Below are positions 1 through 64,000 of a stretch of DNA of 64,000 bases, piece by piece. Location: contig NZ_JPVO01000055.1 of assembly GCF_000772955.1 (NCBI RefSeq), positions 310,001 through 374,000 of the forward strand. The letters are read 5' to 3'. Within the stretch, counting starts at the first letter, position 1. Each line of letters opens with the position of its first letter. The stretch comes from Ureibacillus sinduriensis BLB-1 = JCM 15800 (GTDB taxonomy: Bacteria > Bacillota > Bacilli > Bacillales_A > Planococcaceae). Position numbers and translations under genes: made by a program. Under the pieces are notes generated by a model. That model did not search any database. It saw only the letters and a list, made by a program, of their open reading frames with translations, and was not told where the DNA came from.

Positions 1-606
1 AAGCTTGGAATAAGTCGAGCAACTCTACGTGAAGCGCTTCGGCTATTGGAAGAGGAAAACATCATCATTAGGCGTCATGGTGTTGGGACATTTGTAAATC
101 CAAAACCTGTATTTACATCAGGAATTGAAAATTTATCAAGTATCTCCTCCATGATTGAAAATGCTGGAATGACACCAGGGACTCTTCTTTTTGACGCAAC
201 TGAATGTACTCTAACAGATGATGATCTTGATCGCTTTCAATGTGACAAGGATGACCGAGTATTAACAATTGAACGTGTCAAAACTGCTGATGGGGAGCCG
301 GTTGTTTATTGTCTAGATAAAGTACTGGCCAAGCATCTTCCAGCTGATTATGTTCAAAACAGAGAAGTATCCATTTTCTCGTCACTTGAACAATCTGGTG
401 ATATTCATGTTGCTTATGCAGTCACGTACATAGATCCAGTAGGCTATCATGAACAAGTATCACCAATTTTGAATTGTGGTCGAGAAACAGCATTGCTCGT
501 ATTAAAGCAACTTCATTATGATGATAGTGATCGCGTTGTTCTTTATTCAAAGAACTACTTCAGGGCTGATAAATTCAGCTTCCATGTAATTCGAAAACGG
601 GTGTAG
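1..606 (+). CDS. ymfC: GntR-family transcriptional regulator with UTRA domain (5' truncated)
   Basis: The frame is open from base 1, so the start lies outside the window; 201 residues are visible. Residues 1-33 are the second half of a winged helix-turn-helix of the GntR type (recognition helix SRATLREALRLLEEE, then the wing RRHGVGTFV). The rest resembles a UTRA effector-binding domain of the HutC subfamily, which binds small ligands and releases the repressor from DNA. A TTG at base 46 would be an internal codon of the HTH and is not the start. B. subtilis has ymfC just upstream of the ymfF block, so orthology is likely. It lies 53 bases before the nucleoside lipoprotein gene, so it may control that operon; this is inference. 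Confidence 0.88.
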   Translation, partial: KLGISRATLREALRLLEEENIIIRRHGVGTFVNPKPVFTSGIENLSSISSMIENAGMTPGTLLFDATECTLTDDDLDRFQCDKDDRVLTIERVKTADGEPVVYCLDKVLAKHLPADYVQNREVSIFSSLEQSGDIHVAYAVTYIDPVGYHEQVSPILNCGRETALLVLKQLHYDDSDRVVLYSKNYFRADKFSFHVIRKRV

Positions 607-659
607 AACATTTCTGAAACAATTTCCTGCTAATTACAAATCTTTGGGGGGTAACACAA

Positions 660-1742
660 ATGAAAAAACGTAAATTTGGTTTAGCTCTTGCTTCAATCTT
701 TGCGGCTGGTTCAATCCTTGCTGCATGTGGCGGAGGCGAAGAAAAAGAAGAAAAAACAACTTCAGATTCTGGCACTACTGAACAAACTTCAGACTTCTCG
801 GTAGCAATGGTAACTGATACAGGTGGGGTTGATGACAGATCTTTCAACCAATCTACTTGGGAAGGTATCGAAGCTTTTGGTAAAGAAAACGGCCTTGAAA
901 AAGGCGACGGTGGTTACGACTACCTTCAATCAGCTGCAGAATCTGATTATGTAACTAACTTAAATAGCTTAATTCGTCGTGATTTCGACTTAGTATTTGC
1001 AGTAGGTTTTGCTTTACACAATGCTGTAGCAGAAGTTGCTGATCAACAACAAGATGCGAAAATCGCTATTATCGATGAAGTAGTAGCTGACAAAGAAAAC
1101 GTAGCTTCAATTATGTTCCGTGCAAACGAAGCATCTTACCTTGCTGGTGTAGCAGCAGCTAAAGAAAGCAAGTCTGGTAAAATCGGATTCATCGGTGGTA
1201 TGACTGGTGAAATTATCGGTGGATTCCAAGCTGGTTTCGAAGCTGGTGTAGCAGCAGTTAACCCTGATATCGTAGTTGACGTTGAATATGCAGAAAGCTT
1301 TACTGATGCTGCAAAAGGTCAACAAATTGCTAAAAGAATGTATGATTCTGGTGTAGATATTATCTTCCACGCAGCTGGTGGTGTTGGTAACGGTTTATTC
1401 ACAGAAGCAAAAGAACGTAAAGCGAAAGATCCTAACGCTAATGTATGGGCAATCGGTGTTGACCGTGACCAATATGACGAAGGAAAAGTCGATGATTCAA
1501 CAAACATCATGTTAACATCTGTATTGAAACGTGTTGACGTTGCAGCTCAAGAAGTTGCTAAATTAGCTCAAGAAGGTAAATTCCCTGGCGGAGAGTTAAT
1601 TACTTACGGTTTAAGTGACGGTGGAGTAGACCTAGCTGATTCTCGTGGTGCAATTTCTGAAGAAACAATGACGACAGTTGAAGAATACAAGCAAAAAATC
1701 ATTGATGGTGAAATCACGGTTCCAGAACAACCAGAAAAATAA
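660..1742 (+). CDS. nupN: BMP-family substrate-binding lipoprotein (nucleoside ABC importer)
   Basis: A 360-residue protein with a lipoprotein signal peptide: basic MKKRK, hydrophobic stretch, then lipobox LAAC with the lipidated cysteine at residue 23, followed by an acidic/Ser/Thr linker to about residue 45. The mature part carries Bmp/Med features (VTDTGGVDDRSFNQS near the start, IGVDRDQYDEG late). The family binds purine nucleosides and delivers them to the ABC permeases; the next three genes encode the matching ATPase and permeases, as in B. subtilis nupNOPQ. The start follows a GGGGGG ribosome site. A hairpin after the stop and a 460-base gap separate it from the ATPase gene, consistent with the binding protein being made in excess. 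Substrate is inferred from homology. Confidence 0.88.
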   Translation: MKKRKFGLALASIFAAGSILAACGGGEEKEEKTTSDSGTTEQTSDFSVAMVTDTGGVDDRSFNQSTWEGIEAFGKENGLEKGDGGYDYLQSAAESDYVTNLNSLIRRDFDLVFAVGFALHNAVAEVADQQQDAKIAIIDEVVADKENVASIMFRANEASYLAGVAAAKESKSGKIGFIGGMTGEIIGGFQAGFEAGVAAVNPDIVVDVEYAESFTDAAKGQQIAKRMYDSGVDIIFHAAGGVGNGLFTEAKERKAKDPNANVWAIGVDRDQYDEGKVDDSTNIMLTSVLKRVDVAAQEVAKLAQEGKFPGGELITYGLSDGGVDLADSRGAISEETMTTVEEYKQKIIDGEITVPEQPEK

Positions 1743-1757
1743 TTACTTAATTTGATC

Positions 1758-1789
1758 ATGAAGGCTAGCTTTGCTAGTCTTCATGTTTT
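1758..1789 (+). terminator. Hairpin after the BMP lipoprotein gene
   Basis: A 12-base stem (1758-1769 with 1773-1784, one G-U pair) with a 3-base loop is followed by GTTTTG. The short U tract suggests partial termination between the lipoprotein gene and the transporter genes. Confidence 0.65.
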
Positions 1790-1952
1790 GTAAACAAATA
1801 ATCGTGTAAATCTTCAGTAAAGTTTGAATTATGTACATAATAAACATTTCCGTGGCGCAGTACTCAATGGAAATCTCGAAATCAAGTGAAAGTTGTTGCA
1901 TATAAATAAACGCACGTAACGATCTAATTAGTTTTCAGAATAAAGAAATTTG

Positions 1953-1966
1953 TGAAAGCGCTTTTT
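1953..1966 (+). promoter_or_regulatory. Candidate CcpA (cre) site upstream of the nucleoside transporter genes
   Basis: TGAAAGCGCTTTTT matches the consensus TGNAANCGNWNNCW at all but one fixed position. It lies about 240 bases before the ATPase start, so it could mediate catabolite control of nucleoside uptake. Function is inferred from motif match alone. Confidence 0.45.
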
Positions 1967-2205
1967 GTCAAAAGCCTTTCATAGCTTGAATTGATAGATG
2001 AAAGGTTTGAATTTAATCGAATTTTACATAAATTACTGTCTTAAATTAAAACCTTTCTTGTGTTAATTTATATACAACACTAGTAATCTCTTTTCATACT
2101 GATAACAATCCAACAAGGACATCAGGATGAAACAAACATAAGATTTGCACGGTTGTGGCAAATTTATGTTGACCAATACTAACAGTATCCAAGGGAGTGA
2201 ACACA

Positions 2206-3747
2206 TTGGAATATGTAATTGAGATGCTTGGAATCCGTAAGCAATTTGGGGATTTTGTAGCCAATGATAACATCACCCTTCAACTTAAAAAAGGCGAGAT
2301 TCATGCGCTGCTTGGTGAAAATGGTGCAGGGAAATCTACGTTGATGAATGTCCTGTTTGGGTTATATCAGCCTGAAGCCGGAAAAATCCGTGTTCATGGG
2401 AAAGATGTAAAAATAACGGACCCGAATGTAGCCAATAAGCTTGGCATCGGAATGGTGCATCAACACTTTATGCTAGTTGAAAATTTCACGGTGACGGAAA
2501 ATATCATTCTTGGTAGTGAACCTACGAAGATGGGAACAATCAACATTAAAGACGCAGCAAAGAAAGTGCAAACACTTTCTGAACAATACGGCTTGAATGT
2601 TGATCCATACGCAAAAATCGAGGATATTTCGGTTGGGATGCAACAGCGTGTAGAGATATTGAAAACGCTTTATCGTGGTGCAGATATCATCATTTTCGAT
2701 GAGCCGACTGCTTCATTGACTCCTCAAGAGATTACAGAATTGATGCAAATTATGAAACGTTTAATTGAAGAGGGTAAATCCATCATCTTGATTACACATA
2801 AATTAAACGAAATCATGGAAGTGTCTGACCAAGTAACCGTTATTCGTAAAGGTAAAGGGATTGGAACAGTCACAACCTCAGAAACGAATCCAACAGAACT
2901 TGCTGAGCTAATGGTAGGTCGTCAAGTTGTGTTCAAAACTGAAAAAATCGCTTCTAATCCAAAAGAAGTAGTTCTTCAGATTGATTCACTGACAGTGGCA
3001 GACAACCGAGGAATTGATAAAGTGAAAAACCTTAACCTGACAGTTCGTGCCGGTGAAATTGTAGGGATAGCAGGGATTGACGGTAATGGTCAATCTGAAC
3101 TGATCGAGGCGATAACGGGTCTTCGTAAAGTGAAAAACGGTAATATTAAATTAAATGGCAAGGAAATCACGGGTTTAAAACCTAGAAAAATTACTGAATC
3201 GGGCGTAGGCCATATTCCTCAAGACCGTCATAAGCATGGACTGGTTCTTGATTTCCCGATCGGGCATAATATTGCATTGCAAACGTATTACAACAAACCG
3301 ATTTCTAAAAATGGCGTTATTGATTATAAGAAAGTTAATGAATTTGCTCGCCAAATCATCGATCAATATGATGTTCGTTCCGGTGAGGGAGAAATGTCAC
3401 TGGCCCGTTCACTATCGGGCGGTAACCAACAAAAGGCCATTATTGGTCGTGAAGTAGAGCGCAACCCGGATTTATTAATTGCTGCTTTGCCAACTCGAGG
3501 ACTTGATGTCGGGGCGATTGAGTTTATCCACAAACGCTTGATCGAGCAACGTGATAAAGGAAAAGCAGTCTTATTAATATCATTTGAATTAGATGAAGTA
3601 ATGAATGTTTCCGATCAAATTGCCGTTATCTATGACGGGTATATTATTGATACTGTAAGCCCTCATGAAACGACTGAGCAGGAACTGGGATTACTTATGG
3701 CAGGACAATCGTTGCAAGATAACAAAAAGGTAGGTGGTACTCAGTGA
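2206..3747 (+). CDS. nupO: ABC transporter ATP-binding protein, two nucleotide-binding domains (nucleoside import)
   Basis: A 513-residue tandem ABC ATPase. Domain 1 has Walker A GENGAGKST (residues 37-45), a degenerate signature ISVGMQQR and Walker B IIIFDEP. Domain 2 has an altered Walker A (GIDGNGQSE, Lys replaced by Gln) and signature LSGGNQQK, the asymmetric arrangement usual in ribose/nucleoside importers. The TTG at 2206 is chosen because AAGGGAGTGA (2191-2200) sits at ideal spacing and the protein then begins MEYVIEML as in its B. subtilis homologue; a GTG at 2197 would lie inside the ribosome site. It overlaps the first permease gene by 4 bases, implying translational coupling. Confidence 0.9.
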   Translation: MEYVIEMLGIRKQFGDFVANDNITLQLKKGEIHALLGENGAGKSTLMNVLFGLYQPEAGKIRVHGKDVKITDPNVANKLGIGMVHQHFMLVENFTVTENIILGSEPTKMGTINIKDAAKKVQTLSEQYGLNVDPYAKIEDISVGMQQRVEILKTLYRGADIIIFDEPTASLTPQEITELMQIMKRLIEEGKSIILITHKLNEIMEVSDQVTVIRKGKGIGTVTTSETNPTELAELMVGRQVVFKTEKIASNPKEVVLQIDSLTVADNRGIDKVKNLNLTVRAGEIVGIAGIDGNGQSELIEAITGLRKVKNGNIKLNGKEITGLKPRKITESGVGHIPQDRHKHGLVLDFPIGHNIALQTYYNKPISKNGVIDYKKVNEFARQIIDQYDVRSGEGEMSLARSLSGGNQQKAIIGREVERNPDLLIAALPTRGLDVGAIEFIHKRLIEQRDKGKAVLLISFELDEVMNVSDQIAVIYDGYIIDTVSPHETTEQELGLLMAGQSLQDNKKVGGTQ

Positions 3748-4793
3748 GTAAACGACTAGTAAATATACTCGTTCCACTTATCTCGATTCTTTTAGGTTTA
3801 ATCATTGGTGCTATCGTTATGGCAGTTAGTGGATTTAATCCAATTGATGGATATGTGGCACTTTGGAACGGTATCTTTATGGATACTTATACAATGGGTG
3901 AAACGGTTCGCCAAATCACACCTTATATATTCTCCGGTTTGGCTGTTGCATTTGCTTTCCGCACAGGACTATTCAACATCGGGGTAGAGGGTCAGTTGAT
4001 TATGGGCTGGCTTGCAGCTGCCTGGGTTGGACAAGCTTTTGAATTACCAGCAGTAATACATGTACCAGTGGCACTAATCGCAGCGGCAGCAGCAGGTGCT
4101 TTATGGGCATTCATTCCTGGTTTATTGAAAGCGAAGTTGCAAGTTCACGAAGTTATCGTAACAATCATGATGAACTACACGGCATTACATGTTGTAAACG
4201 CATTGATCGGTGTCATTTCAGGTGGCGAAGAGCGTACAGAAAAAATTCACGAATCTGCATCATTGCGTTCCGATTTCTTGGAAACAATCACGGATTATTC
4301 CCGTATGCACTGGGGTTTCCTGATTGCACTATTGGCAGTAGTAATCATGTGGTTTATTCTTCAAAAAACAACGCTTGGCTATGAGTTGAAAGCGGTTGGT
4401 TTCAATAAAAACGCATCCGAATACGCAGGGATGAATGTAAATAAAAACATAATTTTAGCCATGGTTATTTCTGGTGCTTTCGCCGGACTTGGTGGTGCGA
4501 TGGAAGCGCTGGGGACGTTTGAAAATATGTCGAAACTACATGCCTCAACGGGGATTGGATTTGACGGGATAGCTGTTGCCTTACTTGGGGCAAATCAACC
4601 ATTTGGAGTACTACTAGGAGCAATTCTATTTGGTGCATTGAAGAATGGTGGATTAAATATGCCGAGTGAAGCAGGCGTACCTACAGAAATCGTTTCGATT
4701 GTTATTGCGCTCATTATCTTCTTTGTAGCTTCAGGCTATATTATCCGAGTGGCGCTAGAACGTTTTGGTAAAAAGAGAAAGGAGGAAAAATAA
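3744..4793 (+). CDS. nupP: ABC transporter permease, nucleoside importer subunit 1
   Basis: A 349-residue integral membrane protein of the BPD_transp_2 (RbsC-like) family with about eight to ten hydrophobic segments. The conserved region FAFRTGLFNIGVEGQ lies near residue 75 and GAFAGLGGAMEALG near residue 247. It should form the heterodimeric channel with the next gene product and be powered by the upstream ATPase. It starts with GTG overlapping the ATPase stop (GTGA) and ends one base before the next ATG. Substrate specificity for guanosine or other nucleosides is inferred from the gene set. Confidence 0.88.
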   Translation: MSKRLVNILVPLISILLGLIIGAIVMAVSGFNPIDGYVALWNGIFMDTYTMGETVRQITPYIFSGLAVAFAFRTGLFNIGVEGQLIMGWLAAAWVGQAFELPAVIHVPVALIAAAAAGALWAFIPGLLKAKLQVHEVIVTIMMNYTALHVVNALIGVISGGEERTEKIHESASLRSDFLETITDYSRMHWGFLIALLAVVIMWFILQKTTLGYELKAVGFNKNASEYAGMNVNKNIILAMVISGAFAGLGGAMEALGTFENMSKLHASTGIGFDGIAVALLGANQPFGVLLGAILFGALKNGGLNMPSEAGVPTEIVSIVIALIIFFVASGYIIRVALERFGKKRKEEK

Positions 4794-4794
4794 C

Positions 4795-5754
4795 ATGAGC
4801 TTTTTAGAATTGCTATATTTTATTATTCCTTCTGCCATCTTCTATGCAGCGCCATTAATTTTAACGGCAATCGGTGGGGTATTCACTGAGAGATCAGGGG
4901 TTGTAAACATTGGTCTTGAAGGGATAATGATTGTTGGTGCAGCAAGCAGTATCATTTTCAACTTAACATTTGCCGGTCAGCTTGGGGATGCAACACCTTG
5001 GTTAGGATTACTTGTCGCAATGGTGTTCGGTATCCTGATCTCGTTGATACTCGCTGTCGCTGCAGTATCATTGCGTGCAGACCAAACGGTTTCCGGGGTT
5101 GCCCTTAATATGTTGGGCCTTGCCGTCGCGGTATTTATTGTAAAAATGATTTATGATAAAGGGCAAACCGATTCAATTACTGAACGTTTCTCACGTTTTG
5201 ATATACCACTATTAAGTGATATTCCTATCATCGGGAAGATGTTCTTTGTGGACGTATATGCAACTTCTATTTTAGCGATAGCTGTTGCCATAATAGCTTG
5301 GTATGTAATTTATAAAACTCCTTTTGGCTTACGACTAAGATCAGTAGGGGAACATCCAATGGCTGCGGACACAATGGGTGTAAATGTAACGAAAATGCGC
5401 TATGTCGCAGTTATGATTTCCGGGGCACTAGGTGGTATCGGTGGTGCGATATATGCACAAGCAATCTCTGGCAACTTCGGTGCTTCCACAATAAGTGGTC
5501 AAGGCTTCATGGCCATTGCAGCAATGATTTTCGGTAAGTGGCATCCACTAGGTGCACTAGGAGCAGCCCTATTCTTCGGATTTGCGCAAGCATTAAGTGT
5601 GGTTGGTGGATCGATTCCATATGTACAGGACGTTCCGGATATCTTCTTGCTCATCTTGCCTTACGTCTTAACTGTCCTGGCTTTGGCTGGATTCATCGGA
5701 AAAGCCCATGCTCCAAAAGCAAGTGGTGTACCTTACATTAAAGGCAAACGCTAA
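4795..5754 (+). CDS. nupQ: ABC transporter permease, nucleoside importer subunit 2
   Basis: A 319-residue integral membrane protein, the second BPD_transp_2 permease. It contains TERSGVVNIGLEGIM near the N-terminus and ISGALGGIGGAIYAQ around residue 208, the matching family motifs. The ATG at 4795 is chosen because AAGGAGG lies just upstream within the end of the previous gene; the frame can be opened further upstream but that would overlap the first permease gene. It is the last gene of the transporter operon and is followed by a strong hairpin. Confidence 0.88.
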   Translation: MSFLELLYFIIPSAIFYAAPLILTAIGGVFTERSGVVNIGLEGIMIVGAASSIIFNLTFAGQLGDATPWLGLLVAMVFGILISLILAVAAVSLRADQTVSGVALNMLGLAVAVFIVKMIYDKGQTDSITERFSRFDIPLLSDIPIIGKMFFVDVYATSILAIAVAIIAWYVIYKTPFGLRLRSVGEHPMAADTMGVNVTKMRYVAVMISGALGGIGGAIYAQAISGNFGASTISGQGFMAIAAMIFGKWHPLGALGAALFFGFAQALSVVGGSIPYVQDVPDIFLLILPYVLTVLALAGFIGKAHAPKASGVPYIKGKR

Positions 5755-5774
5755 ACTGTAATGCGAATATGCAG

Positions 5775-5806
5775 CGCCTTCTCTTATCTAAAGGGAAGGC
5801 GTTTTT
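5775..5806 (+). terminator. Rho-independent terminator of the nucleoside transporter operon
   Basis: An 11-base stem (5775-5785 with 5791-5801, one G-U pair), 5-base loop, then TTTTTC. Confidence 0.85.
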
Positions 5807-6145
5807 CTTGCCTAGTAAGAGCTAAGTGGGGCGGTTAAGCGTGAAAATTCCCATACGTTTGGAGTATTACCTGGAGAAAATATGGCACAAACAAAAGCTC
5901 GAAGAAGATGTTTCTCAAAAATCGCGCCACTTTCATGAATTAAACCCGCATTCAAGGGTAAAATGAATAAATGGATAATGTAGATTAGAAACAAATTGGA
6001 TTATTTTTGCATATTCACCAATTCTACATGTATAGTAGTATTATCTCTGTTTTTCTGGTCCCATGAAGATTTTCGAAGACCACAACCAAGTTAATAAACA
6101 GTCAGTGTATTTACAGTGGCCACTGAGATGATAGGAGGAGTTTTT
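5807..6145 (+). other. Intergenic region with candidate promoter before ymfF
   Basis: A GTG-initiated 46-codon frame at 5826-5966 has no good ribosome site and no recognisable product; I treat it as non-coding or a remnant. A possible sigma-A promoter is TTGCAT at 6007-6012 and TATAGT at 6031-6036 with an 18-base spacer, which would drive the ymfF-ymfJ genes. Confidence 0.35.
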
Positions 6146-7408
6146 TTGTTTTTATCGACACAGTTAGCTGAAGGTGTGAATCTGCATATTCGACAAACTA
6201 CACAATTTAAAACTGTGAGTTTTTCAATAAAATTTAGAGCACCATTAAATCAACAAACGGCTGCAGAACGTGCAGTTTTATCAAATGTTCTTCAGCATAG
6301 TAATGGAAAGTTCAAAAAATCGGCCGAATTTAGAAGCTATCTAGATGATTTATTTGGTACGGTATTATATTTTGATGCGTCAAAACGTGGAAATGAGCAT
6401 ACGCTTCTATTAAATGTTGAAACTGTCAATGATCAATATCTTCAACAAAACCAAGTATTTAATGAAGTGTTGGAGCTTATTAATACAGCGATTTTGGAAC
6501 CAAATTTTGATAACGGTGCTTTTGTACCATCAATAGTGGAACGTGAAAAGGAAATGGTCACACAACGTATTCAATCCATTTTTGATGATAAAACGCGTTA
6601 TGCTCAGCATCGTTTAACACAGATAATACGGCCAAATCATCCTGCATCGATTTCGGCAAACGGTACGATCGATACAGTGAAGCAAATCACGCCTGAGTCA
6701 TTAACAAAGGCTTATGAGACGATGATCCACGAAGATAAAGTCGATATTTATGTTGTTGGGGATATCGATGTGGAAGCCGTGCAGAAAAAACTAACGGAAG
6801 CCCTTCCTTTTAAAGACCGGACGCCAAAAAAATTGGAACAGGATTCGAACGAATCAAAACCAGAAAAAGACTATACAAAAGAGCAGCAAGATATGAAACA
6901 AGGGAAACTCCATATCGGGTTTAGTACGCCAGTACGTTTCGGTGATGAGGACTATGCGAAAATGCAGATTTTTAATGGCGTCTTCGGTGGGTATGCCCAC
7001 TCCAAACTATTCATGAATGTCCGTGAAAAAGAAAGCTTGGCATACTATGCATCCAGTTCTTATAATTCCCAGTACGGCCTCGTTTATGTTGTGTCGGGCA
7101 TTGAGCCTTCCAACGAAAAGAAGGCCATCGACGTAATAAATGAACAATTAGATGCGATGAAAAATGGAGAAATAACAGATTTGGAACTTTCCCAAACAAA
7201 AGCGATGCTAGTAAACCAACTGAAAGAAACACTTGATCTCGCACGTGGGCAAATAGAGATTTTTGATCAATATAAAAACTTGGATGAAACGTTCTCGGTA
7301 GATATCTGGAAGGAACGTTGGGATCAGGTTACAAAAGAAGATGTGCAAGAAATGGCTTCTCAAATACAATTGGAAGCAATCTATTTCTTATGCGGGAAGG
7401 AGGCCTAA
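6146..7408 (+). CDS. ymfF: M16-family peptidase homologue lacking the zinc motif (YmfF)
   Basis: A 420-residue member of the insulinase/processing-protease fold. The position where active members have HxxEH reads AAERAVLSNVLQH, so it is predicted to be catalytically inactive and to act as the non-catalytic partner of the next product, as is common in paired M16 proteins. The C-terminal half keeps the second M16 repeat (GGYAHSKLFMNVREKESLAYY). The TTG at 6146 is chosen because AGGAGG (6134-6139) precedes it by six bases; the in-frame ATG at 6116 lacks a ribosome site. It ends six bases before ymfH. Confidence 0.85.
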   Translation: MFLSTQLAEGVNLHIRQTTQFKTVSFSIKFRAPLNQQTAAERAVLSNVLQHSNGKFKKSAEFRSYLDDLFGTVLYFDASKRGNEHTLLLNVETVNDQYLQQNQVFNEVLELINTAILEPNFDNGAFVPSIVEREKEMVTQRIQSIFDDKTRYAQHRLTQIIRPNHPASISANGTIDTVKQITPESLTKAYETMIHEDKVDIYVVGDIDVEAVQKKLTEALPFKDRTPKKLEQDSNESKPEKDYTKEQQDMKQGKLHIGFSTPVRFGDEDYAKMQIFNGVFGGYAHSKLFMNVREKESLAYYASSSYNSQYGLVYVVSGIEPSNEKKAIDVINEQLDAMKNGEITDLELSQTKAMLVNQLKETLDLARGQIEIFDQYKNLDETFSVDIWKERWDQVTKEDVQEMASQIQLEAIYFLCGKEA

Positions 7409-7414
7409 ATCGTC

Positions 7415-8710
7415 ATGAAAACGATTGAATTTAAACAGTTAGATGAAACTTTATTCTATAAAAAATTATCAAATGGTTTGGATGTATATATTTTACCAAA
7501 AAAAGGTTTTTCAAAAACGTTTGTGACATTCACGACGAAATACGGCTCCATTGATCGTACATTTGTGCCACTTGGAGAATCGGAAGCTATCACGGTTCCT
7601 GATGGGATTGCACATTTCCTGGAGCATAAGATGTTCGAAAAAGAAGATGGGGATGTATTCCAGCAGTTTAGTGAAGCGGGAGCCTCTGCAAATGCCTTTA
7701 CTTCCTTTACTCGTACAGCTTATTTGTTCTCGGCGACAGACCATATCTATAAAAGTACCGAGACTTTGCTTAATTTTGTTCAAGAGCCTTATTTTACTGA
7801 CAAAACAGTCGAAAAGGAAAAGGGGATTATCGGGCAGGAAATTACGATGTATGATGACCAGGCAGATTGGCGCCTGTATTTCGGTGCGATTGAAAATATG
7901 TATCATAACCATCCCGTGAAAATCGACATCGCGGGAACAATCGAATCGATCGACAAAATTACAGCAGATCATTTATACACATGCTATAACACGTTCTATC
8001 ACCCATCGAACATGTTATTATTTGTAGTCGGTGCAATTGACCCAACTGAGATGATGGCATTTATCGAAGAGAACCAGAAGAAAAAGGAATTCCCTGAACC
8101 AACGCAAATCGAACGTCAATTCGAAGAGGAACCGACGGAAGTGGCGATTGCAATGCGCGAATTAAAGATGGATGTTCAAAAACCGAAAGTATATGTCGGT
8201 TTAAAAGCGAAAGAAACAAATTTAAGTGGGGAAGAAATGTTGAAACACGAGCTGTCTGTTCAGATTGCCTTGGAGTGTTTGTATGGTAGAGCTTCCAATT
8301 TCTATACTGATGTATATGAAAATGGCTTGATTGATGAATCGTTCGCTTATGATTTTTCGCTTGAAAAGGGATATGGTTTTGCCCTGATCGGTTCAGATTC
8401 CAGTGAACCAGATCAATTGGCCGAAAAAATTAAAGAAGTCATCAATAACGCCGAAAGTTTACTGAGTTCAGATGGTATAGAACGTGTGAAACGAAAAAAA
8501 ATAGGCTTCTATTTAAGAGCATTAAATTCCATGGAATTCATCGCGAACCAATTCACGCGTTATGAATTCAATGAAATGAACCTATTCGATGCTGTTCCTG
8601 TCATTGAAAAATTAACATTGAAAGATGTTGTCGAAGCTCTGAAAACAATTCAGGGGGAAACACAACAAACCGTATTCAAAGTGCTGCCATCAAGCGAGCG
8701 TGCGCAGTAA
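7415..8710 (+). CDS. ymfH: M16-family zinc metallopeptidase (YmfH)
   Basis: A 431-residue peptidase of the pitrilysin/processing-protease family. The inverted zinc motif HFLEH is intact (His67, Glu70, His71), and a downstream Glu in the EKEKGIIGQEI segment is the likely third metal ligand. It has no signal peptide and is probably cytosolic. It forms a pair with the inactive YmfF. Physiological substrates are not known from the sequence. AAGGAGG precedes the ATG. The stop abuts the ymfI start with no intervening base, so the two are translationally coupled. Confidence 0.88.
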   Translation: MKTIEFKQLDETLFYKKLSNGLDVYILPKKGFSKTFVTFTTKYGSIDRTFVPLGESEAITVPDGIAHFLEHKMFEKEDGDVFQQFSEAGASANAFTSFTRTAYLFSATDHIYKSTETLLNFVQEPYFTDKTVEKEKGIIGQEITMYDDQADWRLYFGAIENMYHNHPVKIDIAGTIESIDKITADHLYTCYNTFYHPSNMLLFVVGAIDPTEMMAFIEENQKKKEFPEPTQIERQFEEEPTEVAIAMRELKMDVQKPKVYVGLKAKETNLSGEEMLKHELSVQIALECLYGRASNFYTDVYENGLIDESFAYDFSLEKGYGFALIGSDSSEPDQLAEKIKEVINNAESLLSSDGIERVKRKKIGFYLRALNSMEFIANQFTRYEFNEMNLFDAVPVIEKLTLKDVVEALKTIQGETQQTVFKVLPSSERAQ

Positions 8711-9439
8711 ATGAAAAAATTCGCACTTGTGGTAGGAGCATCCGGTGCGATAGGAAATGCAATAGCAAGGCGGCTGGCATCTGACGGTTGGTCGCTCTAT
8801 TTGCATTTTAACCAAGGTCAATCCCGGGTGGAACAGTTGGCATCAGAGTTGATGAATGAGTATGCAGGTCAAGAATTTTTAGTCGTACAAGCAGACTTTG
8901 CGAGTGAGGATGGCGCTGATAGTTTAGCCCCGCAAATCTATTCACTCAGTGCAATTGTTTTTGCCGGGGGCCATAGTTTTTATGGACTGATTGAAGATAC
9001 ACCAGTGGAGGAAATGAGCAAGCTGTGGAAGGTTCATGTACAGAATCCGATGAGATTGCTTGCACTTCTTTCTTTAAAGCTCAGACAAAATGAGAAGAGC
9101 CATGTATTATTCATTGGATCCATATGGGGAGAAGCGGGTGCCGCTTATGAGGCGGCTTATAGTGCAGTTAAGGGAGCGCAACACGCCTTCGTGAAATCCT
9201 ATGCAAAGGAAGTTGCCTACAATCATATTCTTGTTAATGCGATAGCCCCAGGATTAATCGATACATCAATGAATAAGCATTTAAATGAAGAGGAGAAACA
9301 AGCATTATTTGAGGAAATCCCTCTGGCTAGGGCTGGGAAAGTAGAAGATGTCGCAAACCTTGCCAGTTTTTATTTAAGTGGTCAAGCAAATTATGTAACA
9401 GGACAAATTATCAGAATTAATGGTGGATGGTACATATAA
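8711..9439 (+). CDS. ymfI: Short-chain dehydrogenase/reductase (YmfI)
   Basis: A 242-residue classical SDR. The nucleotide-binding motif GASGAIG is at residues 9-15 and the catalytic set Ser137, Tyr150 and Lys154 (SIWGEAGAAYEAAYSAVK) is complete. The C-terminal GQIIRINGGWYI resembles the end of FabG-type reductases. The substrate cannot be read from the sequence; a 3-oxoacyl carrier or small carbonyl is possible. It starts directly at the end of ymfH and is probably in the same transcript. Confidence 0.85.
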   Translation: MKKFALVVGASGAIGNAIARRLASDGWSLYLHFNQGQSRVEQLASELMNEYAGQEFLVVQADFASEDGADSLAPQIYSLSAIVFAGGHSFYGLIEDTPVEEMSKLWKVHVQNPMRLLALLSLKLRQNEKSHVLFIGSIWGEAGAAYEAAYSAVKGAQHAFVKSYAKEVAYNHILVNAIAPGLIDTSMNKHLNEEEKQALFEEIPLARAGKVEDVANLASFYLSGQANYVTGQIIRINGGWYI

Positions 9440-9448
9440 ATTCCAAAC

Positions 9449-9469
9449 TTGCACATAATAATTGTGCAA
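9449..9469 (+). promoter_or_regulatory. Small hairpin abutting the ymfJ ribosome site
   Basis: A perfect 7-base inverted repeat (9449-9455 with 9463-9469, 7-base loop) ends at the start of the AAGGAGG that serves ymfJ. It may modulate translation or protect the 5' end of a processed ymfJ message. It is not followed by a U tract, so it is not a terminator. Confidence 0.35.
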
Positions 9470-9483
9470 AGGAGGAGAGAAAC

Positions 9484-9741
9484 ATGGCGCTATTAGAAAA
9501 CTGGGAAAAATGGACATCATTTTTAGGTGAACAAGTCACAGAAGCTAAAGAACACGGAATGTCTAAAAAAATGATTGAAAAATCAGCTGTACAAATCGGT
9601 GATTATTTAGCTAAAAATGTAGATCCTAAAAACGAACAAGAACGCGTACTGGCAGATCTTTGGGCAGTTGCAGATGGCGAAGAAAAGCACGCGCTTGCAA
9701 ACTGCATCATCAAACTAGTGCAAAGCCATCGCGTACAGTAG
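9484..9741 (+). CDS. ymfJ: DUF3243 small protein (YmfJ)
   Basis: An 85-residue soluble protein matching B. subtilis YmfJ in length and position. It is helical and charged, with conserved-looking EKWTSFLGEQVTEAKEHGMS near the N-terminus and LWAVADGEEKHALANCI near the C-terminus. No biochemical function is known for the family. The ATG at 9484 is chosen over an upstream in-frame ATG at 9427 because AAGGAGGAGAG lies just before it and the upstream start would overlap ymfI. Confidence 0.85.
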   Translation: MALLENWEKWTSFLGEQVTEAKEHGMSKKMIEKSAVQIGDYLAKNVDPKNEQERVLADLWAVADGEEKHALANCIIKLVQSHRVQ

Positions 9742-10137
9742 TATCCACTCTTAATGCCGAATGGCTTATAAAGTAGCTGCTTTACAAGGGATAACTGTTG
9801 GTAGCTGCTTTCTTTCATTAAAAAATATATCATAGAACAAATTTATCGTTTCATCTAATCTTCTAACTACTCTTTAAGGAGGCTTGTCCTCCTTTCTTTT
9901 CTATATTATCGATGAAACCGAGACTACAAACTCATGAATTAATTAACCTTAAACCAAACTACATTATTTAAAATGCGGGAGTTAATTTTTGCTGCGTGTC
10001 ATTTTTTTACCTTTTAATGATAAAATTTGATAATTTGGGTGAAAAACGGCTGTTTCTAACTTTTCAATACATATAAAATCCGCTATGATGAAACTTATAG
10101 GAAAAATTTTCGTTTCGTTAGTAGGGGGACGTTTTTT
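9742..10137 (+). other. Intergenic region between ymfJ and ymfK
   Basis: It contains the terminator at 9876-9900 and a weak candidate promoter for ymfK: TTTCAA at 10062-10067 and TATGAT at 10084-10089, 16-base spacer. No ORF or repeat was seen. Confidence 0.4.
9876..9900 (+). terminator. Rho-independent terminator after ymfJ
   Basis: A 7-base stem (9876-9882 with 9888-9894), 5-base loop, followed by TCTTTT. Confidence 0.7.
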
Positions 10138-10938
10138 ATGGGCGAATGGTACTTTGAATATGAAATCCAAGTGAATCGTCCGGGTTTATTAGGTGATATT
10201 GCATCACTCCTGGGAATGTTACGTGTTAACATTGTTTCAATTAATGGTGTAGATGAAGGACGACGGGGAATGCTATTAAAAACAGAGAATGATGAATCCA
10301 TTCGACGTTTTATATCGATTGTTTCGACAATGGAGAACATCAATGTGACGAAATTCCGCGAACCAAAAGTACGAGATCGTCTTGCTGTACGACATGGTCA
10401 TTATATTGAACGCGATGCGGACGAAAAAAATACATTCCGCTTTGTAAGGGATGAACTCGGAATTCTAGTTGATTTCATGGCAGAATTATTTAAAAAAGAA
10501 GGCCATAAATTAATTGGAATCCGTGGAATGCCTAGGGTGGGCAAAACAGAATCCGTTGTGGCGGCCAGTGTTTGCGCAAATAAAAAATGGCTGTTTCTGT
10601 CATCGACCATGATTAAACAAACGATTCGCCACCAATTAATGGGTGATGAGTTTAATGAAAATAATATCTTTATCCTGGATGGAGCAGTAACACGAAGATC
10701 GACAGATGAGCGGCACCAGCAACTAGTTCGGGAAATGATGCGTGTACCGGCAATCAAGGTAGTCGAACATCCCGATTTGTTTGTTCAGCATTCAGAATAT
10801 AAAATCGAGGATTTTGACTATATTATTGAACTCCGTCATCATCCAGACGAAGTGATTACGTATGAGATTATTGAAAGAAATGAAATGATGTCTCAAAACG
10901 ACCATTTTGGTGGTTTTGGTGGTGGCTTTAATTTCTAA
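10138..10938 (+). CDS. ymfK: DUF3388 protein with ACT-like and P-loop regions (YmfK)
   Basis: A 266-residue protein matching B. subtilis YmfK. Residues 1-75 look like an ACT small-molecule-binding domain (EIQVNRPGLLGDIASLLGML). Residues 130-137 read GMPRVGKT, a good Walker A, and NIFILDG near residue 176-182 could serve as Walker B, so an ATP/GTP-binding role is plausible. The C-terminus is a Gly/Phe-rich tail (FGGFGGGFNF). The family has no firmly assigned function that I know of. The start follows AGTAGGGGG. It appears to have its own promoter and terminator context. Confidence 0.85.
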   Translation: MGEWYFEYEIQVNRPGLLGDIASLLGMLRVNIVSINGVDEGRRGMLLKTENDESIRRFISIVSTMENINVTKFREPKVRDRLAVRHGHYIERDADEKNTFRFVRDELGILVDFMAELFKKEGHKLIGIRGMPRVGKTESVVAASVCANKKWLFLSSTMIKQTIRHQLMGDEFNENNIFILDGAVTRRSTDERHQQLVREMMRVPAIKVVEHPDLFVQHSEYKIEDFDYIIELRHHPDEVITYEIIERNEMMSQNDHFGGFGGGFNF

Positions 10939-11124
10939 ACACCAAAATACGTTAGCGTGATCAGTTTTTGTACAATTGGATATTAAACATGAAAGACCCG
11001 CAAATTGTGGCATGAACTCCTGGAAAAGTCACACATTTTAAAATGAATTGCTTTCACATCCATATTAAAATCGTGGACGACAAAATCCCCGAGTTGAAAT
11101 GATAAAAAAAAGTAGGTGTTATGG

Positions 11125-11997
11125 TTGACTGAACTCGGAACTCGCCTTAAAGAAGCGAGGTTATCTAAAGGATATAGTTTGGATGATCTTCAAGAAATTA
11201 CTAAAATACAAAAAAGATATCTAGTTGGGATTGAAGAAGGTAATTATTCAATCATGCCTGGTACATTTTATGTACGGGCATTTATAAAACAGTATGCAGA
11301 AGCAGTTGGGCTGGATGCAGATGAAATCCTTGACGAATTCAAAAAAGAAATTCCTCATCAGCAAAAGGAGGAAGTGGCTCAATCGATTTCACAGAGTCCT
11401 TCGCGGCGTAAGCTGAACACGCGTTCGACCAATCGTTTACTAGAAACGATGCCAAAAATCATTGTTGGGTTATTCATTGTGGTTAGTTTAGTGGCATTTT
11501 GGTTTTTATACCAAAAAAAGATGGCTTCCGATCTACCGGAGGAAGTAGAAGAAGATACGGCTGTTGAGTACGAACAAGTACCGCCGCCAACTGAACCTGC
11601 TGCTGGTGGGGAAGAAAAGCCTGCAGAGGAAGCAGAGGAACCAGTGGAGGAAGAAGTGGTAGAAGAACCGACTCCGACTCAAACTATCTCTCAAGGTGTC
11701 GCAGATGGTGAAACAACATCTTATACACTATCTGGAACAAATGCGATGAATATACGGATTGAAGTTTCAGGAGATACATGGGTGGGTATCCGTAATGCAG
11801 AGGGCAGCGAGCAAGTAGAAGATCGTGTATATACTGCAGGGGAAGTGGTGCAATTCGATGCCACTGCGAATGCATATGCTCGTATCCGCCTAGGAAATGC
11901 AAATAATACAAAAGTATTTATTAACGATGAACCACTTCAATTTGTACAAACAATTACAACTCAAAATATTATCATTACATTACAACCAGAAGAATAG
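11125..11997 (+). CDS. rodZ: RodZ-like cell-shape protein (YmfM)
   Basis: A 290-residue bitopic membrane protein with the RodZ architecture. Residues 1-70 form a Cro/C1-type helix-turn-helix (GTRLKEARLSKGYSLDDLQ), residues about 112-130 a transmembrane helix, then an acidic Glu/Pro-rich linker, and the last 80 residues a DUF4115 beta domain. RodZ links MreB to the elongation machinery. The TTG at 11125 is preferred over GTG 11116 because AGTAGGTG lies just before it and the protein then begins MTELGTRLKEAR like its homologues. It is followed by a hairpin and then pgsA. Confidence 0.88.
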   Translation: MTELGTRLKEARLSKGYSLDDLQEITKIQKRYLVGIEEGNYSIMPGTFYVRAFIKQYAEAVGLDADEILDEFKKEIPHQQKEEVAQSISQSPSRRKLNTRSTNRLLETMPKIIVGLFIVVSLVAFWFLYQKKMASDLPEEVEEDTAVEYEQVPPPTEPAAGGEEKPAEEAEEPVEEEVVEEPTPTQTISQGVADGETTSYTLSGTNAMNIRIEVSGDTWVGIRNAEGSEQVEDRVYTAGEVVQFDATANAYARIRLGNANNTKVFINDEPLQFVQTITTQNIIITLQPEE

Positions 11998-12020
11998 TCA
12001 TCGTTACGATGGCTATTTTT
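11996..12020 (+). terminator. Short terminator/attenuator between rodZ and pgsA
   Basis: An 8-base stem (11996-12003 with 12007-12014, one G-U pair) with a 3-base loop is followed by ATTTTT. It overlaps the rodZ stop codon and may only partly terminate, because pgsA follows on the same strand. Confidence 0.6.
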
Positions 12021-12135
12021 CACAAGTTTTAGCAATTATAAAGATAATCGAAGAAGCTCGGTGGGAAATATACTCATGTCGCGATAAGCGTCTCACCAAA
12101 TGTTTCACTTTATTTCGAATGAAAGGTGTTAGCAA

Positions 12136-12714
12136 ATGAATATACCGAATAAGATTACAGTCTCAAGAATACTACTAATTCCGGTCTTTGTGATTGTAAT
12201 ACTATTTGACTTTGGATGGGGAAATATGAATTTCCTGGGGGCAGAAATGCCGGTCAATCACTTTGTAGCGGGGTTGATTTTTATCATCGCATCTTGTACG
12301 GATTGGGTCGATGGATATTATGCACGTAAATACAACCTGGTTACGAACTTAGGGAAGTTCCTTGACCCATTGGCGGACAAGCTCTTGGTAGCTGCTGCTT
12401 TTATTGTCTTAGTGGAGCTTGGCATGGCCCCATCTTGGATTATAATTATAATTTTGAGCCGTGAATTTGCGGTTACGGGGCTGCGTGCGATACTGGCTGG
12501 CGAAGGTGAAATTGTCGCTGCAAGCCAACTAGGGAAAATTAAAACTTGGGCACAAATTGTTGCCATATCGGCACTTATTCTCCATAATACTATTTTTGCC
12601 TTGATCAATATACCATTTGATATGATTGCTCTTTATATCGCACTCATCTTTACGGTGTGGTCCGGTTGGGAATATTTCTATCTAAATCGACGTGTATTTG
12701 TAAACTCTAAATAA
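12136..12714 (+). CDS. pgsA: CDP-diacylglycerol--glycerol-3-phosphate 3-phosphatidyltransferase
   Basis: A 192-residue membrane enzyme that makes phosphatidylglycerophosphate, the committed step to phosphatidylglycerol and cardiolipin. The CDP-alcohol phosphotransferase motif is complete: Asp56, Asp59, Gly60, Ala63, Arg64, Gly73, Asp77 and Asp81. Several hydrophobic segments flank it. The ATG follows GAAAGGTG. Its place between rodZ and cinA is the usual Bacillales order, and cinA follows after 13 bases. Confidence 0.95.
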   Translation: MNIPNKITVSRILLIPVFVIVILFDFGWGNMNFLGAEMPVNHFVAGLIFIIASCTDWVDGYYARKYNLVTNLGKFLDPLADKLLVAAAFIVLVELGMAPSWIIIIILSREFAVTGLRAILAGEGEIVAASQLGKIKTWAQIVAISALILHNTIFALINIPFDMIALYIALIFTVWSGWEYFYLNRRVFVNSK

Positions 12715-12727
12715 GGGGGCGAACTAA

Positions 12728-13981
12728 ATGAATGCTGAGATCATTGCTGTTGGCTCCGAGTTGCTTCTTGGGCAAATTGCCAATACAAATGCAAAATTTA
12801 TCTCCACACAATTGTCCGAACTCGGTATCAATGTTTTTTATCATACAGTTGTGGGGGATAATGCAGATCGCTTAAAAAGTGCAATTGAGATTGCAGAATC
12901 TCGCGCAGATTTGATCATCTTTTCCGGAGGTCTTGGACCGACAAAAGATGATTTGACTAAAGAAACGATTGCAGGGCATCTCGGTCTGCCTTTAGTATTT
13001 GATGAAATGGCATTATCATTTATCGAGCAATTTTTTGCTGCCCGAGGTCGTGGGATGACCGAAAACAATCGTAAACAGGCATTAATCCTGCAAGGTAGTG
13101 AGGTTCTGGCAAATCACCATGGCATGGCCCCGGGAATGCTTCTGGAGAAAAATGGACTTACATATATATTGCTCCCCGGGCCACCGAAGGAGCTTGAACC
13201 AATGTTCCAATTTGAAGCAAAGCCTAAACTCGCTGCACTTTTGAATGTGGGTAGAGTGATTCAATCCCATGTACTGCGTTTTTATGGTATTGGGGAAGCC
13301 GAGCTCGAGGTGCGAATCCAAAATATATTGGATAACCAAACAAACCCAACCGTGGCACCACTTGCCAGTGATGGAGAAGTTACACTTCGAATTACTGCAG
13401 GGGCACAAAACGTTGAGGAAGCTTGGAAGCTCATTAAAGAGAAAGAAGAAGAAATACTGGCTATTGTCGGTGAGTACCACTATGGCTATAATGATGATTC
13501 ATTGGCATCCAAATTGGTGGAAATGCTCATGCATAACAATTTGACAATATCAGCTGCAGAGAGCTTGACAGCCGGCCTATTTCAATCCGAGCTTGCTGAA
13601 GTTCCGGGTGTGGGTGCCAGCTTGGTGGGTGGAGTGATTACTTATACACCGGAAGCTAAAATGAATCAGCTTGGGATTGAAAAATCATTGTTGGATAATT
13701 TCGGAATTGTAAGCAGTGAATGTGCTGGTGCAATGGCTCGTAAAGTACGTGAAAAGTTTGGCACTGATATAGGGGTTGGCTTGACAGGTGCAGCAGGACC
13801 GGATCCTCATGATGGACAAGCACCAGGAACAATCTGGATCGGTTTTAGCATCGGTGATTCGGATTACACCCACAAGCTTCAACTGCAAGGAATGCGTAAT
13901 ACGAATCGCATTCGCAGTGTGAAATTTGCGTGCAGCTATCTATTGCGCCTCCTTGTTGAAAAAGGCTACAGAAAGATATAA
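12728..13981 (+). CDS. cinA: CinA-family protein (competence/damage-inducible; nicotinamide-nucleotide amidase domain)
   Basis: A 417-residue protein with the two CinA domains: an N-terminal MoCF/MogA-like domain (VGSELLLGQIANTNAKF at the start, FSGGLGPTKDD near residue 65) and a C-terminal CinA domain (SAAESLTAGLFQSELA near 277, GLTGAAGPDP near 352). The C-terminal domain deamidates nicotinamide mononucleotide in several bacteria, and the N-terminal one can hydrolyse ADP-ribose in some. It is often cotranscribed with recA, but here a terminator and a LexA-controlled promoter separate them. The ATG follows AAGGGGGCG. Confidence 0.92.
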   Translation: MNAEIIAVGSELLLGQIANTNAKFISTQLSELGINVFYHTVVGDNADRLKSAIEIAESRADLIIFSGGLGPTKDDLTKETIAGHLGLPLVFDEMALSFIEQFFAARGRGMTENNRKQALILQGSEVLANHHGMAPGMLLEKNGLTYILLPGPPKELEPMFQFEAKPKLAALLNVGRVIQSHVLRFYGIGEAELEVRIQNILDNQTNPTVAPLASDGEVTLRITAGAQNVEEAWKLIKEKEEEILAIVGEYHYGYNDDSLASKLVEMLMHNNLTISAAESLTAGLFQSELAEVPGVGASLVGGVITYTPEAKMNQLGIEKSLLDNFGIVSSECAGAMARKVREKFGTDIGVGLTGAAGPDPHDGQAPGTIWIGFSIGDSDYTHKLQLQGMRNTNRIRSVKFACSYLLRLLVEKGYRKI

Positions 13982-14057
13982 TTTAATAGAGTAGTAGAAT
14001 TGCTTTCTAGAAACGCTGCTACAAAAAGCTTTTTGAAATGAATGTTTCAGTTTTGAA

Positions 14058-14096
14058 AATTTGGGCTACAAAAAAATAGCTCAAATTTTTATTTTG
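14058..14096 (+). terminator. Rho-independent terminator between cinA and recA
   Basis: An 11-base stem (14058-14068 with 14077-14087, one G-U pair), 8-base A-rich loop, then TTTATTTTG. Confidence 0.75.
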
Positions 14097-14105
14097 CCCT
14101 AAAAA

Positions 14106-14119
14106 CGAAAATATGTTCG
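14106..14119 (+). promoter_or_regulatory. LexA-binding (SOS) box upstream of recA
   Basis: CGAAAATATGTTCG matches the Bacillus SOS box CGAACN4GTTCG with one mismatch in the left half. It ends eight bases before the recA -35 element, consistent with LexA repression of recA. Confidence 0.85.
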
Positions 14120-14127
14120 CTTTTTTC

Positions 14128-14156
14128 TTGAAACTTGTCTCAAAAAGAAGTATAGT
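14128..14156 (+). promoter_or_regulatory. Sigma-A promoter of recA
   Basis: TTGAAA (14128-14133), 17-base spacer, TATAGT (14151-14156). It lies directly downstream of the SOS box and about 60 bases before the recA start. Confidence 0.85.
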
Positions 14157-14215
14157 AGAGACATAAGAACAAGACAATAAAGAATTTAAGCTTTTATATA
14201 TAAGGAGGAAATATT

Positions 14216-15283
14216 TTGAGTAATGATCGTAAAGCGGCCTTAGATATGGCGTTAAAGCAAATTGAAAAGCAATTCGGTAAAGGCTCTGTTATGAAGTTGG
14301 GTGAGCAATCGGATCGTCAAATGGAGACTTCTTCAAGTGGATCGCTAGCAATTGATGCAGCATTAGGTGTTGGTGGTTATCCGAGAGGGCGTATCGTAGA
14401 AATCTACGGTCCAGAATCTTCAGGTAAGACAACTGTAGCGTTACATGCAATCGCTGAAATCCAAGCAAAAGGTGGACAAGCAGCATTTATCGATGCAGAG
14501 CATGCACTAGATCCAGTTTATGCACAAAAGTTAGGTGTTAACATTGATGAGTTGCTCCTTTCTCAACCAGATACTGGTGAACAAGCATTAGAAATTGCTG
14601 AAGCATTAGTACGTAGTGGTGCAATCGACATTATCGTAATCGACTCAGTCGCTGCCCTGGTGCCAAAAGCCGAGATTGAAGGTGAAATGGGTGACTCTCA
14701 CATGGGTCTTCAAGCCCGTTTAATGTCTCAAGCATTACGTAAATTATCAGGAATTATTAATAAATCTAATACATTAGCAATCTTTATCAACCAAGTACGT
14801 GAAAAAATCGGTGTTATGTTCGGTAACCCTGAAACAACTACTGGTGGACGTGCGCTTAAATTCTATGCGTCAATTCGACTTGAAGTTCGTCGTGCTGAAA
14901 CGATCAAGCAAGGAACTGAAATGATCGGGAACAAAACAAAAATTAAAGTCGTGAAAAACAAAGTTGCACCTCCATTCCGTACGGCAGAGGTAGACATTAT
15001 GTATGGTGAAGGGATTTCAAAAGAAGGAGAAATCGTTGACATAGGTGCTGAACTAGACATCATCCAAAAAAGCGGATCATGGTATGCTTATGATGGTGAA
15101 CGCATTGGACAAGGCAGAGAAAATGCAAAAGCCTTCTTAAAAGCAAATCCTGAAATTCGTGAAAAAGTGTCTAACCAAATTCGTGAATCTTACGGCATGA
15201 CAGCCAACTCCTACACAATTGGTGCTCATGACGAGGAAGAAGAAATAGACAAAGAACTAGCATTGTTACTAGACGAAGAATAG
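14216..15283 (+). CDS. recA: Recombinase RecA
   Basis: A 355-residue ATP-dependent DNA strand-exchange protein and co-protease for LexA. Walker A GPESSGKT is at residues 65-72, followed by the expected core ([19 protein letters not shown], and the L2 loop region [16 protein letters not shown]). The C-terminus is acidic ([17 protein letters not shown]), as usual. The start is TTG at 14216, eight bases after AAGGAGGAA. It has its own LexA-controlled promoter and a strong terminator, so it is monocistronic. Confidence 0.98.
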
Positions 15284-15294
15284 GATATTCAAAA

Positions 15295-15326
15295 CAAGCC
15301 CGTCCCAACATCTTGGGGCGGGCTTG
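15295..15326 (+). terminator. Strong hairpin terminator after recA
   Basis: A 14-base stem (15295-15308 with 15313-15326, one G-U pair) with a 4-base loop. The GC-rich stem is followed only by CTGTTGTG, so the U tract is weak. Confidence 0.75.
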
Positions 15327-16009
15327 CTGTTGTGTGTATAAAAAGAATGATAGAGTAAACTGAGAGAAAGTAACAGTAGAGAGCTATCCAATAGATAAAA
15401 TTGAAGTTGTGAAAATTAGGGAAACTAAAGCATCTTGTTTCAAGTAAAAATCATTGAATTTTTTTTGAATGGGAAGAACTGAGGCCTCGGGTGGATCGGG
15501 AACTGAAGAAATCCATTCAGGAAGCCTCCAATATTACGAAAAGAGGAGCTTTTTGGATTTATGTGAACTTCGAGATATTCATTGTATTATTCCCAAGCAT
15601 CAAGCAAATATACATAAATTTTCTCAAAATGAATAGATGGAATTAATTTTGCCAATAATAGTTAGAAATATCTTTTTTATTAGATATTTTAAAAAACTAT
15701 GTAAACCGTTAGACTCTCACAATTATCAAAATAATAATTCTAAAGACTTATAAGCTGTTTGTCCGCTACTTCAAACAGCTTACATTAATTGGGCACATCT
15801 CGTGGGAATCCTTGACATTACTAGGTTGGAGCTATACAATTAAAATTGTATAATTTCTAAATTTTGAAATGAAATAGGCAGTATGTTGAAAGCGTAAGTT
15901 TTGTTAACAATAGATTATCAAATCATAAAGAATTTGGTATATTGAAAAACTTTAGTCAATATATGGGCCGACTGAAAATGAAACGAATATAGCAAGAGGA
16001 GGTGTTCGA
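15327..16009 (+). other. 683-base region between recA and rny without a clear gene
   Basis: B. subtilis carries pbpX here; no penicillin-binding protein remains. A frame of about 59 codons ending at the TAA near 15643 reads protein-like (LRPRVDRELKKSIQEASNI) but has no start codon or ribosome site. An 11-base perfect inverted repeat (15751-15761 with 15772-15782) has no U tract. The rny promoter must lie in the last 200 bases, but no clear pair was identified. Confidence 0.45.
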
Positions 16010-17566
16010 ATGATGGAATACATTATCTCCGCTTTGCTTGGACTCATCGTCGGTGGCGCTGTTATCTATTTCTATATGAAAAAAGTGAACGAATCCAAAG
16101 TAAATGGTGCGAAAAATTCAGCTGAGCTAATCATTGATGAAGCTAAGCGAGAAGCGGAAGCGCTGAAAAAAGAAGCACTACTTGAAGCCAAAGATGAAAC
16201 TCACAAAATTCGAACTGAAGCAGAAAAAGACATCCGTGAACGCCGGGCAGAGCTTCAGAAACAAGAAAACCGGTTATTGCAAAGAGAAGAAAATCTTGAT
16301 CGCAAGGATGATGCTCTGAACAAGAGAGAATCAGGCTTAGAGCGAAAAGAAGAGGCTCTAACTGAGAGACAACAGCATATTGAACAGATGGAAAGTAAAG
16401 TGGAAGAGCTAGTACGCGAGCAAACGTCGGAGCTTGAACGTATCGCTGCCTTGACTCGTGAAGAAGCGAAAGGAATCATCTTAAAAGAAGTTGAAAATGA
16501 ACTTTCGACTGATATCGCAGTGATGACGAAAGAAGCAGAAACACGTGCAAAAGAAGAATCTGACAAAAAGGCTCGTGAGATATTATCACTTGCACTACAA
16601 CGTTTTGCAGCAGATCACGTTGCTGAAACAACAGTGTCTGTTGTAAACTTGCCGAATGACGAAATGAAAGGCCGTATTATCGGTCGAGAAGGACGTAATA
16701 TTCGAACACTGGAAACGCTGACTGGTATTGATTTAATTATTGATGATACACCAGAAGCAGTAATCCTGTCCGGCTTTGATCCTATCCGTCGTGAAACTGC
16801 GCGTCTTGCCCTTGAAAAACTAGTACAAGATGGAAGAATCCACCCAGCACGAATTGAAGAAATGGTGGAGAAATCACGTCGCGAAATGGACGAGCAAATC
16901 CGTGAAACTGGTGAACAAACTACTTTCGAGGTAGGTATTCACAACTTACATCCAGACTTAATGAAAATTCTTGGTCGCATGAAATATCGTACAAGCTATG
17001 GTCAAAACGTGCTGAAACATTCAATTGAAGTTGCACATTTGTCAGGACTTCTAGCGGCAGAGCTAGGGGAAGATGTGACGCTAGCGAGACGTGCTGGATT
17101 GCTTCATGACATCGGGAAAGCCATCGATCATGAAGTTGAAGGTAGTCACGTTGAAATTGGTGTAGAACTTGCCACTAAGTATAAAGAGCATCCTGTAGTT
17201 ATTAACAGTATTGCTTCTCACCATGGTGACACGGAGGCAACCTCGGTCATCGCAGTAATTGTTGCGGCTGCAGATGCCTTATCAGCAGCAAGACCTGGTG
17301 CACGTAGTGAAACACTTGAAAACTATATCCGTCGACTAGAAAAACTGGAAGAGATTTCAGAAAGTTACGATGGAGTAGAAAAATCGTTCGCCATTCAAGC
17401 AGGTCGTGAAATTCGTATCATCGTTCAACCGGAGAAAATTGATGATTTAGCTTCACATCGTTTAGCAAGAGACATCCGCAAACGAATTGAAGAGGAACTT
17501 GATTATCCGGGGCACATTAAAGTAACGGTAATTCGCGAAACACGCGCAGTAGAATACGCAAAATAG
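16010..17566 (+). CDS. rny: Ribonuclease Y
   Basis: A 518-residue membrane-anchored endoribonuclease that initiates mRNA turnover. Residues 1-22 form the N-terminal membrane helix, residues about 25-200 a long charged coiled coil, then a KH domain ([15 protein letters not shown] near 223) and an HD domain with metal-binding LLHDIGK near 364. The length is typical. AGGAGGTG (15997-16004) precedes two adjacent ATG codons (16010 and 16013), either of which could be used. In B. subtilis it is followed by ymdB and spoVS; here that context is replaced by the SLH and polysaccharide genes. Confidence 0.96.
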
Positions 17567-17575
17567 AACATTCAC

Positions 17576-17614
17576 AGCTTGTAGACAATGTAATTTTGTC
17601 TACAAGCTTTTTTA
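17576..17614 (+). terminator. Rho-independent terminator after rny
   Basis: A 13-base perfect stem (17576-17588 with 17596-17608), 7-base loop, followed by TTTTTATTTTC. Confidence 0.9.
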
Positions 17615-18192
17615 TTTTCTTCAGAGTGTTTATTAAGAAGCATTCTATCTTTAGATGGTCATTTTTAATGCCAAGACCTACATTGACAGATGACTCATTT
17701 AGTAAGAATACGGTTGTAATTATACCCGGCTTCTAAGAGCAATCTGCATCGGTTAAAATTGTGTCATAGTTTCATTGTGGTTTTTGGTGTGGCCAGCATA
17801 CTCAAAGTTGAAACTAGTTAAACCCAAATAGGGATTCAAAAATGTGATTTTTGCATGAGCAAAATCATTTTTTTTTTTGTAAAAGTTATTTTAAGAAACA
17901 AAACTACTAATTTGAAATTAGGAATATAAAACTAGTTTTTTGAGTATATGTCGTGGGTACATGAAGAGAGGTTGCGATATTTCTAAAAATTCGAAATAGA
18001 CTTTTTAAATTTTTATCCATTAATAGTTTATAAAACAAAATTTATGAATAAAGGAGAGAATGGCAGAGATTGTTTCGGATTGGAAAGTGATGAATAGATT
18101 AAAAGTTGGTCATACATTTCTACGTAAATGTATTTTTCTCGTCAGGCTGTTAGATATGAATTTAAATATAACTTATACATTGGGAGGAACAT
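17615..18192 (+). other. Intergenic region before the SLH gene, with an orphan terminator and possible leader ORF
   Basis: A TTGACA at 17683-17688 is followed after 18 bases by the poor -10 AATACG and, 130 bases on, by the strong terminator at 17845-17879, which could delimit a small RNA. A 48-codon ATG frame at 18060-18206 overlaps the SLH start; its AAGGAG lies only three bases before the ATG, so translation is doubtful. The rest is A/T-rich and featureless. Confidence 0.35.
17845..17879 (+). terminator. Orphan rho-independent terminator
   Basis: A 9-base stem with one bulged T (17845-17854 with 17859-17867), 4-base loop, then 11 consecutive T. No protein gene ends nearby on this strand, since rny already has its own terminator 230 bases upstream. 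Confidence 0.8.
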
Positions 18193-19323
18193 ATGAAAAA
18201 AGATAACAGAAAAAAATTATTTAATATTGCAATCACAACAACTTTGGCGACTGGTGCGGTTATCGCTGCAGCGCCGGGGGTTTCAAATGCCGCAGCAACG
18301 TTTAAAGACGTTAACGGAAACACTATGCACTATTCAGCTATTACAGATTTAGCGAGTCGTGGCATTATCAACGGTTATCCGGATGGTACATTCAAACCGA
18401 AATCACCGGTACAACGCAATCATACGGCATCCATTCTAGCAAACTTATTGAGACTGAATACAGTGAATGTCACAAACCCTGGTTTTAAAGATGTAACCCC
18501 CAACTATCCATATTATGGTGCAATCGCAGCTCTTAAGAAAGCAGGCATCGTGAATGGTTATAAAGATGGTACGTATGGAAATAACAAACCATTAACGCGT
18601 GGCGAGATGGCCACCCTCATTGTAAGAGCGTTTGATTTGGCAGGAGCAGCGGATACACCTTTCAAGGACATTGACGATAGCCCGTATAAAGAAGCGATTC
18701 AAATTTTATATGCCAATAATGTGGCGAAAGGTACATCTTCCACAACATTCAACCCAAAAGCATTAGTAACGCGTGGCGAATTTGCCTCATTCGTTGTAAG
18801 GGCTGAAGCGGCAAGAGTTGTACCGGTGATACCTTCACCTCAAGAGCCGACACCAACAGTACCAACAGAACCAACAAAGCCAACTGAACCTACTGCTGAA
18901 GAAGTAAAAGCACAATTTGTAGGAAAGTTAACAGATGATATTAATAAAATAAACGAGTCCGATACAATACAATTTTTGTCTGCTACAGTGCCTGTTTTGA
19001 CTGATGATCAATATCATATTGATATTAAAATTGAAAATCCGGAGGTAACTGTACCGGAAATGGTAAGTAATAAAGACAAACTTTTACCATTCTTAACTGA
19101 TAATTTGAACCTGCTTTCAGAAATACAAATTGGTGATGGCGCTAAAATTAAAATCACTCAAGATAATCGAGACGAAGTTTTAGCCTCTTTAGTTGAAGAG
19201 ATGAATTTTGATTTCTTAAATGGAACATTAGGTGATTTAGAAGGAAAAGAAATTGAGTTAGCCCTTTGGATAGAAGATGGTGGAAATTTGCCGCTAGAGT
19301 TTGATCTGGATTTCCAAAAATAA
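18193..19323 (+). CDS. Secreted protein with three S-layer homology (SLH) domains
   Basis: A 376-residue exported protein. Residues 1-33 form a signal peptide (basic MKKDNRKK, hydrophobic core, cleavage near SNAAA). Three SLH repeats follow, each with the hallmark FKD...G(I/V)xxGYPDGTF pattern (about residues 36-80, 97-141 and 155-200); SLH domains bind secondary cell-wall polymers. A Pro/Thr linker (about 216-233) leads to a C-terminal domain of about 140 residues that I do not recognise. GGGAGG precedes the ATG. It lies immediately before the polysaccharide locus, so the wall polymer it binds may be made nearby; that is inference. Confidence 0.88.
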   Translation: MKKDNRKKLFNIAITTTLATGAVIAAAPGVSNAAATFKDVNGNTMHYSAITDLASRGIINGYPDGTFKPKSPVQRNHTASILANLLRLNTVNVTNPGFKDVTPNYPYYGAIAALKKAGIVNGYKDGTYGNNKPLTRGEMATLIVRAFDLAGAADTPFKDIDDSPYKEAIQILYANNVAKGTSSTTFNPKALVTRGEFASFVVRAEAARVVPVIPSPQEPTPTVPTEPTKPTEPTAEEVKAQFVGKLTDDINKINESDTIQFLSATVPVLTDDQYHIDIKIENPEVTVPEMVSNKDKLLPFLTDNLNLLSEIQIGDGAKIKITQDNRDEVLASLVEEMNFDFLNGTLGDLEGKEIELALWIEDGGNLPLEFDLDFQK

Positions 19324-19380
19324 TAAAGAGATTTCAAATATGTCATTATCAGCGATATGCAGTAATCATTGCAGCACAGT

Positions 19381-19413
19381 ATATTCCCCAGAGCTTCAGG
19401 TTTTGGGGAATAT
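19381..19413 (+). terminator. Hairpin after the SLH gene
   Basis: A perfect 10-base stem (19381-19390 with 19404-19413) with a 13-base loop, 58 bases after the SLH stop. The following CTTTGAAA is a weak U tract. Confidence 0.5.
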
Positions 19414-19466
19414 CTTTGAAAAGGATATTTTGACTACAATTAATCTTGAAGGGGTTAAAACACTTT

Positions 19467-20225
19467 ATGAAAAAGAAGCGTAAAAAAAAGCGGATGAAAA
19501 AATGGTTGCGATCAATTTTAATTGTTGCTTTTCTCCTGGTGGCGATTGTCGGTGGCTATGCACTTTATGAATTTAAGTTTAAAACTTATGACGTAGCGGA
19601 TGAAAAGGTGGATGAAATTATTGAAGATAATTATGTCATCGAGCTTCCGGATGGAACTGAACTTACCCTTGGCCGTGATGGAGAAATCGTGAAGGAGACT
19701 TCAAAACAAGTAGTATCCAACAATGAGGAAAATGTAAATTCAACTGAGACTCTTTCCAGCAAACCAAATAATATATCGAATAATGAAGATAAGACAGCAA
19801 TTTCTGCTTCTACCCCAAAAGAGAATAAGGAAAGCAACGAGACAAGTGCTGAAACAATAGAGAGTAAAAAACCGACTGTAAAATCGATTAAAGAAAAATA
19901 TCGACCAGCATTGGAGGCTTTACAATCACAAGCTTCTTCACGCATAAACAACCTTATCGGTAATGCCAAGTCGGAGTATATAGAAAAAAAAGCAAATGGC
20001 GGGAGTATTAGCCCTGGATACTTCTATCACAAATATATGGCGGCAGCCAATAGTCTCGAAGCAAGTACAGACGCAGCATTCAATAGTTTGATTAAAATTA
20101 TTGAAAATGATTTAGCGAAAAATGGTTATGACAGATCCCATGCCCAAAGTTTTCGTGATGAATATGCAGCATCAAAGGAAGAACTTCGCAGTAATCTATT
20201 ATCTCAAGTAAAAAGTGCATTATAG
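19467..20225 (+). CDS. Membrane-anchored protein of unknown function
   Basis: A 252-residue protein that I recognise only as a type often found beside exopolysaccharide loci in Bacillales. The N-terminus is very basic (MKKKRKKKRMKKW) followed by one hydrophobic helix at about residues 14-36, so the rest is probably extracellular. Then come an acidic segment (YVIELPDGTELTLGRDG), a low-complexity Ser/Asn/Glu linker (about 75-135) and a helical C-terminal domain of about 110 residues. The ATG at 19467 is chosen as the first codon giving the basic signal anchor; AAGGGG lies 12 bases upstream, which is longer than usual, and a TTG at 19446 is an alternative. Confidence 0.7.
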   Translation: MKKKRKKKRMKKWLRSILIVAFLLVAIVGGYALYEFKFKTYDVADEKVDEIIEDNYVIELPDGTELTLGRDGEIVKETSKQVVSNNEENVNSTETLSSKPNNISNNEDKTAISASTPKENKESNETSAETIESKKPTVKSIKEKYRPALEALQSQASSRINNLIGNAKSEYIEKKANGGSISPGYFYHKYMAAANSLEASTDAAFNSLIKIIENDLAKNGYDRSHAQSFRDEYAASKEELRSNLLSQVKSAL

Positions 20226-20336
20226 GAAAATTAAAGTAGCCCAATTCCTACTATTTCAGGTTGGGAGCATACTATTGAACTTTTTGGCGAACAAAAGTCT
20301 GTAATAATTAAAATGGAAACTACAATAGAATCTATG

Positions 20337-20395
20337 TTTATGAGGAGGGATGAGTCTCCAATAAATAATCTTAGTAGATTATGTATGCTCATAAA
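20337..20395 (+). promoter_or_regulatory. Possible structured leader of the polysaccharide operon
   Basis: Nested inverted repeats: an outer 8-base pair of arms (20337-20344 with 20388-20395) encloses a perfect 6-base hairpin (20366-20371 with 20376-20381, 4-base loop) and a GGAG/CTCC pair. It ends 41 bases before the GTG of the chain-length gene. It could be chance in A/T-rich DNA. Confidence 0.25.
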
Positions 20396-20435
20396 ATTAA
20401 AACTAAAGTCGGTATTGAATTAAGGAGAGGAACCT

Positions 20436-21200
20436 GTGGAGGAAACGATTAGCTTACAAGAATTATTTATAATTATGCGCAAACGGTTTATGCAAATTGC
20501 TATCTTTGCAATTATTGGTGCTTTGACAGCTGGAATCATAAGTTTCTTCTTACTGACTCCAGTCTACCAGGCATCAACGCAAATATTAGTTAATAAACAA
20601 GTACATGAGCAACAGACAATTGAATCCCAAGATATTCAGACAAATCTACAATTGATCAATACATATAATGTGATTATAAAGAGTCCCGCTATTTTATCGA
20701 AAGTCATTGAAATTCTGGATTTAAATTTAAATTCAGCACAGTTGACAGATAAAATCTCGGTTGCAAGCCAAAATGATTCCCAAGTGGTCAATGTAACAGT
20801 TCAGGATGATAATCCGGCAATAGCGGTGGAAATTGCCAATACAACAGCTGAAGTGTTCCAGCAGGAAATCCCAATTTTGATGAATGTAGATAATGTTAAT
20901 ATTCTTTCTCCGGCAGTTTTGAGTGATAATCCAACTCCCGTAAAACCAAATAAATTATTGAATATTGCTGTCGGAACTGTCGTTGGGCTCATGATTGGAT
21001 TAGGATTGGCATTTTTGATGGAATATTTCGATACAACAATTAAGTCGGAAGAAGATGTGGAAGAAATTCTGGGGCTACCGATTATAGGTCTTGTAAGCCC
21101 GATACCAGAAGAATTATCGACTACATTTGACTTGACGAGAAAAGGAAAGGGGGATCCACATGTTAAAACGGAAAAGGAAAAAGTCCAACACTATGTCTAG
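20436..21200 (+). CDS. Chain-length determinant / BY-kinase activator (Wzz, YveK/CapA-like)
   Basis: A 254-residue inner-membrane protein of the Wzz/polysaccharide co-polymerase family. Transmembrane helices lie at about residues 19-41 and 174-195, flanking an extracytoplasmic domain; the Pro-rich SDNPTPVKPNK motif precedes TM2, as in the family. The cytoplasmic tail normally activates the cognate tyrosine kinase, encoded by the next gene. The GTG start at 20436 follows AAGGAGAGG. It overlaps the kinase gene by 41 bases. It is the first gene of polysaccharide locus 1. Confidence 0.9.
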   Translation: MEETISLQELFIIMRKRFMQIAIFAIIGALTAGIISFFLLTPVYQASTQILVNKQVHEQQTIESQDIQTNLQLINTYNVIIKSPAILSKVIEILDLNLNSAQLTDKISVASQNDSQVVNVTVQDDNPAIAVEIANTTAEVFQQEIPILMNVDNVNILSPAVLSDNPTPVKPNKLLNIAVGTVVGLMIGLGLAFLMEYFDTTIKSEEDVEEILGLPIIGLVSPIPEELSTTFDLTRKGKGDPHVKTEKEKVQHYV

Positions 21201-21861
21201 AAAAATTGTTGCTGCGACACATCCAAAGTCAATTAATGCTGAACAATATAGGACAATCAGGACGAATATCAATTTTTCAATGCCCGACCAGGAATTGAGA
21301 ACACTCTTAGTTACATCTGCATCTCCAGCGGAAGGTAAATCGACAACAGCGTCCAACATTTCTGTAGTATTTGCACAAGAAGGGAAAAAGGTGCTTTTGA
21401 TTGATGCCGACATGCGAAAGCCTACATCGCATCATACTTTCAAACTGACCAACATGTATGGCTTGTCAACTGTTTTAACAAGACAAGGTGAAGTGGAAGA
21501 GGCGATTCAGAAAACCGATGTGGAAAATCTATGGGTAATGACAAGTGGGCCGATTCCGCCAAATCCCGCCGAATTATTAGCATCGAAGAATATGGATTTT
21601 CTATACTCCCGCTTGCAGGAAGATTTCGATTTACTTGTGTTTGACACACCTCCTATTTTATCGGTATCGGATGCGCAAATCGTTTCAAACAAAGTGGACG
21701 GTACAGTTTTGGTTATTAATACGGGGCAATCCGAAAAGGAAAGCTCCTTAAAGGCAAAAGAACTGTTGTTGTCTGCTAAGGCCAATATACTCGGCGTTAT
21801 TTTAAATAATTTTAATCTCGAGAAAAATCAATATTACTACCAATATTATGGTGAAGGGTAA
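21160..21861 (+). CDS. Bacterial tyrosine kinase (CpsD/CapB/YwqD family)
   Basis: A 233-residue BY-kinase. Walker A is SPAEGKST (Lys60), Walker A' is VLLIDADMRKP and Walker B is LLVFDTPP. The C-terminus carries the autophosphorylation tyrosine cluster (QYYYQYYGEG, five tyrosines). It phosphorylates itself and often nucleotide-sugar dehydrogenases, tuning chain length and precursor supply; two such dehydrogenases are in the window. A GGGGG ribosome site precedes the ATG inside the upstream gene. An internal start at 21193 is possible but less likely. Confidence 0.92.
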   Translation: MLKRKRKKSNTMSRKIVAATHPKSINAEQYRTIRTNINFSMPDQELRTLLVTSASPAEGKSTTASNISVVFAQEGKKVLLIDADMRKPTSHHTFKLTNMYGLSTVLTRQGEVEEAIQKTDVENLWVMTSGPIPPNPAELLASKNMDFLYSRLQEDFDLLVFDTPPILSVSDAQIVSNKVDGTVLVINTGQSEKESSLKAKELLLSAKANILGVILNNFNLEKNQYYYQYYGEG

Positions 21862-21908
21862 AGACATTTAAAACCTTTATTATTGGCTTATATAGGAAGG
21901 AGGATGCC

Positions 21909-22676
21909 ATGATGATCGATATGCACAGTCACATCTTATGGAAAGTGGACGATGGCCCATCGACAAAAGAAGAATCTCTCGCACTGCTTGAACAGGCGGC
22001 AAAAGAAGGGATTACCGATGTGATTTCAACTTCCCATAGCCAGCACCCTCAATATGATGCAGATTACGGTGTAGTTCTTGAGAAAATCACGGAATTACAG
22101 AAAGAACTGAACAGGCGGCAAATCCCTATAGTGTTGCATAGCGGACATGAAGTTCGTCTAACCGAAAAACTAGTTACGGCCATTCAGGAAGGAAGAATTC
22201 ATTTGCTGGCTGATTCCAAATATCTTTTATTGGAACTGCCTTCCAGCCATATCCCCAACTATACAAAGAAAATGATTCATGCACTACTAATGGAAGGCAT
22301 TACACCGATTATTGCACATCCGGAACGCAATAAAGGGGTAGCGGAAAAACCGGAAAGATTGGAACGTTTGATCCGTGAAGGCGCACTTGCCCAAATTACA
22401 GCTGGCAGTTTAGCTGGTCATTTTGGAAAATCCGTACAGCAATTATCATTGAATTTGGTGCGTGCCAACCTAGTTCATACATATGGTTCGGACGTGCACA
22501 ATCAAACGACAAGACCACTTCTTTTTGAAAGCGGACTTCGATTTTTGGAAAAAAAGAAAGAATTTGAAGCTATTGAAATGTTACTGCACAATAATAAAAT
22601 GATTGTTGAAAAGAAATCATTTGTACTGTTTGAACCGGAAATAGTCCAACCGAGAAGGTGGTGGTCCTTATTATAG
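21909..22676 (+). CDS. PHP-family protein tyrosine phosphatase, copy 1 (CpsB/YwqE-like)
   Basis: A 255-residue metal-dependent phosphatase that dephosphorylates the BY-kinase. The PHP motif MIDMHSHILWKVDDGP is at the N-terminus; further metal ligands are in TSHSQHPQ, the HSGHE segment, IAHPERN and YGSDVHN. AAGGAGG (21897-21903) precedes two adjacent ATG codons (21909, 21912). With the two genes before it, it forms the canonical regulator/kinase/phosphatase trio. A clear paralogue is encoded at 45748-46512. Confidence 0.92.
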   Translation: MMIDMHSHILWKVDDGPSTKEESLALLEQAAKEGITDVISTSHSQHPQYDADYGVVLEKITELQKELNRRQIPIVLHSGHEVRLTEKLVTAIQEGRIHLLADSKYLLLELPSSHIPNYTKKMIHALLMEGITPIIAHPERNKGVAEKPERLERLIREGALAQITAGSLAGHFGKSVQQLSLNLVRANLVHTYGSDVHNQTTRPLLFESGLRFLEKKKEFEAIEMLLHNNKMIVEKKSFVLFEPEIVQPRRWWSLL

Positions 22677-22823
22677 GTGTTTAGTTTTAGTTATAGCTAT
22701 GTTCGAGAAAAATTAGTCTTTTAAGTCGGAATGAGAAACCCCGAATAATAAGTGTTGAAATGGTTTTAACAATTTTGGATTATCAAATAGGAATCGAATA
22801 TATAGGTGAAAAGAGGGAAGAAA

Positions 22824-24683
22824 ATGAATTATAAACAACGATATGCAGTATTCGTCATAGTAGATTCGCTTATAGTTCTCTCGGCAATTTTCTTTTGTTA
22901 TTGGGTTCTTTATCCAACCTTTAATACTTATTCAAATAAATTAATTCTTATTTCGGCAGTGACATTATTATTAAGCCATCACATTGCTGCACACTTTTTT
23001 CACTTATATGATCGGATATGGAGTGTGGCTTCCGTCCGTGAATTATTAACAATTTTCTATTCGGTAACGATTTCAATTACTTCAGCAAGTTCCGTACAAT
23101 TTATCGTAAATGGGGATATTTACGTTCGTTTGATGTTAATTACATGGTTAGTCCACATAGTATTGATTGGTGGTTCCAGGTTTATCCTTAGAATTGCGCA
23201 TGATCGAACAACCATTAAAGCAGTGGGGGAATCAAAGAGTGTACTGATTGTTGGAGCTGGACAAGCTGGAACCATGCTGGCGAGGAGCATCAATAATAGC
23301 TCGAATCGTGAGTACAGTGCGGTAGGGTTTGTGGATGATGATCCAACAAAGCAACAATTAACATTGATGAATCTTAAAGTCTTGGGAACAACTGAAGATA
23401 TCCCAAGACTTGTGGAAGAAAAAAATATCGATGAAATTATATTAGCGATTCCATCACTAGGAAAGTTCGCAATACAGCATATATACGAAAAATGCTCCAA
23501 AACAAAGGCGATAGTGAAAATTATGCCTAAAGTAGAGGATGTTTTAACTTGTAAAGTGTCTGTAAAAGATATGCATGATGTCAGAATTGAAGATTTGCTG
23601 GGTCGTGAAGAAGTAAAGCTGGATATGTTTTCTATATCCAATAAATTAACAGACAAAGTAATTTTAGTGACGGGTGCAGGGGGCAGCATTGGATCCGAGA
23701 TTTGCAGGCAGGTAATGAAGTTTTCACCAAAACAATTACTATTACTGGGTCATGGTGAAAATTCAATATATAGTATTCATTTGGAATTAATGGAGAATTA
23801 TCAAGAAACCTCCACGCAGTTTATACCAATCATTGCGGATATACGTGATCGAAACCGTATTTTTGAGATAGTAAAATCATACCGACCGGATGTTATTTAT
23901 CATGCAGCTGCACATAAACACGTTCCGCTAATGGAATATAATCCATGGGAAGCTGTTAAAAACAATGTTTTCGGTACAAAAAATGTCGCTGATGCGGCCC
24001 ATGAATATGGAGTGTCAAATTTTGTCCTTATATCAACGGATAAAGCCGTGAATCCGCCTAACGTAATGGGGTCAACGAAACGAATTGCTGAAATGATTAT
24101 TCAAAATCTTTCGACAATAAGTAAAACAAACTTTGCAGCAGTGAGATTTGGCAACGTTTTGGGGTCTCGAGGAAGTGTTGTTCCACGCTTTAAAGCCCAA
24201 ATTGCAGCAGGTGGGCCTGTAACTGTCACTCATCCAGAGATGACGAGATATTTTATGACGATTCCCGAGGCTGCACGGCTGGTTTTGCAAGCTGGCACAC
24301 TGGCGCGCGGTGGTGAGGTATTCGTGTTGGACATGGGTGAGCCGGTGAAAATAGTGGATCTAGCTAAAAACTTAATTCGCCTTTCCGGCTTTACAGAAGA
24401 CGAAATCAAAATTGAATTCACAGGTATCCGCCCAGGAGAAAAAATGTACGAAGAATTACTCAAGCCTGAAGAAATTCAAAAACGCCATGTTTACCCCAAG
24501 ATTCATGTAGGCAAAGCACATGCTTTGGATACCGACTCTCTACATCAGTTACTCATGAAATTGCAGTCACTGGAAGTACATGAAATTAAAGAGGAAGTTG
24601 TTAAAGTAGCAAATGGGAGAAGGACTGTACCACGGAAGAAATACCCGACTTCCAACTTTGTTGAATCCTATGATGTGTCTTAG
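22824..24683 (+). CDS. pglF: Membrane-bound UDP-GlcNAc 4,6-dehydratase (PglF/CapD-like)
   Basis: A 619-residue protein with four N-terminal membrane helices (about residues 8-120), a CoA-binding-type Rossmann domain (VGAGQAG near 145) and a C-terminal extended SDR domain (VTGAGGSIGSE near 283). The catalytic region STDKAVNPPNVMGSTKR has Met in place of the SDR tyrosine, as in PglF/WbpM dehydratases. It converts UDP-GlcNAc to the 4-keto-6-deoxy sugar. With the aminotransferase, acetyltransferase and transferase encoded at 31762-34176 it would give the bacillosamine pathway. The ATG at 22824 is chosen because AGAGGGAAG lies before it; GTG 22806 is an alternative. Confidence 0.88.
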   Translation: MNYKQRYAVFVIVDSLIVLSAIFFCYWVLYPTFNTYSNKLILISAVTLLLSHHIAAHFFHLYDRIWSVASVRELLTIFYSVTISITSASSVQFIVNGDIYVRLMLITWLVHIVLIGGSRFILRIAHDRTTIKAVGESKSVLIVGAGQAGTMLARSINNSSNREYSAVGFVDDDPTKQQLTLMNLKVLGTTEDIPRLVEEKNIDEIILAIPSLGKFAIQHIYEKCSKTKAIVKIMPKVEDVLTCKVSVKDMHDVRIEDLLGREEVKLDMFSISNKLTDKVILVTGAGGSIGSEICRQVMKFSPKQLLLLGHGENSIYSIHLELMENYQETSTQFIPIIADIRDRNRIFEIVKSYRPDVIYHAAAHKHVPLMEYNPWEAVKNNVFGTKNVADAAHEYGVSNFVLISTDKAVNPPNVMGSTKRIAEMIIQNLSTISKTNFAAVRFGNVLGSRGSVVPRFKAQIAAGGPVTVTHPEMTRYFMTIPEAARLVLQAGTLARGGEVFVLDMGEPVKIVDLAKNLIRLSGFTEDEIKIEFTGIRPGEKMYEELLKPEEIQKRHVYPKIHVGKAHALDTDSLHQLLMKLQSLEVHEIKEEVVKVANGRRTVPRKKYPTSNFVESYDVS

Positions 24684-24827
24684 TTGTATGCAAGTTGCCG
24701 GGCAATCTTATATAGTAAGTAACTTTTTAAGTATCAATAGATCATTAAATAATTAATAAGAAAAGTAGAGAAGTTACCGTTTATATACTATCCATCAATA
24801 AAATAGATAAGTAAAGAAGGTAGAAGA

Positions 24828-25841
24828 ATGAATTTTGCAATCATAGGATGCGGGTTTATTGCAAAGAAACATGCAGAAGCCATTAGGAATATACCGGGTG
24901 CTAATCTTGTAGCAGTTTGCGATCGACAGCCAGAGCTAATGCTGCCATATATCGAAAATGACAGTGCAGAAGCGTTTGTAGAAATAGAAGAATTGCTAAA
25001 AGTTGAAAGTATTGATGTAGTAAACATTTGTACACCTAGCGGAAGTCACGCGGCTATTGCCGAACTGGCAGCTAACAGTGGAAAACATATTATAGTAGAA
25101 AAGCCTATTGCAATGACAATTGAACAAACAATTCGAATAATAGAAGCTGCAAATAGAAATAACGTAAAACTTGCAGTAGTTCATCCTAATCGTTTTAGGC
25201 CAGTTGCAATGAAGCTTAGGGAAATGATTGATAATAATCTTCTGGGAAAGATTAGCCATGCATTATGTATTGTCAATTGGAACCGTGGACAAGAGTATTA
25301 TGACCAATCTCCCTGGCGCGGAACGAAGGAACATGATGGTGGCGTACTAATGAACCAAGCCATTCATAACTTAGACTTATTACTTTGGTATTTAGGAAAT
25401 CCTATTGAAGTAATGAGTATGGAAGCAACACGTTTAAGAAACATTGAAGCCGAAGATGTTTCAACCGGGATTATTAAATTTGAGACAGGAGTACTTGCGA
25501 CTGTTCAAGCTTCGACAACTGTTTATCCAAAAAACTATGAAGAATCCATAACTATTTTTGGGGAAAAGGGTACCGTTAAAATTGGTGGTGCAAATGCCCT
25601 CAATTTTGAACATCTGGCTTTGGAAAATATGAACGATAGTGAAATTTTGCAAATAAAAGAAGCGATTGAAAAGGAGCCGTGGGGAACACCAGGACACCAG
25701 AAAATTATTGAAGATATGATTGTAGCAATTAGAGAAGACAGAAAACCTGCTGTGACTGGGGAAGACGGAAAAAAAGCGCTTTCCCTAGTAGAAGCATTTT
25801 ACAAATCTGCTAAAAGCAAAAAACTATTAAAACTACAATAA
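24828..25841 (+). CDS. wbpB: Gfo/Idh/MocA oxidoreductase, UDP-GlcNAcA 3-dehydrogenase (WbpB-like)
   Basis: A 337-residue NAD-dependent oxidoreductase. The N-terminal Rossmann domain has the motif IGCGFIAKKHAEAI; the catalytic segment VEKPIAMT (EKP motif) is near residue 90, and VVHPNRFRP and NQAIHNLDLLLW follow. WbpB oxidises C3 of UDP-N-acetylglucosaminuronic acid. The assignment rests on family features plus its place directly before a WbpA-type dehydrogenase and in the same locus as WbpE- and WbpD-like genes. AAAGAAGGTAGA precedes the ATG. Confidence 0.82.
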   Translation: MNFAIIGCGFIAKKHAEAIRNIPGANLVAVCDRQPELMLPYIENDSAEAFVEIEELLKVESIDVVNICTPSGSHAAIAELAANSGKHIIVEKPIAMTIEQTIRIIEAANRNNVKLAVVHPNRFRPVAMKLREMIDNNLLGKISHALCIVNWNRGQEYYDQSPWRGTKEHDGGVLMNQAIHNLDLLLWYLGNPIEVMSMEATRLRNIEAEDVSTGIIKFETGVLATVQASTTVYPKNYEESITIFGEKGTVKIGGANALNFEHLALENMNDSEILQIKEAIEKEPWGTPGHQKIIEDMIVAIREDRKPAVTGEDGKKALSLVEAFYKSAKSKKLLKLQ

Positions 25842-25854
25842 AGGACTGATCGAA

Positions 25855-27189
25855 TTGGTGCAAATCTTCAACAAATCAACGAGTAAAACACTTATTGAAA
25901 AACTGGAAACTAAAACAGCCACTATTGGAGTGGTGGGGTTAGGATACGTAGGTTTACCTCTTGCCGTTGAAAAAGCAAAGGCGGGCTTTAATGTAATCGG
26001 ATTTGATGTACAGCCGGAAAAAGTTAAAATGGTAAATAATGGGGAAAATTATATTGGTGATGTGATTTCAAAAGATTTAAAAGAGTTAGTGAAATCCGGA
26101 AAATTGCGTGCCACTTCCGACTATTGTTTTATAAAAGATGTTGATGCAATTGCTATTTGTGTACCCACTCCATTGGACATTTATAAACAGCCAAATATGA
26201 AGTATGTCGAAAGTTCGACAAAAGCTATAGCAAAAAACATAACGGAAGGCACATTAGTGGTTTTGGAAAGTACAACCTATCCAGGTACAACAGAAGAATT
26301 AATCAAACCTATCCTTGAAGAAAAAGGATTTGTGATTGGTGAAAATATTTTCCTGGCATATTCTCCAGAGCGAGTAGATCCAGGCAATAAAAATTTCAAT
26401 ACAAAAAATACACCAAAAGTAGTTGGAGGAGTAACAGCTAACTGCACAAAAGTTGCTGCAACCATGTACCGTTCAGTATTAGAAGGGGATATCCATGAAG
26501 TTTCGAGCCCTGCCATTGCTGAAATGGAAAAGTTGCTAGAAAATACTTTCCGAAATATTAACATCGGTTTAGCGAATGAGATGGCCATTCTATGTAACAA
26601 AATGGGCATTGATGTATGGGAAGTAATTGATGCTGCATCGACAAAACCATATGGGTTTATGCCGTTTTATCCAGGACCGGGTTTAGGTGGGCACTGTATA
26701 CCGATAGATCCGTGGTATTTAACATGGAAAGCCCGTGAATATAATTATCACACCAAACTTATTGAGACTGCAGGTGAAATTAATGACAGCATGCCTGACT
26801 TTGTAGTTCAGCGTTGTATGGAAATATTGAATGAACAAGGGAAGTCATTGAAAGAGTCAAAAATTTTGATACTCGGTGTGGCTTATAAAAAAGATATTGA
26901 TGATTACCGTGAATCACCAGTATTACCTATTCTGGATAAGTTAACTAAATTTGGTGCAAAGTGGGCAGTGGTTGATCCTTTTATAAGCAAATTTAAATTG
27001 AACGATGAATTTGTTGAAACAGTCGAAGCAACTGATGAGAAGTTAAAAACATCAGACCTCGTATTGATTGCAACAAACCACAGCAATTTTAATTATGAGA
27101 GGATTATTGGTAATTCAAAAGCAGTTTTAGATACCCGGAATGTTTTGAATGGAAAGAGTAAAACACGAAGCCATTGCTATAAGTTATAA
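25855..27189 (+). CDS. wbpA: UDP-N-acetyl-D-glucosamine 6-dehydrogenase (WbpA-like)
   Basis: A 444-residue nucleotide-sugar dehydrogenase. The NAD-binding motif GLGYVG is at residues 28-33, and the catalytic cysteine is Cys281 in GGHCIPIDPWYL. The VNNGENYIGDV segment and the GGHC context (rather than GGSC) are typical of UDP-HexNAc dehydrogenases such as WbpA and TviB, not UDP-glucose dehydrogenase. The product would be UDP-GlcNAcA. The start is TTG 25855 or GTG 25858; AAGGA lies 9 or 12 bases upstream. It is 13 bases downstream of the WbpB-like gene and two bases before the flippase gene. It is a possible BY-kinase target. Confidence 0.88.
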   Translation: MVQIFNKSTSKTLIEKLETKTATIGVVGLGYVGLPLAVEKAKAGFNVIGFDVQPEKVKMVNNGENYIGDVISKDLKELVKSGKLRATSDYCFIKDVDAIAICVPTPLDIYKQPNMKYVESSTKAIAKNITEGTLVVLESTTYPGTTEELIKPILEEKGFVIGENIFLAYSPERVDPGNKNFNTKNTPKVVGGVTANCTKVAATMYRSVLEGDIHEVSSPAIAEMEKLLENTFRNINIGLANEMAILCNKMGIDVWEVIDAASTKPYGFMPFYPGPGLGGHCIPIDPWYLTWKAREYNYHTKLIETAGEINDSMPDFVVQRCMEILNEQGKSLKESKILILGVAYKKDIDDYRESPVLPILDKLTKFGAKWAVVDPFISKFKLNDEFVETVEATDEKLKTSDLVLIATNHSNFNYERIIGNSKAVLDTRNVLNGKSKTRSHCYKL

Positions 27190-27191
27190 CT

Positions 27192-28451
27192 ATGAATCTT
27201 AAAAGTGTTTCGAAGAACATCTCGATATTAATGACAGGTACAGTAATTTCGCAAATAATTCCAATAGCCATGTCTCCTATTTTAACAAGATTATATACTC
27301 CAGCGGAATTTGGAGTACTAGCTGTATTTACTTCCCTTGCATCATTTTTTGCAATTTTCGCCAATTTACGTCTGGATGTGGCGATCATGTCTGCAAGTAA
27401 TAAAAAAGAAATGTTAATACTTAGAAATATAAGTTTAATCGTAACTGCACTTCTAACTTTAATTATATGTTTGATACTAATTGTATTTGCAGACTTATTT
27501 AAAGAGATGTTTAAGGAGGTAAATTATAGTTTAATACTTGTTTTCGTACCTCTATTTGTATTGTTATTTGGAACCTTGCAACTACTCACCTATGTCGCTA
27601 ATAGTAAAGGTCAGTATAGTTTAATTTCTAAAAGTAAAGTAGATAAAAATCTAAGTATGGTGATCATCCAAATCATACTAGGTATGAATAAAATCGGAGT
27701 AGTAGGCTTAGTGTTAGGAACGGTCGCCAGTTTTATCCCGCCGTTAGGAAGGTTAGGCAAAGGGACGATTAAGGAAAATAGGAATAGAAAAATTAACAAG
27801 TCGGAGTATGTTGCTACCCTAAAAAAATATAAGAAATTCCCCTTGATATCAGCCGGAACTGCAGCTATGAATAAATTTGCAACAGAGTCACCTGTGTTGA
27901 TAATGAATAGATTTATAGATCAAAGTTCTGTAGGGTATTTTGATTTAGCGAGACGGACAATTTTGCAGCCGTTAAGTTTTATCTCTGCTTCTATTTCGCA
28001 AGTATATTTAAAGCAGATAACCGAAGAGAGTGATTATAGGGAAAATATTAAACTTACAGCCATTATTTTAGCAGGACTGTCTTTTGTTGCTGTACTAGTA
28101 GCAACGATTATTCTCTTGTGGGGAGAAGTGATTTTTGCTTTTGTATTTGGTGACGAATGGAGAATTGTAGGGGAATATTCCAAAATCCTTGTATTTCCGT
28201 TTCTAATGCGATTTATTGTATCTCCATTAAGCGTGGTATTTCTAAAACCGGAAAACATTATAATGGGTGGGGTGTGGCAATTTTTATACCTTGTCACAAG
28301 CTTAACGGTAGCATTAGTATTCTTGCCTGCTGGATTTATGACTTATATAAAAGTCTTTGCAATTTCTGAAATATGTATCTATTTAATTTATCTAGTAATG
28401 ATATTGTTTGCATTAAGGAAAATTGGCAGAAAAAGTGAGGTAAGCACGTAA
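27192..28451 (+). CDS. Polysaccharide repeat-unit flippase (Wzx-like)
   Basis: A 419-residue membrane protein with about 10-12 hydrophobic helices of the MOP/polysaccharide-transporter type (the start NISILMTGTVISQIIPIAMSPILTRLYTPAEFG is characteristic in pattern). It would flip the undecaprenyl-PP-linked repeat of locus 1 across the membrane. It begins two bases after the dehydrogenase stop and lacks a strong ribosome site, suggesting translational coupling. Coding sequence here is visibly richer in A/T than the housekeeping block. It is the only flippase recognised in the window. Confidence 0.88.
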   Translation: MNLKSVSKNISILMTGTVISQIIPIAMSPILTRLYTPAEFGVLAVFTSLASFFAIFANLRLDVAIMSASNKKEMLILRNISLIVTALLTLIICLILIVFADLFKEMFKEVNYSLILVFVPLFVLLFGTLQLLTYVANSKGQYSLISKSKVDKNLSMVIIQIILGMNKIGVVGLVLGTVASFIPPLGRLGKGTIKENRNRKINKSEYVATLKKYKKFPLISAGTAAMNKFATESPVLIMNRFIDQSSVGYFDLARRTILQPLSFISASISQVYLKQITEESDYRENIKLTAIILAGLSFVAVLVATIILLWGEVIFAFVFGDEWRIVGEYSKILVFPFLMRFIVSPLSVVFLKPENIIMGGVWQFLYLVTSLTVALVFLPAGFMTYIKVFAISEICIYLIYLVMILFALRKIGRKSEVST

Positions 28452-28631
28452 TCAAAGATTGTTCTTTTAGCAATTTGTTTACTTCATATTCCATAATGTT
28501 TCGGTTATTAGCATTCTCTATACATTCTAATAGAGAAATGAAAATACCTATGAGTTCCTAAAGTAAATAAGTATTATTTTCAGCACGTAAATAAAAATTT
28601 TCATTAGATCAGGAAAATGAAGGAGGTTTAA

Positions 28632-29735
28632 ATGAAAGTTTGCCACTTGACATCCGTGCATCCACATAACGATACAAGAATTTTTGTAAAAGAATGCTGC
28701 ACACTAGCGGAAAATGGTTTTAGCGTAACGTTGATTGCACCAGGTGCGCCAGATGAGAGTATAAAAGGGGTACATTTGATTGGTGTAGATAAAGTCAAAG
28801 GTAATAGGGTAAAACGCATGACACAAACAACTAAAGCAGTATATGAAAAGGCGCTTGCTGTGGATGCGGATATCTATCATTTTCATGATCCGGAATTAAT
28901 ACCTGTTGGGTTAAAGCTTAAGAGAAAAGGCAAAATCATTATTTATGATGTGCATGAAGATGTTCCCAGACAAATTCTCAGCAAGAACTGGATACCTAAA
29001 CTTTTCAGGACACCTATTGCTAAATTTTTCGAAAGGTATGAAAGTGATGCATCCCGAAAATTCGATGCAATCGTAACAGCCACGATGCATATCGAAGATC
29101 GGTTTAAAAACTATAACAAAGAAACGTACAATATTAACAATTTTCCCTCCCTAAAAGAGATGGATTTTAAGATTGGTACCCCACCCAAGAAAGAAGCTGT
29201 TTGTTATGTTGGCGGCATTACAAAAGTGAGAGGGGCTTTTGAAATGACCGAAATGTTGGGGATTGTAAATCAAAAAAGAAATCTAAGATTAAAATTAGCG
29301 GGTCCGATTGATCAAAAAATCACTCCGGAATTAACAAATCACAAGAATTGGTCATATGTAGACTATAAGGGTGTACTAGATAGAAAGGGAGTAAAAGAAG
29401 TTTTAACTTCTAGCAAGATTGGCTTAGTAACGCTTCATCCCATAATAAATTATTTAGACGCACTTCCAGTGAAAATGTTTGAGTATATGGCAGCGGGGAT
29501 ACCAGTTATTGCCTCGGATTTCCCACTGTGGCGAGAAATTGTCGGGAAAGCCAATTGCGGTGTTTTAGTTGATCCGTTGAATCCGACTCACATTGCGGAA
29601 GCTGTAGAGAGTTTATTGAAGGATGAACAAAGGGCCAAAACCATGGGTGAAAATGGTCGGCATGCGGTGGAACAAGAGTACAACTGGGAAAAAGAAGGTC
29701 AGAAGTTAGTGAAATTATATCAGTCATTCCAATGA
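28632..29735 (+). CDS. Glycosyltransferase family 4
   Basis: A 367-residue GT-B glycosyltransferase. The C-terminal donor-binding domain shows EYMAAGIPVIASDFPLWREI near residue 285 and the end VEQEYNWEKEG; the N-terminal acceptor domain begins with CHLTSVHPHNDTRIFVKE. No signal peptide or membrane helix is present, so it acts at the inner face of the membrane. It would add one sugar to the growing lipid-linked repeat; donor and acceptor cannot be read from the sequence. AGGAGG precedes the ATG. The 180-base gap upstream holds an imperfect hairpin near 28511-28540. Confidence 0.85.
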   Translation: MKVCHLTSVHPHNDTRIFVKECCTLAENGFSVTLIAPGAPDESIKGVHLIGVDKVKGNRVKRMTQTTKAVYEKALAVDADIYHFHDPELIPVGLKLKRKGKIIIYDVHEDVPRQILSKNWIPKLFRTPIAKFFERYESDASRKFDAIVTATMHIEDRFKNYNKETYNINNFPSLKEMDFKIGTPPKKEAVCYVGGITKVRGAFEMTEMLGIVNQKRNLRLKLAGPIDQKITPELTNHKNWSYVDYKGVLDRKGVKEVLTSSKIGLVTLHPIINYLDALPVKMFEYMAAGIPVIASDFPLWREIVGKANCGVLVDPLNPTHIAEAVESLLKDEQRAKTMGENGRHAVEQEYNWEKEGQKLVKLYQSFQ

Positions 29736-29845
29736 TGTACTCCAGTATGCTGGGAAGGGAAATATAACACATAAGCTTGTAAACCTTATTTTATCAGAGG
29801 TAAAAAGCGCTGTATCTGAGCAGTTTTCGAAAGGAGTGTTTTCAA

Positions 29846-30553
29846 ATGATAAAAGGGAGTAACGTTATTATTGATGAAAGTGTGGTGCTGGGGAAGAATG
29901 TCCAGCTTGGCAATAATGTTGTCATTTATCCGGGCACAACAATTGGAAATAACGTAATTATTCAGGATAATGCGGTCATTGGAAAACAACCTACCCGCGC
30001 AAAAGCCTCAATATTGCCTGATGTTAAAAGTCTTCCCCCAACAGTCATTGGAAATGGGGTTACTATCGGAACATCAGCCATCATTTACGCAAATGCCAAA
30101 ATTGAAGATGATGTATTTATCGCCGATTTGGCAACTGTTCGAGAACGGGTAACTATTGGCGAAAAAACAATTATAGGTCGTGGTGTAGCCGTGGAAAATG
30201 ATTGTACCATAGGAATTCGTTGCAAACTTGAAACAAACTGCTACATTACAGCCTATTCTGAAGTAGGAGATTATGCATTTATAGCTCCATGTGTCGTAAC
30301 TACAAATGATAATTATATGGCAAGGAGTAAGGAAAGGTTTGACAAGTTTAAAGGTGTTACCGTAAAAACTGGTGGTCGAATTGGTGCGAATTCTACTATC
30401 TTACCTGGAAAAATAATTCATGAAGACGGTGTAGTAGCAGCAGGAAGTCTTGTTTCAAAAGATGTGGAATCTGAAACAATTGTCTTAGGCAACCCTGCAC
30501 GGAAATTCGATAAAGTACCTGAAAATCAATTGTTAAAAAACCAACAAAATTAG
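29846..30553 (+). CDS. Left-handed beta-helix acyltransferase (WbpD-like N-acetyltransferase)
   Basis: A 235-residue protein built almost entirely of hexapeptide repeats (for example VIIDESVVLGKNVQLGNNVV and IGANSTILPGKIIHED), the trimeric acetyl-CoA-dependent transferase fold. The later part (VVTTNDNYMARSKERF) corresponds in position and character to the acceptor loop of WbpD, which N-acetylates the 3-amino group of UDP-GlcNAc3NA. It has more repeats than WbpD, so it may accept a different acyl donor or amino sugar. The ribosome site is AAAGGAGTG. It completes a WbpA/B/D/E set in the locus. Confidence 0.78.
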   Translation: MIKGSNVIIDESVVLGKNVQLGNNVVIYPGTTIGNNVIIQDNAVIGKQPTRAKASILPDVKSLPPTVIGNGVTIGTSAIIYANAKIEDDVFIADLATVRERVTIGEKTIIGRGVAVENDCTIGIRCKLETNCYITAYSEVGDYAFIAPCVVTTNDNYMARSKERFDKFKGVTVKTGGRIGANSTILPGKIIHEDGVVAAGSLVSKDVESETIVLGNPARKFDKVPENQLLKNQQN

Positions 30554-30560
30554 GTGGATT

Positions 30561-31781
30561 ATGAATATATGGTTATTAAATCACTATGCTGTTTCTCCAA
30601 ACAGCACTGGGGGAACTAGACATTTCGATCTAGCGGAACAATTGGTGAAAAAAGGACATATAGTTACGATATTTGCCTCCTCTTTTAATCATTTTAATAG
30701 AAAAGAAACGCAAACTTATAAGTCTCGTAATTTTTACAAGACAGAAGTAATCAACGGTGTAAGATTTGTTTGGTTTAAAACCCCTCAGTATAAAAATACA
30801 TTGGAGAGATTGCTCAATATAAGTTGCTTTGGGTTATTTTTACAAAAAAGTTTGAAATATTTCTTAACATTAGAAAGGCCTGACTTAATTATTGGTTCAA
30901 GTGTTCATCCTTTAACTGCATTGATAGGTTTGAAATTTGCTAAAAAAAATAACATAAAATTTTACTTTGAGGAAAGGGATTTATGGCCGCAGACTTTTGT
31001 TGACTTTGGATTGATAAAACCTACTAACCCTCTTGCAAAAATATTATACAAAATCGAAAAAAATCTATATTTACAGTCAGACAAGATTATTTTCTTATTT
31101 GAAAATGCTTATCTTTATGCACAAAGTAAAGGGGCAAATATCGAAAAAATTATATATTTGCCAAATGGTTTCAATCCAAACAGGAATATAAATAATCAAA
31201 GGTTAGATTCAGGCTTAGAGAAGATTTTTAAACGTTTAGATGGAAAAAAGATATGTACTTATATAGGAAGCATGAATCTTTCCAATAATCTTGAATCAAT
31301 AGTTGAGTTAGCTAAAATTATGAGAAATGAAGAAAATTATCATTTCTTATTAATAGGCAACGGAAATACAAAAAAAGCTTTAATTGAACTGGTGAAAACC
31401 GACTCATTAAATAATATAACGATATATGACTCTGTGCCCAAATCATCGGTACCCGCGATTCTAAAAAAGTCACACTTTGGATTTATTTCGATAAAAAGCT
31501 CGCCATTATACAAGTGGGGGATGAGTATGAATAAATTATACGACTATCTATCCGAAGGACTGCCTATTATTTGTTATACGGATATGGAGGATTTAGGTGA
31601 AATAGAAAAATCTAGGGCATTTTACAAATCATCTGATATTTATGAGTTGAAAGATTTTCTTTTAACCATAGACAATTTTAACTCTCAATTTGTAAAAGAA
31701 TTCGCCTACAAACATTATTCCTGGGATATCCTTTCCGACAAGTTAATCGAGGTAATGGAAAATGATAAAAAGAATGATTGA
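30561..31781 (+). CDS. Glycosyltransferase family 4 (WbuB-like)
   Basis: A 406-residue GT-B glycosyltransferase. The N-terminus ([21 protein letters not shown]) and [16 protein letters not shown] near residue 140 are typical of WbuB-type enzymes that add N-acetylated amino sugars early in O-antigen or capsule assembly. The C-terminal domain has [17 protein letters not shown]. It overlaps the PglC-like transferase gene by 20 bases, which fits a role as the second-sugar transferase acting on the PglC product. The coding sequence is strongly A/T-rich. Confidence 0.85.
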
Positions 31782-32373
31782 TATAATCTTAAGTTTCTTG
31801 GCTTTACTGGTTCTAGCACCAATAATCCTACTGGTTGCAGTACTAGTTAGAAAAAAGCTGGGTTCACCCATAATTTTTAAACAACTAAGGCCTGGTAGGA
31901 ATGGAGAGATATTTCAACTTTATAAGTTTCGTACAATGACTGATGAGAAGGATGAGGATGGTGAACTCCTTCCAGATACAGTTCGTTTAACTAATTTTGG
32001 GCAACTTCTGCGGAAACTAAGTTTAGATGAACTTCCTCAACTGTGGAATATCCTTAAAGGTGATATGAGTTTTGTGGGACCACGCCCGCTATTAGTTGAA
32101 TATTTACCACTTTATAACGAACGCCAAGCACGGCGACATGATGTTCGACCGGGAATCACTGGGTGGGCCCAAGTGAATGGGCGGAATGCGATTTCGTGGG
32201 AGCAGAAGTTTGAGTACGATGTTTGGTATGTGCAAAACCAATCTTTGTTCCTAGATTTCAAAATTTTGTTTTTAACGTTCAAAAAAGTACTTCAATCGGA
32301 AGGTATAAATCAACCGGGTCAAGCAACAAACGAAAAATTCAAAGGTAGTGGGGCTGAATGGAAATCATTTTAG
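31762..32373 (+). CDS. pglC: Initiating sugar-phosphate transferase (PglC-like)
   Basis: A 203-residue small monotopic phosphoglycosyl transferase. Residues 5-28 form the hydrophobic re-entrant helix, followed by [20 protein letters not shown], the catalytic pair in [16 protein letters not shown] and [13 protein letters not shown]. PglC transfers phospho-N,N'-diacetylbacillosamine to undecaprenyl phosphate; the short length without extra N-terminal helices fits PglC rather than WbaP. It overlaps the PglD-like gene by 16 bases, and a PglE-like gene follows, matching the Campylobacter set. Confidence 0.9.
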
Positions 32374-32999
32374 TTGGGGACAGTGGACACGCCAAGGTGA
32401 TTCGAGATTGTGTGGAATCCAATGGATGTAAAGTTGTGGCCATTGTTGATGATAAGTATGAGCAGATCTTTTCAGATAAGGATAAGGAAGTACTTAAGGG
32501 GCCAATTGATGGATTTGTTCACGAATTAATAAAGAAGAATAATAGAAAACTAGTCATTTCAATCGGTGATAATGAAACTCGTAGGATGATTGTAAAGAGA
32601 CTTGCTTTACCAGAAGATTGCTATTCGACCATAATACATACCTGCACTTCTATTAGCAGTACTGCAAAAATAGGTGTTGGGACTGTTATTATGCCTGGTG
32701 CTGTTATAAATGCGGATACACAGATTGGCAATCATTGTATTGTTAATACCCATACAGTAATTGAACATGATTGTATCATTGAAGACTTTGTTCACCTTTC
32801 ACCAAGTTGCACATTGACTGGTGGGGTAAAGCTTGAAAAAGGTGTTCACCTAGGAGCAGGTAGTACAGTCATTCCGCTAAAAGAAATTTCGGAATGGACA
32901 ATCGTAGGGGCAGGTTCAGTCGTTATCGATAATCTCCCTCCTAATTGTACGGCTGTTGGTATACCAGCTAAACCGATTAAATTTCGTGAATTACAATAA
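32358..32999 (+). CDS. pglD: UDP-amino-sugar N-acetyltransferase (PglD-like, NeuD family)
   Basis: A 213-residue enzyme with an N-terminal Rossmann-like domain ([16 protein letters not shown]) and a C-terminal left-handed beta-helix (about residues 95-205) ending in VGIPAKPIK. The catalytic histidine is expected in HTVIEHDC. PglD acetylates the 4-amino group of UDP-4-amino-4,6-dideoxy-GlcNAc to give UDP-N,N'-diacetylbacillosamine. It lies between the PglC- and PglE-like genes, overlapping the former. Related NeuD proteins act on sialic acids, but no neu genes are present. Confidence 0.88.
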
Positions 33000-33021
33000 A
33001 AAGTGTGAGAGAAGGCTTAAT

Positions 33022-34176
33022 ATGGTCGAACGAATTCTATTATCCTCCCCTCATATGGGTGGACTTGAGCAGAGTTTTATTCAAGAAGCTTTTGAGACTA
33101 ATTGGATTGCTCCACTTGGAGCGAATGTAAACGCGTTTGAAAGGGAGCTTGCATCCTACGTTGGCATAAAAGCGGGTTCAGCAACAAGTTCTGGTACTGC
33201 TGCCATTCATCTCGCTCTTGATTTACTAGGTGTTCGGGCAGGCGATATCGTATTTTGTTCTACCCTGACTTTTATAGCTAGTGCCAACCCCATTTTATAC
33301 CTTGGTGCAAAACCAGTTTTCATCGATTCTGAAGAGAGTACTTGGAATATGTCTCCTGAAGCTTTGAAGCTCGCCTTCAAAGATGCAAAAGCAAGTGGAC
33401 AACTTCCAAAAGCAGTCATCATCGTCAATTTATATGGTCAAAGTGCCCGAATGGCGGAACTAATGGACATATGTAATTCGTACGGTGTTCCTGTTGTTGA
33501 AGATGCAGCAGAATCATTGGGTTCTACATACAGAGGAAAGAAAAGTGGAACATTTGGAAAGTTTGGCATTTATTCTTTCAACGGTAATAAAATTATCACT
33601 ACTTCCGGAGGGGGTATGCTCATGTCGGATGACATAGATTTAATTGAAAAGTCCCGTTTTTTGGCTACACAAGCAAGGGATGCAGCCAAGCATTATCAAC
33701 ATAGTGTTATTGGTTACAATTATCGAATGAGCAATATTGTAGCGGGTATTGGACGTGGTCAATTAAAAGTCTTAAATGAAAGAGTATCTCAAAAGAGAGC
33801 TATCTTCCAAAGATATGCTGAGGCATTCTCACATCTCGATGGAATCGAGATGATGCCGGAACTAGACGGTACATTTTCAAATCGTTGGTTGTCAACAATG
33901 ACTTTAGATCCTATGAAAATACTAATCACACCCAATGAGCTAATCGATGTTTTGGATGAAGCAAACATTGAAGCTCGTCCGGTCTGGAAGCCGCTTCATA
34001 TGCAACCCTTGTTTTCAGGCTCTAAATTTTTTCCGCATGATGAAAAAGATATCGTAAGTGAACGATTATTTGCTAGAGGCATTTGTTTGCCTTCCGATAC
34101 AAAAATGACGGAAGAACAACAACAACGAGTTATAGATTTAATCATCCACAAGGTTAAACCCATATTAATCAAATAG
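33022..34176 (+). CDS. pglE: UDP-4-keto-6-deoxy-GlcNAc aminotransferase (PglE-like, DegT family)
   Basis: A 384-residue PLP-dependent aminotransferase. The N-terminus RILLSSPHMGG and NWIAPLGANVNAFE is the PglE/PseC-type signature; the PLP-binding lysine is Lys190 in SFNGNKIITT. It would transaminate the PglF product at C4. The ATG at 33022 is chosen because GAGAAGG lies just before it; the frame is open upstream to 32956 but that would overlap the PglD-like gene. It is 12 bases upstream of a second, different aminotransferase gene. Confidence 0.9.
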   Translation: MVERILLSSPHMGGLEQSFIQEAFETNWIAPLGANVNAFERELASYVGIKAGSATSSGTAAIHLALDLLGVRAGDIVFCSTLTFIASANPILYLGAKPVFIDSEESTWNMSPEALKLAFKDAKASGQLPKAVIIVNLYGQSARMAELMDICNSYGVPVVEDAAESLGSTYRGKKSGTFGKFGIYSFNGNKIITTSGGGMLMSDDIDLIEKSRFLATQARDAAKHYQHSVIGYNYRMSNIVAGIGRGQLKVLNERVSQKRAIFQRYAEAFSHLDGIEMMPELDGTFSNRWLSTMTLDPMKILITPNELIDVLDEANIEARPVWKPLHMQPLFSGSKFFPHDEKDIVSERLFARGICLPSDTKMTEEQQQRVIDLIIHKVKPILIK

Positions 34177-34188
34177 GACGTGTGAATA

Positions 34189-35322
34189 ATGGAATTTAGA
34201 GATTTAAAAATACAATATGAAAAATATAAAGATGAAATCGATTCCGCCATTCAAAATGTAATTTCGGAGACTCAATTCATTGGTGGTAAAATCGTTTCGG
34301 ATTTAGAAAGACAATTGGCTGAATATGTAGGAGTGAAACATTGTATTACTTGTGCAAATGGTACTGAGGCTTTGTCATTAGTTTTGATGGGTTGGGGAAT
34401 TGGGAAAGGAGATGCGGTTTTTGTCCCTGATTTTACTTTCTTTTCAACGGGCGAGGTGGTTTCCTTTGTAGGGGCGACTCCAGTTTTTGTAGATGTTGAA
34501 CGTGATACTTTTAATATTGATGTGGTCAAATTAGAAAGTGCAATTCAAGCGACAATCGAGGAAGGAAAATTAACACCAAAGGTTATTATTCCGGTTGATT
34601 TATTTGGTTTACCGGCAAATTATTTAGAAATCGAAAAGATTGCAAAGAAATACAACCTTTTAGTTTTGGAAGATGGAGCGCAAGGATTTGGTGGCAGCAT
34701 CAACGGTAAAAGAGCGTGTAGTTTTGGGGATGCTGCCACAACTTCATTTTTCCCAGCCAAGCCATTGGGGTGCTACGGTGACGGTGGAGCGATCTTTACA
34801 AATGATGATATCTTGGCTAAGTTATTAAACTCTCTAAAAGTACATGGCAAAGGCGAAAATAAGTACGACAATATTAGAATTGGTGTAAATTCGAGGTTGG
34901 ATACGATTCAAGCAGCAATATTAAAAGTGAAATTTAAAGCTTTTATTGAACATGAAGTTGAAGATGTTAATAGAGTCTATAGATTATATAACGAAAAATT
35001 GAGTGGTATAGTCGAGACTCCAGTAATACCGCATGGTTATTATTCAAGTTTTGCACAATACACCTTGAAGTTGAAAAGTAGAGAACAACGAGATGGGCTA
35101 CAATCATTTCTTAAAGAAAATGGGATTCCAAGCATGATTTATTATGTGAAGCCTATGCATAGTCAAAAAGCATTCGAGGATTTAAACATTGATGAAAGTA
35201 ATTTTGAAGTAACAAATGAGCTATGTGAAATTGTTTTATCTCTACCAATGCATCCGTATTTAAAAGATCATGAGATAGACCTGGTGAGCAGCATGGTAAA
35301 GAAATATATTATGGCTACTTAG
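34189..35322 (+). CDS. wbpE: UDP-3-keto-GlcNAcA 3-aminotransferase (WbpE-like, DegT family)
   Basis: A 377-residue PLP-dependent aminotransferase. MEFRDLKIQYEKYKDEID and ETQFIGGKIVSDLE at the N-terminus, CANGTEALSLVL and the PLP lysine Lys191 in FFPAKPLGCYGDGG are typical of WbpE/FdtB-type C3 aminotransferases and differ from the adjacent PglE-like enzyme. It would aminate the WbpB product at C3. GGACGTGTG lies just upstream of the ATG. The substrate assignment depends on the WbpA/WbpB/WbpD neighbours. Confidence 0.86.
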   Translation: MEFRDLKIQYEKYKDEIDSAIQNVISETQFIGGKIVSDLERQLAEYVGVKHCITCANGTEALSLVLMGWGIGKGDAVFVPDFTFFSTGEVVSFVGATPVFVDVERDTFNIDVVKLESAIQATIEEGKLTPKVIIPVDLFGLPANYLEIEKIAKKYNLLVLEDGAQGFGGSINGKRACSFGDAATTSFFPAKPLGCYGDGGAIFTNDDILAKLLNSLKVHGKGENKYDNIRIGVNSRLDTIQAAILKVKFKAFIEHEVEDVNRVYRLYNEKLSGIVETPVIPHGYYSSFAQYTLKLKSREQRDGLQSFLKENGIPSMIYYVKPMHSQKAFEDLNIDESNFEVTNELCEIVLSLPMHPYLKDHEIDLVSSMVKKYIMAT

Positions 35323-35634
35323 GGCGTTCATCTAGAAAATATGAACAGAGGGGAAGTTTTTTGATGATTATATATATGGAACAACCCTTATATGCTCAAT
35401 ACTGCAATAGTAATAAACCTCTAAAGGAAATGAAACTAATATAGGAGATTAAAGAGTAATGGTGAGTGAATTGTACAAAATGGGGGATTATTTTAAATGT
35501 TTCCTACGTAAAACAGAAGGTGAAAATTAGTTACTATGCATAATTAGATGTTAACTAGTTGTCCAACTTTCAACAAATCCTTTCACTTAAAAACTATGAA
35601 TCTATTATGGTAACAAAACAGGAGCTTATTACTT
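35323..35634 (+). other. Intergenic region before the polymerase gene
   Basis: A/T-rich. It contains only a 26-codon frame at about 35364-35444 preceded by AGGGGAAG, too short and unrecognised to call. No terminator or clear promoter was identified. Confidence 0.4.
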
Positions 35635-36909
35635 ATGAAATTATTTAAGCATCTCCTGAGCGGAGAAGTATGGTTCGTTTTATTTTTATTCTCAGGCGCA
35701 TTTAAAGAAAGTTTGAACTTACAGATAGATATTGCCATAGTATTTTTTATCTTGACATTTTTTTCGGTGGTATTTCGATTTGCGAAGAATCCTACTGTTA
35801 CCAAATATTCTATTACACCTTTAGTGTTCTTCGTTTTTCTGATTTGTATTGTCATTATTAGTTATTTATATACTTTAGGTACGCTTAATGCCGATGAAAA
35901 AATTATTAAATTTTTAGTATTAACTGTACCTTCTTTTTTGTTTCCTTTGATTCTTATTAGGGACAAGGAGAGTTTGATTAAATTTTTGTCTACAATAGCA
36001 ATCTTATCTGTTGCGCTTTCCATAATTTCGTTACCCATGATTTTTCAAAAGGGTTCGGAACTTGGATTTGTAGGTTTCAACGGTGGAAACTATCAAGGTT
36101 TAGCTAGAATAAACGGTATAGGGTTAATTATTCTTTTCATTTTTGGTTTATTTAGGGCAAAATCTAAATTAAGACAAACGCTTTACGTAGTGGCCAGTCT
36201 AATTGTTTCTTTTTCTTTGCTAGGCACTGGAAGTCGAATGCCTTTATTAGCGTTTGCTATTGTTTTAATTTACTTCGTTTTTTCTTCCATTAGGATCGAA
36301 AGGGGTAAAATCCTATACAGAAAAGAATTAAAATTCGCCTTGATTATAGCTCCTGTTCTTATATTAATATTGATCATTTTAGGTAAAGATGGTTATTTTA
36401 ATTCGATTCTTTATAGATTTGAAGTGCTATTCTCAAATGAAGGTGGTGAATCGACAGAAGCAAGGATGGAGAGGTTTATAACCGCTTTTGAAATTTGGGG
36501 GGATTACCCCATATTTGGAGGTGGAATCGGAAGTTTCGGAATGCTATACCATGGCTATGAGTATTCTGATTACCCGCACAATATCTTTTTGGAGTTTTTA
36601 TCGGAACAAGGCTTAATTGGGTTTATGGTTTTTTGTCTCCTTTTTTTGCTCGTTATATATAGAGGCCTAATTATTTACCGGAAAAAGCAAAAAGAAATGG
36701 ATACCGTTCAATTGGTGCTAGTTTGTTGTTTTGTATATTATTTTTTTAACGCATTGGTTAGCGGAGATATAAACGGAAATAGAATGCTTTTCACTCTTCT
36801 GGCTATAATTGCTGTATCGCCGTATCTTAATAAGTCAATTGAAAGTCATAAAAGCATAGGACTTACTGGTTCGAAAGCACAACATAAAAGCCAAAAGTCT
36901 ACGTCGTAA
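35635..36909 (+). CDS. O-antigen/capsule polymerase-like membrane protein (Wzy/ligase family)
   Basis: A 424-residue integral membrane protein with about 10-12 hydrophobic helices. The large loop with IFGGGIGSFGMLYHGYEYSDYPHNIFLEFLSEQG (about residues 300-330; Gly/Tyr and PHN motif) is the Wzy_C/O-antigen-ligase signature. It would polymerise the lipid-linked repeats of locus 1. A good ribosome site is not obvious (ACAGGAGC 20 bases upstream). The stop is followed by a small hairpin. Confidence 0.85.
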   Translation: MKLFKHLLSGEVWFVLFLFSGAFKESLNLQIDIAIVFFILTFFSVVFRFAKNPTVTKYSITPLVFFVFLICIVIISYLYTLGTLNADEKIIKFLVLTVPSFLFPLILIRDKESLIKFLSTIAILSVALSIISLPMIFQKGSELGFVGFNGGNYQGLARINGIGLIILFIFGLFRAKSKLRQTLYVVASLIVSFSLLGTGSRMPLLAFAIVLIYFVFSSIRIERGKILYRKELKFALIIAPVLILILIILGKDGYFNSILYRFEVLFSNEGGESTEARMERFITAFEIWGDYPIFGGGIGSFGMLYHGYEYSDYPHNIFLEFLSEQGLIGFMVFCLLFLLVIYRGLIIYRKKQKEMDTVQLVLVCCFVYYFFNALVSGDINGNRMLFTLLAIIAVSPYLNKSIESHKSIGLTGSKAQHKSQKSTS

Positions 36910-37393
36910 ACAGTGCCAGGTTTATATAGCCAACCTGGTAGATCAACAACGGTTAAGCGTTATACTGCTTCACGCAACCTATGTATCCTCAATTATAAAT
37001 CGTACTGAAGATGGTACAGCCATATAACGAGGGATCCAATAAGATATTCAGATCTTGAATGTTATTTCCTCAGAAGTAGAATCAATTGCTAGGTAGATTG
37101 AGTAAAATGAATCATTTGTCTTGGTGAATTGGTCTAAGCAATAATCCCTATGGAAATAGAAAAGCAATAAAATGTTAAAGAGTCGATTTGAAAAATATTT
37201 TTTTCGAATCGATTTTTTAGTTTTTACAATGATTAACGGGAAAAGGGAACATTTCAATAGGAATATATCGTTAAAGGAGTAGTGGTTTTTAAGCGTAGTA
37301 CAAAAACAATTATCGAAAAGTGATAAAGGAAAACAGTTAACGGCAGTTTTTCATGAGAATTAACCGATTGTCGTTTAAAGTTGAGGATGATCT
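36910..37393 (+). other. 484-base intergenic region after the polymerase gene
   Basis: It begins with a 7-base hairpin (36917-36923 with 36933-36939) containing GTGCCAGG, which resembles a fragment of the repeat at 38853-38901. A strong terminator lies at 37183-37218. No ORF was recognised between them. Confidence 0.5.
37183..37218 (+). terminator. Rho-independent terminator of polysaccharide locus 1 core
   Basis: A 13-base stem (37183-37195 with 37200-37212, one G-U pair), 4-base loop, followed by TTTTTTAG and a second T run. Confidence 0.85.
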
Positions 37394-37948
37394 ATGAAAC
37401 TTAAAACTAGGACAAATTTTATTTTATTGATTGTTGTCTCCATTTTCATCTGTTTATTTTTCGCCAAGGATTATTTGGTTGTCAATGAAGAACCGACAAA
37501 ATCGGATGTCATCATCGTGTTAAGTGGAGCGCCCGGAAGGCTGGAAAAGGCGGCGAGCCTATATCATGAAGGATATGCCGAAAAAGTAATGCTCACCACT
37601 TCGAGAGCTTCTGGACTGACAAAGGAAAATGCGCTGGCGCTTGGCATCAGTGATGAGGCGGTAATACTGGAAGAGGAAGCAACCAGCACGTATACCAATG
37701 CCTTATATGCAAGAGAAACGATGGAAAAGTCGGGCCTGGATTCCGCCATCGTTGTGACCTCGGATTATCATACGAGAAGGTCCAAATTATCGTTCGACCG
37801 TGTTTTTAGCGATTCAAGAATAGAATATTCAATTGTTGCCTCTCCGACTGACGGAGAATTAGGTGGGTTTTCAAATCAAATGGCATTCAAAGAATATTTT
37901 AAATTAGTTGGATACATCTTCGGATTTTATCGATGGATTGATCTTTAA
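37394..37948 (+). CDS. YdcF/DUF218-family membrane-anchored protein
   Basis: A 184-residue protein with one N-terminal hydrophobic helix (about residues 9-27), followed by a DUF218 domain: SDVIIVLSGAPGRLEKAASLYHEG, then TYTNALYARE and VTSDYHTRRS. Some family members (SanA, ElyC) affect envelope integrity or lipid-carrier metabolism. A role in lipid carrier or wall glycan metabolism near polysaccharide genes is plausible but unproven. GAGGATG precedes the ATG. Confidence 0.8.
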   Translation: MKLKTRTNFILLIVVSIFICLFFAKDYLVVNEEPTKSDVIIVLSGAPGRLEKAASLYHEGYAEKVMLTTSRASGLTKENALALGISDEAVILEEEATSTYTNALYARETMEKSGLDSAIVVTSDYHTRRSKLSFDRVFSDSRIEYSIVASPTDGELGGFSNQMAFKEYFKLVGYIFGFYRWIDL

Positions 37949-38108
37949 ATGAAAATCAAATACCGCAAAAAATTCCACTGAACTAATCGGTTTGATTGGG
38001 GAAGTTTGTGGAACATAAGTGCAGAGCAGCAAAATATGCTGGATCAATGGCAAAAGTGTCTATATGAATCGAAAAGCTAAAATAGTGAAGAAAGTGAGAT
38101 TATGGCTT

Positions 38109-38828
38109 ATGGAAAAAAGGAAACACTTATTCTTGCTGTCCATGGTGTTGAGTTTTGTTATCATCGGTTTGCTAGTTCCATTTAAAAGAGGGGGTACAGG
38201 CAACTTGAAAAAAGAAATCGATGCGGTGGTGGGAGCATCTCCTAAATATTCTAGCTATTACTTGCAGAAGAAAGATATATTTGAATCCACGGAAACTACC
38301 CATGTAGATAAAATTTTTGTAGGCGACAGTATTACGGATCATGGAGAGTTTCACGAGTTTTTCCCGAATGAAGTAGTATTGAACCGAGGGATTAGTAGGG
38401 ATACTTCCGCAGGGGTGTTGAACAGGATTAATGAAGTGGTGGCCAGGAATGCCAAGGAAGTATATTTGCTGATAGGGGTAAATGACATAAGAACAAAGGT
38501 GGAGCAAGCTGCTTATATTGGTAATATAAGAAGAATAATTGAAGCCTTTGCAAATAGCCAAACAGAAATTTATATTCAATCCATCCTTCCGGTGAACAAC
38601 TCAATCTATGGAAATAAAGTAACGAACGACAAAATCATACTTTTTAATGTAGCGTTGAAGCAAACAGCGGAAGAACTCAATGTTCAATTCCTTGACTTGT
38701 TCCCGCATTTCATCGACCAAAACGGGCAGTTGAAAAAAGAATTTACCCTCGATGGTATTCATTTGAATGGTAATGGCTACAAAGCTTGGACCAATCTTGT
38801 ACCTGGCACGCACACAAATTCAAAATAA
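38109..38828 (+). CDS. SGNH/GDSL-family hydrolase with N-terminal membrane anchor
   Basis: A protein of about 239 residues. MEKRK followed by a hydrophobic helix forms a signal anchor, so the catalytic domain is outside the cell. All SGNH blocks are visible: the GDS nucleophile in FVGDSITDHG, Gly in NRGIS, GVND, and the DGIHLNGNGY Asp-His pair. Such enzymes can deacetylate surface glycans. ATG 38109 is chosen for the compact signal anchor and the GTGAG upstream; ATG 38064 or GTG 38019 would add a basic leader. The last residues (VPGTHTNSK) and the stop are encoded by repeat DNA (see 38826-38901), so the original C-terminus may have been replaced. Confidence 0.8.
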   Translation: MEKRKHLFLLSMVLSFVIIGLLVPFKRGGTGNLKKEIDAVVGASPKYSSYYLQKKDIFESTETTHVDKIFVGDSITDHGEFHEFFPNEVVLNRGISRDTSAGVLNRINEVVARNAKEVYLLIGVNDIRTKVEQAAYIGNIRRIIEAFANSQTEIYIQSILPVNNSIYGNKVTNDKIILFNVALKQTAEELNVQFLDLFPHFIDQNGQLKKEFTLDGIHLNGNGYKAWTNLVPGTHTNSK

Positions 38829-38901
38829 TTCAGAATTGTTCAAGAGTTGTATGAGTGCCTGGCACCCGAACAATTCAGAATTGTTCGGGTGCCAGGCACT
38901 C
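38826..38901. repeat. Long perfect palindrome with a degenerate upstream half-copy
   Basis: Two 24-base arms (38853-38876 and 38878-38901) are perfectly complementary around a single central base; they contain TGCCTGGCACC and GGTGCCAGGCA. A 15-base direct repeat of the centre (AATTCAGAATTGTTC) occurs at about 38828-38842 and again at 38872-38886, and CCTGGCAC also occurs at 38802-38809 inside the hydrolase gene. This looks like a dispersed palindromic element inserted at the gene end. There is no T tract, so it is not an ordinary terminator. Confidence 0.8.
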
Positions 38902-38978
38902 CATATTATGTTTGCAATCTATTTTTTGGGGGTAGATATTTGCATAGAAAGGTATGAATTGCTTAGGAGGTCATGTGG

Positions 38979-39149
38979 ATGGAAACTATGGATATCCAGG
39001 AAGAGTTTAAACAAATTTTGGAGTATGCGATACAGCGCGGAAATGGAAATGAACAAATTACAGTGAATGAACTTGTCAACGAACTGGCCACACACTTGAA
39101 ACCATTAATAGAAAAAACAAACGCAAAAGGATTGTCTGTTACTCGCTAA
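38979..39149 (+). CDS. Small 56-residue protein of unknown function
   Basis: METMDIQEEFKQILEYAIQR begins a helical, charged, soluble 56-residue product ending in GLSVTR. AGGAGG (38965-38970) sits eight bases before the ATG at 38979; an in-frame ATG at 38973 is too close to it. A strong terminator overlaps the stop codon, which supports a real short gene. It is not recognised as a known family. It lies after the palindromic repeat at the end of locus 1. Confidence 0.7.
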   Translation: METMDIQEEFKQILEYAIQRGNGNEQITVNELVNELATHLKPLIEKTNAKGLSVTR

Positions 39150-39165
39150 GACAATCTTTTTTTTT
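39129..39165 (+). terminator. Terminator overlapping the end of the 56-residue ORF
   Basis: An 8-base stem (39130-39137 with 39149-39156), extendable by a G-U pair, 11-base loop containing the stop codon, then nine T. Confidence 0.88.
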
Positions 39166-39473
39166 GCTCTGAAACGTGCATTAAGAGGATAGAAGACTCT
39201 TTCTCCTCAGTTAATTCTGCTTCTACGCCTTTCCTACATATACTTCTCCTATTCTCTAAAAAAACCTACTATGAATCCTAACCTATAATCAAACTTCAAC
39301 AAGCATATGTGTATCCCCGTTGGCATCGTTTCGACAACTTTTCAATAGTCACTCCTCCAATCCCATGGACTGTCGGCAGGGGCTTTATCATAGTTCACCA
39401 GATGCAACCCAGCGGCTACACAAAAAATGCCCTTCATCTCGTTGATGAAGGACAAACTTGCAATTGTGCAACA
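39166..39473. other. Convergent intergenic region
   Basis: It lies between the plus-strand small gene and the minus-strand MFS gene. The only feature seen is the minus-strand terminator at 39422-39451. Confidence 0.5.
39422..39451 (-). terminator. Rho-independent terminator of the ligase-MFS operon
   Basis: An 8-base perfect stem (39431-39438 with 39444-39451), 5-base loop; on the minus strand it is followed closely by a run of six T (A at 39422-39427). Confidence 0.82.
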
Positions 39474-40811
39474 TTACGTAAGATTAACCGTTTTCTCTTG
39501 TTCCGCTTCATTATTTGGATGGGTGATCTGTTCTTCTTCAAAATCGTCCTCATACTTTGTTATGACTCGTGTATCCGGTGCGAAGAGAATAAGGATTAAG
39601 GAGAGCACAAGACCGACCATCATGAAACCGCCAAAAGCGAAAGGAGAGGCGCCATAATTCGTACCCATTGCTGTCCAAATCATCGGGCCGAATCCAACAA
39701 TCGCGGCTGCAATTTGATAGCCAAGAGATAGCCCGGTATAACGAACCTTTGCAGGGAAAAGTTCGGAGAACAATGTACCTTGTGTCGCAAAGATTGCTCC
39801 CCACACTACTCCCAGTAAAATCACTTGCATGGTGAAGAACCAGCCCGTACTTACTGGAAGAGCCATAAAATATGGTATCGCCAAAGCAAGCATGGCAATA
39901 AGGCCGCCTGTGTAGATTATTTTACGACCGATAAAATCGGAAAGATATCCCGCCAGCGGGATTGTAACAATCATCGCCGCACAGCTTAAAGTCAGTCCCA
40001 AAAGTGCAGTATCCCTGGAGTAATCTAAATACGTGGTAGCGTACACTAATATAAAGGACATCAAGAATACGTTAAAAAAGCCATCGCCCAGTTTTAAGCC
40101 AATTAGACGGAAAATATCCTTTGAGTTGTATTTAAAAACTTCCACAACAGGTATTTTTGCAAGCTCTCCTTGTTCCTTCTTTCTTTGGAACTCCGGTGTT
40201 TCTTCGATTCCGCTCCGAATCCACACGGCAATGACTATCAAAACGATACTAAAAAGGAAGGGAATACGCCAACCCCATGCCATAAATTGAGCTTCTGTCG
40301 TTAACGCACTTATCAATGTAAAACTGAATGTACCCAGGACTAGCCCGATGGGAACCCCTAATTGTGGCACGGAACCAAAAAAGCCACGGATGCCTTTATT
40401 GGCTGATTCGGTTGCCAAGAGAACCGCGCCTCCCCATTCTCCGCCAAGTGCAATTCCTTGCATTAATCGCAATACAACCAACAAAGCAGGAGCCACAATA
40501 CCAATCTGGGCATAAGTAGGCAAAAGTCCGATTAAAAAAGAGCTTCCACCCATTCCTATAAGCGTCAACATTAAGGAAGCCTTGCGCCCGATGCGGTCGC
40601 CCATATGCCCAAAAATAATACTGCCGATTGGTCTTGCGGCATAACCTGCACCGAATGTTGCAAATGCTATCAATATGGACACTGCAGGGTCATGATTTGG
40701 GAAGAAAAGGGAGGAGAACACTAAACCTGTTGCCGTTCCATACAAGTAAAAGTCATACCATTCGATAATCGATCCTACTAAACTAGCTAATAATATCTTT
40801 ACTTTTTTCAT
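39474..40811 (-). CDS. MFS transporter, metabolite:H+ symporter (MHS) type
   Basis: A 445-residue transporter with about 12 hydrophobic helices. It shows the sugar-porter/MHS hallmarks: GHMGDRIGRKASL in loop 2-3, RLMQGIALGGEWGGAVLLATE in helix 4-5, and DFIGRK later. MHS members (ShiA, ProP, KgtP types) import organic acids or betaines with protons. It lies 18 bases downstream of the acyl-CoA ligase gene on the same strand, so it probably imports the carboxylic acid that the ligase activates. The C-terminus is acidic (EDDFEEEQITHPNNEAEQE). Confidence 0.87.
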   Translation of the reverse strand: MKKVKILLASLVGSIIEWYDFYLYGTATGLVFSSLFFPNHDPAVSILIAFATFGAGYAARPIGSIIFGHMGDRIGRKASLMLTLIGMGGSSFLIGLLPTYAQIGIVAPALLVVLRLMQGIALGGEWGGAVLLATESANKGIRGFFGSVPQLGVPIGLVLGTFSFTLISALTTEAQFMAWGWRIPFLFSIVLIVIAVWIRSGIEETPEFQRKKEQGELAKIPVVEVFKYNSKDIFRLIGLKLGDGFFNVFLMSFILVYATTYLDYSRDTALLGLTLSCAAMIVTIPLAGYLSDFIGRKIIYTGGLIAMLALAIPYFMALPVSTGWFFTMQVILLGVVWGAIFATQGTLFSELFPAKVRYTGLSLGYQIAAAIVGFGPMIWTAMGTNYGASPFAFGGFMMVGLVLSLILILFAPDTRVITKYEDDFEEEQITHPNNEAEQEKTVNLT

Positions 40812-40829
40812 GGAGCACCCACTTTCTTA

Positions 40830-42392
40830 TTAATGTATTAAAATTGAATTTCTTAATATATGTTTCTGAATCTTCCCAACTGGCGTTCGCGGAAAAACCT
40901 CCACGAACTCGATGGAATCCGGTACTTTAAATTTCGCCAAATGCTCCTTGCAGAAATCAATGAGTTCTTCTTCAGTTATCAACATCCCCTTATTCAATAT
41001 GACGAACGCCTTTATCGCTTCATCCCTCATCTCATCCGGCACACCAATGACCGCACTTTCATAAACAGCAAGATGTTGGGTTAGAACACTTTCCACTTCT
41101 TGGGCAGCAACATTCTCACCGGAACGTTTAATCATATCCTTCACACGGTCAACAAAGTAGAAATAGCCATCTTCCCCGATACGTGCATTATCACCGGTCA
41201 ATAACCATCCGTTTTGTATCGTTTGTTGTGTGGCTTGTTCATTTTTGAAATACTGCTTCATGATGGTACGTCCCGGTACACCTTTAACCGCAATTTGACC
41301 AATAGTTCCGGTTTCGGCTTCCTCTCCATTTTCATCGACCAGTTTCACCTCATATCCTAAACTAGGTCTGCCGATACTGAGGTTTTTCCGTACTCCATTC
41401 AATGGATTGATTAGTGGGATGCCTACAGTTTCGGTCATGCCATACAAATGCAACAATTTCAGGCCGAATTTTTCTTCAAAATCCTGAATTTGATGCTCTG
41501 CAATCGATTGAGCAAACAGCACCAACCGAATTGGATTGTCCCTGTCGTCTGCATCGTATTCCTTGGCCAAAATCATCCGAATAGGTGCAGCAAATAAGGA
41601 ACCGACCGTGGCACCTAAAGATTTCGCTTGTTTAAAGTAACGCGAAGCACTAAATTTTTCTGTTAACGCAACACTCGCACCGGCGACGAGTGCGGGCATT
41701 GTTGAATAGTATTGAGCATTGCCGTGGAAAAGTGGAAGGACAATAAACATCCGATCATCTTCAGTTACTTTAATTGAATGAGACATCAATTCCCCAGTGA
41801 AAATATAGTTTGCATTCGTCACTTGTACGCCTTTTGGCTTGGAAGTGGTACCCGAGGTGTAAAGCATACCGACTACATCTTCCGGAAGAATTTTTGGAAA
41901 GCGTTCTGTACTCGTAGAAGCATTTTCAATTAGCTGGCTGAAATTTAAAAATGGAGTAGATTTATTCATAAATCGCGTTAAGATAATATTTTGAATCGTC
42001 GGCAGTTCTTCTTTTATACCAAGGAATTTTTCTGCATACTCTTCCTCGGTAATCAATAGCACAGATTCGGAGTGGTTAATGATGTATTTCATTTCCTCCG
42101 CAGTTGATAAAATGTTTGTGGGAACCATAATTGCGCCAATATGTGCCAAGGCAAACCAAGCTGTTAAAAATTCAATATTGTTTGGCAAATGTAATGTGAC
42201 ATGATCTCCAGCTTGAATTTTTAAATCAAGCAAGGCATTGCAAAGTTTTAATACTTCGTCATGAAATTCACTGTAGGTTTTGGTTGTTTGATTGCCATTC
42301 ACATCTTCAAAAGCTATAAATATCTTTTGTGGATAAAGACACACTCGCTCCTCCAAGAGTGATCGAAGCGTTCTATCCCCGATAATATCCAT
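40830..42392 (-). CDS. Acyl-CoA synthetase / AMP-forming ligase (CaiC/FadD-like)
   Basis: A 520-residue class I adenylate-forming enzyme. Motifs in order: P-loop YTSGTTSKPKG, VLPLFHGNAQYY, YGMTETVG, TGDNARIGEDGY and the catalytic lysine in PVGKIQKHILR. It activates a carboxylic acid to its CoA thioester; the pattern resembles crotonobetaine/carnitine or medium-chain acyl ligases, but the substrate is not decidable. The ATG at 42392 follows GGGGAGGG; the frame opens 60 bases further upstream, but that stretch contains a perfect cre box and is untranslated leader. It is divergent from a TetR gene and forms an operon with the MFS gene. Confidence 0.87.
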   Translation of the reverse strand: MDIIGDRTLRSLLEERVCLYPQKIFIAFEDVNGNQTTKTYSEFHDEVLKLCNALLDLKIQAGDHVTLHLPNNIEFLTAWFALAHIGAIMVPTNILSTAEEMKYIINHSESVLLITEEEYAEKFLGIKEELPTIQNIILTRFMNKSTPFLNFSQLIENASTSTERFPKILPEDVVGMLYTSGTTSKPKGVQVTNANYIFTGELMSHSIKVTEDDRMFIVLPLFHGNAQYYSTMPALVAGASVALTEKFSASRYFKQAKSLGATVGSLFAAPIRMILAKEYDADDRDNPIRLVLFAQSIAEHQIQDFEEKFGLKLLHLYGMTETVGIPLINPLNGVRKNLSIGRPSLGYEVKLVDENGEEAETGTIGQIAVKGVPGRTIMKQYFKNEQATQQTIQNGWLLTGDNARIGEDGYFYFVDRVKDMIKRSGENVAAQEVESVLTQHLAVYESAVIGVPDEMRDEAIKAFVILNKGMLITEEELIDFCKEHLAKFKVPDSIEFVEVFPRTPVGKIQKHILRNSILIH

Positions 42393-42416
42393 AATGAATC
42401 CCTCCCCAAACAAATT

Positions 42417-42430
42417 TGCAAACGTTTTCA
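42417..42430. promoter_or_regulatory. cre site (CcpA operator) in the ligase leader
   Basis: TGCAAACGTTTTCA and its complement TGAAAACGTTTGCA both satisfy TGNAANCGNWNNCW at every fixed position. It lies 25-38 bases upstream of the ligase ATG, a position that would block transcription, so catabolite repression of the ligase-MFS operon is predicted. Confidence 0.75.
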
Positions 42431-42451
42431 ACTTGATAAAACATACTTTCA

Positions 42452-42465
42452 TAGACTATAGTCTA
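42452..42465. promoter_or_regulatory. 14-base perfect palindrome in the ligase promoter region
   Basis: TAGACTATAGTCTA is perfectly self-complementary and lies in the divergent ligase/tetR intergenic region; a TATAGT-like -10 for the ligase gene is inside it. It is a candidate operator for the TetR regulator. Confidence 0.5.
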
Positions 42466-42540
42466 AATAATAAAACAACAATAAATTAAAAGTCAATACT
42501 ATTCTGACAATTCAGATAAATAGGCGGAAGTTATATTATT

Positions 42541-42565
42541 ATGTACTTTTATAAACTAAGTACAT
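42541..42565. promoter_or_regulatory. Inverted repeat in the tetR leader, candidate autoregulatory operator
   Basis: A perfect 8-base inverted repeat (ATGTACTT at 42541-42548, AAGTACAT at 42558-42565, 9-base spacer) ends 23 bases before the tetR start. Size and position fit a TetR-family operator; its sequence differs from the palindrome at 42452, so only one of the two may be the TetR site. Confidence 0.45.
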
Positions 42566-42588
42566 AGGAGCGGGAATGGAGGTAAAGC

Positions 42589-43224
42589 ATGAGGAAAGGA
42601 AAACGGCAATTACAGGCCGAAAAAACAAAGCAGCGTATTTTTAAAACGGCATTGGAGTTATTCCAGAAAAAAGGGTTTGACCAAGTGACGGTAGATGAAA
42701 TAGTAGAAAAAAGCAACAGCTCCAAGGGGGCGTTTTATGGTCACTTTAATTCAAAATACGGAATCTTTCTAGAGAAATTTAATGAAATCGATCACTTTTA
42801 CGAAGAATTCGTACAAACAATATCAGAAAATGACTCATTGAAAGAAAAGATTGTAAAGTTATTTCAAGGCCAGATGCACTACTTGGAGCATGAACTTGGA
42901 AAAGATTTAATGAGATCGGTATATACAAATGGATTAATTGAAAGCGAAAATCATTTTTTCAACAATACGGAAAGAGGTCTCTATAAAATATTGATTCACT
43001 TTATTAACAAATCAATCGACAGAGGAGAATTAAGGAAAGAGGCAAACCCGGAAAGAATTGCGATGCTGATTACAAGATGTATGCGTGGAAATTTATATGA
43101 CTGGATTGCATTTGGGAGCACCTATAATCTGCAGCATGAGAGTACACAGTTTATAGATATATTTATGGATGGATTACTCAAGCAGTTTGGCAAAGAAAGC
43201 GATGGAATGACTAGAACTCAGTGA
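42589..43224 (+). CDS. TetR/AcrR-family transcriptional regulator
   Basis: A 211-residue regulator. The N-terminal TetR helix-turn-helix is clear (KTKQRIFKTALELFQKKGFD, then EKSNSSKGAFYGHFNSK); the C-terminal ligand-binding domain is divergent. It is transcribed divergently from the acyl-CoA ligase gene, the usual layout for a repressor of a catabolic operon whose inducer is the acid or its CoA ester. GGAGG precedes the ATG. Regulation of the ligase-MFS operon is inferred from this layout and from nearby palindromes. Confidence 0.88.
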   Translation: MRKGKRQLQAEKTKQRIFKTALELFQKKGFDQVTVDEIVEKSNSSKGAFYGHFNSKYGIFLEKFNEIDHFYEEFVQTISENDSLKEKIVKLFQGQMHYLEHELGKDLMRSVYTNGLIESENHFFNNTERGLYKILIHFINKSIDRGELRKEANPERIAMLITRCMRGNLYDWIAFGSTYNLQHESTQFIDIFMDGLLKQFGKESDGMTRTQ

Positions 43225-43257
43225 ACGTCTTAGTAATTAATAAATGGGGACTCATAA

Positions 43258-43266
43258 TGCTATAAT
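43258..43266 (+). promoter_or_regulatory. Extended -10 promoter element of the GGDEF-EAL gene
   Basis: TGCTATAAT is a perfect extended -10; the -35 region is poor (TAATAA with a 17-base spacer). It lies 62 bases upstream of the GTG start. Confidence 0.55.
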
Positions 43267-43327
43267 ACAATTATGTTTCGATAAAAACTTTGAATAGAAT
43301 CGGTGTCTTTGAAGGGAGTCCGACAAC

Positions 43328-45547
43328 GTGAATATACCCAAAGATGATGTTTCACACTATATAATAGAATCCCAAAAACGTTGTGAAATGATGGGGATGG
43401 ACCCGCAACAATTTCCAACAGCCAAATATATAAGCCAAGAAAAATTGAATAGTAAGTTAAGCAAGTTAACAAGAACATTCGAAGTTCTGGACTTTTTTTC
43501 CAATAAGCTATTTCAAATGGTGGAGGACATACCATTTTTACTGATTGTCACAGACGAGGAAGGGACCCTTTTAGATATAAAAGGAGATGACAAGCTTAAT
43601 AAAAATTTTGAGAAATTAGGAATCCGGCCTGGCATTAAATGTACCGAAGAAGATTATGGAACGAACGCCATTACTTATGCACTAACAGGAAACCAGCCAG
43701 TACAAGTGGTAGGTTTGCAGCATTATAAGACATTTTTGCAAGGCATCGCGTGCTATACAGTGCCACTAACTTTTGAATCGACCGGGTTTAAAACCGGGAC
43801 ATTGACCATCATCACGTTAGTAGAATATCAAAGTCCTCTTCTTTTGACAATGTTGTATACTGTTGTGAATTCTATTGAACGCGAAATTCTATTAAAAGAA
43901 ACGAATACTCGGTTGAATATACTTAATCAAGTCGTCATCAAATCTTCGAAAAATGGGATTATTGAAATTGATAAAACAGGCAAAATTACCGAAATGAATG
44001 AGGTTGCACAGTCTTTGACAGGTTTTGGGAAGAATACTGTAATTGATGAGAAAAGCTTCTTTGGCTCCTATTTGAAATGGATTTTGCAAGGAAGAGATTT
44101 TGCAAATGTAGAAATCAAAATTATTAATGAAGTAACCGGTAAGCAAACCATTACTTTGTTTGATGGCATTCCTTTATATAAATCTTCGGGTGAATTGATT
44201 GGAGCATTTGCCCAGTTAAAAGATATTACGGAACGACATAATGCAAAGGAACAAATTCGTTACTTGGCCTTCCATGATGACTTAACCGGTCTGCCAAATC
44301 GGAGAAGCTTCCAGCAATCGCTGAACGGAACTTTAAGTAATTTAAATAAGAGTGGCGGGACCTTATCGCTCTTTTTGTTAGATTTGGATCGTTTCAAATT
44401 TATCAATGACACGTTGGGCCATGAAAAAGGGGATTGGCTTCTTATCGAAGTAACCAAACGTTTACGTCACTTTTTGCCTGACAATGCCGAGCTATTCCGT
44501 ATGGGCGGCGATGAATTCACCATCCTTTTAAGGAATTATGAAGATCAGGATGAGGTGATTTCCATTGCTGAAGGTATCATTGAATTATTCCAGCGTAGTT
44601 TTGTTATCGAAAGTTATGAATTTCACATGAGTACAAGTATAGGCATTTCCATTTACCAGGGGAGGGAAAATGGAGCGATTCCTTTGTTCCGCAGGGCGGA
44701 TACAGCGATGTACAGAGCGAAGGAAATGGGAAAAAACAACTATGTTATGTATGATTCCAACATGGAGCATCGCTTTTTTGAGAAGTTGACCTTCGAGCAA
44801 CAACTTCGCCAGGCAATCAGACAGAATGAGTTTGAATTGTATTATCAACCACAATATAGCCTTTGCACACAAGAAATTATCGGGTTGGAGGCTTTGATAC
44901 GCTGGAACCATCCGAAATTTGGATTAATTATGCCCAACGATATCATTCCTTTGGCCGAAGAATTAGGTATCGCCACCCTACTAGGTGATTTTGTTTTGCA
45001 AAAAGCTTGTGAACAGCTAAGTCATTGGAAAGAGTGCGGGTTACAACCGGTGAAGGTAGCGATTAATTTATCGCCTCAAGATTTTTTAAGCCATACAATC
45101 GTTGAGAAAGTACAACACTCCTTAAACCAAAGCAAAATCGAACCCAAGTTTCTGGAACTGGAAATTACCGAGTCCATGGCCATGGATGTATCCAATGCCA
45201 TTTCGATTATGAAGGAATTAAATCAGATTGGAGTGCAAATCGCGATAGATGATTTTGGAAAAGGGTTTAGTTCGTTAAACTATTTGAAAAACTTCCCGAT
45301 ACAGCGACTGAAAATTGATCGCTCCTTTGTCAATGACATACTAGCCAACCAGAATGATGCGAAAATCATCAATGCCATTATTCATCTGGCCCACACGCTA
45401 AACTTGGAGGTCATCGCGGAAGGCGTCGAAACAAAAGAACAAGCGGAATTTTTGAGCAGCTTAAAATGTGACGAAGCCCAAGGTTATTTTTACGGGAAGC
45501 CAATGCCCTTAAGCGATATTGAAAAGTTGTTGTTTAAATGGGAATAA
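43328..45547 (+). CDS. GAF-PAS-GGDEF-EAL cyclic-di-GMP signalling protein
   Basis: A 739-residue cytosolic protein. Residues about 60-190 resemble the GAF-type sensor of AcoR-like activators (EEDYGTNAITYALTGNQPVQVVG), about 200-310 is a PAS domain (SSKNGIIEIDKTGKITEMNE), then GGDEF and EAL. The GGDEF motif is intact (393-397), but the inhibitory RxxD site upstream is absent (PDNA there). The EAL domain keeps E521-A-L, EITES, IDDFGKGFSSL, KID, EGVET and QGY, so phosphodiesterase activity is expected and cyclase activity is possible. GTG 43328 follows AAGGGAG. It lies between two polysaccharide loci, so control of surface glycan or motility is plausible. Confidence 0.9.
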   Translation: MNIPKDDVSHYIIESQKRCEMMGMDPQQFPTAKYISQEKLNSKLSKLTRTFEVLDFFSNKLFQMVEDIPFLLIVTDEEGTLLDIKGDDKLNKNFEKLGIRPGIKCTEEDYGTNAITYALTGNQPVQVVGLQHYKTFLQGIACYTVPLTFESTGFKTGTLTIITLVEYQSPLLLTMLYTVVNSIEREILLKETNTRLNILNQVVIKSSKNGIIEIDKTGKITEMNEVAQSLTGFGKNTVIDEKSFFGSYLKWILQGRDFANVEIKIINEVTGKQTITLFDGIPLYKSSGELIGAFAQLKDITERHNAKEQIRYLAFHDDLTGLPNRRSFQQSLNGTLSNLNKSGGTLSLFLLDLDRFKFINDTLGHEKGDWLLIEVTKRLRHFLPDNAELFRMGGDEFTILLRNYEDQDEVISIAEGIIELFQRSFVIESYEFHMSTSIGISIYQGRENGAIPLFRRADTAMYRAKEMGKNNYVMYDSNMEHRFFEKLTFEQQLRQAIRQNEFELYYQPQYSLCTQEIIGLEALIRWNHPKFGLIMPNDIIPLAEELGIATLLGDFVLQKACEQLSHWKECGLQPVKVAINLSPQDFLSHTIVEKVQHSLNQSKIEPKFLELEITESMAMDVSNAISIMKELNQIGVQIAIDDFGKGFSSLNYLKNFPIQRLKIDRSFVNDILANQNDAKIINAIIHLAHTLNLEVIAEGVETKEQAEFLSSLKCDEAQGYFYGKPMPLSDIEKLLFKWE

Positions 45548-45593
45548 GACAAATGTCATTTTCCATAAAAAGTATCATAGAGAATAATCTAAC

Positions 45594-45625
45594 CCCTTGA
45601 ATTTTATATGTTCAAGGGATTTTAT
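45594..45625 (+). terminator. Terminator after the GGDEF-EAL gene
   Basis: An 8-base perfect stem (45594-45601 with 45611-45618), 9-base loop, then ATTTTATC. Confidence 0.75.
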
Positions 45626-45747
45626 CTTTCCATAAGAAAAAAACCTCCCGTTTAATCAATCCCACATGGCATTTTCTTAGTAGACTAACCGTAAACTGAT
45701 TTCAGGGTATATTGATAAAATTATAAAACCAAAGCAGGTGTTGCTGG

Positions 45748-46512
45748 ATGATAGACATTCATAGCCATATATTGTTTAATGTGGACGATGGGCCAAAATC
45801 TTTGCACGACTCTCTCGAAATGCTCAAATCGGCTTCAAAAGAAGGCATTACGGAAATCATATCTACCTCCCATATCCGCCATCCGCAGTTTGATGTACAA
45901 GCTATCACGGTATTAGAGCAAGTTACACTACTGCAAAGTGAACTCAATAAACAAGAAATCCCCCTGACAATCCACCTTGGACACGAAATACGGCTTTGCG
46001 ATGATATTGTGGCTTTGATAAGTGAAAGGCAAATACTGACCTTGTCACAATCCAATTTCTTGTTGCTGGAACTGCCCTCCAGTCATATTCCGAATTACAC
46101 GAAAGGCATCATTCGCGAGTTACTGAACATAAGCATTACCCCCATTATTGCCCACCCGGAACGCAATCTTGCTATTTGTGAAAAGCCTGAACGCCTTGAA
46201 TGGTTAATAAGGGAAGGCGCTGCCGCTCAACTAACAGCTGGAAGCATTGCAGGACATTTTGGACGTGCAATTCAAAAAACAGCACTGGAACTAATTAAAC
46301 GAAACCTTGTTCATACCTACGGGTCGGATGCGCATAATCTCTCCACTCGTCCCTTCCTGTTTGAGAAAGGACTTTCTTACCTGAAAAAGCAGAAGGAAAT
46401 CGAAGTGGTCGATTTATTTCTGGAAAACAATTCACGGATTGTAGAGAACAGACCGTTGCTAATTTATGAGCCAGGTCTTGCAACAAAGAGAAAATGGTGG
46501 TGGTTTATTTGA
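45748..46512 (+). CDS. PHP-family protein tyrosine phosphatase, copy 2 (CpsB/YwqE-like)
   Basis: A 254-residue paralogue of the phosphatase at 21909, with the same metal-binding segments (MIDIHSHILFNVDDGP, TSHIRHPQ, HLGHE, IAHPERN, YGSDAHN) and the same C-terminal pattern ending in Arg-Lys-Trp-Trp. Unlike copy 1 it has no adjacent Wzz or BY-kinase gene and has its own terminator. It stands at the head of polysaccharide locus 2 and may act on the locus 1 kinase or on a kinase elsewhere. The ATG follows AGCAGGTG. Confidence 0.9.
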   Translation: MIDIHSHILFNVDDGPKSLHDSLEMLKSASKEGITEIISTSHIRHPQFDVQAITVLEQVTLLQSELNKQEIPLTIHLGHEIRLCDDIVALISERQILTLSQSNFLLLELPSSHIPNYTKGIIRELLNISITPIIAHPERNLAICEKPERLEWLIREGAAAQLTAGSIAGHFGRAIQKTALELIKRNLVHTYGSDAHNLSTRPFLFEKGLSYLKKQKEIEVVDLFLENNSRIVENRPLLIYEPGLATKRKWWWFI

Positions 46513-46554
46513 CGAGCGAGCAGAAATACGACATCACGCACATAGTTTATGAGC

Positions 46555-46578
46555 CCACTATTAAAGTGGTTTTTTTTT
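46555..46578 (+). terminator. Terminator after phosphatase copy 2
   Basis: A 5-base stem (46555-46559 with 46565-46569), 5-base loop, then nine T. The stem is short but the T tract is strong. Confidence 0.7.
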
Positions 46579-46863
46579 GGAAGTTAATAGATAGCTTATT
46601 GCGAAGCTTTCAATAGCACCATATTAAACGGAGCTTTAAATAGTGAAAAAGCTAAAATGTTTACTCTCACCTAGGTATTTAGTTGAATTAACCATCTTTT
46701 ATAAAAAAATAATAATCTCCGTGAGTGATTTTAGTCATATTCTCACACTTGATTTTCTATAGTATTAATAGTATTTCATTTATTAGTTTGCTGTGTTTAA
46801 TTATTTTCCAAAATTTTGAATCAATCTAGTAGTATAATAGTGTTCTTTTAGGGGGAGTTTGTT
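46579..46863 (+). other. A/T-rich region with the pgi promoter
   Basis: No ORF is seen. A perfect -10 TATAAT lies at 46834-46839, 25 bases before the pgi start codon; no good -35 was found at standard spacing. Confidence 0.45.
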
Positions 46864-48153
46864 TTGGCCTATTTAAATTTAACCTCAAAATTCAATGATC
46901 ATTTATCAAATGTGAACCTCATGGACTACGCTTTCTCAATCTCTTCAATCCATCGTTTTTTGGAGGAAGCGGTGGATGAACCTACAGGTTGGCTATATGC
47001 CCCTTTAAATATGACAAATGAAGAAACCGATGGAATTCTTGCGTTGGCAAGAGAAATTGTGGAAAATGCTGATGTATTAGTAGTGATTGGCATCGGTGGT
47101 TCCTATTTAGGCGCAAGGGCAGTAAAAGAAGCGTTATCGCCATATTTTAAAAAACATAGTAATGGGATAGACGTTGAATTTGTTGGACAAAACCTAAGTG
47201 GGACCTATATAAAACAATTAATCGAAAGTCTTCAAAATCGGAATTTTTATATAAATGTCATTTCCAAATCCGGTTCTACTTTGGAAACTTCCATCGCCTT
47301 TCGGGTTCTAAGACATTATACAAGAGAACGATATGGAGAAAATTGCAAAGAGCGTATTATTGTGACAACCGATTCAGAAAAAGGGCTTTTAAAAGAAATA
47401 GCGGACATCCAGGGTTACCGACAATTGGATATCCCGTCAAACATTGGTGGCCGTTATTCTCTGTTGACGCCTGTAGGCTTACTCCCCATTTCGGTAGCTG
47501 GCATAGATATAAATCAATTACTGAACGGTTCGTATCAAGCAATGATAGATTTGAATGAAGCTGACTTGGAGAAAAATGCCGCATACCGTTATGCAGTACT
47601 TCGGTACGAGCTATACTCGCACGGATATCAAGTGGAATTATTGGCTTCTTTTGAGCCATCGCTTGTTTTCATCCATGAATGGTGGAAACAATTGTTTGGT
47701 GAAAGTGAAGGAAAAGAGAAGAAGGGTTTATTTCCAGCCTCAGTCACTTATCCAACTGACCTCCACTCGCTAGGACAGTTTGTACAGGAGGGCAACCCAC
47801 TCCTATTTGAGACTTTCCTCCATTTCAAATGTTTCGAAGAGGATTATTCTGTGCCATTTACCGAGCTTGATGACGACTATTTGAATTTTTTAAGCAATCG
47901 CACCTTCAATGATATCAATGCGATATCCGAGGAAGGGACCGTACTGGCACATGCCGAGGGAGGTGTCCCCATTATTCAAATTGAATTGGAAAAGTTAGAC
48001 GCATTCCATGTTGGCTACCTTATCTACTTCTTCATGAAGGCATGCGCCATTAGTGCCTATTTAATCGATGTGAACCCGTTCAACCAGCCGGGTGTCGAGG
48101 TGTATAAAACGAAAATTACCGACTTGCTAAACGAAGAAACGATTACAAATTAG
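46864..48153 (+). CDS. pgi: Glucose-6-phosphate isomerase
   Basis: A 429-residue phosphoglucose isomerase interconverting glucose-6-P and fructose-6-P. Signatures present: VIGIGGSYLGARAVKEAL near residue 76, VISKSGSTLETS near 137 and GGRYSLLTPVGLLP near 196. It is slightly shorter than the usual Bacillus enzyme of about 450 residues. The TTG start at 46864 follows AGGGGGAG by five bases. Four bases after its stop the galU ribosome-site region begins, so it supplies hexose phosphates at the head of the locus 2 precursor genes. It may be a second, locus-dedicated copy, which cannot be decided from this window. Confidence 0.93.
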   Translation: MAYLNLTSKFNDHLSNVNLMDYAFSISSIHRFLEEAVDEPTGWLYAPLNMTNEETDGILALAREIVENADVLVVIGIGGSYLGARAVKEALSPYFKKHSNGIDVEFVGQNLSGTYIKQLIESLQNRNFYINVISKSGSTLETSIAFRVLRHYTRERYGENCKERIIVTTDSEKGLLKEIADIQGYRQLDIPSNIGGRYSLLTPVGLLPISVAGIDINQLLNGSYQAMIDLNEADLEKNAAYRYAVLRYELYSHGYQVELLASFEPSLVFIHEWWKQLFGESEGKEKKGLFPASVTYPTDLHSLGQFVQEGNPLLFETFLHFKCFEEDYSVPFTELDDDYLNFLSNRTFNDINAISEEGTVLAHAEGGVPIIQIELEKLDAFHVGYLIYFFMKACAISAYLIDVNPFNQPGVEVYKTKITDLLNEETITN

Positions 48154-48171
48154 GAATTGGAGGATATAAAA

Positions 48172-49065
48172 TTGCAGAGAGTGAAAAAGGCAATCATTCC
48201 AGCAGCAGGCTTGGGAACCCGTTTTTTACCTGCAACAAAGGCAATGCCAAAAGAAATGCTGCCAATTGTGGATCGTCCGACAATTGAGTACATCGTTGAA
48301 GAAGCCATTCAATCTGGAATCGAAGAAATTATTATTGTGACAGGAAAAGGCAAACGTGCAATCGAGGATCATTTTGACCGTAATGCGGAATTGGAGAATA
48401 ATTTGGAGCATAAAGGGAAACTGGATGTGCTCGAAAAGATCCGCCAATCGTCTAATGTTGAACTATACTATATCCGCCAAAAAGAACCGAAAGGGCTTGG
48501 ACATGCCGTTTGGTGTGCGCGAAAATTTATTGGAGACGAACCGTTTGCCGTACTGTTGGGGGACGATATTGTTAAAAGCGAAAAGCCTGCAACGAAACAA
48601 TTGATCGAACAATATGATAAGACAAAAAGTTCTGTGATAGGTGTCCAGATGGTGCCTGATGATGAAACAATCCGTTATGGAATAATCGACCCGCTCGATA
48701 GTCAGGGTCCATTGTATCAAGTGAAAAAGTTTATAGAAAAACCTCCGCTCGGTACGGCTCCCTCCAATCTGGCCATCCTAGGAAGGTATATTTTAACTCC
48801 TGAGATTTTTCCGCTTCTGGAAATACAGGAAACCGGAACTGGGGGAGAAATTCAGTTAACGGATGCCATTCAAAAATTAAACGAAATTGAAGACGTCCAT
48901 GCCTACGAATTTGAAGGCAAACGTTATGATGTTGGGGAAAAATTAGGATTTATCCGAACAACTGTGGAATTTGCTTTAGAAAACGAAGAAATCGGTCCTA
49001 AAGTCGAAGAACTGTTGAGAGAAATTTTGTTGAAAAGGTCTTATGAAATAATTCAGTTCAAGTGA
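48172..49065 (+). CDS. galU: UTP--glucose-1-phosphate uridylyltransferase
   Basis: A 297-residue nucleotidyltransferase that makes UDP-glucose. The signature [22 protein letters not shown] is at the N-terminus in the family pattern, followed by EYIVEEAI, and VEKP-type FIEKPPLG near residue 187. The TTG at 48172 is chosen because TTGGAGG ends eight bases before it; the TTG at 48157 is part of that site. UDP-glucose feeds the ugd and galE products encoded downstream. Confidence 0.95.
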
Positions 49066-49156
49066 AGTAACTTCGATTTTCTAAAACAAGAAAAATCCAA
49101 ACGAGATGTTCATACGATTTGCAGCAAAACCTGTTCCTTTGTAAAGGGGTAGATTG

Positions 49157-50062
49157 ATGAAAAAAGTTTGGAAGTGGCTGGCGGGTGTCATAGTTGTTGT
49201 TGGTGCTATAGGTTTTATCATCTTATTTAAAGTCTACAGTGATGTGAAAGATACAGTCGAAGAAGTATACACCCCGTTTCAGAAAGAACTTTCCGTGAAA
49301 AGAGAAAAAGCAATTGATGTAACGGCGAAAGAGCCTTTCTCCGCCCTCATTCTAGGGGTTGATGCAAGACAGGGAGATTCCGGACGATCTGATACGATGA
49401 TCGTTTTGACGGTCAATCCAGAAAGAGGTACGACGAAACTACTAAGTATTCCAAGAGATACGTATACAGAGCTCGTTGACACAGGTTCAAAGGATAAGAT
49501 CAATCATGCGTATGCCTATGGGGGAATGGAAATGGCTATTAGTAGTGTCGAGGAATTGCTGGATATACCGATAGACTATACAGCAAAAATAAATATGGAG
49601 AGCTTCGTCGATATAATAGATATCGTAGGTGGAATTACAGTCGAGAACGCATTTGAATTTGACTATGAAGGGGAACATTTCGCAGCGGGGCAGTTGGAGC
49701 TGGACGGAAGCAAAGCATTGAAATATGTCAGGATGCGTTATGACGATCCGGAAGGCGATTTTGGACGTCAAAATCGACAAAAACAAGTCATCGAACAAGT
49801 CTTAAAAAAGACTATATCCGTCAATACAATCTTAAATTACAAGTCTATTTTTGAAACAATAGAAAATAATTTGGAAATGAACATTGCGTTTGATGAACTC
49901 ATCAACATCCAAAAAGATTATCGAAATAGTTTCTCTACAATCGAACAACTCTATTTAAACAATGGAACGGGCACAATGATGGATGGTATCTATTATTATG
50001 TTCCTAACGAAGAGGAGCTGAAAACGTTGCAGGAAACACTTCGTCAACATTTAGAAATTTGA
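49157..50062 (+). CDS. LytR-CpsA-Psr (LCP) family glycopolymer ligase
   Basis: A 301-residue membrane-anchored protein with one N-terminal helix (about residues 6-27) and an extracellular LCP domain. Conserved residues are in LGVDARQGDSGRSDTM, LSIPRDTY, the KINHAYAYGG segment and RMRYDDPEGDFGRQNRQ. LCP proteins transfer undecaprenyl-PP-linked polymers to peptidoglycan, which suggests that the locus 2 (or locus 1) glycan is wall-attached. AAAGGGG lies eight bases before the ATG at 49157; a TTG directly before it is in frame. Confidence 0.93.
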   Translation: MKKVWKWLAGVIVVVGAIGFIILFKVYSDVKDTVEEVYTPFQKELSVKREKAIDVTAKEPFSALILGVDARQGDSGRSDTMIVLTVNPERGTTKLLSIPRDTYTELVDTGSKDKINHAYAYGGMEMAISSVEELLDIPIDYTAKINMESFVDIIDIVGGITVENAFEFDYEGEHFAAGQLELDGSKALKYVRMRYDDPEGDFGRQNRQKQVIEQVLKKTISVNTILNYKSIFETIENNLEMNIAFDELINIQKDYRNSFSTIEQLYLNNGTGTMMDGIYYYVPNEEELKTLQETLRQHLEI

Positions 50063-50270
50063 GCCTCTGCCAGCTATTAAAAACAATTTTTGGAGAGAAA
50101 CGGTAGCTGAAATATTAGAAGTATATCGCAGCTACATTCATCATAAAATGCGGAGTAAATAGGAGATTGAATACGGGTTAATAGAATCAGACTGTTGAAA
50201 AATACCGATGAAATTGAAATGCCATAATCCGAATATAACATTTCAACTGTCTACTGATAGGGGGGGTCAA

Positions 50271-51599
50271 TTGAAAATAGCAGTAGTTGGTGCAGGGTAT
50301 GTAGGATTAGTGACAGGTGTTTGTTTAGCTGATATGGGGCATTACGTAACATGTATTGATATCAATGAAAATAAAGTAGAACGAATGAAAAATGGAGTTT
50401 CGCCAATTTATGAGCCGGGTTTAACTGAACTATTGAAAAAAAACTTGGAGGTTGGTCGATTAGTTTTTACCTCTGATCATCGAAAAGGCTTTAAAGAGGT
50501 GGAAGTGATTTTTATTGCTGTGGGAACTCCGCAAAATGATGATGGTTCTGCTGATATAAGTTATGTAGAAGATGTGGCCAAGACGATTGCCTTTTGTGCT
50601 GAGAGCGATACGATTATCGTGACGAAAAGTACCGTCCCGGTTGGAACGAATGATAGGTTGCAAGCATTGATTAATCTCCATAAAGCCAACGATATAACTA
50701 TTGAAATTGTATCTAATCCGGAATTTTTAAGAGAAGGATCTGCGGTCAATGATACTTTTTACGCGGATCGGATTGTTATCGGGTCAAACAGCGAAAAAGC
50801 GACGAAAAAAATGAAAGAGATTTATCAAGACTTTAATATTCCAATCTATCTGACGGATATTCGAAGTGCGGAGATGATAAAATATGCGTCTAATGCCTTT
50901 CTAGCAACAAAAATTAGTTTTATTAATGAAATTGCTAATATTTGTGAAAGAGTCGGTGCAGACGTGGAAAAAGTGGCTGTGGGGATGGGGCTCGATCAAA
51001 GGATCGGAACATCGTTTCTAAAAGCCGGTATTGGATATGGTGGTTCCTGTTTTCCAAAAGATACAAAAGCGTTGATTCAGATTGCTGGGAATGTCGCCTA
51101 TGACTTTGAATTACTTAAGGGTGTTGTCAATGTGAATTCAAAGCAACAAACGATATTGGTAGATAAATTGAAAAAAAAATTTCATTCTTTACATGGGAAA
51201 CGACTGGCCATTTTGGGACTTGCCTTTAAACCGAATACAGACGACCTGAGAGAAGCTGCTTCACTAATGGTAATCGATGAACTCGTTAAAGAAGGAGCGG
51301 AAGTCATTTGCTATGATCCGATTGCAATGGAGAATGCCAAGCAAACCATAATACATCCTCAAATCCGCTTTGCTGCTAGTGTTGAGGATGCCGTCAAAGA
51401 TTCGGAGGCTGCTTTAATTTTGACCGAGTGGGATGAAATTAAATCAATTGATTTGAAGGTTTTTACACACATGAAAACGCCCTTTGTCCTGGATGGAAGA
51501 AATTGTTACTCTTTAGAGCAGGTAAAGGCGGCTGGATTTGAGTATCATTCGATTGGTAGATCGGCAGTAAATTTACAATCAGAAAATCTATTGATTTAA
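50271..51599 (+). CDS. ugd: UDP-glucose 6-dehydrogenase
   Basis: A 442-residue NAD-dependent enzyme oxidising UDP-glucose to UDP-glucuronic acid. The Rossmann motif GAGYVG is at the N-terminus, SNPEFLREG near residue 153, and the catalytic Cys260 is in GYGGSCFPKD. It is distinct from the WbpA-like enzyme of locus 1 (GGSC rather than GGHC). The TTG at 50271 is chosen because GGGGGG lies just upstream and the protein then starts at the Rossmann strand; an ATG at 50208 is in frame without a ribosome site. It is a typical BY-kinase substrate in Bacilli. Confidence 0.93.
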   Translation: MKIAVVGAGYVGLVTGVCLADMGHYVTCIDINENKVERMKNGVSPIYEPGLTELLKKNLEVGRLVFTSDHRKGFKEVEVIFIAVGTPQNDDGSADISYVEDVAKTIAFCAESDTIIVTKSTVPVGTNDRLQALINLHKANDITIEIVSNPEFLREGSAVNDTFYADRIVIGSNSEKATKKMKEIYQDFNIPIYLTDIRSAEMIKYASNAFLATKISFINEIANICERVGADVEKVAVGMGLDQRIGTSFLKAGIGYGGSCFPKDTKALIQIAGNVAYDFELLKGVVNVNSKQQTILVDKLKKKFHSLHGKRLAILGLAFKPNTDDLREAASLMVIDELVKEGAEVICYDPIAMENAKQTIIHPQIRFAASVEDAVKDSEAALILTEWDEIKSIDLKVFTHMKTPFVLDGRNCYSLEQVKAAGFEYHSIGRSAVNLQSENLLI

Positions 51600-51621
51600 G
51601 TTGGGGGTTGGTTATTGCAAT

Positions 51622-52308
51622 ATGAGTGTCACAACTTCTGACGACAGCTCAACATCTAAACCTCTTCAACAACAGGTTAAACAAATTGAAATAAATGAAC
51701 GTAAGGGGTACTTATTTACAAAACGATCACTCGATATATTCGGTTCGATAAGTGGAATTGTTTTGTTAAGTTTCATCTTTTTAATCATTACTTTATGTAT
51801 AAAACTTGAAGATTGGAAGGCTCCAATACTATTTAAGCAGTTGCGTATTGGAAAAGATGGAAAACCATTTACTATCTACAAATTTCGCTCAATGGTTTCC
51901 GATGCAGAACATTTAAAGCCATTATTGTTAGAGCACAATGAAGCAACTGGGCCGGTCTTTAAGATGAAACATGATCCAAGAGTAACGAAAGTTGGCAGAT
52001 TCATTCGGAAAACAAGTCTTGATGAATTACCCCAGTTATTCAATGTTCTAAAGGGAGAGATGAGTCTAGTAGGACCAAGACCCCCTTTACTCGAAGAAGT
52101 TGTACACTATTCTAATTATGAAAAACAAAGATTGAGAGGTACACCTGGCCTGACTTGTTATTGGCAAGTTAGTGGTAGAAGTAATATTGGATTTGAACAG
52201 TGGGTAGAACTGGACTTAAAGTATTTATATGAAAGAAATCTAATAATTGATATCAAGTTAATATTAAAGACACTATTGGTTTTATTCGGATCGAAAGATG
52301 CTTATTAA
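51622..52308 (+). CDS. Undecaprenyl-phosphate sugar-1-phosphate transferase (locus 2 initiating enzyme)
   Basis: A 228-residue phosphoglycosyl transferase with one N-terminal membrane helix (about residues 37-60) after a polar leader. Catalytic blocks: [46 protein letters not shown] and TPGLTCYWQVSGRS. The pattern resembles Gal/Glc-1-P transferases of Gram-positive exopolysaccharide loci and differs from the PglC-like enzyme at 31762. ATG 51622 is taken as the start; no strong ribosome site is visible and upstream in-frame TTG 51601 abuts the ugd stop. It would start the second repeat unit. Confidence 0.9.
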   Translation: MSVTTSDDSSTSKPLQQQVKQIEINERKGYLFTKRSLDIFGSISGIVLLSFIFLIITLCIKLEDWKAPILFKQLRIGKDGKPFTIYKFRSMVSDAEHLKPLLLEHNEATGPVFKMKHDPRVTKVGRFIRKTSLDELPQLFNVLKGEMSLVGPRPPLLEEVVHYSNYEKQRLRGTPGLTCYWQVSGRSNIGFEQWVELDLKYLYERNLIIDIKLILKTLLVLFGSKDAY

Positions 52309-52323
52309 AAGTGAGGAAATGAA

Positions 52324-53274
52324 ATGGACTTCCATTCTAAAATTTATGTAGCTGGACATCGCGGATTGGCTGGATCAGCAATTATGAGAAAGCTAGAGGA
52401 GAAAGGTTATCGAAATCTCGTTTTTCTATCGAGCAAAGAACTTGATCTAAGAAATAAATCGCATACAGATGCTTTTTTTGAAAAAGAAAAACCGGAGTAT
52501 GTTTTTCTTGCAGCGGCAAAAGTAGGGGGTATCGTAGCGAATAATGACTATCCTGCTGATTTCATTCGCGATAATTTGTTGATTCAAACGAACGTGATCG
52601 ATGCAGCCTACCGAAATGGAGTAAAAAAACTCCTATTTTTAGGGAGTACTTGTATTTATCCGAAATTTGCTCCACAACCGGTAAATGAGTCTTCCTTATT
52701 AACAGGTAGTTTAGAGCCAACAAATGAGGCGTATGCAATAGCCAAAATCGCAGGAATTAAGATGGTTGAGGCTTATAACCGACAATATGGAACAAATTAT
52801 ATTTCTGTTCTGCCGACCAATCTTTATGGTCCGGAAGATAATTTCGACCTGGAAACATCCCATGTATTACCAGCCTTGCTAAGGAAATTCCATGAGGCAA
52901 AAGTAAATAATGATCCGGTAGTTGAGGTGTGGGGAACTGGGGAACCGAGAAGGGAATTTTTATATTCGGATGACTTGGCGGATGCAGTGATCTATTTAAT
53001 GAATACTTATGAAGGCAATCAGATTGTCAATATTGGTGTTGGTGAAGATCTCACCATTAAAGCGCTAGCTGAGAAGGTAAAAGAAATCGTGGGTTACCCA
53101 GGTGAAATCAATTTCAATGCAACAAAACCGGATGGCACACCTAGGAAACTAGTAGATGTGTCAAAACTTCATTCATTAGGATGGCAAGCCTCTATCTCTC
53201 TCCATGAAGGAATAACCAAAGTATATGATTGGTATTTAAAGAAACTAATTCAACAATCTGCAGTTGCAAAGTAA
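52324..53274 (+). CDS. fcl: GDP-L-fucose synthase
   Basis: A 316-residue SDR epimerase/reductase converting GDP-4-keto-6-deoxymannose to GDP-L-fucose. Motifs: [10 protein letters not shown] at the N-terminus, [14 protein letters not shown] near residue 105 and the catalytic Tyr and Lys in YAIAKIAG near 138-142. The order fcl then gmd, followed by manC, gives a nearly complete GDP-fucose pathway from mannose-1-P. GTGAGG precedes the ATG. A phosphomannomutase was not found in the window and must be supplied from elsewhere. Confidence 0.95.
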
Positions 53275-53285
53275 TGGAGGTAGTT

Positions 53286-54365
53286 ATGAAAAAAGCATTG
53301 ATTACAGGTGTTACTGGTCAGGATGGTTCCTATTTGGCGGAGTTTTTAATGGAAAAAGGGTATGAAGTGCATGGAGTAATCCGCCGCAGTTCCTCTTACA
53401 ATCAAGAACGATTGGAACATATTCATTTATCGGAACTATTAGGGAGTAATGGAAACATTAAACGCTTTTTCCTTCATTACGGTGATATCACGGATGCATT
53501 AAATATTATGAATTTAATTAGCACCATCCAACCAGACGAAATTTATAATCTTGCTGCCCAATCCCATGTTCACGTATCTTTTGAAATGCCAGGCTATACA
53601 TTAGATGTGGATGCAAAAGGGACATTAAATATTCTGGAGGCTGTTCGTATTTTGGGATTAGCTGAAAAAACCCGCGTCTATCAAGCCTCAACTTCGGAAT
53701 TATTTGGGAAGGTCCAGGAAGTACCGCAGAAAGAAACAACGCCTTTTTACCCGCGTTCTCCTTATGGAATTGCCAAAATGTATGGATACTGGATAACGAA
53801 AAATTATCGTGAATCATACCAATTATTTGCTGTAAACGGTATTTTATTCAATCATGAGTCAGAACGACGGGCGGAAAACTTCGTAACAAGAAAAATAACA
53901 TTAGCCGCGGCGCGAATCGCCAAACAAAAACAACAAACCCTGCAACTTGGAAATCTGGACGCATATCGCGATTGGGGATATGCAAAAGACTATGTCGAGT
54001 GTATGTGGTTAATGTTGCAGCATGATAAACCAGAAGACTTTGTGATTGCAACTGGCGAGATGCATAGTGTAAGAGAGTTTGCAGAAATAGCATTTCAACA
54101 TGCCGGAATTGAGTTGCAGTGGACAGGTGTTGGTATACAAGAGAAAGGAATTAACCGCTCAACCGGGGAGGTGGTTGTCGAGGTCAGCCCAAGATACTTC
54201 CGTCCCGCAGAAGTAGATCAGCTGTTGGGGGATCCTACAAAAGCGAAAAAACTATTAAATTGGAATCCTACAAAAACAACCTTCGAAGAGTTGGTTAAAA
54301 GGATGGTACATTTCGACCTAGAAAAAGTTGCGAAAGAAGAAAATACAGTCAAAATGTTTGAATAA
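53286..54365 (+). CDS. gmd: GDP-mannose 4,6-dehydratase
   Basis: A 359-residue extended SDR giving GDP-4-keto-6-deoxy-D-mannose. Motifs: [12 protein letters not shown] at the N-terminus, [10 protein letters not shown] near residue 85, [10 protein letters not shown] near 134 and the catalytic YGIAKMYG near 157. The usual gmd tail ([16 protein letters not shown]) is present. ATG 53286 is chosen for the TAATGGAGG directly upstream, which includes the fcl stop; the frame opens further upstream but only inside fcl. Confidence 0.96.
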
Positions 54366-54430
54366 CCCGTAATGGATTTCATTTCCACCGTATAAGAACT
54401 TTCCAGCTATTATGTTAAAGGGGTGAATAA

Positions 54431-55795
54431 GTGGAGATTATTTTGTTATCAGGTGGATCAGGGAAACGTCTTTGGCCATTATCGAATGATGCACGATCAA
54501 AACAATTTCTAAAAATATTAGAAGATGAAAATTACCAACTAAAATCGATGGTCCAGCGTGTTTGGCGCCAATTACAACATGTGAATTTGGCGGAATCGAG
54601 CATAATTGCCACGAATAAGACACAGGTGGATATTATTCAAAACCAACTAGGTCATACAGTTGAATTAGTTCTTGAACCGAGTAGACGAGACACCTTCCCA
54701 GCAATAGCGCTAGCATCCACTTATCTACACACTGTAAAAAATATCCCTTTACACCAGACAGTAGCAGTCTTACCAGTTGACCCATTTGTACAAGATTGTT
54801 TTTTTGAAAAAGTGAAGGAACTGGAAACATTATTACATCAATCAAATGCAGACATAGCACTGATTGGTGTTAAACCAACATATCCCTCCTCCAAATATGG
54901 TTACATTATTCCTGCTACCAATCACACATCTGATTATATCCAAGTGCAATCTTTTAAAGAAAAACCAAGCGAACTAGAAGCAGAACAGTTAATACAGCAA
55001 GATGCATTGTGGAACTGTGGGGTCTTTGCATTTAAATTAGGTTTTGTCTTGTCCTTGCTTAAAGAACGTGGGCTACCTATAGACTATTACGATTTATTAG
55101 AGCAGTACGATACTACTCCAAAAAATAGTTTTGATTATGAAGTGGTGGAACAAACAGAAAATATTGTAGCCCTTCCATATGATGGGTACTGGAAAGATTT
55201 GGGCACATGGCGAACATTAACCGAAGAAATGCATCATCCCCAAATTGGGAAGGGTATTGTGACAGAGGATTGCAAAGGAACTCACTTAATCAATGAATTG
55301 GATATTCCGATTACGGTGTTGGGTGTTCCCAACGTTATTGTAGCAGCTAGCCCTGATGGTATCCTAATTGCCGATAAGGATAAAAGTCCACGCATTAAAG
55401 AAATAGTTGGCCACTTTAATCACCGTCCGATGTATGAGGAGCGACGTTGGGGCTGGTATAAAGTATTGGATCACTTAAAAATCGATGAAAATTTTGAAGT
55501 ATTAACAAAAAGAATTGGGATCAGCGCGGGTAAAAATTTGAGCTATCAATACCACCTCCATCGTAATGAGGTTTGGACCATTATAAAGGGGGAAGGGATT
55601 TTTGTTCAAAGTGGTCGATTACAAGTCGTTCGCCCTGGAGATGTCTTGCAAATTCCTATTGGAAACAAACATGCTTTAAAAGCCGTTACCGATTTAGAAA
55701 TGATCGAGGTGCAAACAGGTAGCCAATTACTGGAAGAAGATATTGTTCGTGTTTTTATGACATGGGAAGAAGTAGAAGAGCATTGTTATGCTTAA
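54431..55795 (+). CDS. manC: Mannose-1-phosphate guanylyltransferase / mannose-6-phosphate isomerase
   Basis: A 454-residue bifunctional enzyme. The N-terminal nucleotidyltransferase has LSGGSGKRLWPLSN and KQFLKIL; the C-terminal cupin domain (about residues 340-450) has RRWGWYKVLDH, HRNEVWTIIKGEG and PGDVLQIP, the type II phosphomannose isomerase module. Together these can make GDP-mannose from fructose-6-P and mannose-1-P apart from the mutase step. The GTG start at 54431 follows AAAGGGGTG. It supplies gmd and fcl. Confidence 0.93.
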   Translation: MEIILLSGGSGKRLWPLSNDARSKQFLKILEDENYQLKSMVQRVWRQLQHVNLAESSIIATNKTQVDIIQNQLGHTVELVLEPSRRDTFPAIALASTYLHTVKNIPLHQTVAVLPVDPFVQDCFFEKVKELETLLHQSNADIALIGVKPTYPSSKYGYIIPATNHTSDYIQVQSFKEKPSELEAEQLIQQDALWNCGVFAFKLGFVLSLLKERGLPIDYYDLLEQYDTTPKNSFDYEVVEQTENIVALPYDGYWKDLGTWRTLTEEMHHPQIGKGIVTEDCKGTHLINELDIPITVLGVPNVIVAASPDGILIADKDKSPRIKEIVGHFNHRPMYEERRWGWYKVLDHLKIDENFEVLTKRIGISAGKNLSYQYHLHRNEVWTIIKGEGIFVQSGRLQVVRPGDVLQIPIGNKHALKAVTDLEMIEVQTGSQLLEEDIVRVFMTWEEVEEHCYA

Positions 55796-55825
55796 TGGAA
55801 TAGAAGGGGAAAAGGGGTTAAGGCT

Positions 55826-56797
55826 GTGATACTGGTTGTAGGTGGAGCAGGCTATATAGGTAGCCATCTCGTGAAAGATCTAGTAAAAAAAGAAGAAGTG
55901 ATTGTACTGGACAATTTATCGACGGGTCACATCGAAGCAATTGATAAAGATGCCCTGTTTGTACAAGGAGATTTGGGAGATCCTAAAGTATTAGATTCAA
56001 TTTTTATGCACTACCCAATTCAAGCAGTAATGCACTTTGGTGCAAATAGTTTAATTGGGGAATCTGTCATTAATCCTCAAAAATACTATTTAAATAACGT
56101 CTCATCTACACTAACGCTTTTAGAAGCAATGTTAAAACATCAGGTGAAGAATTTTATTTTTTCTTCGACTGCTGCTACTTATGGCATTCCCAAAGTGCGG
56201 CTAATTGATGAAAGTATAGATACGCATCCTATTAATCCTTATGGCAAGTCAAAGCTAATCATTGAACAGATTCTTGAAGATTATGCAAAAGCCTATGATT
56301 TTCACTATGTCGTTTTAAGATACTTTAATGCTGCTGGAGCATATGAAACAGCTGAGATTGGTGAAAGTCATCATCCAGAAACTCATTTAATCCCCCTTGT
56401 ATTACATCATTTAGCCGGAGAAAAAGATAAAATATCGATATTTGGTGCGGATTATAATACACCGGATGGGACATGTATTCGTGATTATATTCATGTATCA
56501 GACTTAGCGGATGCCCATATTTTAGCCTTAGAAGTTTTAATGAATAAAAGTGTGAAAACGGCAACTTACAATGTGGGAAACGGGATTGGTTACTCAGTGA
56601 GGGAAATCGTCCAAATGTGTGAAGCAATCACAGGTAGAACAGCAAAAGTTGAAATAACCGAAAGACGTACGGGAGATCCTGCTTGTTTAGTCGCTTCATC
56701 TGAAAAGATTTATAAGGATTTAGGATGGCGTGCCAAAAGAAACCTTGAACAGCTAATAGAAAGTGCTTGGACTTGGCATTTAAATCAGAAGTATTAG
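55826..56797 (+). CDS. galE: UDP-glucose 4-epimerase
   Basis: A 323-residue extended SDR interconverting UDP-glucose and UDP-galactose. Motifs: VVGGAGYIGSHL at the N-terminus, VLDNLSTGH, FSSTAATYGIP near residue 112 and the catalytic YGKSK near 138, with YFNAAGA and GTCIRDYIHV downstream. The GTG start at 55826 follows GGGGTTAAGG. It would use the galU product and supply Gal units to the locus 2 polysaccharide. Confidence 0.95.
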   Translation: MILVVGGAGYIGSHLVKDLVKKEEVIVLDNLSTGHIEAIDKDALFVQGDLGDPKVLDSIFMHYPIQAVMHFGANSLIGESVINPQKYYLNNVSSTLTLLEAMLKHQVKNFIFSSTAATYGIPKVRLIDESIDTHPINPYGKSKLIIEQILEDYAKAYDFHYVVLRYFNAAGAYETAEIGESHHPETHLIPLVLHHLAGEKDKISIFGADYNTPDGTCIRDYIHVSDLADAHILALEVLMNKSVKTATYNVGNGIGYSVREIVQMCEAITGRTAKVEITERRTGDPACLVASSEKIYKDLGWRAKRNLEQLIESAWTWHLNQKY

Positions 56798-56864
56798 GCT
56801 GCTGCTTTAAATTGAATTTCAATTGCTTTTGAATTTGATTTTTCACAGCTGAGGGGGATTCGTA

Positions 56865-57665
56865 ATGAAAGAAATAACCAAAAAGCATGAAGAACAATTT
56901 GAATTGAAGAAATCATATACTCCCTGTGAGAAAATCCCGACATGTAAAATACTGGGCGTAAATATAGCGGCGATTAATATGGAGTGGCTTGTTAATTTTT
57001 TGGTTGACCATATTAAGAGTTTATCAGGTCAGTATATTTGTGTTTCCAACGTACATACAACAGTCATGGGATATGAAGAATCTGATTATCGTGCAATTTT
57101 AAACAATAGCCTAATGTCCATTCCAGATGGAGGTCCATTATCCACCATTGGAAGAAGATGGGGATATGTTAAGATGTCGAGAACAACTGGACCAGATTTA
57201 ATGAAAGAGATTTTCGAACTTTCATCGAATAAAGGCTATCGACATTATTTCTATGGATCGACGGAAAGTACGTTAAAAAAAATGCGAATCAATTTACTTA
57301 AGGATTACCCTGGTTTGGATATAGTAGGCATGTATAGTCCTCCTTTTCGCCCGATAGCAGCGATGGAAGATGAAAAAATCATGCAACAGATCAATGAAAC
57401 GAAGCCTGACTTTATATGGGTAGGTCTTGGTGCGCCTAAGCAAGAAAAATGGATGGCTTACCATAAAGACAAAATAAATGGCTTAATGATAGGAGTAGGA
57501 GCGGGTTTTGATTATTACGCAGAAAATATAAAAAGGGCACCCCTTTGGATGCAGAAGTTCAATTTGGAATGGCTGTATCGATTACTCCAGGATCCAAAAA
57601 GATTGTTTAAAAGATATTTACGAACCAATATCAAATTTTTGTGGCTTATAAAGAGAGGCGTATAG
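56865..57665 (+). CDS. WecG/TagA/CpsF-family glycosyltransferase
   Basis: A 266-residue membrane-associated GT26 enzyme. Family motifs: VSNVHTTVMGYEE, SIPDGGPLSTIGRRWG, RTTGPDLMKEIF, the YFYGSTEST segment, WVGLGAPKQEKWM and the C-terminal APLWMQKFNLEWLYRLLQDPKRLFKRY in pattern. Members add N-acetylmannosamine (TagA, WecG) or GlcA-type sugars at early steps. GAGGGGG lies upstream of the ATG. It probably adds the second or a later sugar in locus 2. Confidence 0.92.
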   Translation: MKEITKKHEEQFELKKSYTPCEKIPTCKILGVNIAAINMEWLVNFLVDHIKSLSGQYICVSNVHTTVMGYEESDYRAILNNSLMSIPDGGPLSTIGRRWGYVKMSRTTGPDLMKEIFELSSNKGYRHYFYGSTESTLKKMRINLLKDYPGLDIVGMYSPPFRPIAAMEDEKIMQQINETKPDFIWVGLGAPKQEKWMAYHKDKINGLMIGVGAGFDYYAENIKRAPLWMQKFNLEWLYRLLQDPKRLFKRYLRTNIKFLWLIKRGV

Positions 57666-57667
57666 GA

Positions 57668-58948
57668 ATGAATGTATTAGCTTCTGTATATGCGTGCAGT
57701 CCATATGATGGTTCGGAGCGGGCGGTTGGATGGAATTGGGTATGTGAGTTGGACAAATATCACCACTTATGGGTGCTAACGAGTGAAGTATATGAAAAGG
57801 ATATTGAAGATTACAAAGAAAAAAATCCCCATGCACTTTTGAATACTGAATTTATATATATAAGGGTTCCACAAATAATTAGCTTTTGGCATAAAGGATA
57901 TCGTGGGGAACGTATTTATTATATATTATGGCAAAAAGCAGCTTTGAAAGTAGCTGAGAAGCTGAAGACTAAAGTGAATTTCGATTTAGTGCATCACATC
58001 ACCTATGTAACATGTGTATTGCCTACATACATGCATAAGCTGGGCTTGCCTTTCTTGTATGGACCGGTATCCGGTGGAGAAAATATACCAAGCATTATCA
58101 ATTATCCTCTGAATCAAAAGAATTCAATCATTGAAACAATTCGTAAAATAGTGCAAGTTTTTTTTCGTGCAACACCCAATTTTAAGAAGACAATGGAAAA
58201 GGCCAATCTTATCTTAGCAACAACGGGTGAGACAAAGAATTATATTCCGAAAAAATATCAACACAAAGTCCACATATTTCAATCCATCGTTTTGGATGAG
58301 AATTTTCTTAACCCAAATCCGAATCTAGAAAAAGAGAACGGAGCTATATGTAAAATATTAATTGCCGGCAGGATGATTTATTGGAAAGGTTTTGAACTTG
58401 CGATCAAGTCGGCAATCCTTGCTTTAGAAAAGGGCTGTCAAGCAGAAATTACCATCTTAGGTGATACAGAGGATGGAAGTATACATTATAAAGAATATTT
58501 AAAAGGTTTGTGTATGAACCATACCCAACAGATTAAATTTATCTCAAAAGTTGAGTATTACAAGATGAAAGATTTCTATGATGAATTTGATTTATTACTG
58601 AATTGTAGCTTAAGAGATTCAGGGTGTTATGTTGTAATGGAGGGAATGGGGAGAGGGTTGCCGGTCATCTGCGTTGATACAGGCGGACCCAAAATTAATA
58701 CGAGCGAGAGCACGGCCATCAAAATACAGCCCGCACGTCTGGAAACGATGATTGAAGACATTGCGAATGCAATTTGTCTATTAGTTGAAAATCATGAGCA
58801 ACGGAAACAAATGGGCAAGGCGGCTCACCAATATGCTAGCAATCATTTTGTTTCAAATAAACGGACTCTAGAAATGAATCAGTATTATCAGACCGTTGTA
58901 GGTAAAAGGGACAGTGATTTTTTCACTAAAGAGGTAGAAAATGGGTAA
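57668..58948 (+). CDS. Glycosyltransferase family 4
   Basis: A 426-residue GT-B enzyme. The N-terminus has ACSPYDGSERAVGWNW, the acceptor domain YGPVSGGENIP near residue 136, and the donor domain LIAGRMIYWKGFELAIKS near 230 and MEGMGRGLPVICVDTGGP near 325. It has no membrane helix. ATG 57668 is chosen because the family N-terminus starts there and AGAGGCG lies upstream, overlapping the end of the previous gene. It overlaps the next gene by eight bases. Confidence 0.88.
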   Translation: MNVLASVYACSPYDGSERAVGWNWVCELDKYHHLWVLTSEVYEKDIEDYKEKNPHALLNTEFIYIRVPQIISFWHKGYRGERIYYILWQKAALKVAEKLKTKVNFDLVHHITYVTCVLPTYMHKLGLPFLYGPVSGGENIPSIINYPLNQKNSIIETIRKIVQVFFRATPNFKKTMEKANLILATTGETKNYIPKKYQHKVHIFQSIVLDENFLNPNPNLEKENGAICKILIAGRMIYWKGFELAIKSAILALEKGCQAEITILGDTEDGSIHYKEYLKGLCMNHTQQIKFISKVEYYKMKDFYDEFDLLLNCSLRDSGCYVVMEGMGRGLPVICVDTGGPKINTSESTAIKIQPARLETMIEDIANAICLLVENHEQRKQMGKAAHQYASNHFVSNKRTLEMNQYYQTVVGKRDSDFFTKEVENG

Positions 58949-60011
58949 AAAGATAAAAGTATGCATGGTTGTTCAAGATCCAACAGTTAAAGGTGGCATT
59001 GCAGCAGTCGTTAATGGCTATAGGGGGTCTGCTTTAGAAAAAGACTTCGATATTAAGTATATAGAATCCTATAAAGATGGAAATAAGTTCGCGAAATTAA
59101 TGAAAGCTATGTGCGGATATATTCATTTTGCAAAAAACATACTTGTGGATAGACCCAAAGTTTTGCATATCCATTCTTCCTTTGGGGCGAGTTTTTATCG
59201 AAAACTGCCATTTATTTATATGGCTAATTGGACTGGAATCCCAATTATCAATCATTGCCATGGTGCAGACTTCGAAACCTTTTTTTTGCAAGCTCATGAA
59301 CGAAAAAAGAAATTAGTAAAGAAAGCATATAATAAATGTTCCTTAGTTATCGCTCTATCAGGGGAATGGAAAAATCGCCTTAGTGTAATCGTTCCTACCG
59401 AAAAAATAAAAGTCATTGAAAATTATAGTATTCTGAGCAAAGTTGCTGTGATGGAAAGGTTAAAAAGAGAAAGTAATCAGCGAGTCCTTTTTTTAGGGGA
59501 GATCGGTAAAAGAAAAGGGTGCTATGACATACCTTTAATTGTGGAGAAGGTTGTCCAAGTTTTACCGAAAGTAAAATTCATTATGGCTGGCACAGGGGAA
59601 GTTGACAGAATCAAAAGTATTCTAAAAGAAAAGGGAATAGAAAAAAATGTAATTTTTCCTGGGTGGGTGCGTGATGAAGAAAAAGATAAATTGCTACGTG
59701 AAAGTGATTTGTTTTTTTTACCCTCCTATCATGAGGGTATGCCTATGTCAATTCTAGAAGCCATGGGTTATGGGCTGCCTATCGTAAGCACCAATATTGG
59801 TGGAATTCCCAATTTGGTAACTAGTGGGCAAAATGGTTACATTTGCTCTCCGGGGGATGTAAATGCCTTTGCAGAGAGGTTAGTGTCCTTGCTTAAAAAT
59901 GAACAAGAATTAAAGAGCTTTGGCGAAGAGAGTTTTCATGTTGTACAGAATACCTACTCATTGGAAAAACATATTCATAAACTTTCCACGTTGTATAATT
60001 TGATAGTTTGA
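58941..60011 (+). CDS. Glycosyltransferase family 4
   Basis: A 356-residue GT-B enzyme. The N-terminal domain begins VCMVVQDPTVKGGIAAVVNGY; the donor domain has LFLGEIGKRKGCYDIPLIV near residue 185, the FLPSYHEGMPMSILEAMGYGLPIV pattern near 255 and the EX7E region. It lacks a signal peptide or membrane helix. It is coupled to the preceding glycosyltransferase by an eight-base overlap and would add another sugar to the locus 2 repeat. Donor and acceptor are not predictable. Confidence 0.9.
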   Translation: MGKKIKVCMVVQDPTVKGGIAAVVNGYRGSALEKDFDIKYIESYKDGNKFAKLMKAMCGYIHFAKNILVDRPKVLHIHSSFGASFYRKLPFIYMANWTGIPIINHCHGADFETFFLQAHERKKKLVKKAYNKCSLVIALSGEWKNRLSVIVPTEKIKVIENYSILSKVAVMERLKRESNQRVLFLGEIGKRKGCYDIPLIVEKVVQVLPKVKFIMAGTGEVDRIKSILKEKGIEKNVIFPGWVRDEEKDKLLRESDLFFLPSYHEGMPMSILEAMGYGLPIVSTNIGGIPNLVTSGQNGYICSPGDVNAFAERLVSLLKNEQELKSFGEESFHVVQNTYSLEKHIHKLSTLYNLIV

Positions 60012-60101
60012 TAATTAGGCGAAAGTTTCGTGAAGATTTTATTAACTCCTTATGGTTGAACTTAAGCGGCGATATTGAATTGATTGCAGGGGAGAATTTG
60101 A

Positions 60102-61433
60102 ATGGTATTACTAAATCATGCAAATACAGATTTGAACGTCCAAAGATTATTTACAAAAAAGTTAATATTCTTCCAGATTTACTACAATTTAGCCATCAAG
60201 TTTTTTATAGGACAATTTGGTTTTCCCCATTCTCTAAATTATATAACAGACGTCGTAACTTTTGTAATTGTACTTCTTTCCGTGGGCGAATTACGGGCAG
60301 GCTATTATAAAAATAAATTCATCTATCATCTTATTTTTTTGTTGATGCTGTTTACCGTAATAGGGTACCTTTTCAATCTCTATTCACCGCTATTATACTT
60401 GTGGGGTTTACGTAATACATTTCGGTTTTTTGTCTTCTTTTTATGTTGCACTGTCCTATTAGAGAAGAAAGATATAAAAAAAATCATAGCTATCTTAATG
60501 AAATTGCTGCCGTTGAATGTTATTTTGTGCACTTATCAATATTTTACTTTACGTAACAGTGGCGGGTACGTTTCATTATATCTTGGGGATTTTATCGGCG
60601 GAATGTTCGGGCCTATGCAGGGTAGCAATGTGGCGATGAATGTCTATTTATCTATACTATTAATTATGTTATTAGCGGCCTTTATAGAAAAGAAAGTATC
60701 CTTTGCGAAATTCGGCTTATATACTTCAATGTGCTTTTATATTGCCATATTAGCCGAGATGAAAATTGTTTTCTTTGACTTCTTAATCATCCTGATTATG
60801 ATCATGCTGATTAGTAGAATTTCATTTAAGAAAATTGCATCCTTTTTACTCGGAATCGTCGTGCTTCTAGGTGTCCTAAATATTTGGACAAACTTTAATC
60901 CAGAAAGCAGTGCGTACCTAACCAATTGGGATTCGATTATTGAGTATACAGGCAAAACAAGCTATGCAGGAACAAGTTCTTTAAATCGACTGACAGCTAT
61001 ACCGATGATTTCAACGATTTTTTTCCAAAATAATGTTGGTGGGAACCTAGTTGGAATCGGGTTAGGTAATGCTGATACATCCAATATAGCAGCATTTAAT
61101 AGTCTTACTTATGCCACTTATGGCGATATACTAAAATACACATATTTTCAACAAGCTATTCTTTATTTAGAAACGGGTTGGATAGGATTACTTCTCTATC
61201 TATGTTTTTTCATCGTTATTTTTTTTAGTACATTTCTGAACAGTAAAATAAGATGGGCTAATAATGAAGAATATATCTACATCCTTCTTGCAAGAGTGTT
61301 TTCTATATTAGCGATAGTAATGGTTTTTTATAATCAATCTTTCCGGTTAGAGAGCAGCGGGTATTTAGCCTTCTTGATTTTAGCCATCCCTTTTATTTGG
61401 CGGAACCGTCATCAGGAAGAATTGTCCAAATAA
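60102..61433 (+). CDS. Polysaccharide polymerase-like membrane protein, locus 2 (Wzy-type)
   Basis: A 443-residue polytopic membrane protein with about 10-12 hydrophobic helices and a long extracytoplasmic loop (about residues 265-350, including GNADTSNIAAFNS). Sequence conservation in Wzy proteins is low, so the call rests on topology, size and context among glycosyltransferases. AGGGGAG precedes the ATG. Together with the initiating enzyme at 51622 it makes locus 2 a second Wzy-dependent system; its flippase was not seen and may lie beyond 64000. Confidence 0.8.
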   Translation: MVLLNHANTDLNVQRLFTKKLIFFQIYYNLAIKFFIGQFGFPHSLNYITDVVTFVIVLLSVGELRAGYYKNKFIYHLIFLLMLFTVIGYLFNLYSPLLYLWGLRNTFRFFVFFLCCTVLLEKKDIKKIIAILMKLLPLNVILCTYQYFTLRNSGGYVSLYLGDFIGGMFGPMQGSNVAMNVYLSILLIMLLAAFIEKKVSFAKFGLYTSMCFYIAILAEMKIVFFDFLIILIMIMLISRISFKKIASFLLGIVVLLGVLNIWTNFNPESSAYLTNWDSIIEYTGKTSYAGTSSLNRLTAIPMISTIFFQNNVGGNLVGIGLGNADTSNIAAFNSLTYATYGDILKYTYFQQAILYLETGWIGLLLYLCFFIVIFFSTFLNSKIRWANNEEYIYILLARVFSILAIVMVFYNQSFRLESSGYLAFLILAIPFIWRNRHQEELSK

Positions 61434-61466
61434 GTTTTTTAGAAAGAACATATAGTAGGTGAGAAG

Positions 61467-62537
61467 TTGAGCGTAAGAATAAGTGTTATTGTCAGTATGT
61501 ACAATATTGAAGAATATGTAGAGGAGTGCATCGAATCCCTAGTATCACAAACTTTTAAGGACCTTGAGATCATCCTCGTTGATGATGGGTCAAATGATGG
61601 GACATATGTAATTGCCGAAAAATTTGCTCGCTCCTACTCCCATGTTAAAGTGCTCACTAAACCAAATGGCGGACTTTCAAGTGCAAGGAATTTTGGTCTA
61701 TCCTATGCTAAAGGTGAATATGTCGCTTTTATCGATGGTGATGATTATGTATTACCAAATATGTTCGAATTAATGTATCAAAGTGCATGCGAAAATGGCT
61801 CTGACATGGTCATGAGTAGCTTTATGAGATTAGTGGAAGACGGAACTTTAAGCATAGACCTCGAAACGACGCAACAGAATCTATTTTCCGAAAATCGCTG
61901 TATCCACGGAAAGGAGGAAATCCTGCAAAAAATCTTAACTACAATGCTCGGTGTACTACCGGAAGCGGACATTGATGTTGCATTAAATAGCTGTGTATGG
62001 CGCAATTTATATAGAAAAAAAATATTGGATGATTTAAGTATTGTATTCAAATCTGAGAGAGAATACATATCAGAAGATATCATTTTTCATTTAGATCTTT
62101 TACCACATCTACAAATTATCTCCACAGTTTGTCAACCTCTCTATATTTATAGATTTAATCGTAATTCATTGACAAAAAAGTACCGTCCAGATCGTTTCCT
62201 TAAAGAATGTCATTTGTATGAATTCTTAATGGACAAAGTATCTGGAAATAATCTTTTGAGCGATATCGATTTAAGATTAAAACGTTCTTTTATAGGACGG
62301 GTTCGAAATTGTATTCTTAGTGAAATCTATGGGAATGAAGTAGAAAACTTTTGGAGGAAAAATAAAAATATCCAAGAAATCATTAAAAATGAAATAGTAG
62401 TAGAGGTTTTGCAAGACTTTCCCATCCACCGATTAAATTTAAAATTAAGAGTTTTTACGAACATGATGAAATATAACCAGAGTATAGGATTATTCATCCT
62501 AGGTCTTCTGTATAAAAAAAGGTATCTTAAAAAATAG
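61467..62537 (+). CDS. Glycosyltransferase family 2
   Basis: A 356-residue GT-A enzyme. The N-terminal domain has ISVIVSMYNIEEYVEECIESL, ILVDDGSNDGT and the DXD-type FIDGDDYV near residue 91. The C-terminal part is divergent and helical without clear membrane segments. The TTG start at 61467 follows TAGGTGAG. It is the first of three consecutive GT2 genes and would add a sugar to the locus 2 repeat. Confidence 0.9.
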   Translation: MSVRISVIVSMYNIEEYVEECIESLVSQTFKDLEIILVDDGSNDGTYVIAEKFARSYSHVKVLTKPNGGLSSARNFGLSYAKGEYVAFIDGDDYVLPNMFELMYQSACENGSDMVMSSFMRLVEDGTLSIDLETTQQNLFSENRCIHGKEEILQKILTTMLGVLPEADIDVALNSCVWRNLYRKKILDDLSIVFKSEREYISEDIIFHLDLLPHLQIISTVCQPLYIYRFNRNSLTKKYRPDRFLKECHLYEFLMDKVSGNNLLSDIDLRLKRSFIGRVRNCILSEIYGNEVENFWRKNKNIQEIIKNEIVVEVLQDFPIHRLNLKLRVFTNMMKYNQSIGLFILGLLYKKRYLKK

Positions 62538-62568
62538 TTGGAATCTTTAAATTAAGAAGGTGTCATCG

Positions 62569-63558
62569 ATGGAAAATCCATTAATTAGTATTATTATCCC
62601 GGTTTTTAATACGAAAGCCTTTTTAAAGAAATGTATCCATAGCTTGTTGGTACAGGATTTCAAATCGATTGAAATCATCTTAATCGATGATGGATCAACA
62701 GATGGCACCAGTAAATTATGTCACGAATTATCTTTCGAGGACGATAGAATTATAGTTATCCATTCCGAAAATAAGGGTGCCAGCTATGCGAGAAACACTG
62801 GTTTGGGAGTTGCCAAAGGTAGCTATATTGCTTTTGTTGATTCGGATGATTGGGTAACCATTGATTATTTAACGACACTATATAGACAGTTTGAGTTAAA
62901 ACAGGATATTGATTTGGCCATCGTTGGATACATGTCTCTAGATGAAGTGGAAAACAACCCAACACTACTTCATCAGGATGAAAAAATCCAATTATTGACG
63001 TCTAACGAAGCCCTTATTAATCTGTATAATCCCAAAATGTATAAGGGGTATTTGTGGAATAAGCTTTTTAGAAAGGATATCATCCAGAACCATCAATTAA
63101 AATTTGATATAGACATTAACATATGGGAAGATATGCTGTTTTGCTGTAAGTATTTACGCTACTCAAGAACGGTATCTTATTCAAACAAAACCTGTTATTT
63201 TTACGTACTGCGAAAAGGTAGCATAACATCATCAAAAGAGGAGTTAAAAGAAAAAACAAAACTAGTGGCTGCCAAAAGAATGGTTGAATTAGAAATAAAT
63301 GTAGAAGATTTTGTAATTGAAACGAAAAAGTGCCTGATTATCGAGTATATCTATTTCATCCTAGTTAGAGAGTTTACAAATGGAAAGTTCAATAAACAAT
63401 TTGTGAAGGAGATTGTAAATGAAATTGAACTTATAAAATTAGACATCAAACTGTCTCTAAAATACAGGATGCTCTTATGGTTCTTAAGAAAAAATCCAAT
63501 TATTTTATACTGGATTTATAAAATGAAAGGGCAACAAAAAATAAAAAGGGATGGGTGA
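62569..63558 (+). CDS. Glycosyltransferase family 2
   Basis: A 329-residue GT-A enzyme with ISIIIPVFNTKAFLKKC, ILIDDGSTDGT and DXD-type FVDSDDWV near residue 90; the NKLFRKDI and WEDMLFC segments are typical of the EpsH/CpsI-like branch. ATG 62569 is chosen because AAGAAGGTG lies six bases upstream. It is related to the genes on both sides and probably arose by duplication within the locus, although each is diverged. Confidence 0.9.
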   Translation: MENPLISIIIPVFNTKAFLKKCIHSLLVQDFKSIEIILIDDGSTDGTSKLCHELSFEDDRIIVIHSENKGASYARNTGLGVAKGSYIAFVDSDDWVTIDYLTTLYRQFELKQDIDLAIVGYMSLDEVENNPTLLHQDEKIQLLTSNEALINLYNPKMYKGYLWNKLFRKDIIQNHQLKFDIDINIWEDMLFCCKYLRYSRTVSYSNKTCYFYVLRKGSITSSKEELKEKTKLVAAKRMVELEINVEDFVIETKKCLIIEYIYFILVREFTNGKFNKQFVKEIVNEIELIKLDIKLSLKYRMLLWFLRKNPIILYWIYKMKGQQKIKRDG

Positions 63559-63561
63559 TGA

Positions 63562-64000
63562 ATGGTTGATATCAGTGTCATTGTTCCAGTCTATAATGTT
63601 GAAAACTATTTGGATAATTGTATTACTGGAATATTAGCTCAAAGCTACAGCAACTTCGAACTAATCCTAGTGAATGATGGATCATTGGATAACTCCAGTT
63701 CTATTTGTAAGGGATATGAAAAACAAGATGACCGTATAAAGTTGATTCATCAAGATAATCAGGGTTCCGGCGCTGCCAGAAATAGAGGGCTGGATATCGC
63801 AAAAGGAAAATATATTTATTTTTGTGATGCGGATGATTATATGGAACCCACACTATTGGAAGAAAACTATTTACTCGCTGAAAAGTACGAAGCAAATATG
63901 GTTATTTTTGGCTATTGCGATAAAATAATCCGGAAGAATGAGTTCGATTTCATCCCGAGAACTAATAAAAAGGAACTTTTAAACAGTAAAGAGGATTTTA
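63562..64000 (+). CDS. Glycosyltransferase family 2 (3' truncated by window end)
   Basis: At least 146 residues are visible, beginning with ISVIVPVYNVENYLDNC, then ILVNDGSLDNS and the DXD-type FCDADDYM near residue 92. The ATG at 63562 lies three bases after the previous stop, with GGGATGGGTGATG as ribosome-site region. The frame is open to the window edge. It is the third GT2 in a row and the sixth downstream glycosyltransferase of locus 2. Confidence 0.88.
   Translation, partial: MVDISVIVPVYNVENYLDNCITGILAQSYSNFELILVNDGSLDNSSSICKGYEKQDDRIKLIHQDNQGSGAARNRGLDIAKGKYIYFCDADDYMEPTLLEENYLLAEKYEANMVIFGYCDKIIRKNEFDFIPRTNKKELLNSKEDF

Follow-up and report, generated by a model that had tools for sequence, protein, structure and literature searches.

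A predicted exopolysaccharide or capsule operon for two uncommon amino sugars in Ureibacillus sinduriensis BLB-1

The window analysed here, a stretch of 64,000 nucleotides from Ureibacillus sinduriensis BLB-1, probably (at roughly 0.7) carries a Wzx/Wzy-dependent exopolysaccharide (EPS) or capsule operon, the products of which would supply diacetylbacillosamine (diNAcBac) and the gluco form of a diacetamido uronic acid (GlcNAc3NAcA) to one polymer, with PglC as the initiating transferase. The gene set for this predicted acidic surface polysaccharide of two uncommon amino sugars is complete and real, and from it we infer the enzyme activities, the single polymer, the order of the glycosyltransferases and the repeat size.

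Layout and extent of the operon

The sequence-only reading had proposed PglF-, PglE-, PglD- and PglC-like genes together with WbpA-, WbpB-, WbpD- and WbpE-like genes in one cluster, and this is borne out, as all eight are intact open reading frames on the + strand within 22824-35322, with families, catalytic motifs and gene context evident at the sequence level and with agreement from structure matches and a tree. The operon is nevertheless wider than the interval proposed earlier, spanning 20436-36909 (Table 1), with wzz-wze-cpsB added at its 5' side and wzy at its 3' side; profile searches place Wzx, Wzy, Wzz/Wze and the initiating transferase all within it. A stem downstream of wzy is the probable operon end, terminator-like matches overall being no more frequent than in shuffles. 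Promoter-like sites are no commoner than expected by chance (73, with 68.6 in shuffles), and an Rfam scan of 17500-47000 at gathering scores gave no match, hence no eps-associated RNA. An alternative GTG start of pglF at 22806 is likewise open, and a gene for an SLH protein lies upstream of the operon (18193-19323).

Table 1. Features of the predicted operon, with their positions in the window
Feature	Position	Strand	Evidence
Wzz/CapA-type chain-length regulator	20436..21200	+	TIGR01006, 207 bits, below model cut-off
Wze/CapB tyrosine autokinase	21160..21861	+	TIGR01007, 242 bits, above cut-off
CpsB-type tyrosine phosphatase	21909..22676	+	NF041488, 135 bits, below cut-off
PglF/EpsC, predicted membrane UDP-GlcNAc 4,6-dehydratase	22824..24683	+	5bju, 338 bits; STDKA..NVMG motif
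WbpB/WlbA, predicted UDP-GlcNAcA 3-dehydrogenase	24828..25841	+	3q2i/3q2k, 202/198 bits; K92, H180, D183
WbpA, predicted UDP-GlcNAc 6-dehydrogenase	25855..27189	+	46% to annotated Pseudomonas WbpA; locus context
Wzx flippase	27192..28451	+	PF13440 and PF01943, both above cut-off
GT4a glycosyltransferase	28632..29735	+	GT4-type NCBIfam matches, below cut-off
235-aa hexapeptide N-acetyltransferase, putative WbpD role	29846..30553	+	QdtC, 97 bits; 3mqg, 54 bits
GT4b glycosyltransferase (WcaI-like)	30561..31781	+	NF007640, 75 bits, below cut-off
PglC/EpsL, predicted UDP-diNAcBac phosphoglycosyl transferase	31762..32373	+	8g1n, 274 bits; LSLDELPQL motif
PglD/EpsM, NeuD/PglD-family N-acetyltransferase	32358..32999	+	TIGR03570, 206 bits, above cut-off; His of IEHDC kept
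PglE/EpsN, predicted 4-aminotransferase	33022..34176	+	1o61/4ztc, 338 bits; PLP Lys kept; tree
WbpE, predicted 3-aminotransferase, canonical type	34189..35322	+	WbpE chains, 312 bits; NSRLD motif; WbpE clade
Wzy polymerase	35635..36909	+	PF04932, 64 bits, above cut-off
Terminator-like stem (probable operon end)	37175..37220	+	20 pairs (3 G-C), then TTTTT

Enzymes of the two sugar pathways

PglF, PglE and PglD would convert UDP-GlcNAc to UDP-diNAcBac, from which PglC would transfer diNAcBac-1-P to undecaprenyl phosphate; as a predicted route to this product the set is full. PglF, a large membrane SDR with 5bju as its best solved-structure match, carries STDKAVNPPNVMGSTKR and has T-D-K together with Met where Tyr is usual, residues which we take to be significant for the 4,6-dehydratase type. 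In PglE, the lysine of NGNK aligns with the PLP lysine of 1o61 (the same lysine is altered in 4ztc, the other of its best solved-structure matches), and the protein groups with Campylobacter jejuni PglE at a support of 100/99 in a tree that has only five PglE rows and in which the branches of C. jejuni PglE (a partial chain), 4qgr and LegC are long. PglC had been proposed as the loader of diNAcBac and is indeed the likely initiating transferase. Its best solved-structure match is a diNAcBac-1-P transferase (8g1n); it is a short transferase with an Asp-Glu dyad in LSLDELPQL that presumably has a role in the transfer.

The second set, WbpA, WbpB, WbpE and a non-canonical acetyltransferase of 235 aa, is likewise full by prediction and would lead from UDP-GlcNAc to UDP-GlcNAc3NAcA. 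The identity of WbpA is 46% to a Pseudomonas WbpA as against 36% to a WecC and 35% to a TviB (one sequence each, with names from database annotation); its best solved-structure match is Cap5O (247 bits), and a homologue is found in 77 of 80 wbpB loci, adjoining wbpB in 58. The best solved-structure matches of WbpB, 3q2i and 3q2k, which we take to be WlbA-type enzymes, are named by their depositors only 'dehydrogenase' and 'oxidoreductase'. K92, H180 and D183 of WbpB are unchanged across 12 aligned homologues. The protein is distant from the enzyme in the WbpB position of Pseudomonas (23% over 203 aa) and scores 49 bits against 3o9z (named wbpB); it matches the WlbA-type 3-dehydrogenases and is not of the Pseudomonas WbpB kind. 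For WbpE, the WbpE chains rank second to 4qgr (397 bits), and the tree joins it to P. aeruginosa WbpE in a clade with a support of 100/100; its NSRLD is presumably the Asn/Arg motif for uronic acid, a role on which no paper was found in open-licence full text. No NCBIfam equivalog reached its cut-off for PglF, PglE, WbpB, WbpA or WbpE, the best models below it being PseB, LegC, IolG, UDP-ManNAc dehydrogenase and PseC, respectively.

The labels given earlier hold for PglF, PglE, PglC, WbpA, WbpB and WbpE and are less specific for the two acetyltransferases. PglD can be labelled only generically, as PerB (112 bits) precedes PglD (82) among its solved-structure matches, and by sequence it is not separable from other sugar N-acetyltransferases. 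The protein that had been called WbpD-like is longer than WbpD and scores higher against QdtC than against the WbpD-like 3mqg. Its middling predicted structure (mean pLDDT 76.6, pTM 0.45) has the common hexapeptide-repeat fold, and on comparison with solved structures the Z scores of LpxA, QdtC, LpxD and the WlbB chain 3mqg differ by no more than about 2 units. By sequence it, too, is not separable from other sugar N-acetyltransferases, and gene context supports the WbpD role: a 25-member alignment of it could be drawn from wbp clusters, and in none of 80 loci does it occur together with the 187-aa WbpD-like acetyltransferase, as expected if both perform one job. The gene itself sits among those of WbpA, WbpB and WbpE. 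In the gap ahead of it (29736-29845, between gt4a and wbpD), a remnant of the type II wbpE of relatives was ruled out, as the best local protein score against 18 type II proteins was 35, equalled by 31 of 300 dinucleotide shuffles, and at the DNA level nothing beyond short matches with E of 0.7 or more turned up.

On undecaprenyl phosphate, the diNAcBac residue would be extended by GT4b and then GT4a, at least one of them transferring GlcNAc3NAcA, after which the unit would be flipped by Wzx and polymerised by Wzy to a chain length set via Wzz/Wze/CpsB. At a threshold of 40% identity, homologues of GT4a occur in wbp clusters both with pglE (10 of 20 loci) and without it (22 of 60), while those of GT4b are found in 12 of the 20 and 3 of the 60, respectively, a co-occurrence that is no more than suggestive for the assignment of donors. 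The trisaccharide repeat proposed earlier is a tally of the glycosyltransferase genes.

Alternative readings of the product

The earlier prediction of the gluco form, made from the lack of a WbpI epimerase, stands, as no WbpI-type 2-epimerase was found in the operon or among the only two PF02350 genes of the genome (assembly 99.98% complete), namely wecB/MnaA and NeuC, the latter in a legionaminic-type cluster. It is quite unlikely that the manno form (ManNAc3NAcA), which occurs in the Geobacillus wall polymer, is used instead through action of the housekeeping MnaA on the uronic acid sugar. Of 80 related wbp loci, 37 have an epimerase with WbpI-type residues, as do 3 of the 20 pgl+wbp clusters, which makes the manno form common in the wider family. 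However, the cluster in the window has no epimerase, and at three positions linked to substrate choice (PMC10622841) the MnaA of this genome has the Met/His/Arg of UDP-GlcNAc epimerases, whereas all 40 rows of cluster epimerases (3 of them duplicate copies) have Ala or Val, Tyr and Trp; the gluco form is hence the better prediction. The acetyltransferase and WbpE might together produce a different 3-amino sugar of the Qui3NAc or Fuc3NAc type, given that QdtC is nearest to the former and that the type II aminotransferase of one related wbp locus is nearer to QdtB than to WbpE. This is highly improbable, as the WbpE of the window belongs to the WbpE clade, wbpA and wbpB share the operon with both genes and neither a QdtA/FdtA-type ketoisomerase nor a Qdt/Fdt-type aminotransferase was found among the operon proteins; an FdtB/QdtC affiliation, named earlier as a possible refutation, therefore does not apply to WbpE and touches the acetyltransferase in sequence, though not in gene context.

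With regard to the polymer, a secondary cell-wall polymer anchoring SLH proteins, instead of a loose EPS or capsule, is an unlikely product. Genes similar to the upstream SLH gene flank the clusters of several relatives, SLH-domain matches number 44 across the genome, which also has 3 PS_pyruv_trans genes, and a diacetamido uronic acid is a constituent of a Geobacillus wall polymer, as stated in the available part of PMC8559796; nevertheless, profile searches found no pyruvyl transferase among the operon proteins, Wzz/Wze/CpsB, Wzx and Wzy are the kit of EPS and capsules, and gene order differs in the Geobacillus loci, which show no pglE in the stretch read. The notion that the two sugars are destined for two separate glycans draws on a second polysaccharide cluster from about 45748, which has its own initiating transferase, but it is very unlikely, since sugar genes belonging to that cluster (TuaD-like, gmd, ManC-like and galE) are present in it and the operon combines the two interleaved pathways with a single Wzx, a single Wzy and a single PglC.

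Known systems and related Bacillales

Both of the sugars have been described before from related bacteria. In the available parts of the sources, diNAcBac is the first sugar of the Bacillus subtilis EPS, made through EpsC/N/M/L (PMC10653937), and the eps operon resembles the present one in its PglF/E/D/C equivalents and a GT4 second step (PMC10653937, PMC11447030) but differs in the structure of its product, which contains pyruvylated galactose and lacks a diacetamido uronic acid (PMC11447030). A second envelope glycan from the Bacillales, the secondary cell-wall polymer of Geobacillus stearothermophilus, includes a diacetamido-dideoxy uronic acid, though in the manno form and alongside GlcNAc and glucose (PMC8559796, in the part available); the Geobacillus loci examined, from other species, carry a WbpI-type epimerase. 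The earlier view that such a glycan would be unusual in a Bacillales envelope fails on these two precedents and on a count in related Bacillales, where 20 of 44 genomes (an own selection from 80 loci) hold the two gene sets within a single cluster.

Outside the Bacillales, Neisseria elongata has a glycan with both kinds of sugar, for which no paper was found in open-licence full text. The O-antigen of Psychrobacter cryohalolentis appears to contain both, as the accessible text of PMC8040287 gives diNAcBac and a second diacetamido-D-sugar and the incomplete title of PDB 8e62 names an N-acetyltransferase of this species for a diacetamido-2,3-dideoxy sugar; it is, however, a Gram-negative LPS, with a triacetamido sugar, rhamnose and galactose as further constituents. 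In Acinetobacter baumannii K loci, GlcNAc3NAcA (dga) and QuiNAc4NAc (qhb/gdr) are separate, swappable capsule modules (PMC9676051, PMC3628348, as far as available), the dga products being likened to Pseudomonas WbpB/D/E, unlike the Bacillales enzyme types. Among the open-licence full-text matches listed, the available passages held nothing on both pathways together in Bacillales, and those of PMC6901666, PMC7725333 and PMC11130364 nothing on the two-pathway combination.

The commonest gene order in the relatives is pglF-wbpB-wbpA-wzx ... wbpE-wbpD-gt4b-pglC-pglD-pglE, and 12 of the 20 two-set clusters have pglF-wbpB-wbpA...pglC...pglE in common. Siminovitchia fordii, which is non-pathogenic, is among the relatives whose cluster is similar. 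A peculiarity of the window is that the canonical WbpE is placed behind PglE at the 3' end, an arrangement seen in 1 of 80 other loci, while 9 of the 20 clusters have another aminotransferase type directly ahead of wbpD. It is conceivable, at somewhat below even odds, that the window belongs, as one version among others, to a widespread, undescribed family of Bacillales biofilm or capsule clusters with mostly constant ends and a variable middle, a diNAcBac base, gluco- or manno-diacetamido uronic acid for charge and an aminotransferase swapped between two distant types.

Taken alone, the window is chiefly a well-supported annotation. If both sugars do enter one polymer, several Bacillales EPS would begin like that of B. 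subtilis EpsA-O but would owe their charge to a diacetamido uronic acid and not to pyruvate. If true, this would provide a gene-readable and testable rule, covering the initiator, the acid sugar and its gluco or manno form, by which surface glycans could be predicted across a large group of environmental bacteria.

Operon structure and enzymes of the two pathways

The sequence-only reading placed the pgl genes (pglF, pglE, pglD and pglC, for UDP-diNAcBac) and the wbp genes (wbpA, wbpB, wbpE and an acetyltransferase gene, for UDP-GlcNAc3NAcA) in one locus, and this is borne out, all of them lying within a single operon (see table). The intergenic spacing ranges from a 41-base overlap to a 312-base gap, the largest being just 5' of wzy. 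The source genome (4.0 Mb, 55 contigs) is 99.98% complete. Across 14 genomes compared, DNA similarity of rny puts its Bacillales family close to 'Bacillus ndiopicus' (82%) and Metasolibacillus (81%), with 83% for one genus mate.

Features of the window, with two loci read elsewhere
Feature	Position	Strand	Content
SLH-domain protein gene, upstream of operon	18193-19323		genome total of 44 SLH-domain matches
pgl and wbp operon	20436-36909	+	wzz-wze-cpsB-pglF-wbpB-wbpA-wzx-gt4a-wbpD-gt4b-pglC-pglD-pglE-wbpE-wzy
Terminator-like stem, 3' of wzy	37175-37220		
Second polysaccharide cluster	45748-63558		CpsB, initiating transferase and LCP protein of its own; also TuaD-like, GDP-mannose dehydratase, ManC-like, GalE and TagA-like genes, and several for glycosyltransferases
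Legionaminic-acid-type cluster (L050), source genome	G000:C4:68000-87900		PseB, LegB, LegC, NeuC, NeuB and NeuD families
Genes around wbpB in a pgl and wbp cluster of a relative (L045)	4060-11587		ATP-grasp, 303-aa hexapeptide, FemAB/GNAT-like proteins

The two-pathway reading is well supported at the sequence level by structure matches, motifs and the aminotransferase tree. PglF matches Campylobacter PglF (5bju) at 338 bits and retains the STDK...NVMG motif, PglE matches its Campylobacter counterpart at 338 bits with the PLP lysine present, and PglC matches a diNAcBac-1-phosphate transferase at 274 bits; PglD belongs to the NeuD/PglD family and scores higher with PerB than with PglD. None of PglF, PglE, WbpA, WbpB and WbpE reached the cut-off of an NCBIfam equivalog. 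WbpA is 46% identical to one annotated WbpA, 36% to one WecC and 35% to one TviB, despite which its top solved-structure match is Cap5O. WbpB scores 202 bits with 3q2i and 198 bits with 3q2k, as against only 49 bits with 3o9z (a chain named wbpB), and shares 23% identity over 203 aa with a Pseudomonas enzyme of WbpB position. According to excerpts of PMC10622841, the mechanism is ping-pong in Pseudomonas and sequential in the Bordetella and Chromobacterium enzymes; we infer that the window WbpB is of the sequential kind.

Aminotransferase types and acetyltransferase pairing

WbpE scores 397 bits with 4qgr and 312 bits with WbpE chains. In a tree of 61 aminotransferases (with long LegC, CjPglE and 4qgr branches), it forms one clade (100/100) with 17 close homologues of its own canonical kind (type I), 4qgr and the WbpE proteins of P. 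aeruginosa and of a Pseudomonas plasmid, while PglE, represented by five rows only, joins Campylobacter PglE (100/99). The type II aminotransferases of most wbp loci (about 38-45% identical) fall outside the WbpE clade and form no single clean clade. The NSR motif is present in 17/17 type I and 67/69 type II proteins. The sole type II protein tested, from Geobacillus, had a stronger match to QdtB (374 bits) than to WbpE (326 bits), and one type I protein tested gave 317 bits with WbpE versus 229 bits with QdtB. Since a diacetamido uronic acid is a component of a Geobacillus wall polymer (excerpt of PMC8559796), type II enzymes likely also carry out the WbpE step, an argument made at the level of the genus.

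The 235-aa acetyltransferase is longer than WbpD, with QdtC as its nearest match (97 bits) and 54 bits with 3mqg; its WbpD role is predicted from gene context. Of the best 80 named loci from a longer list of matches to the WbpB alignment, 59 combine type II WbpE with the 235-aa acetyltransferase, six type I with a 187-aa WbpD-like alternative, three type II with the 187-aa protein and one type I with the 235-aa protein, WbpE and/or the acetyltransferase being absent from the stretch read in 11; at the thresholds used, none of the 80 carries both acetyltransferases. In the window, the 235-aa protein occurs with type I WbpE, and the one locus of the 80 sharing this pairing, from Virgibacillus sp. 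(L071/L173), likewise has its type I wbpE 3' of pglE. Where type II WbpE and the 235-aa protein occur together, wbpE lies at most two places upstream of wbpD in 29 of 59 loci. As no leftover of a type II wbpE gene was found in the window, it is from gene order alone that we infer a swap of WbpE type at the aminotransferase step.

Gluco or manno configuration

The prediction of the gluco form, made because no WbpI was seen, remains the likelier one at the scale of the genome, where a PF02350 search gave only two 2-epimerases, wecB/MnaA (556 bits) and a NeuC. The latter is encoded among LegB, LegC, NeuB and NeuD-family genes, in a cluster that probably serves another surface structure. Excerpts of PMC10622841 describe three substrate positions, at which MnaA has Met/His/Arg and a Pseudomonas WbpI-position enzyme Ala/Tyr/Trp; the epimerases of the wbp clusters show Ala/Tyr/Trp or Val/Tyr/Trp in all 40 rows (37 loci and three re-fetched copies, best-80 set). 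Because the genome offers MnaA and NeuC and no WbpI type, its sequence makes GlcNAc3NAcA the most likely product rather than the manno form.

The Thermus enzyme has Ala at the first position (same excerpts), and Val occurs there in WbpI-type epimerases of pgl and wbp clusters L067, L070 and L131. In one pgl and wbp cluster (L062, L181), an open frame of 164 aa with 61% identity to MnaA may be a gene fragment.

Distribution and known glycans

A WbpB match (E <=1e-40) occurs in 20 of 61 genomes (the source and 60 relatives). Within the genus (25 genomes including the source), PglE is found in 13, type I WbpE (at least 68%) in eight and both in five, three of which (G005, G011, G018) hold pglF, pglE, wbpA, wbpB and wbpE in one cluster, as does a genome of another genus of the family (G034); pglC is also within the stretch read in G011 and G034. 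Among 44 genomes hand-picked from the best 80 loci of the longer list, 34 have a PglE match (E <=1e-80) and 20 carry pglE together with wbp genes (16 clusters from extended stretches whose contigs match the loci in length, four from the first stretch). The order pglF-wbpB-wbpA-pglC-pglE recurs in 12 of these 20 clusters, ten of them with wbpE and the 235-aa wbpD also inside it; the remaining eight differ in arrangement, and in one of these the pgl genes run on the opposite strand. In 9/20, wbpE immediately precedes wbpD or is separated from it by a single gene. Siminovitchia fordii has a gene order near that of the window. No pglE was found in the other 36 of the best 80 loci, each read only within 10 kb.

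A further candidate, L090, was dropped because its contig differed in length. One pgl and wbp cluster (L130) is in a record labelled Bacillus subtilis, a species label that may be wrong. The additional L045 genes, matched in L041, L043 and L044 in size and place only, hint that amino acids may decorate the uronic acid.

The glycan itself is predicted, as are its linkages and the trisaccharide. Comparable sugars are described in excerpts of several reports: in B. subtilis, UDP-diNAcBac is the EpsL substrate and GlcNAc is added by EpsD (PMC10653937), the EpsA-O repeat containing QuiNAc4NAc with an identical backbone in B. licheniformis EPS (PMC11447030); the O-antigen of Psychrobacter cryohalolentis includes 2,4-diacetamido-2,4,6-trideoxyglucose as well as a second diacetamido-D-sugar (PMC8040287), and the incomplete title of PDB 8e62, from the same species, names a diacetamido-2,3-dideoxy sugar; in Pseudoalteromonas, a bacillosamine derivative and diacetamido-mannuronoyl-alanine are given with one reference for both (PMC3210612); and both sugars serve as modules in Acinetobacter K loci (PMC9676051, PMC3628348). 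No description of both pathways together in Bacillales was found in the open-licence full-text literature searched. Nevertheless, the sequence-only view that such a glycan would be unusual in Bacillales does not stand: diNAcBac is in B. subtilis EPS, and, with both gene sets in 20 of the 44 picked genomes, the combination of pgl and wbp genes is not unusual among Bacillales genomes.
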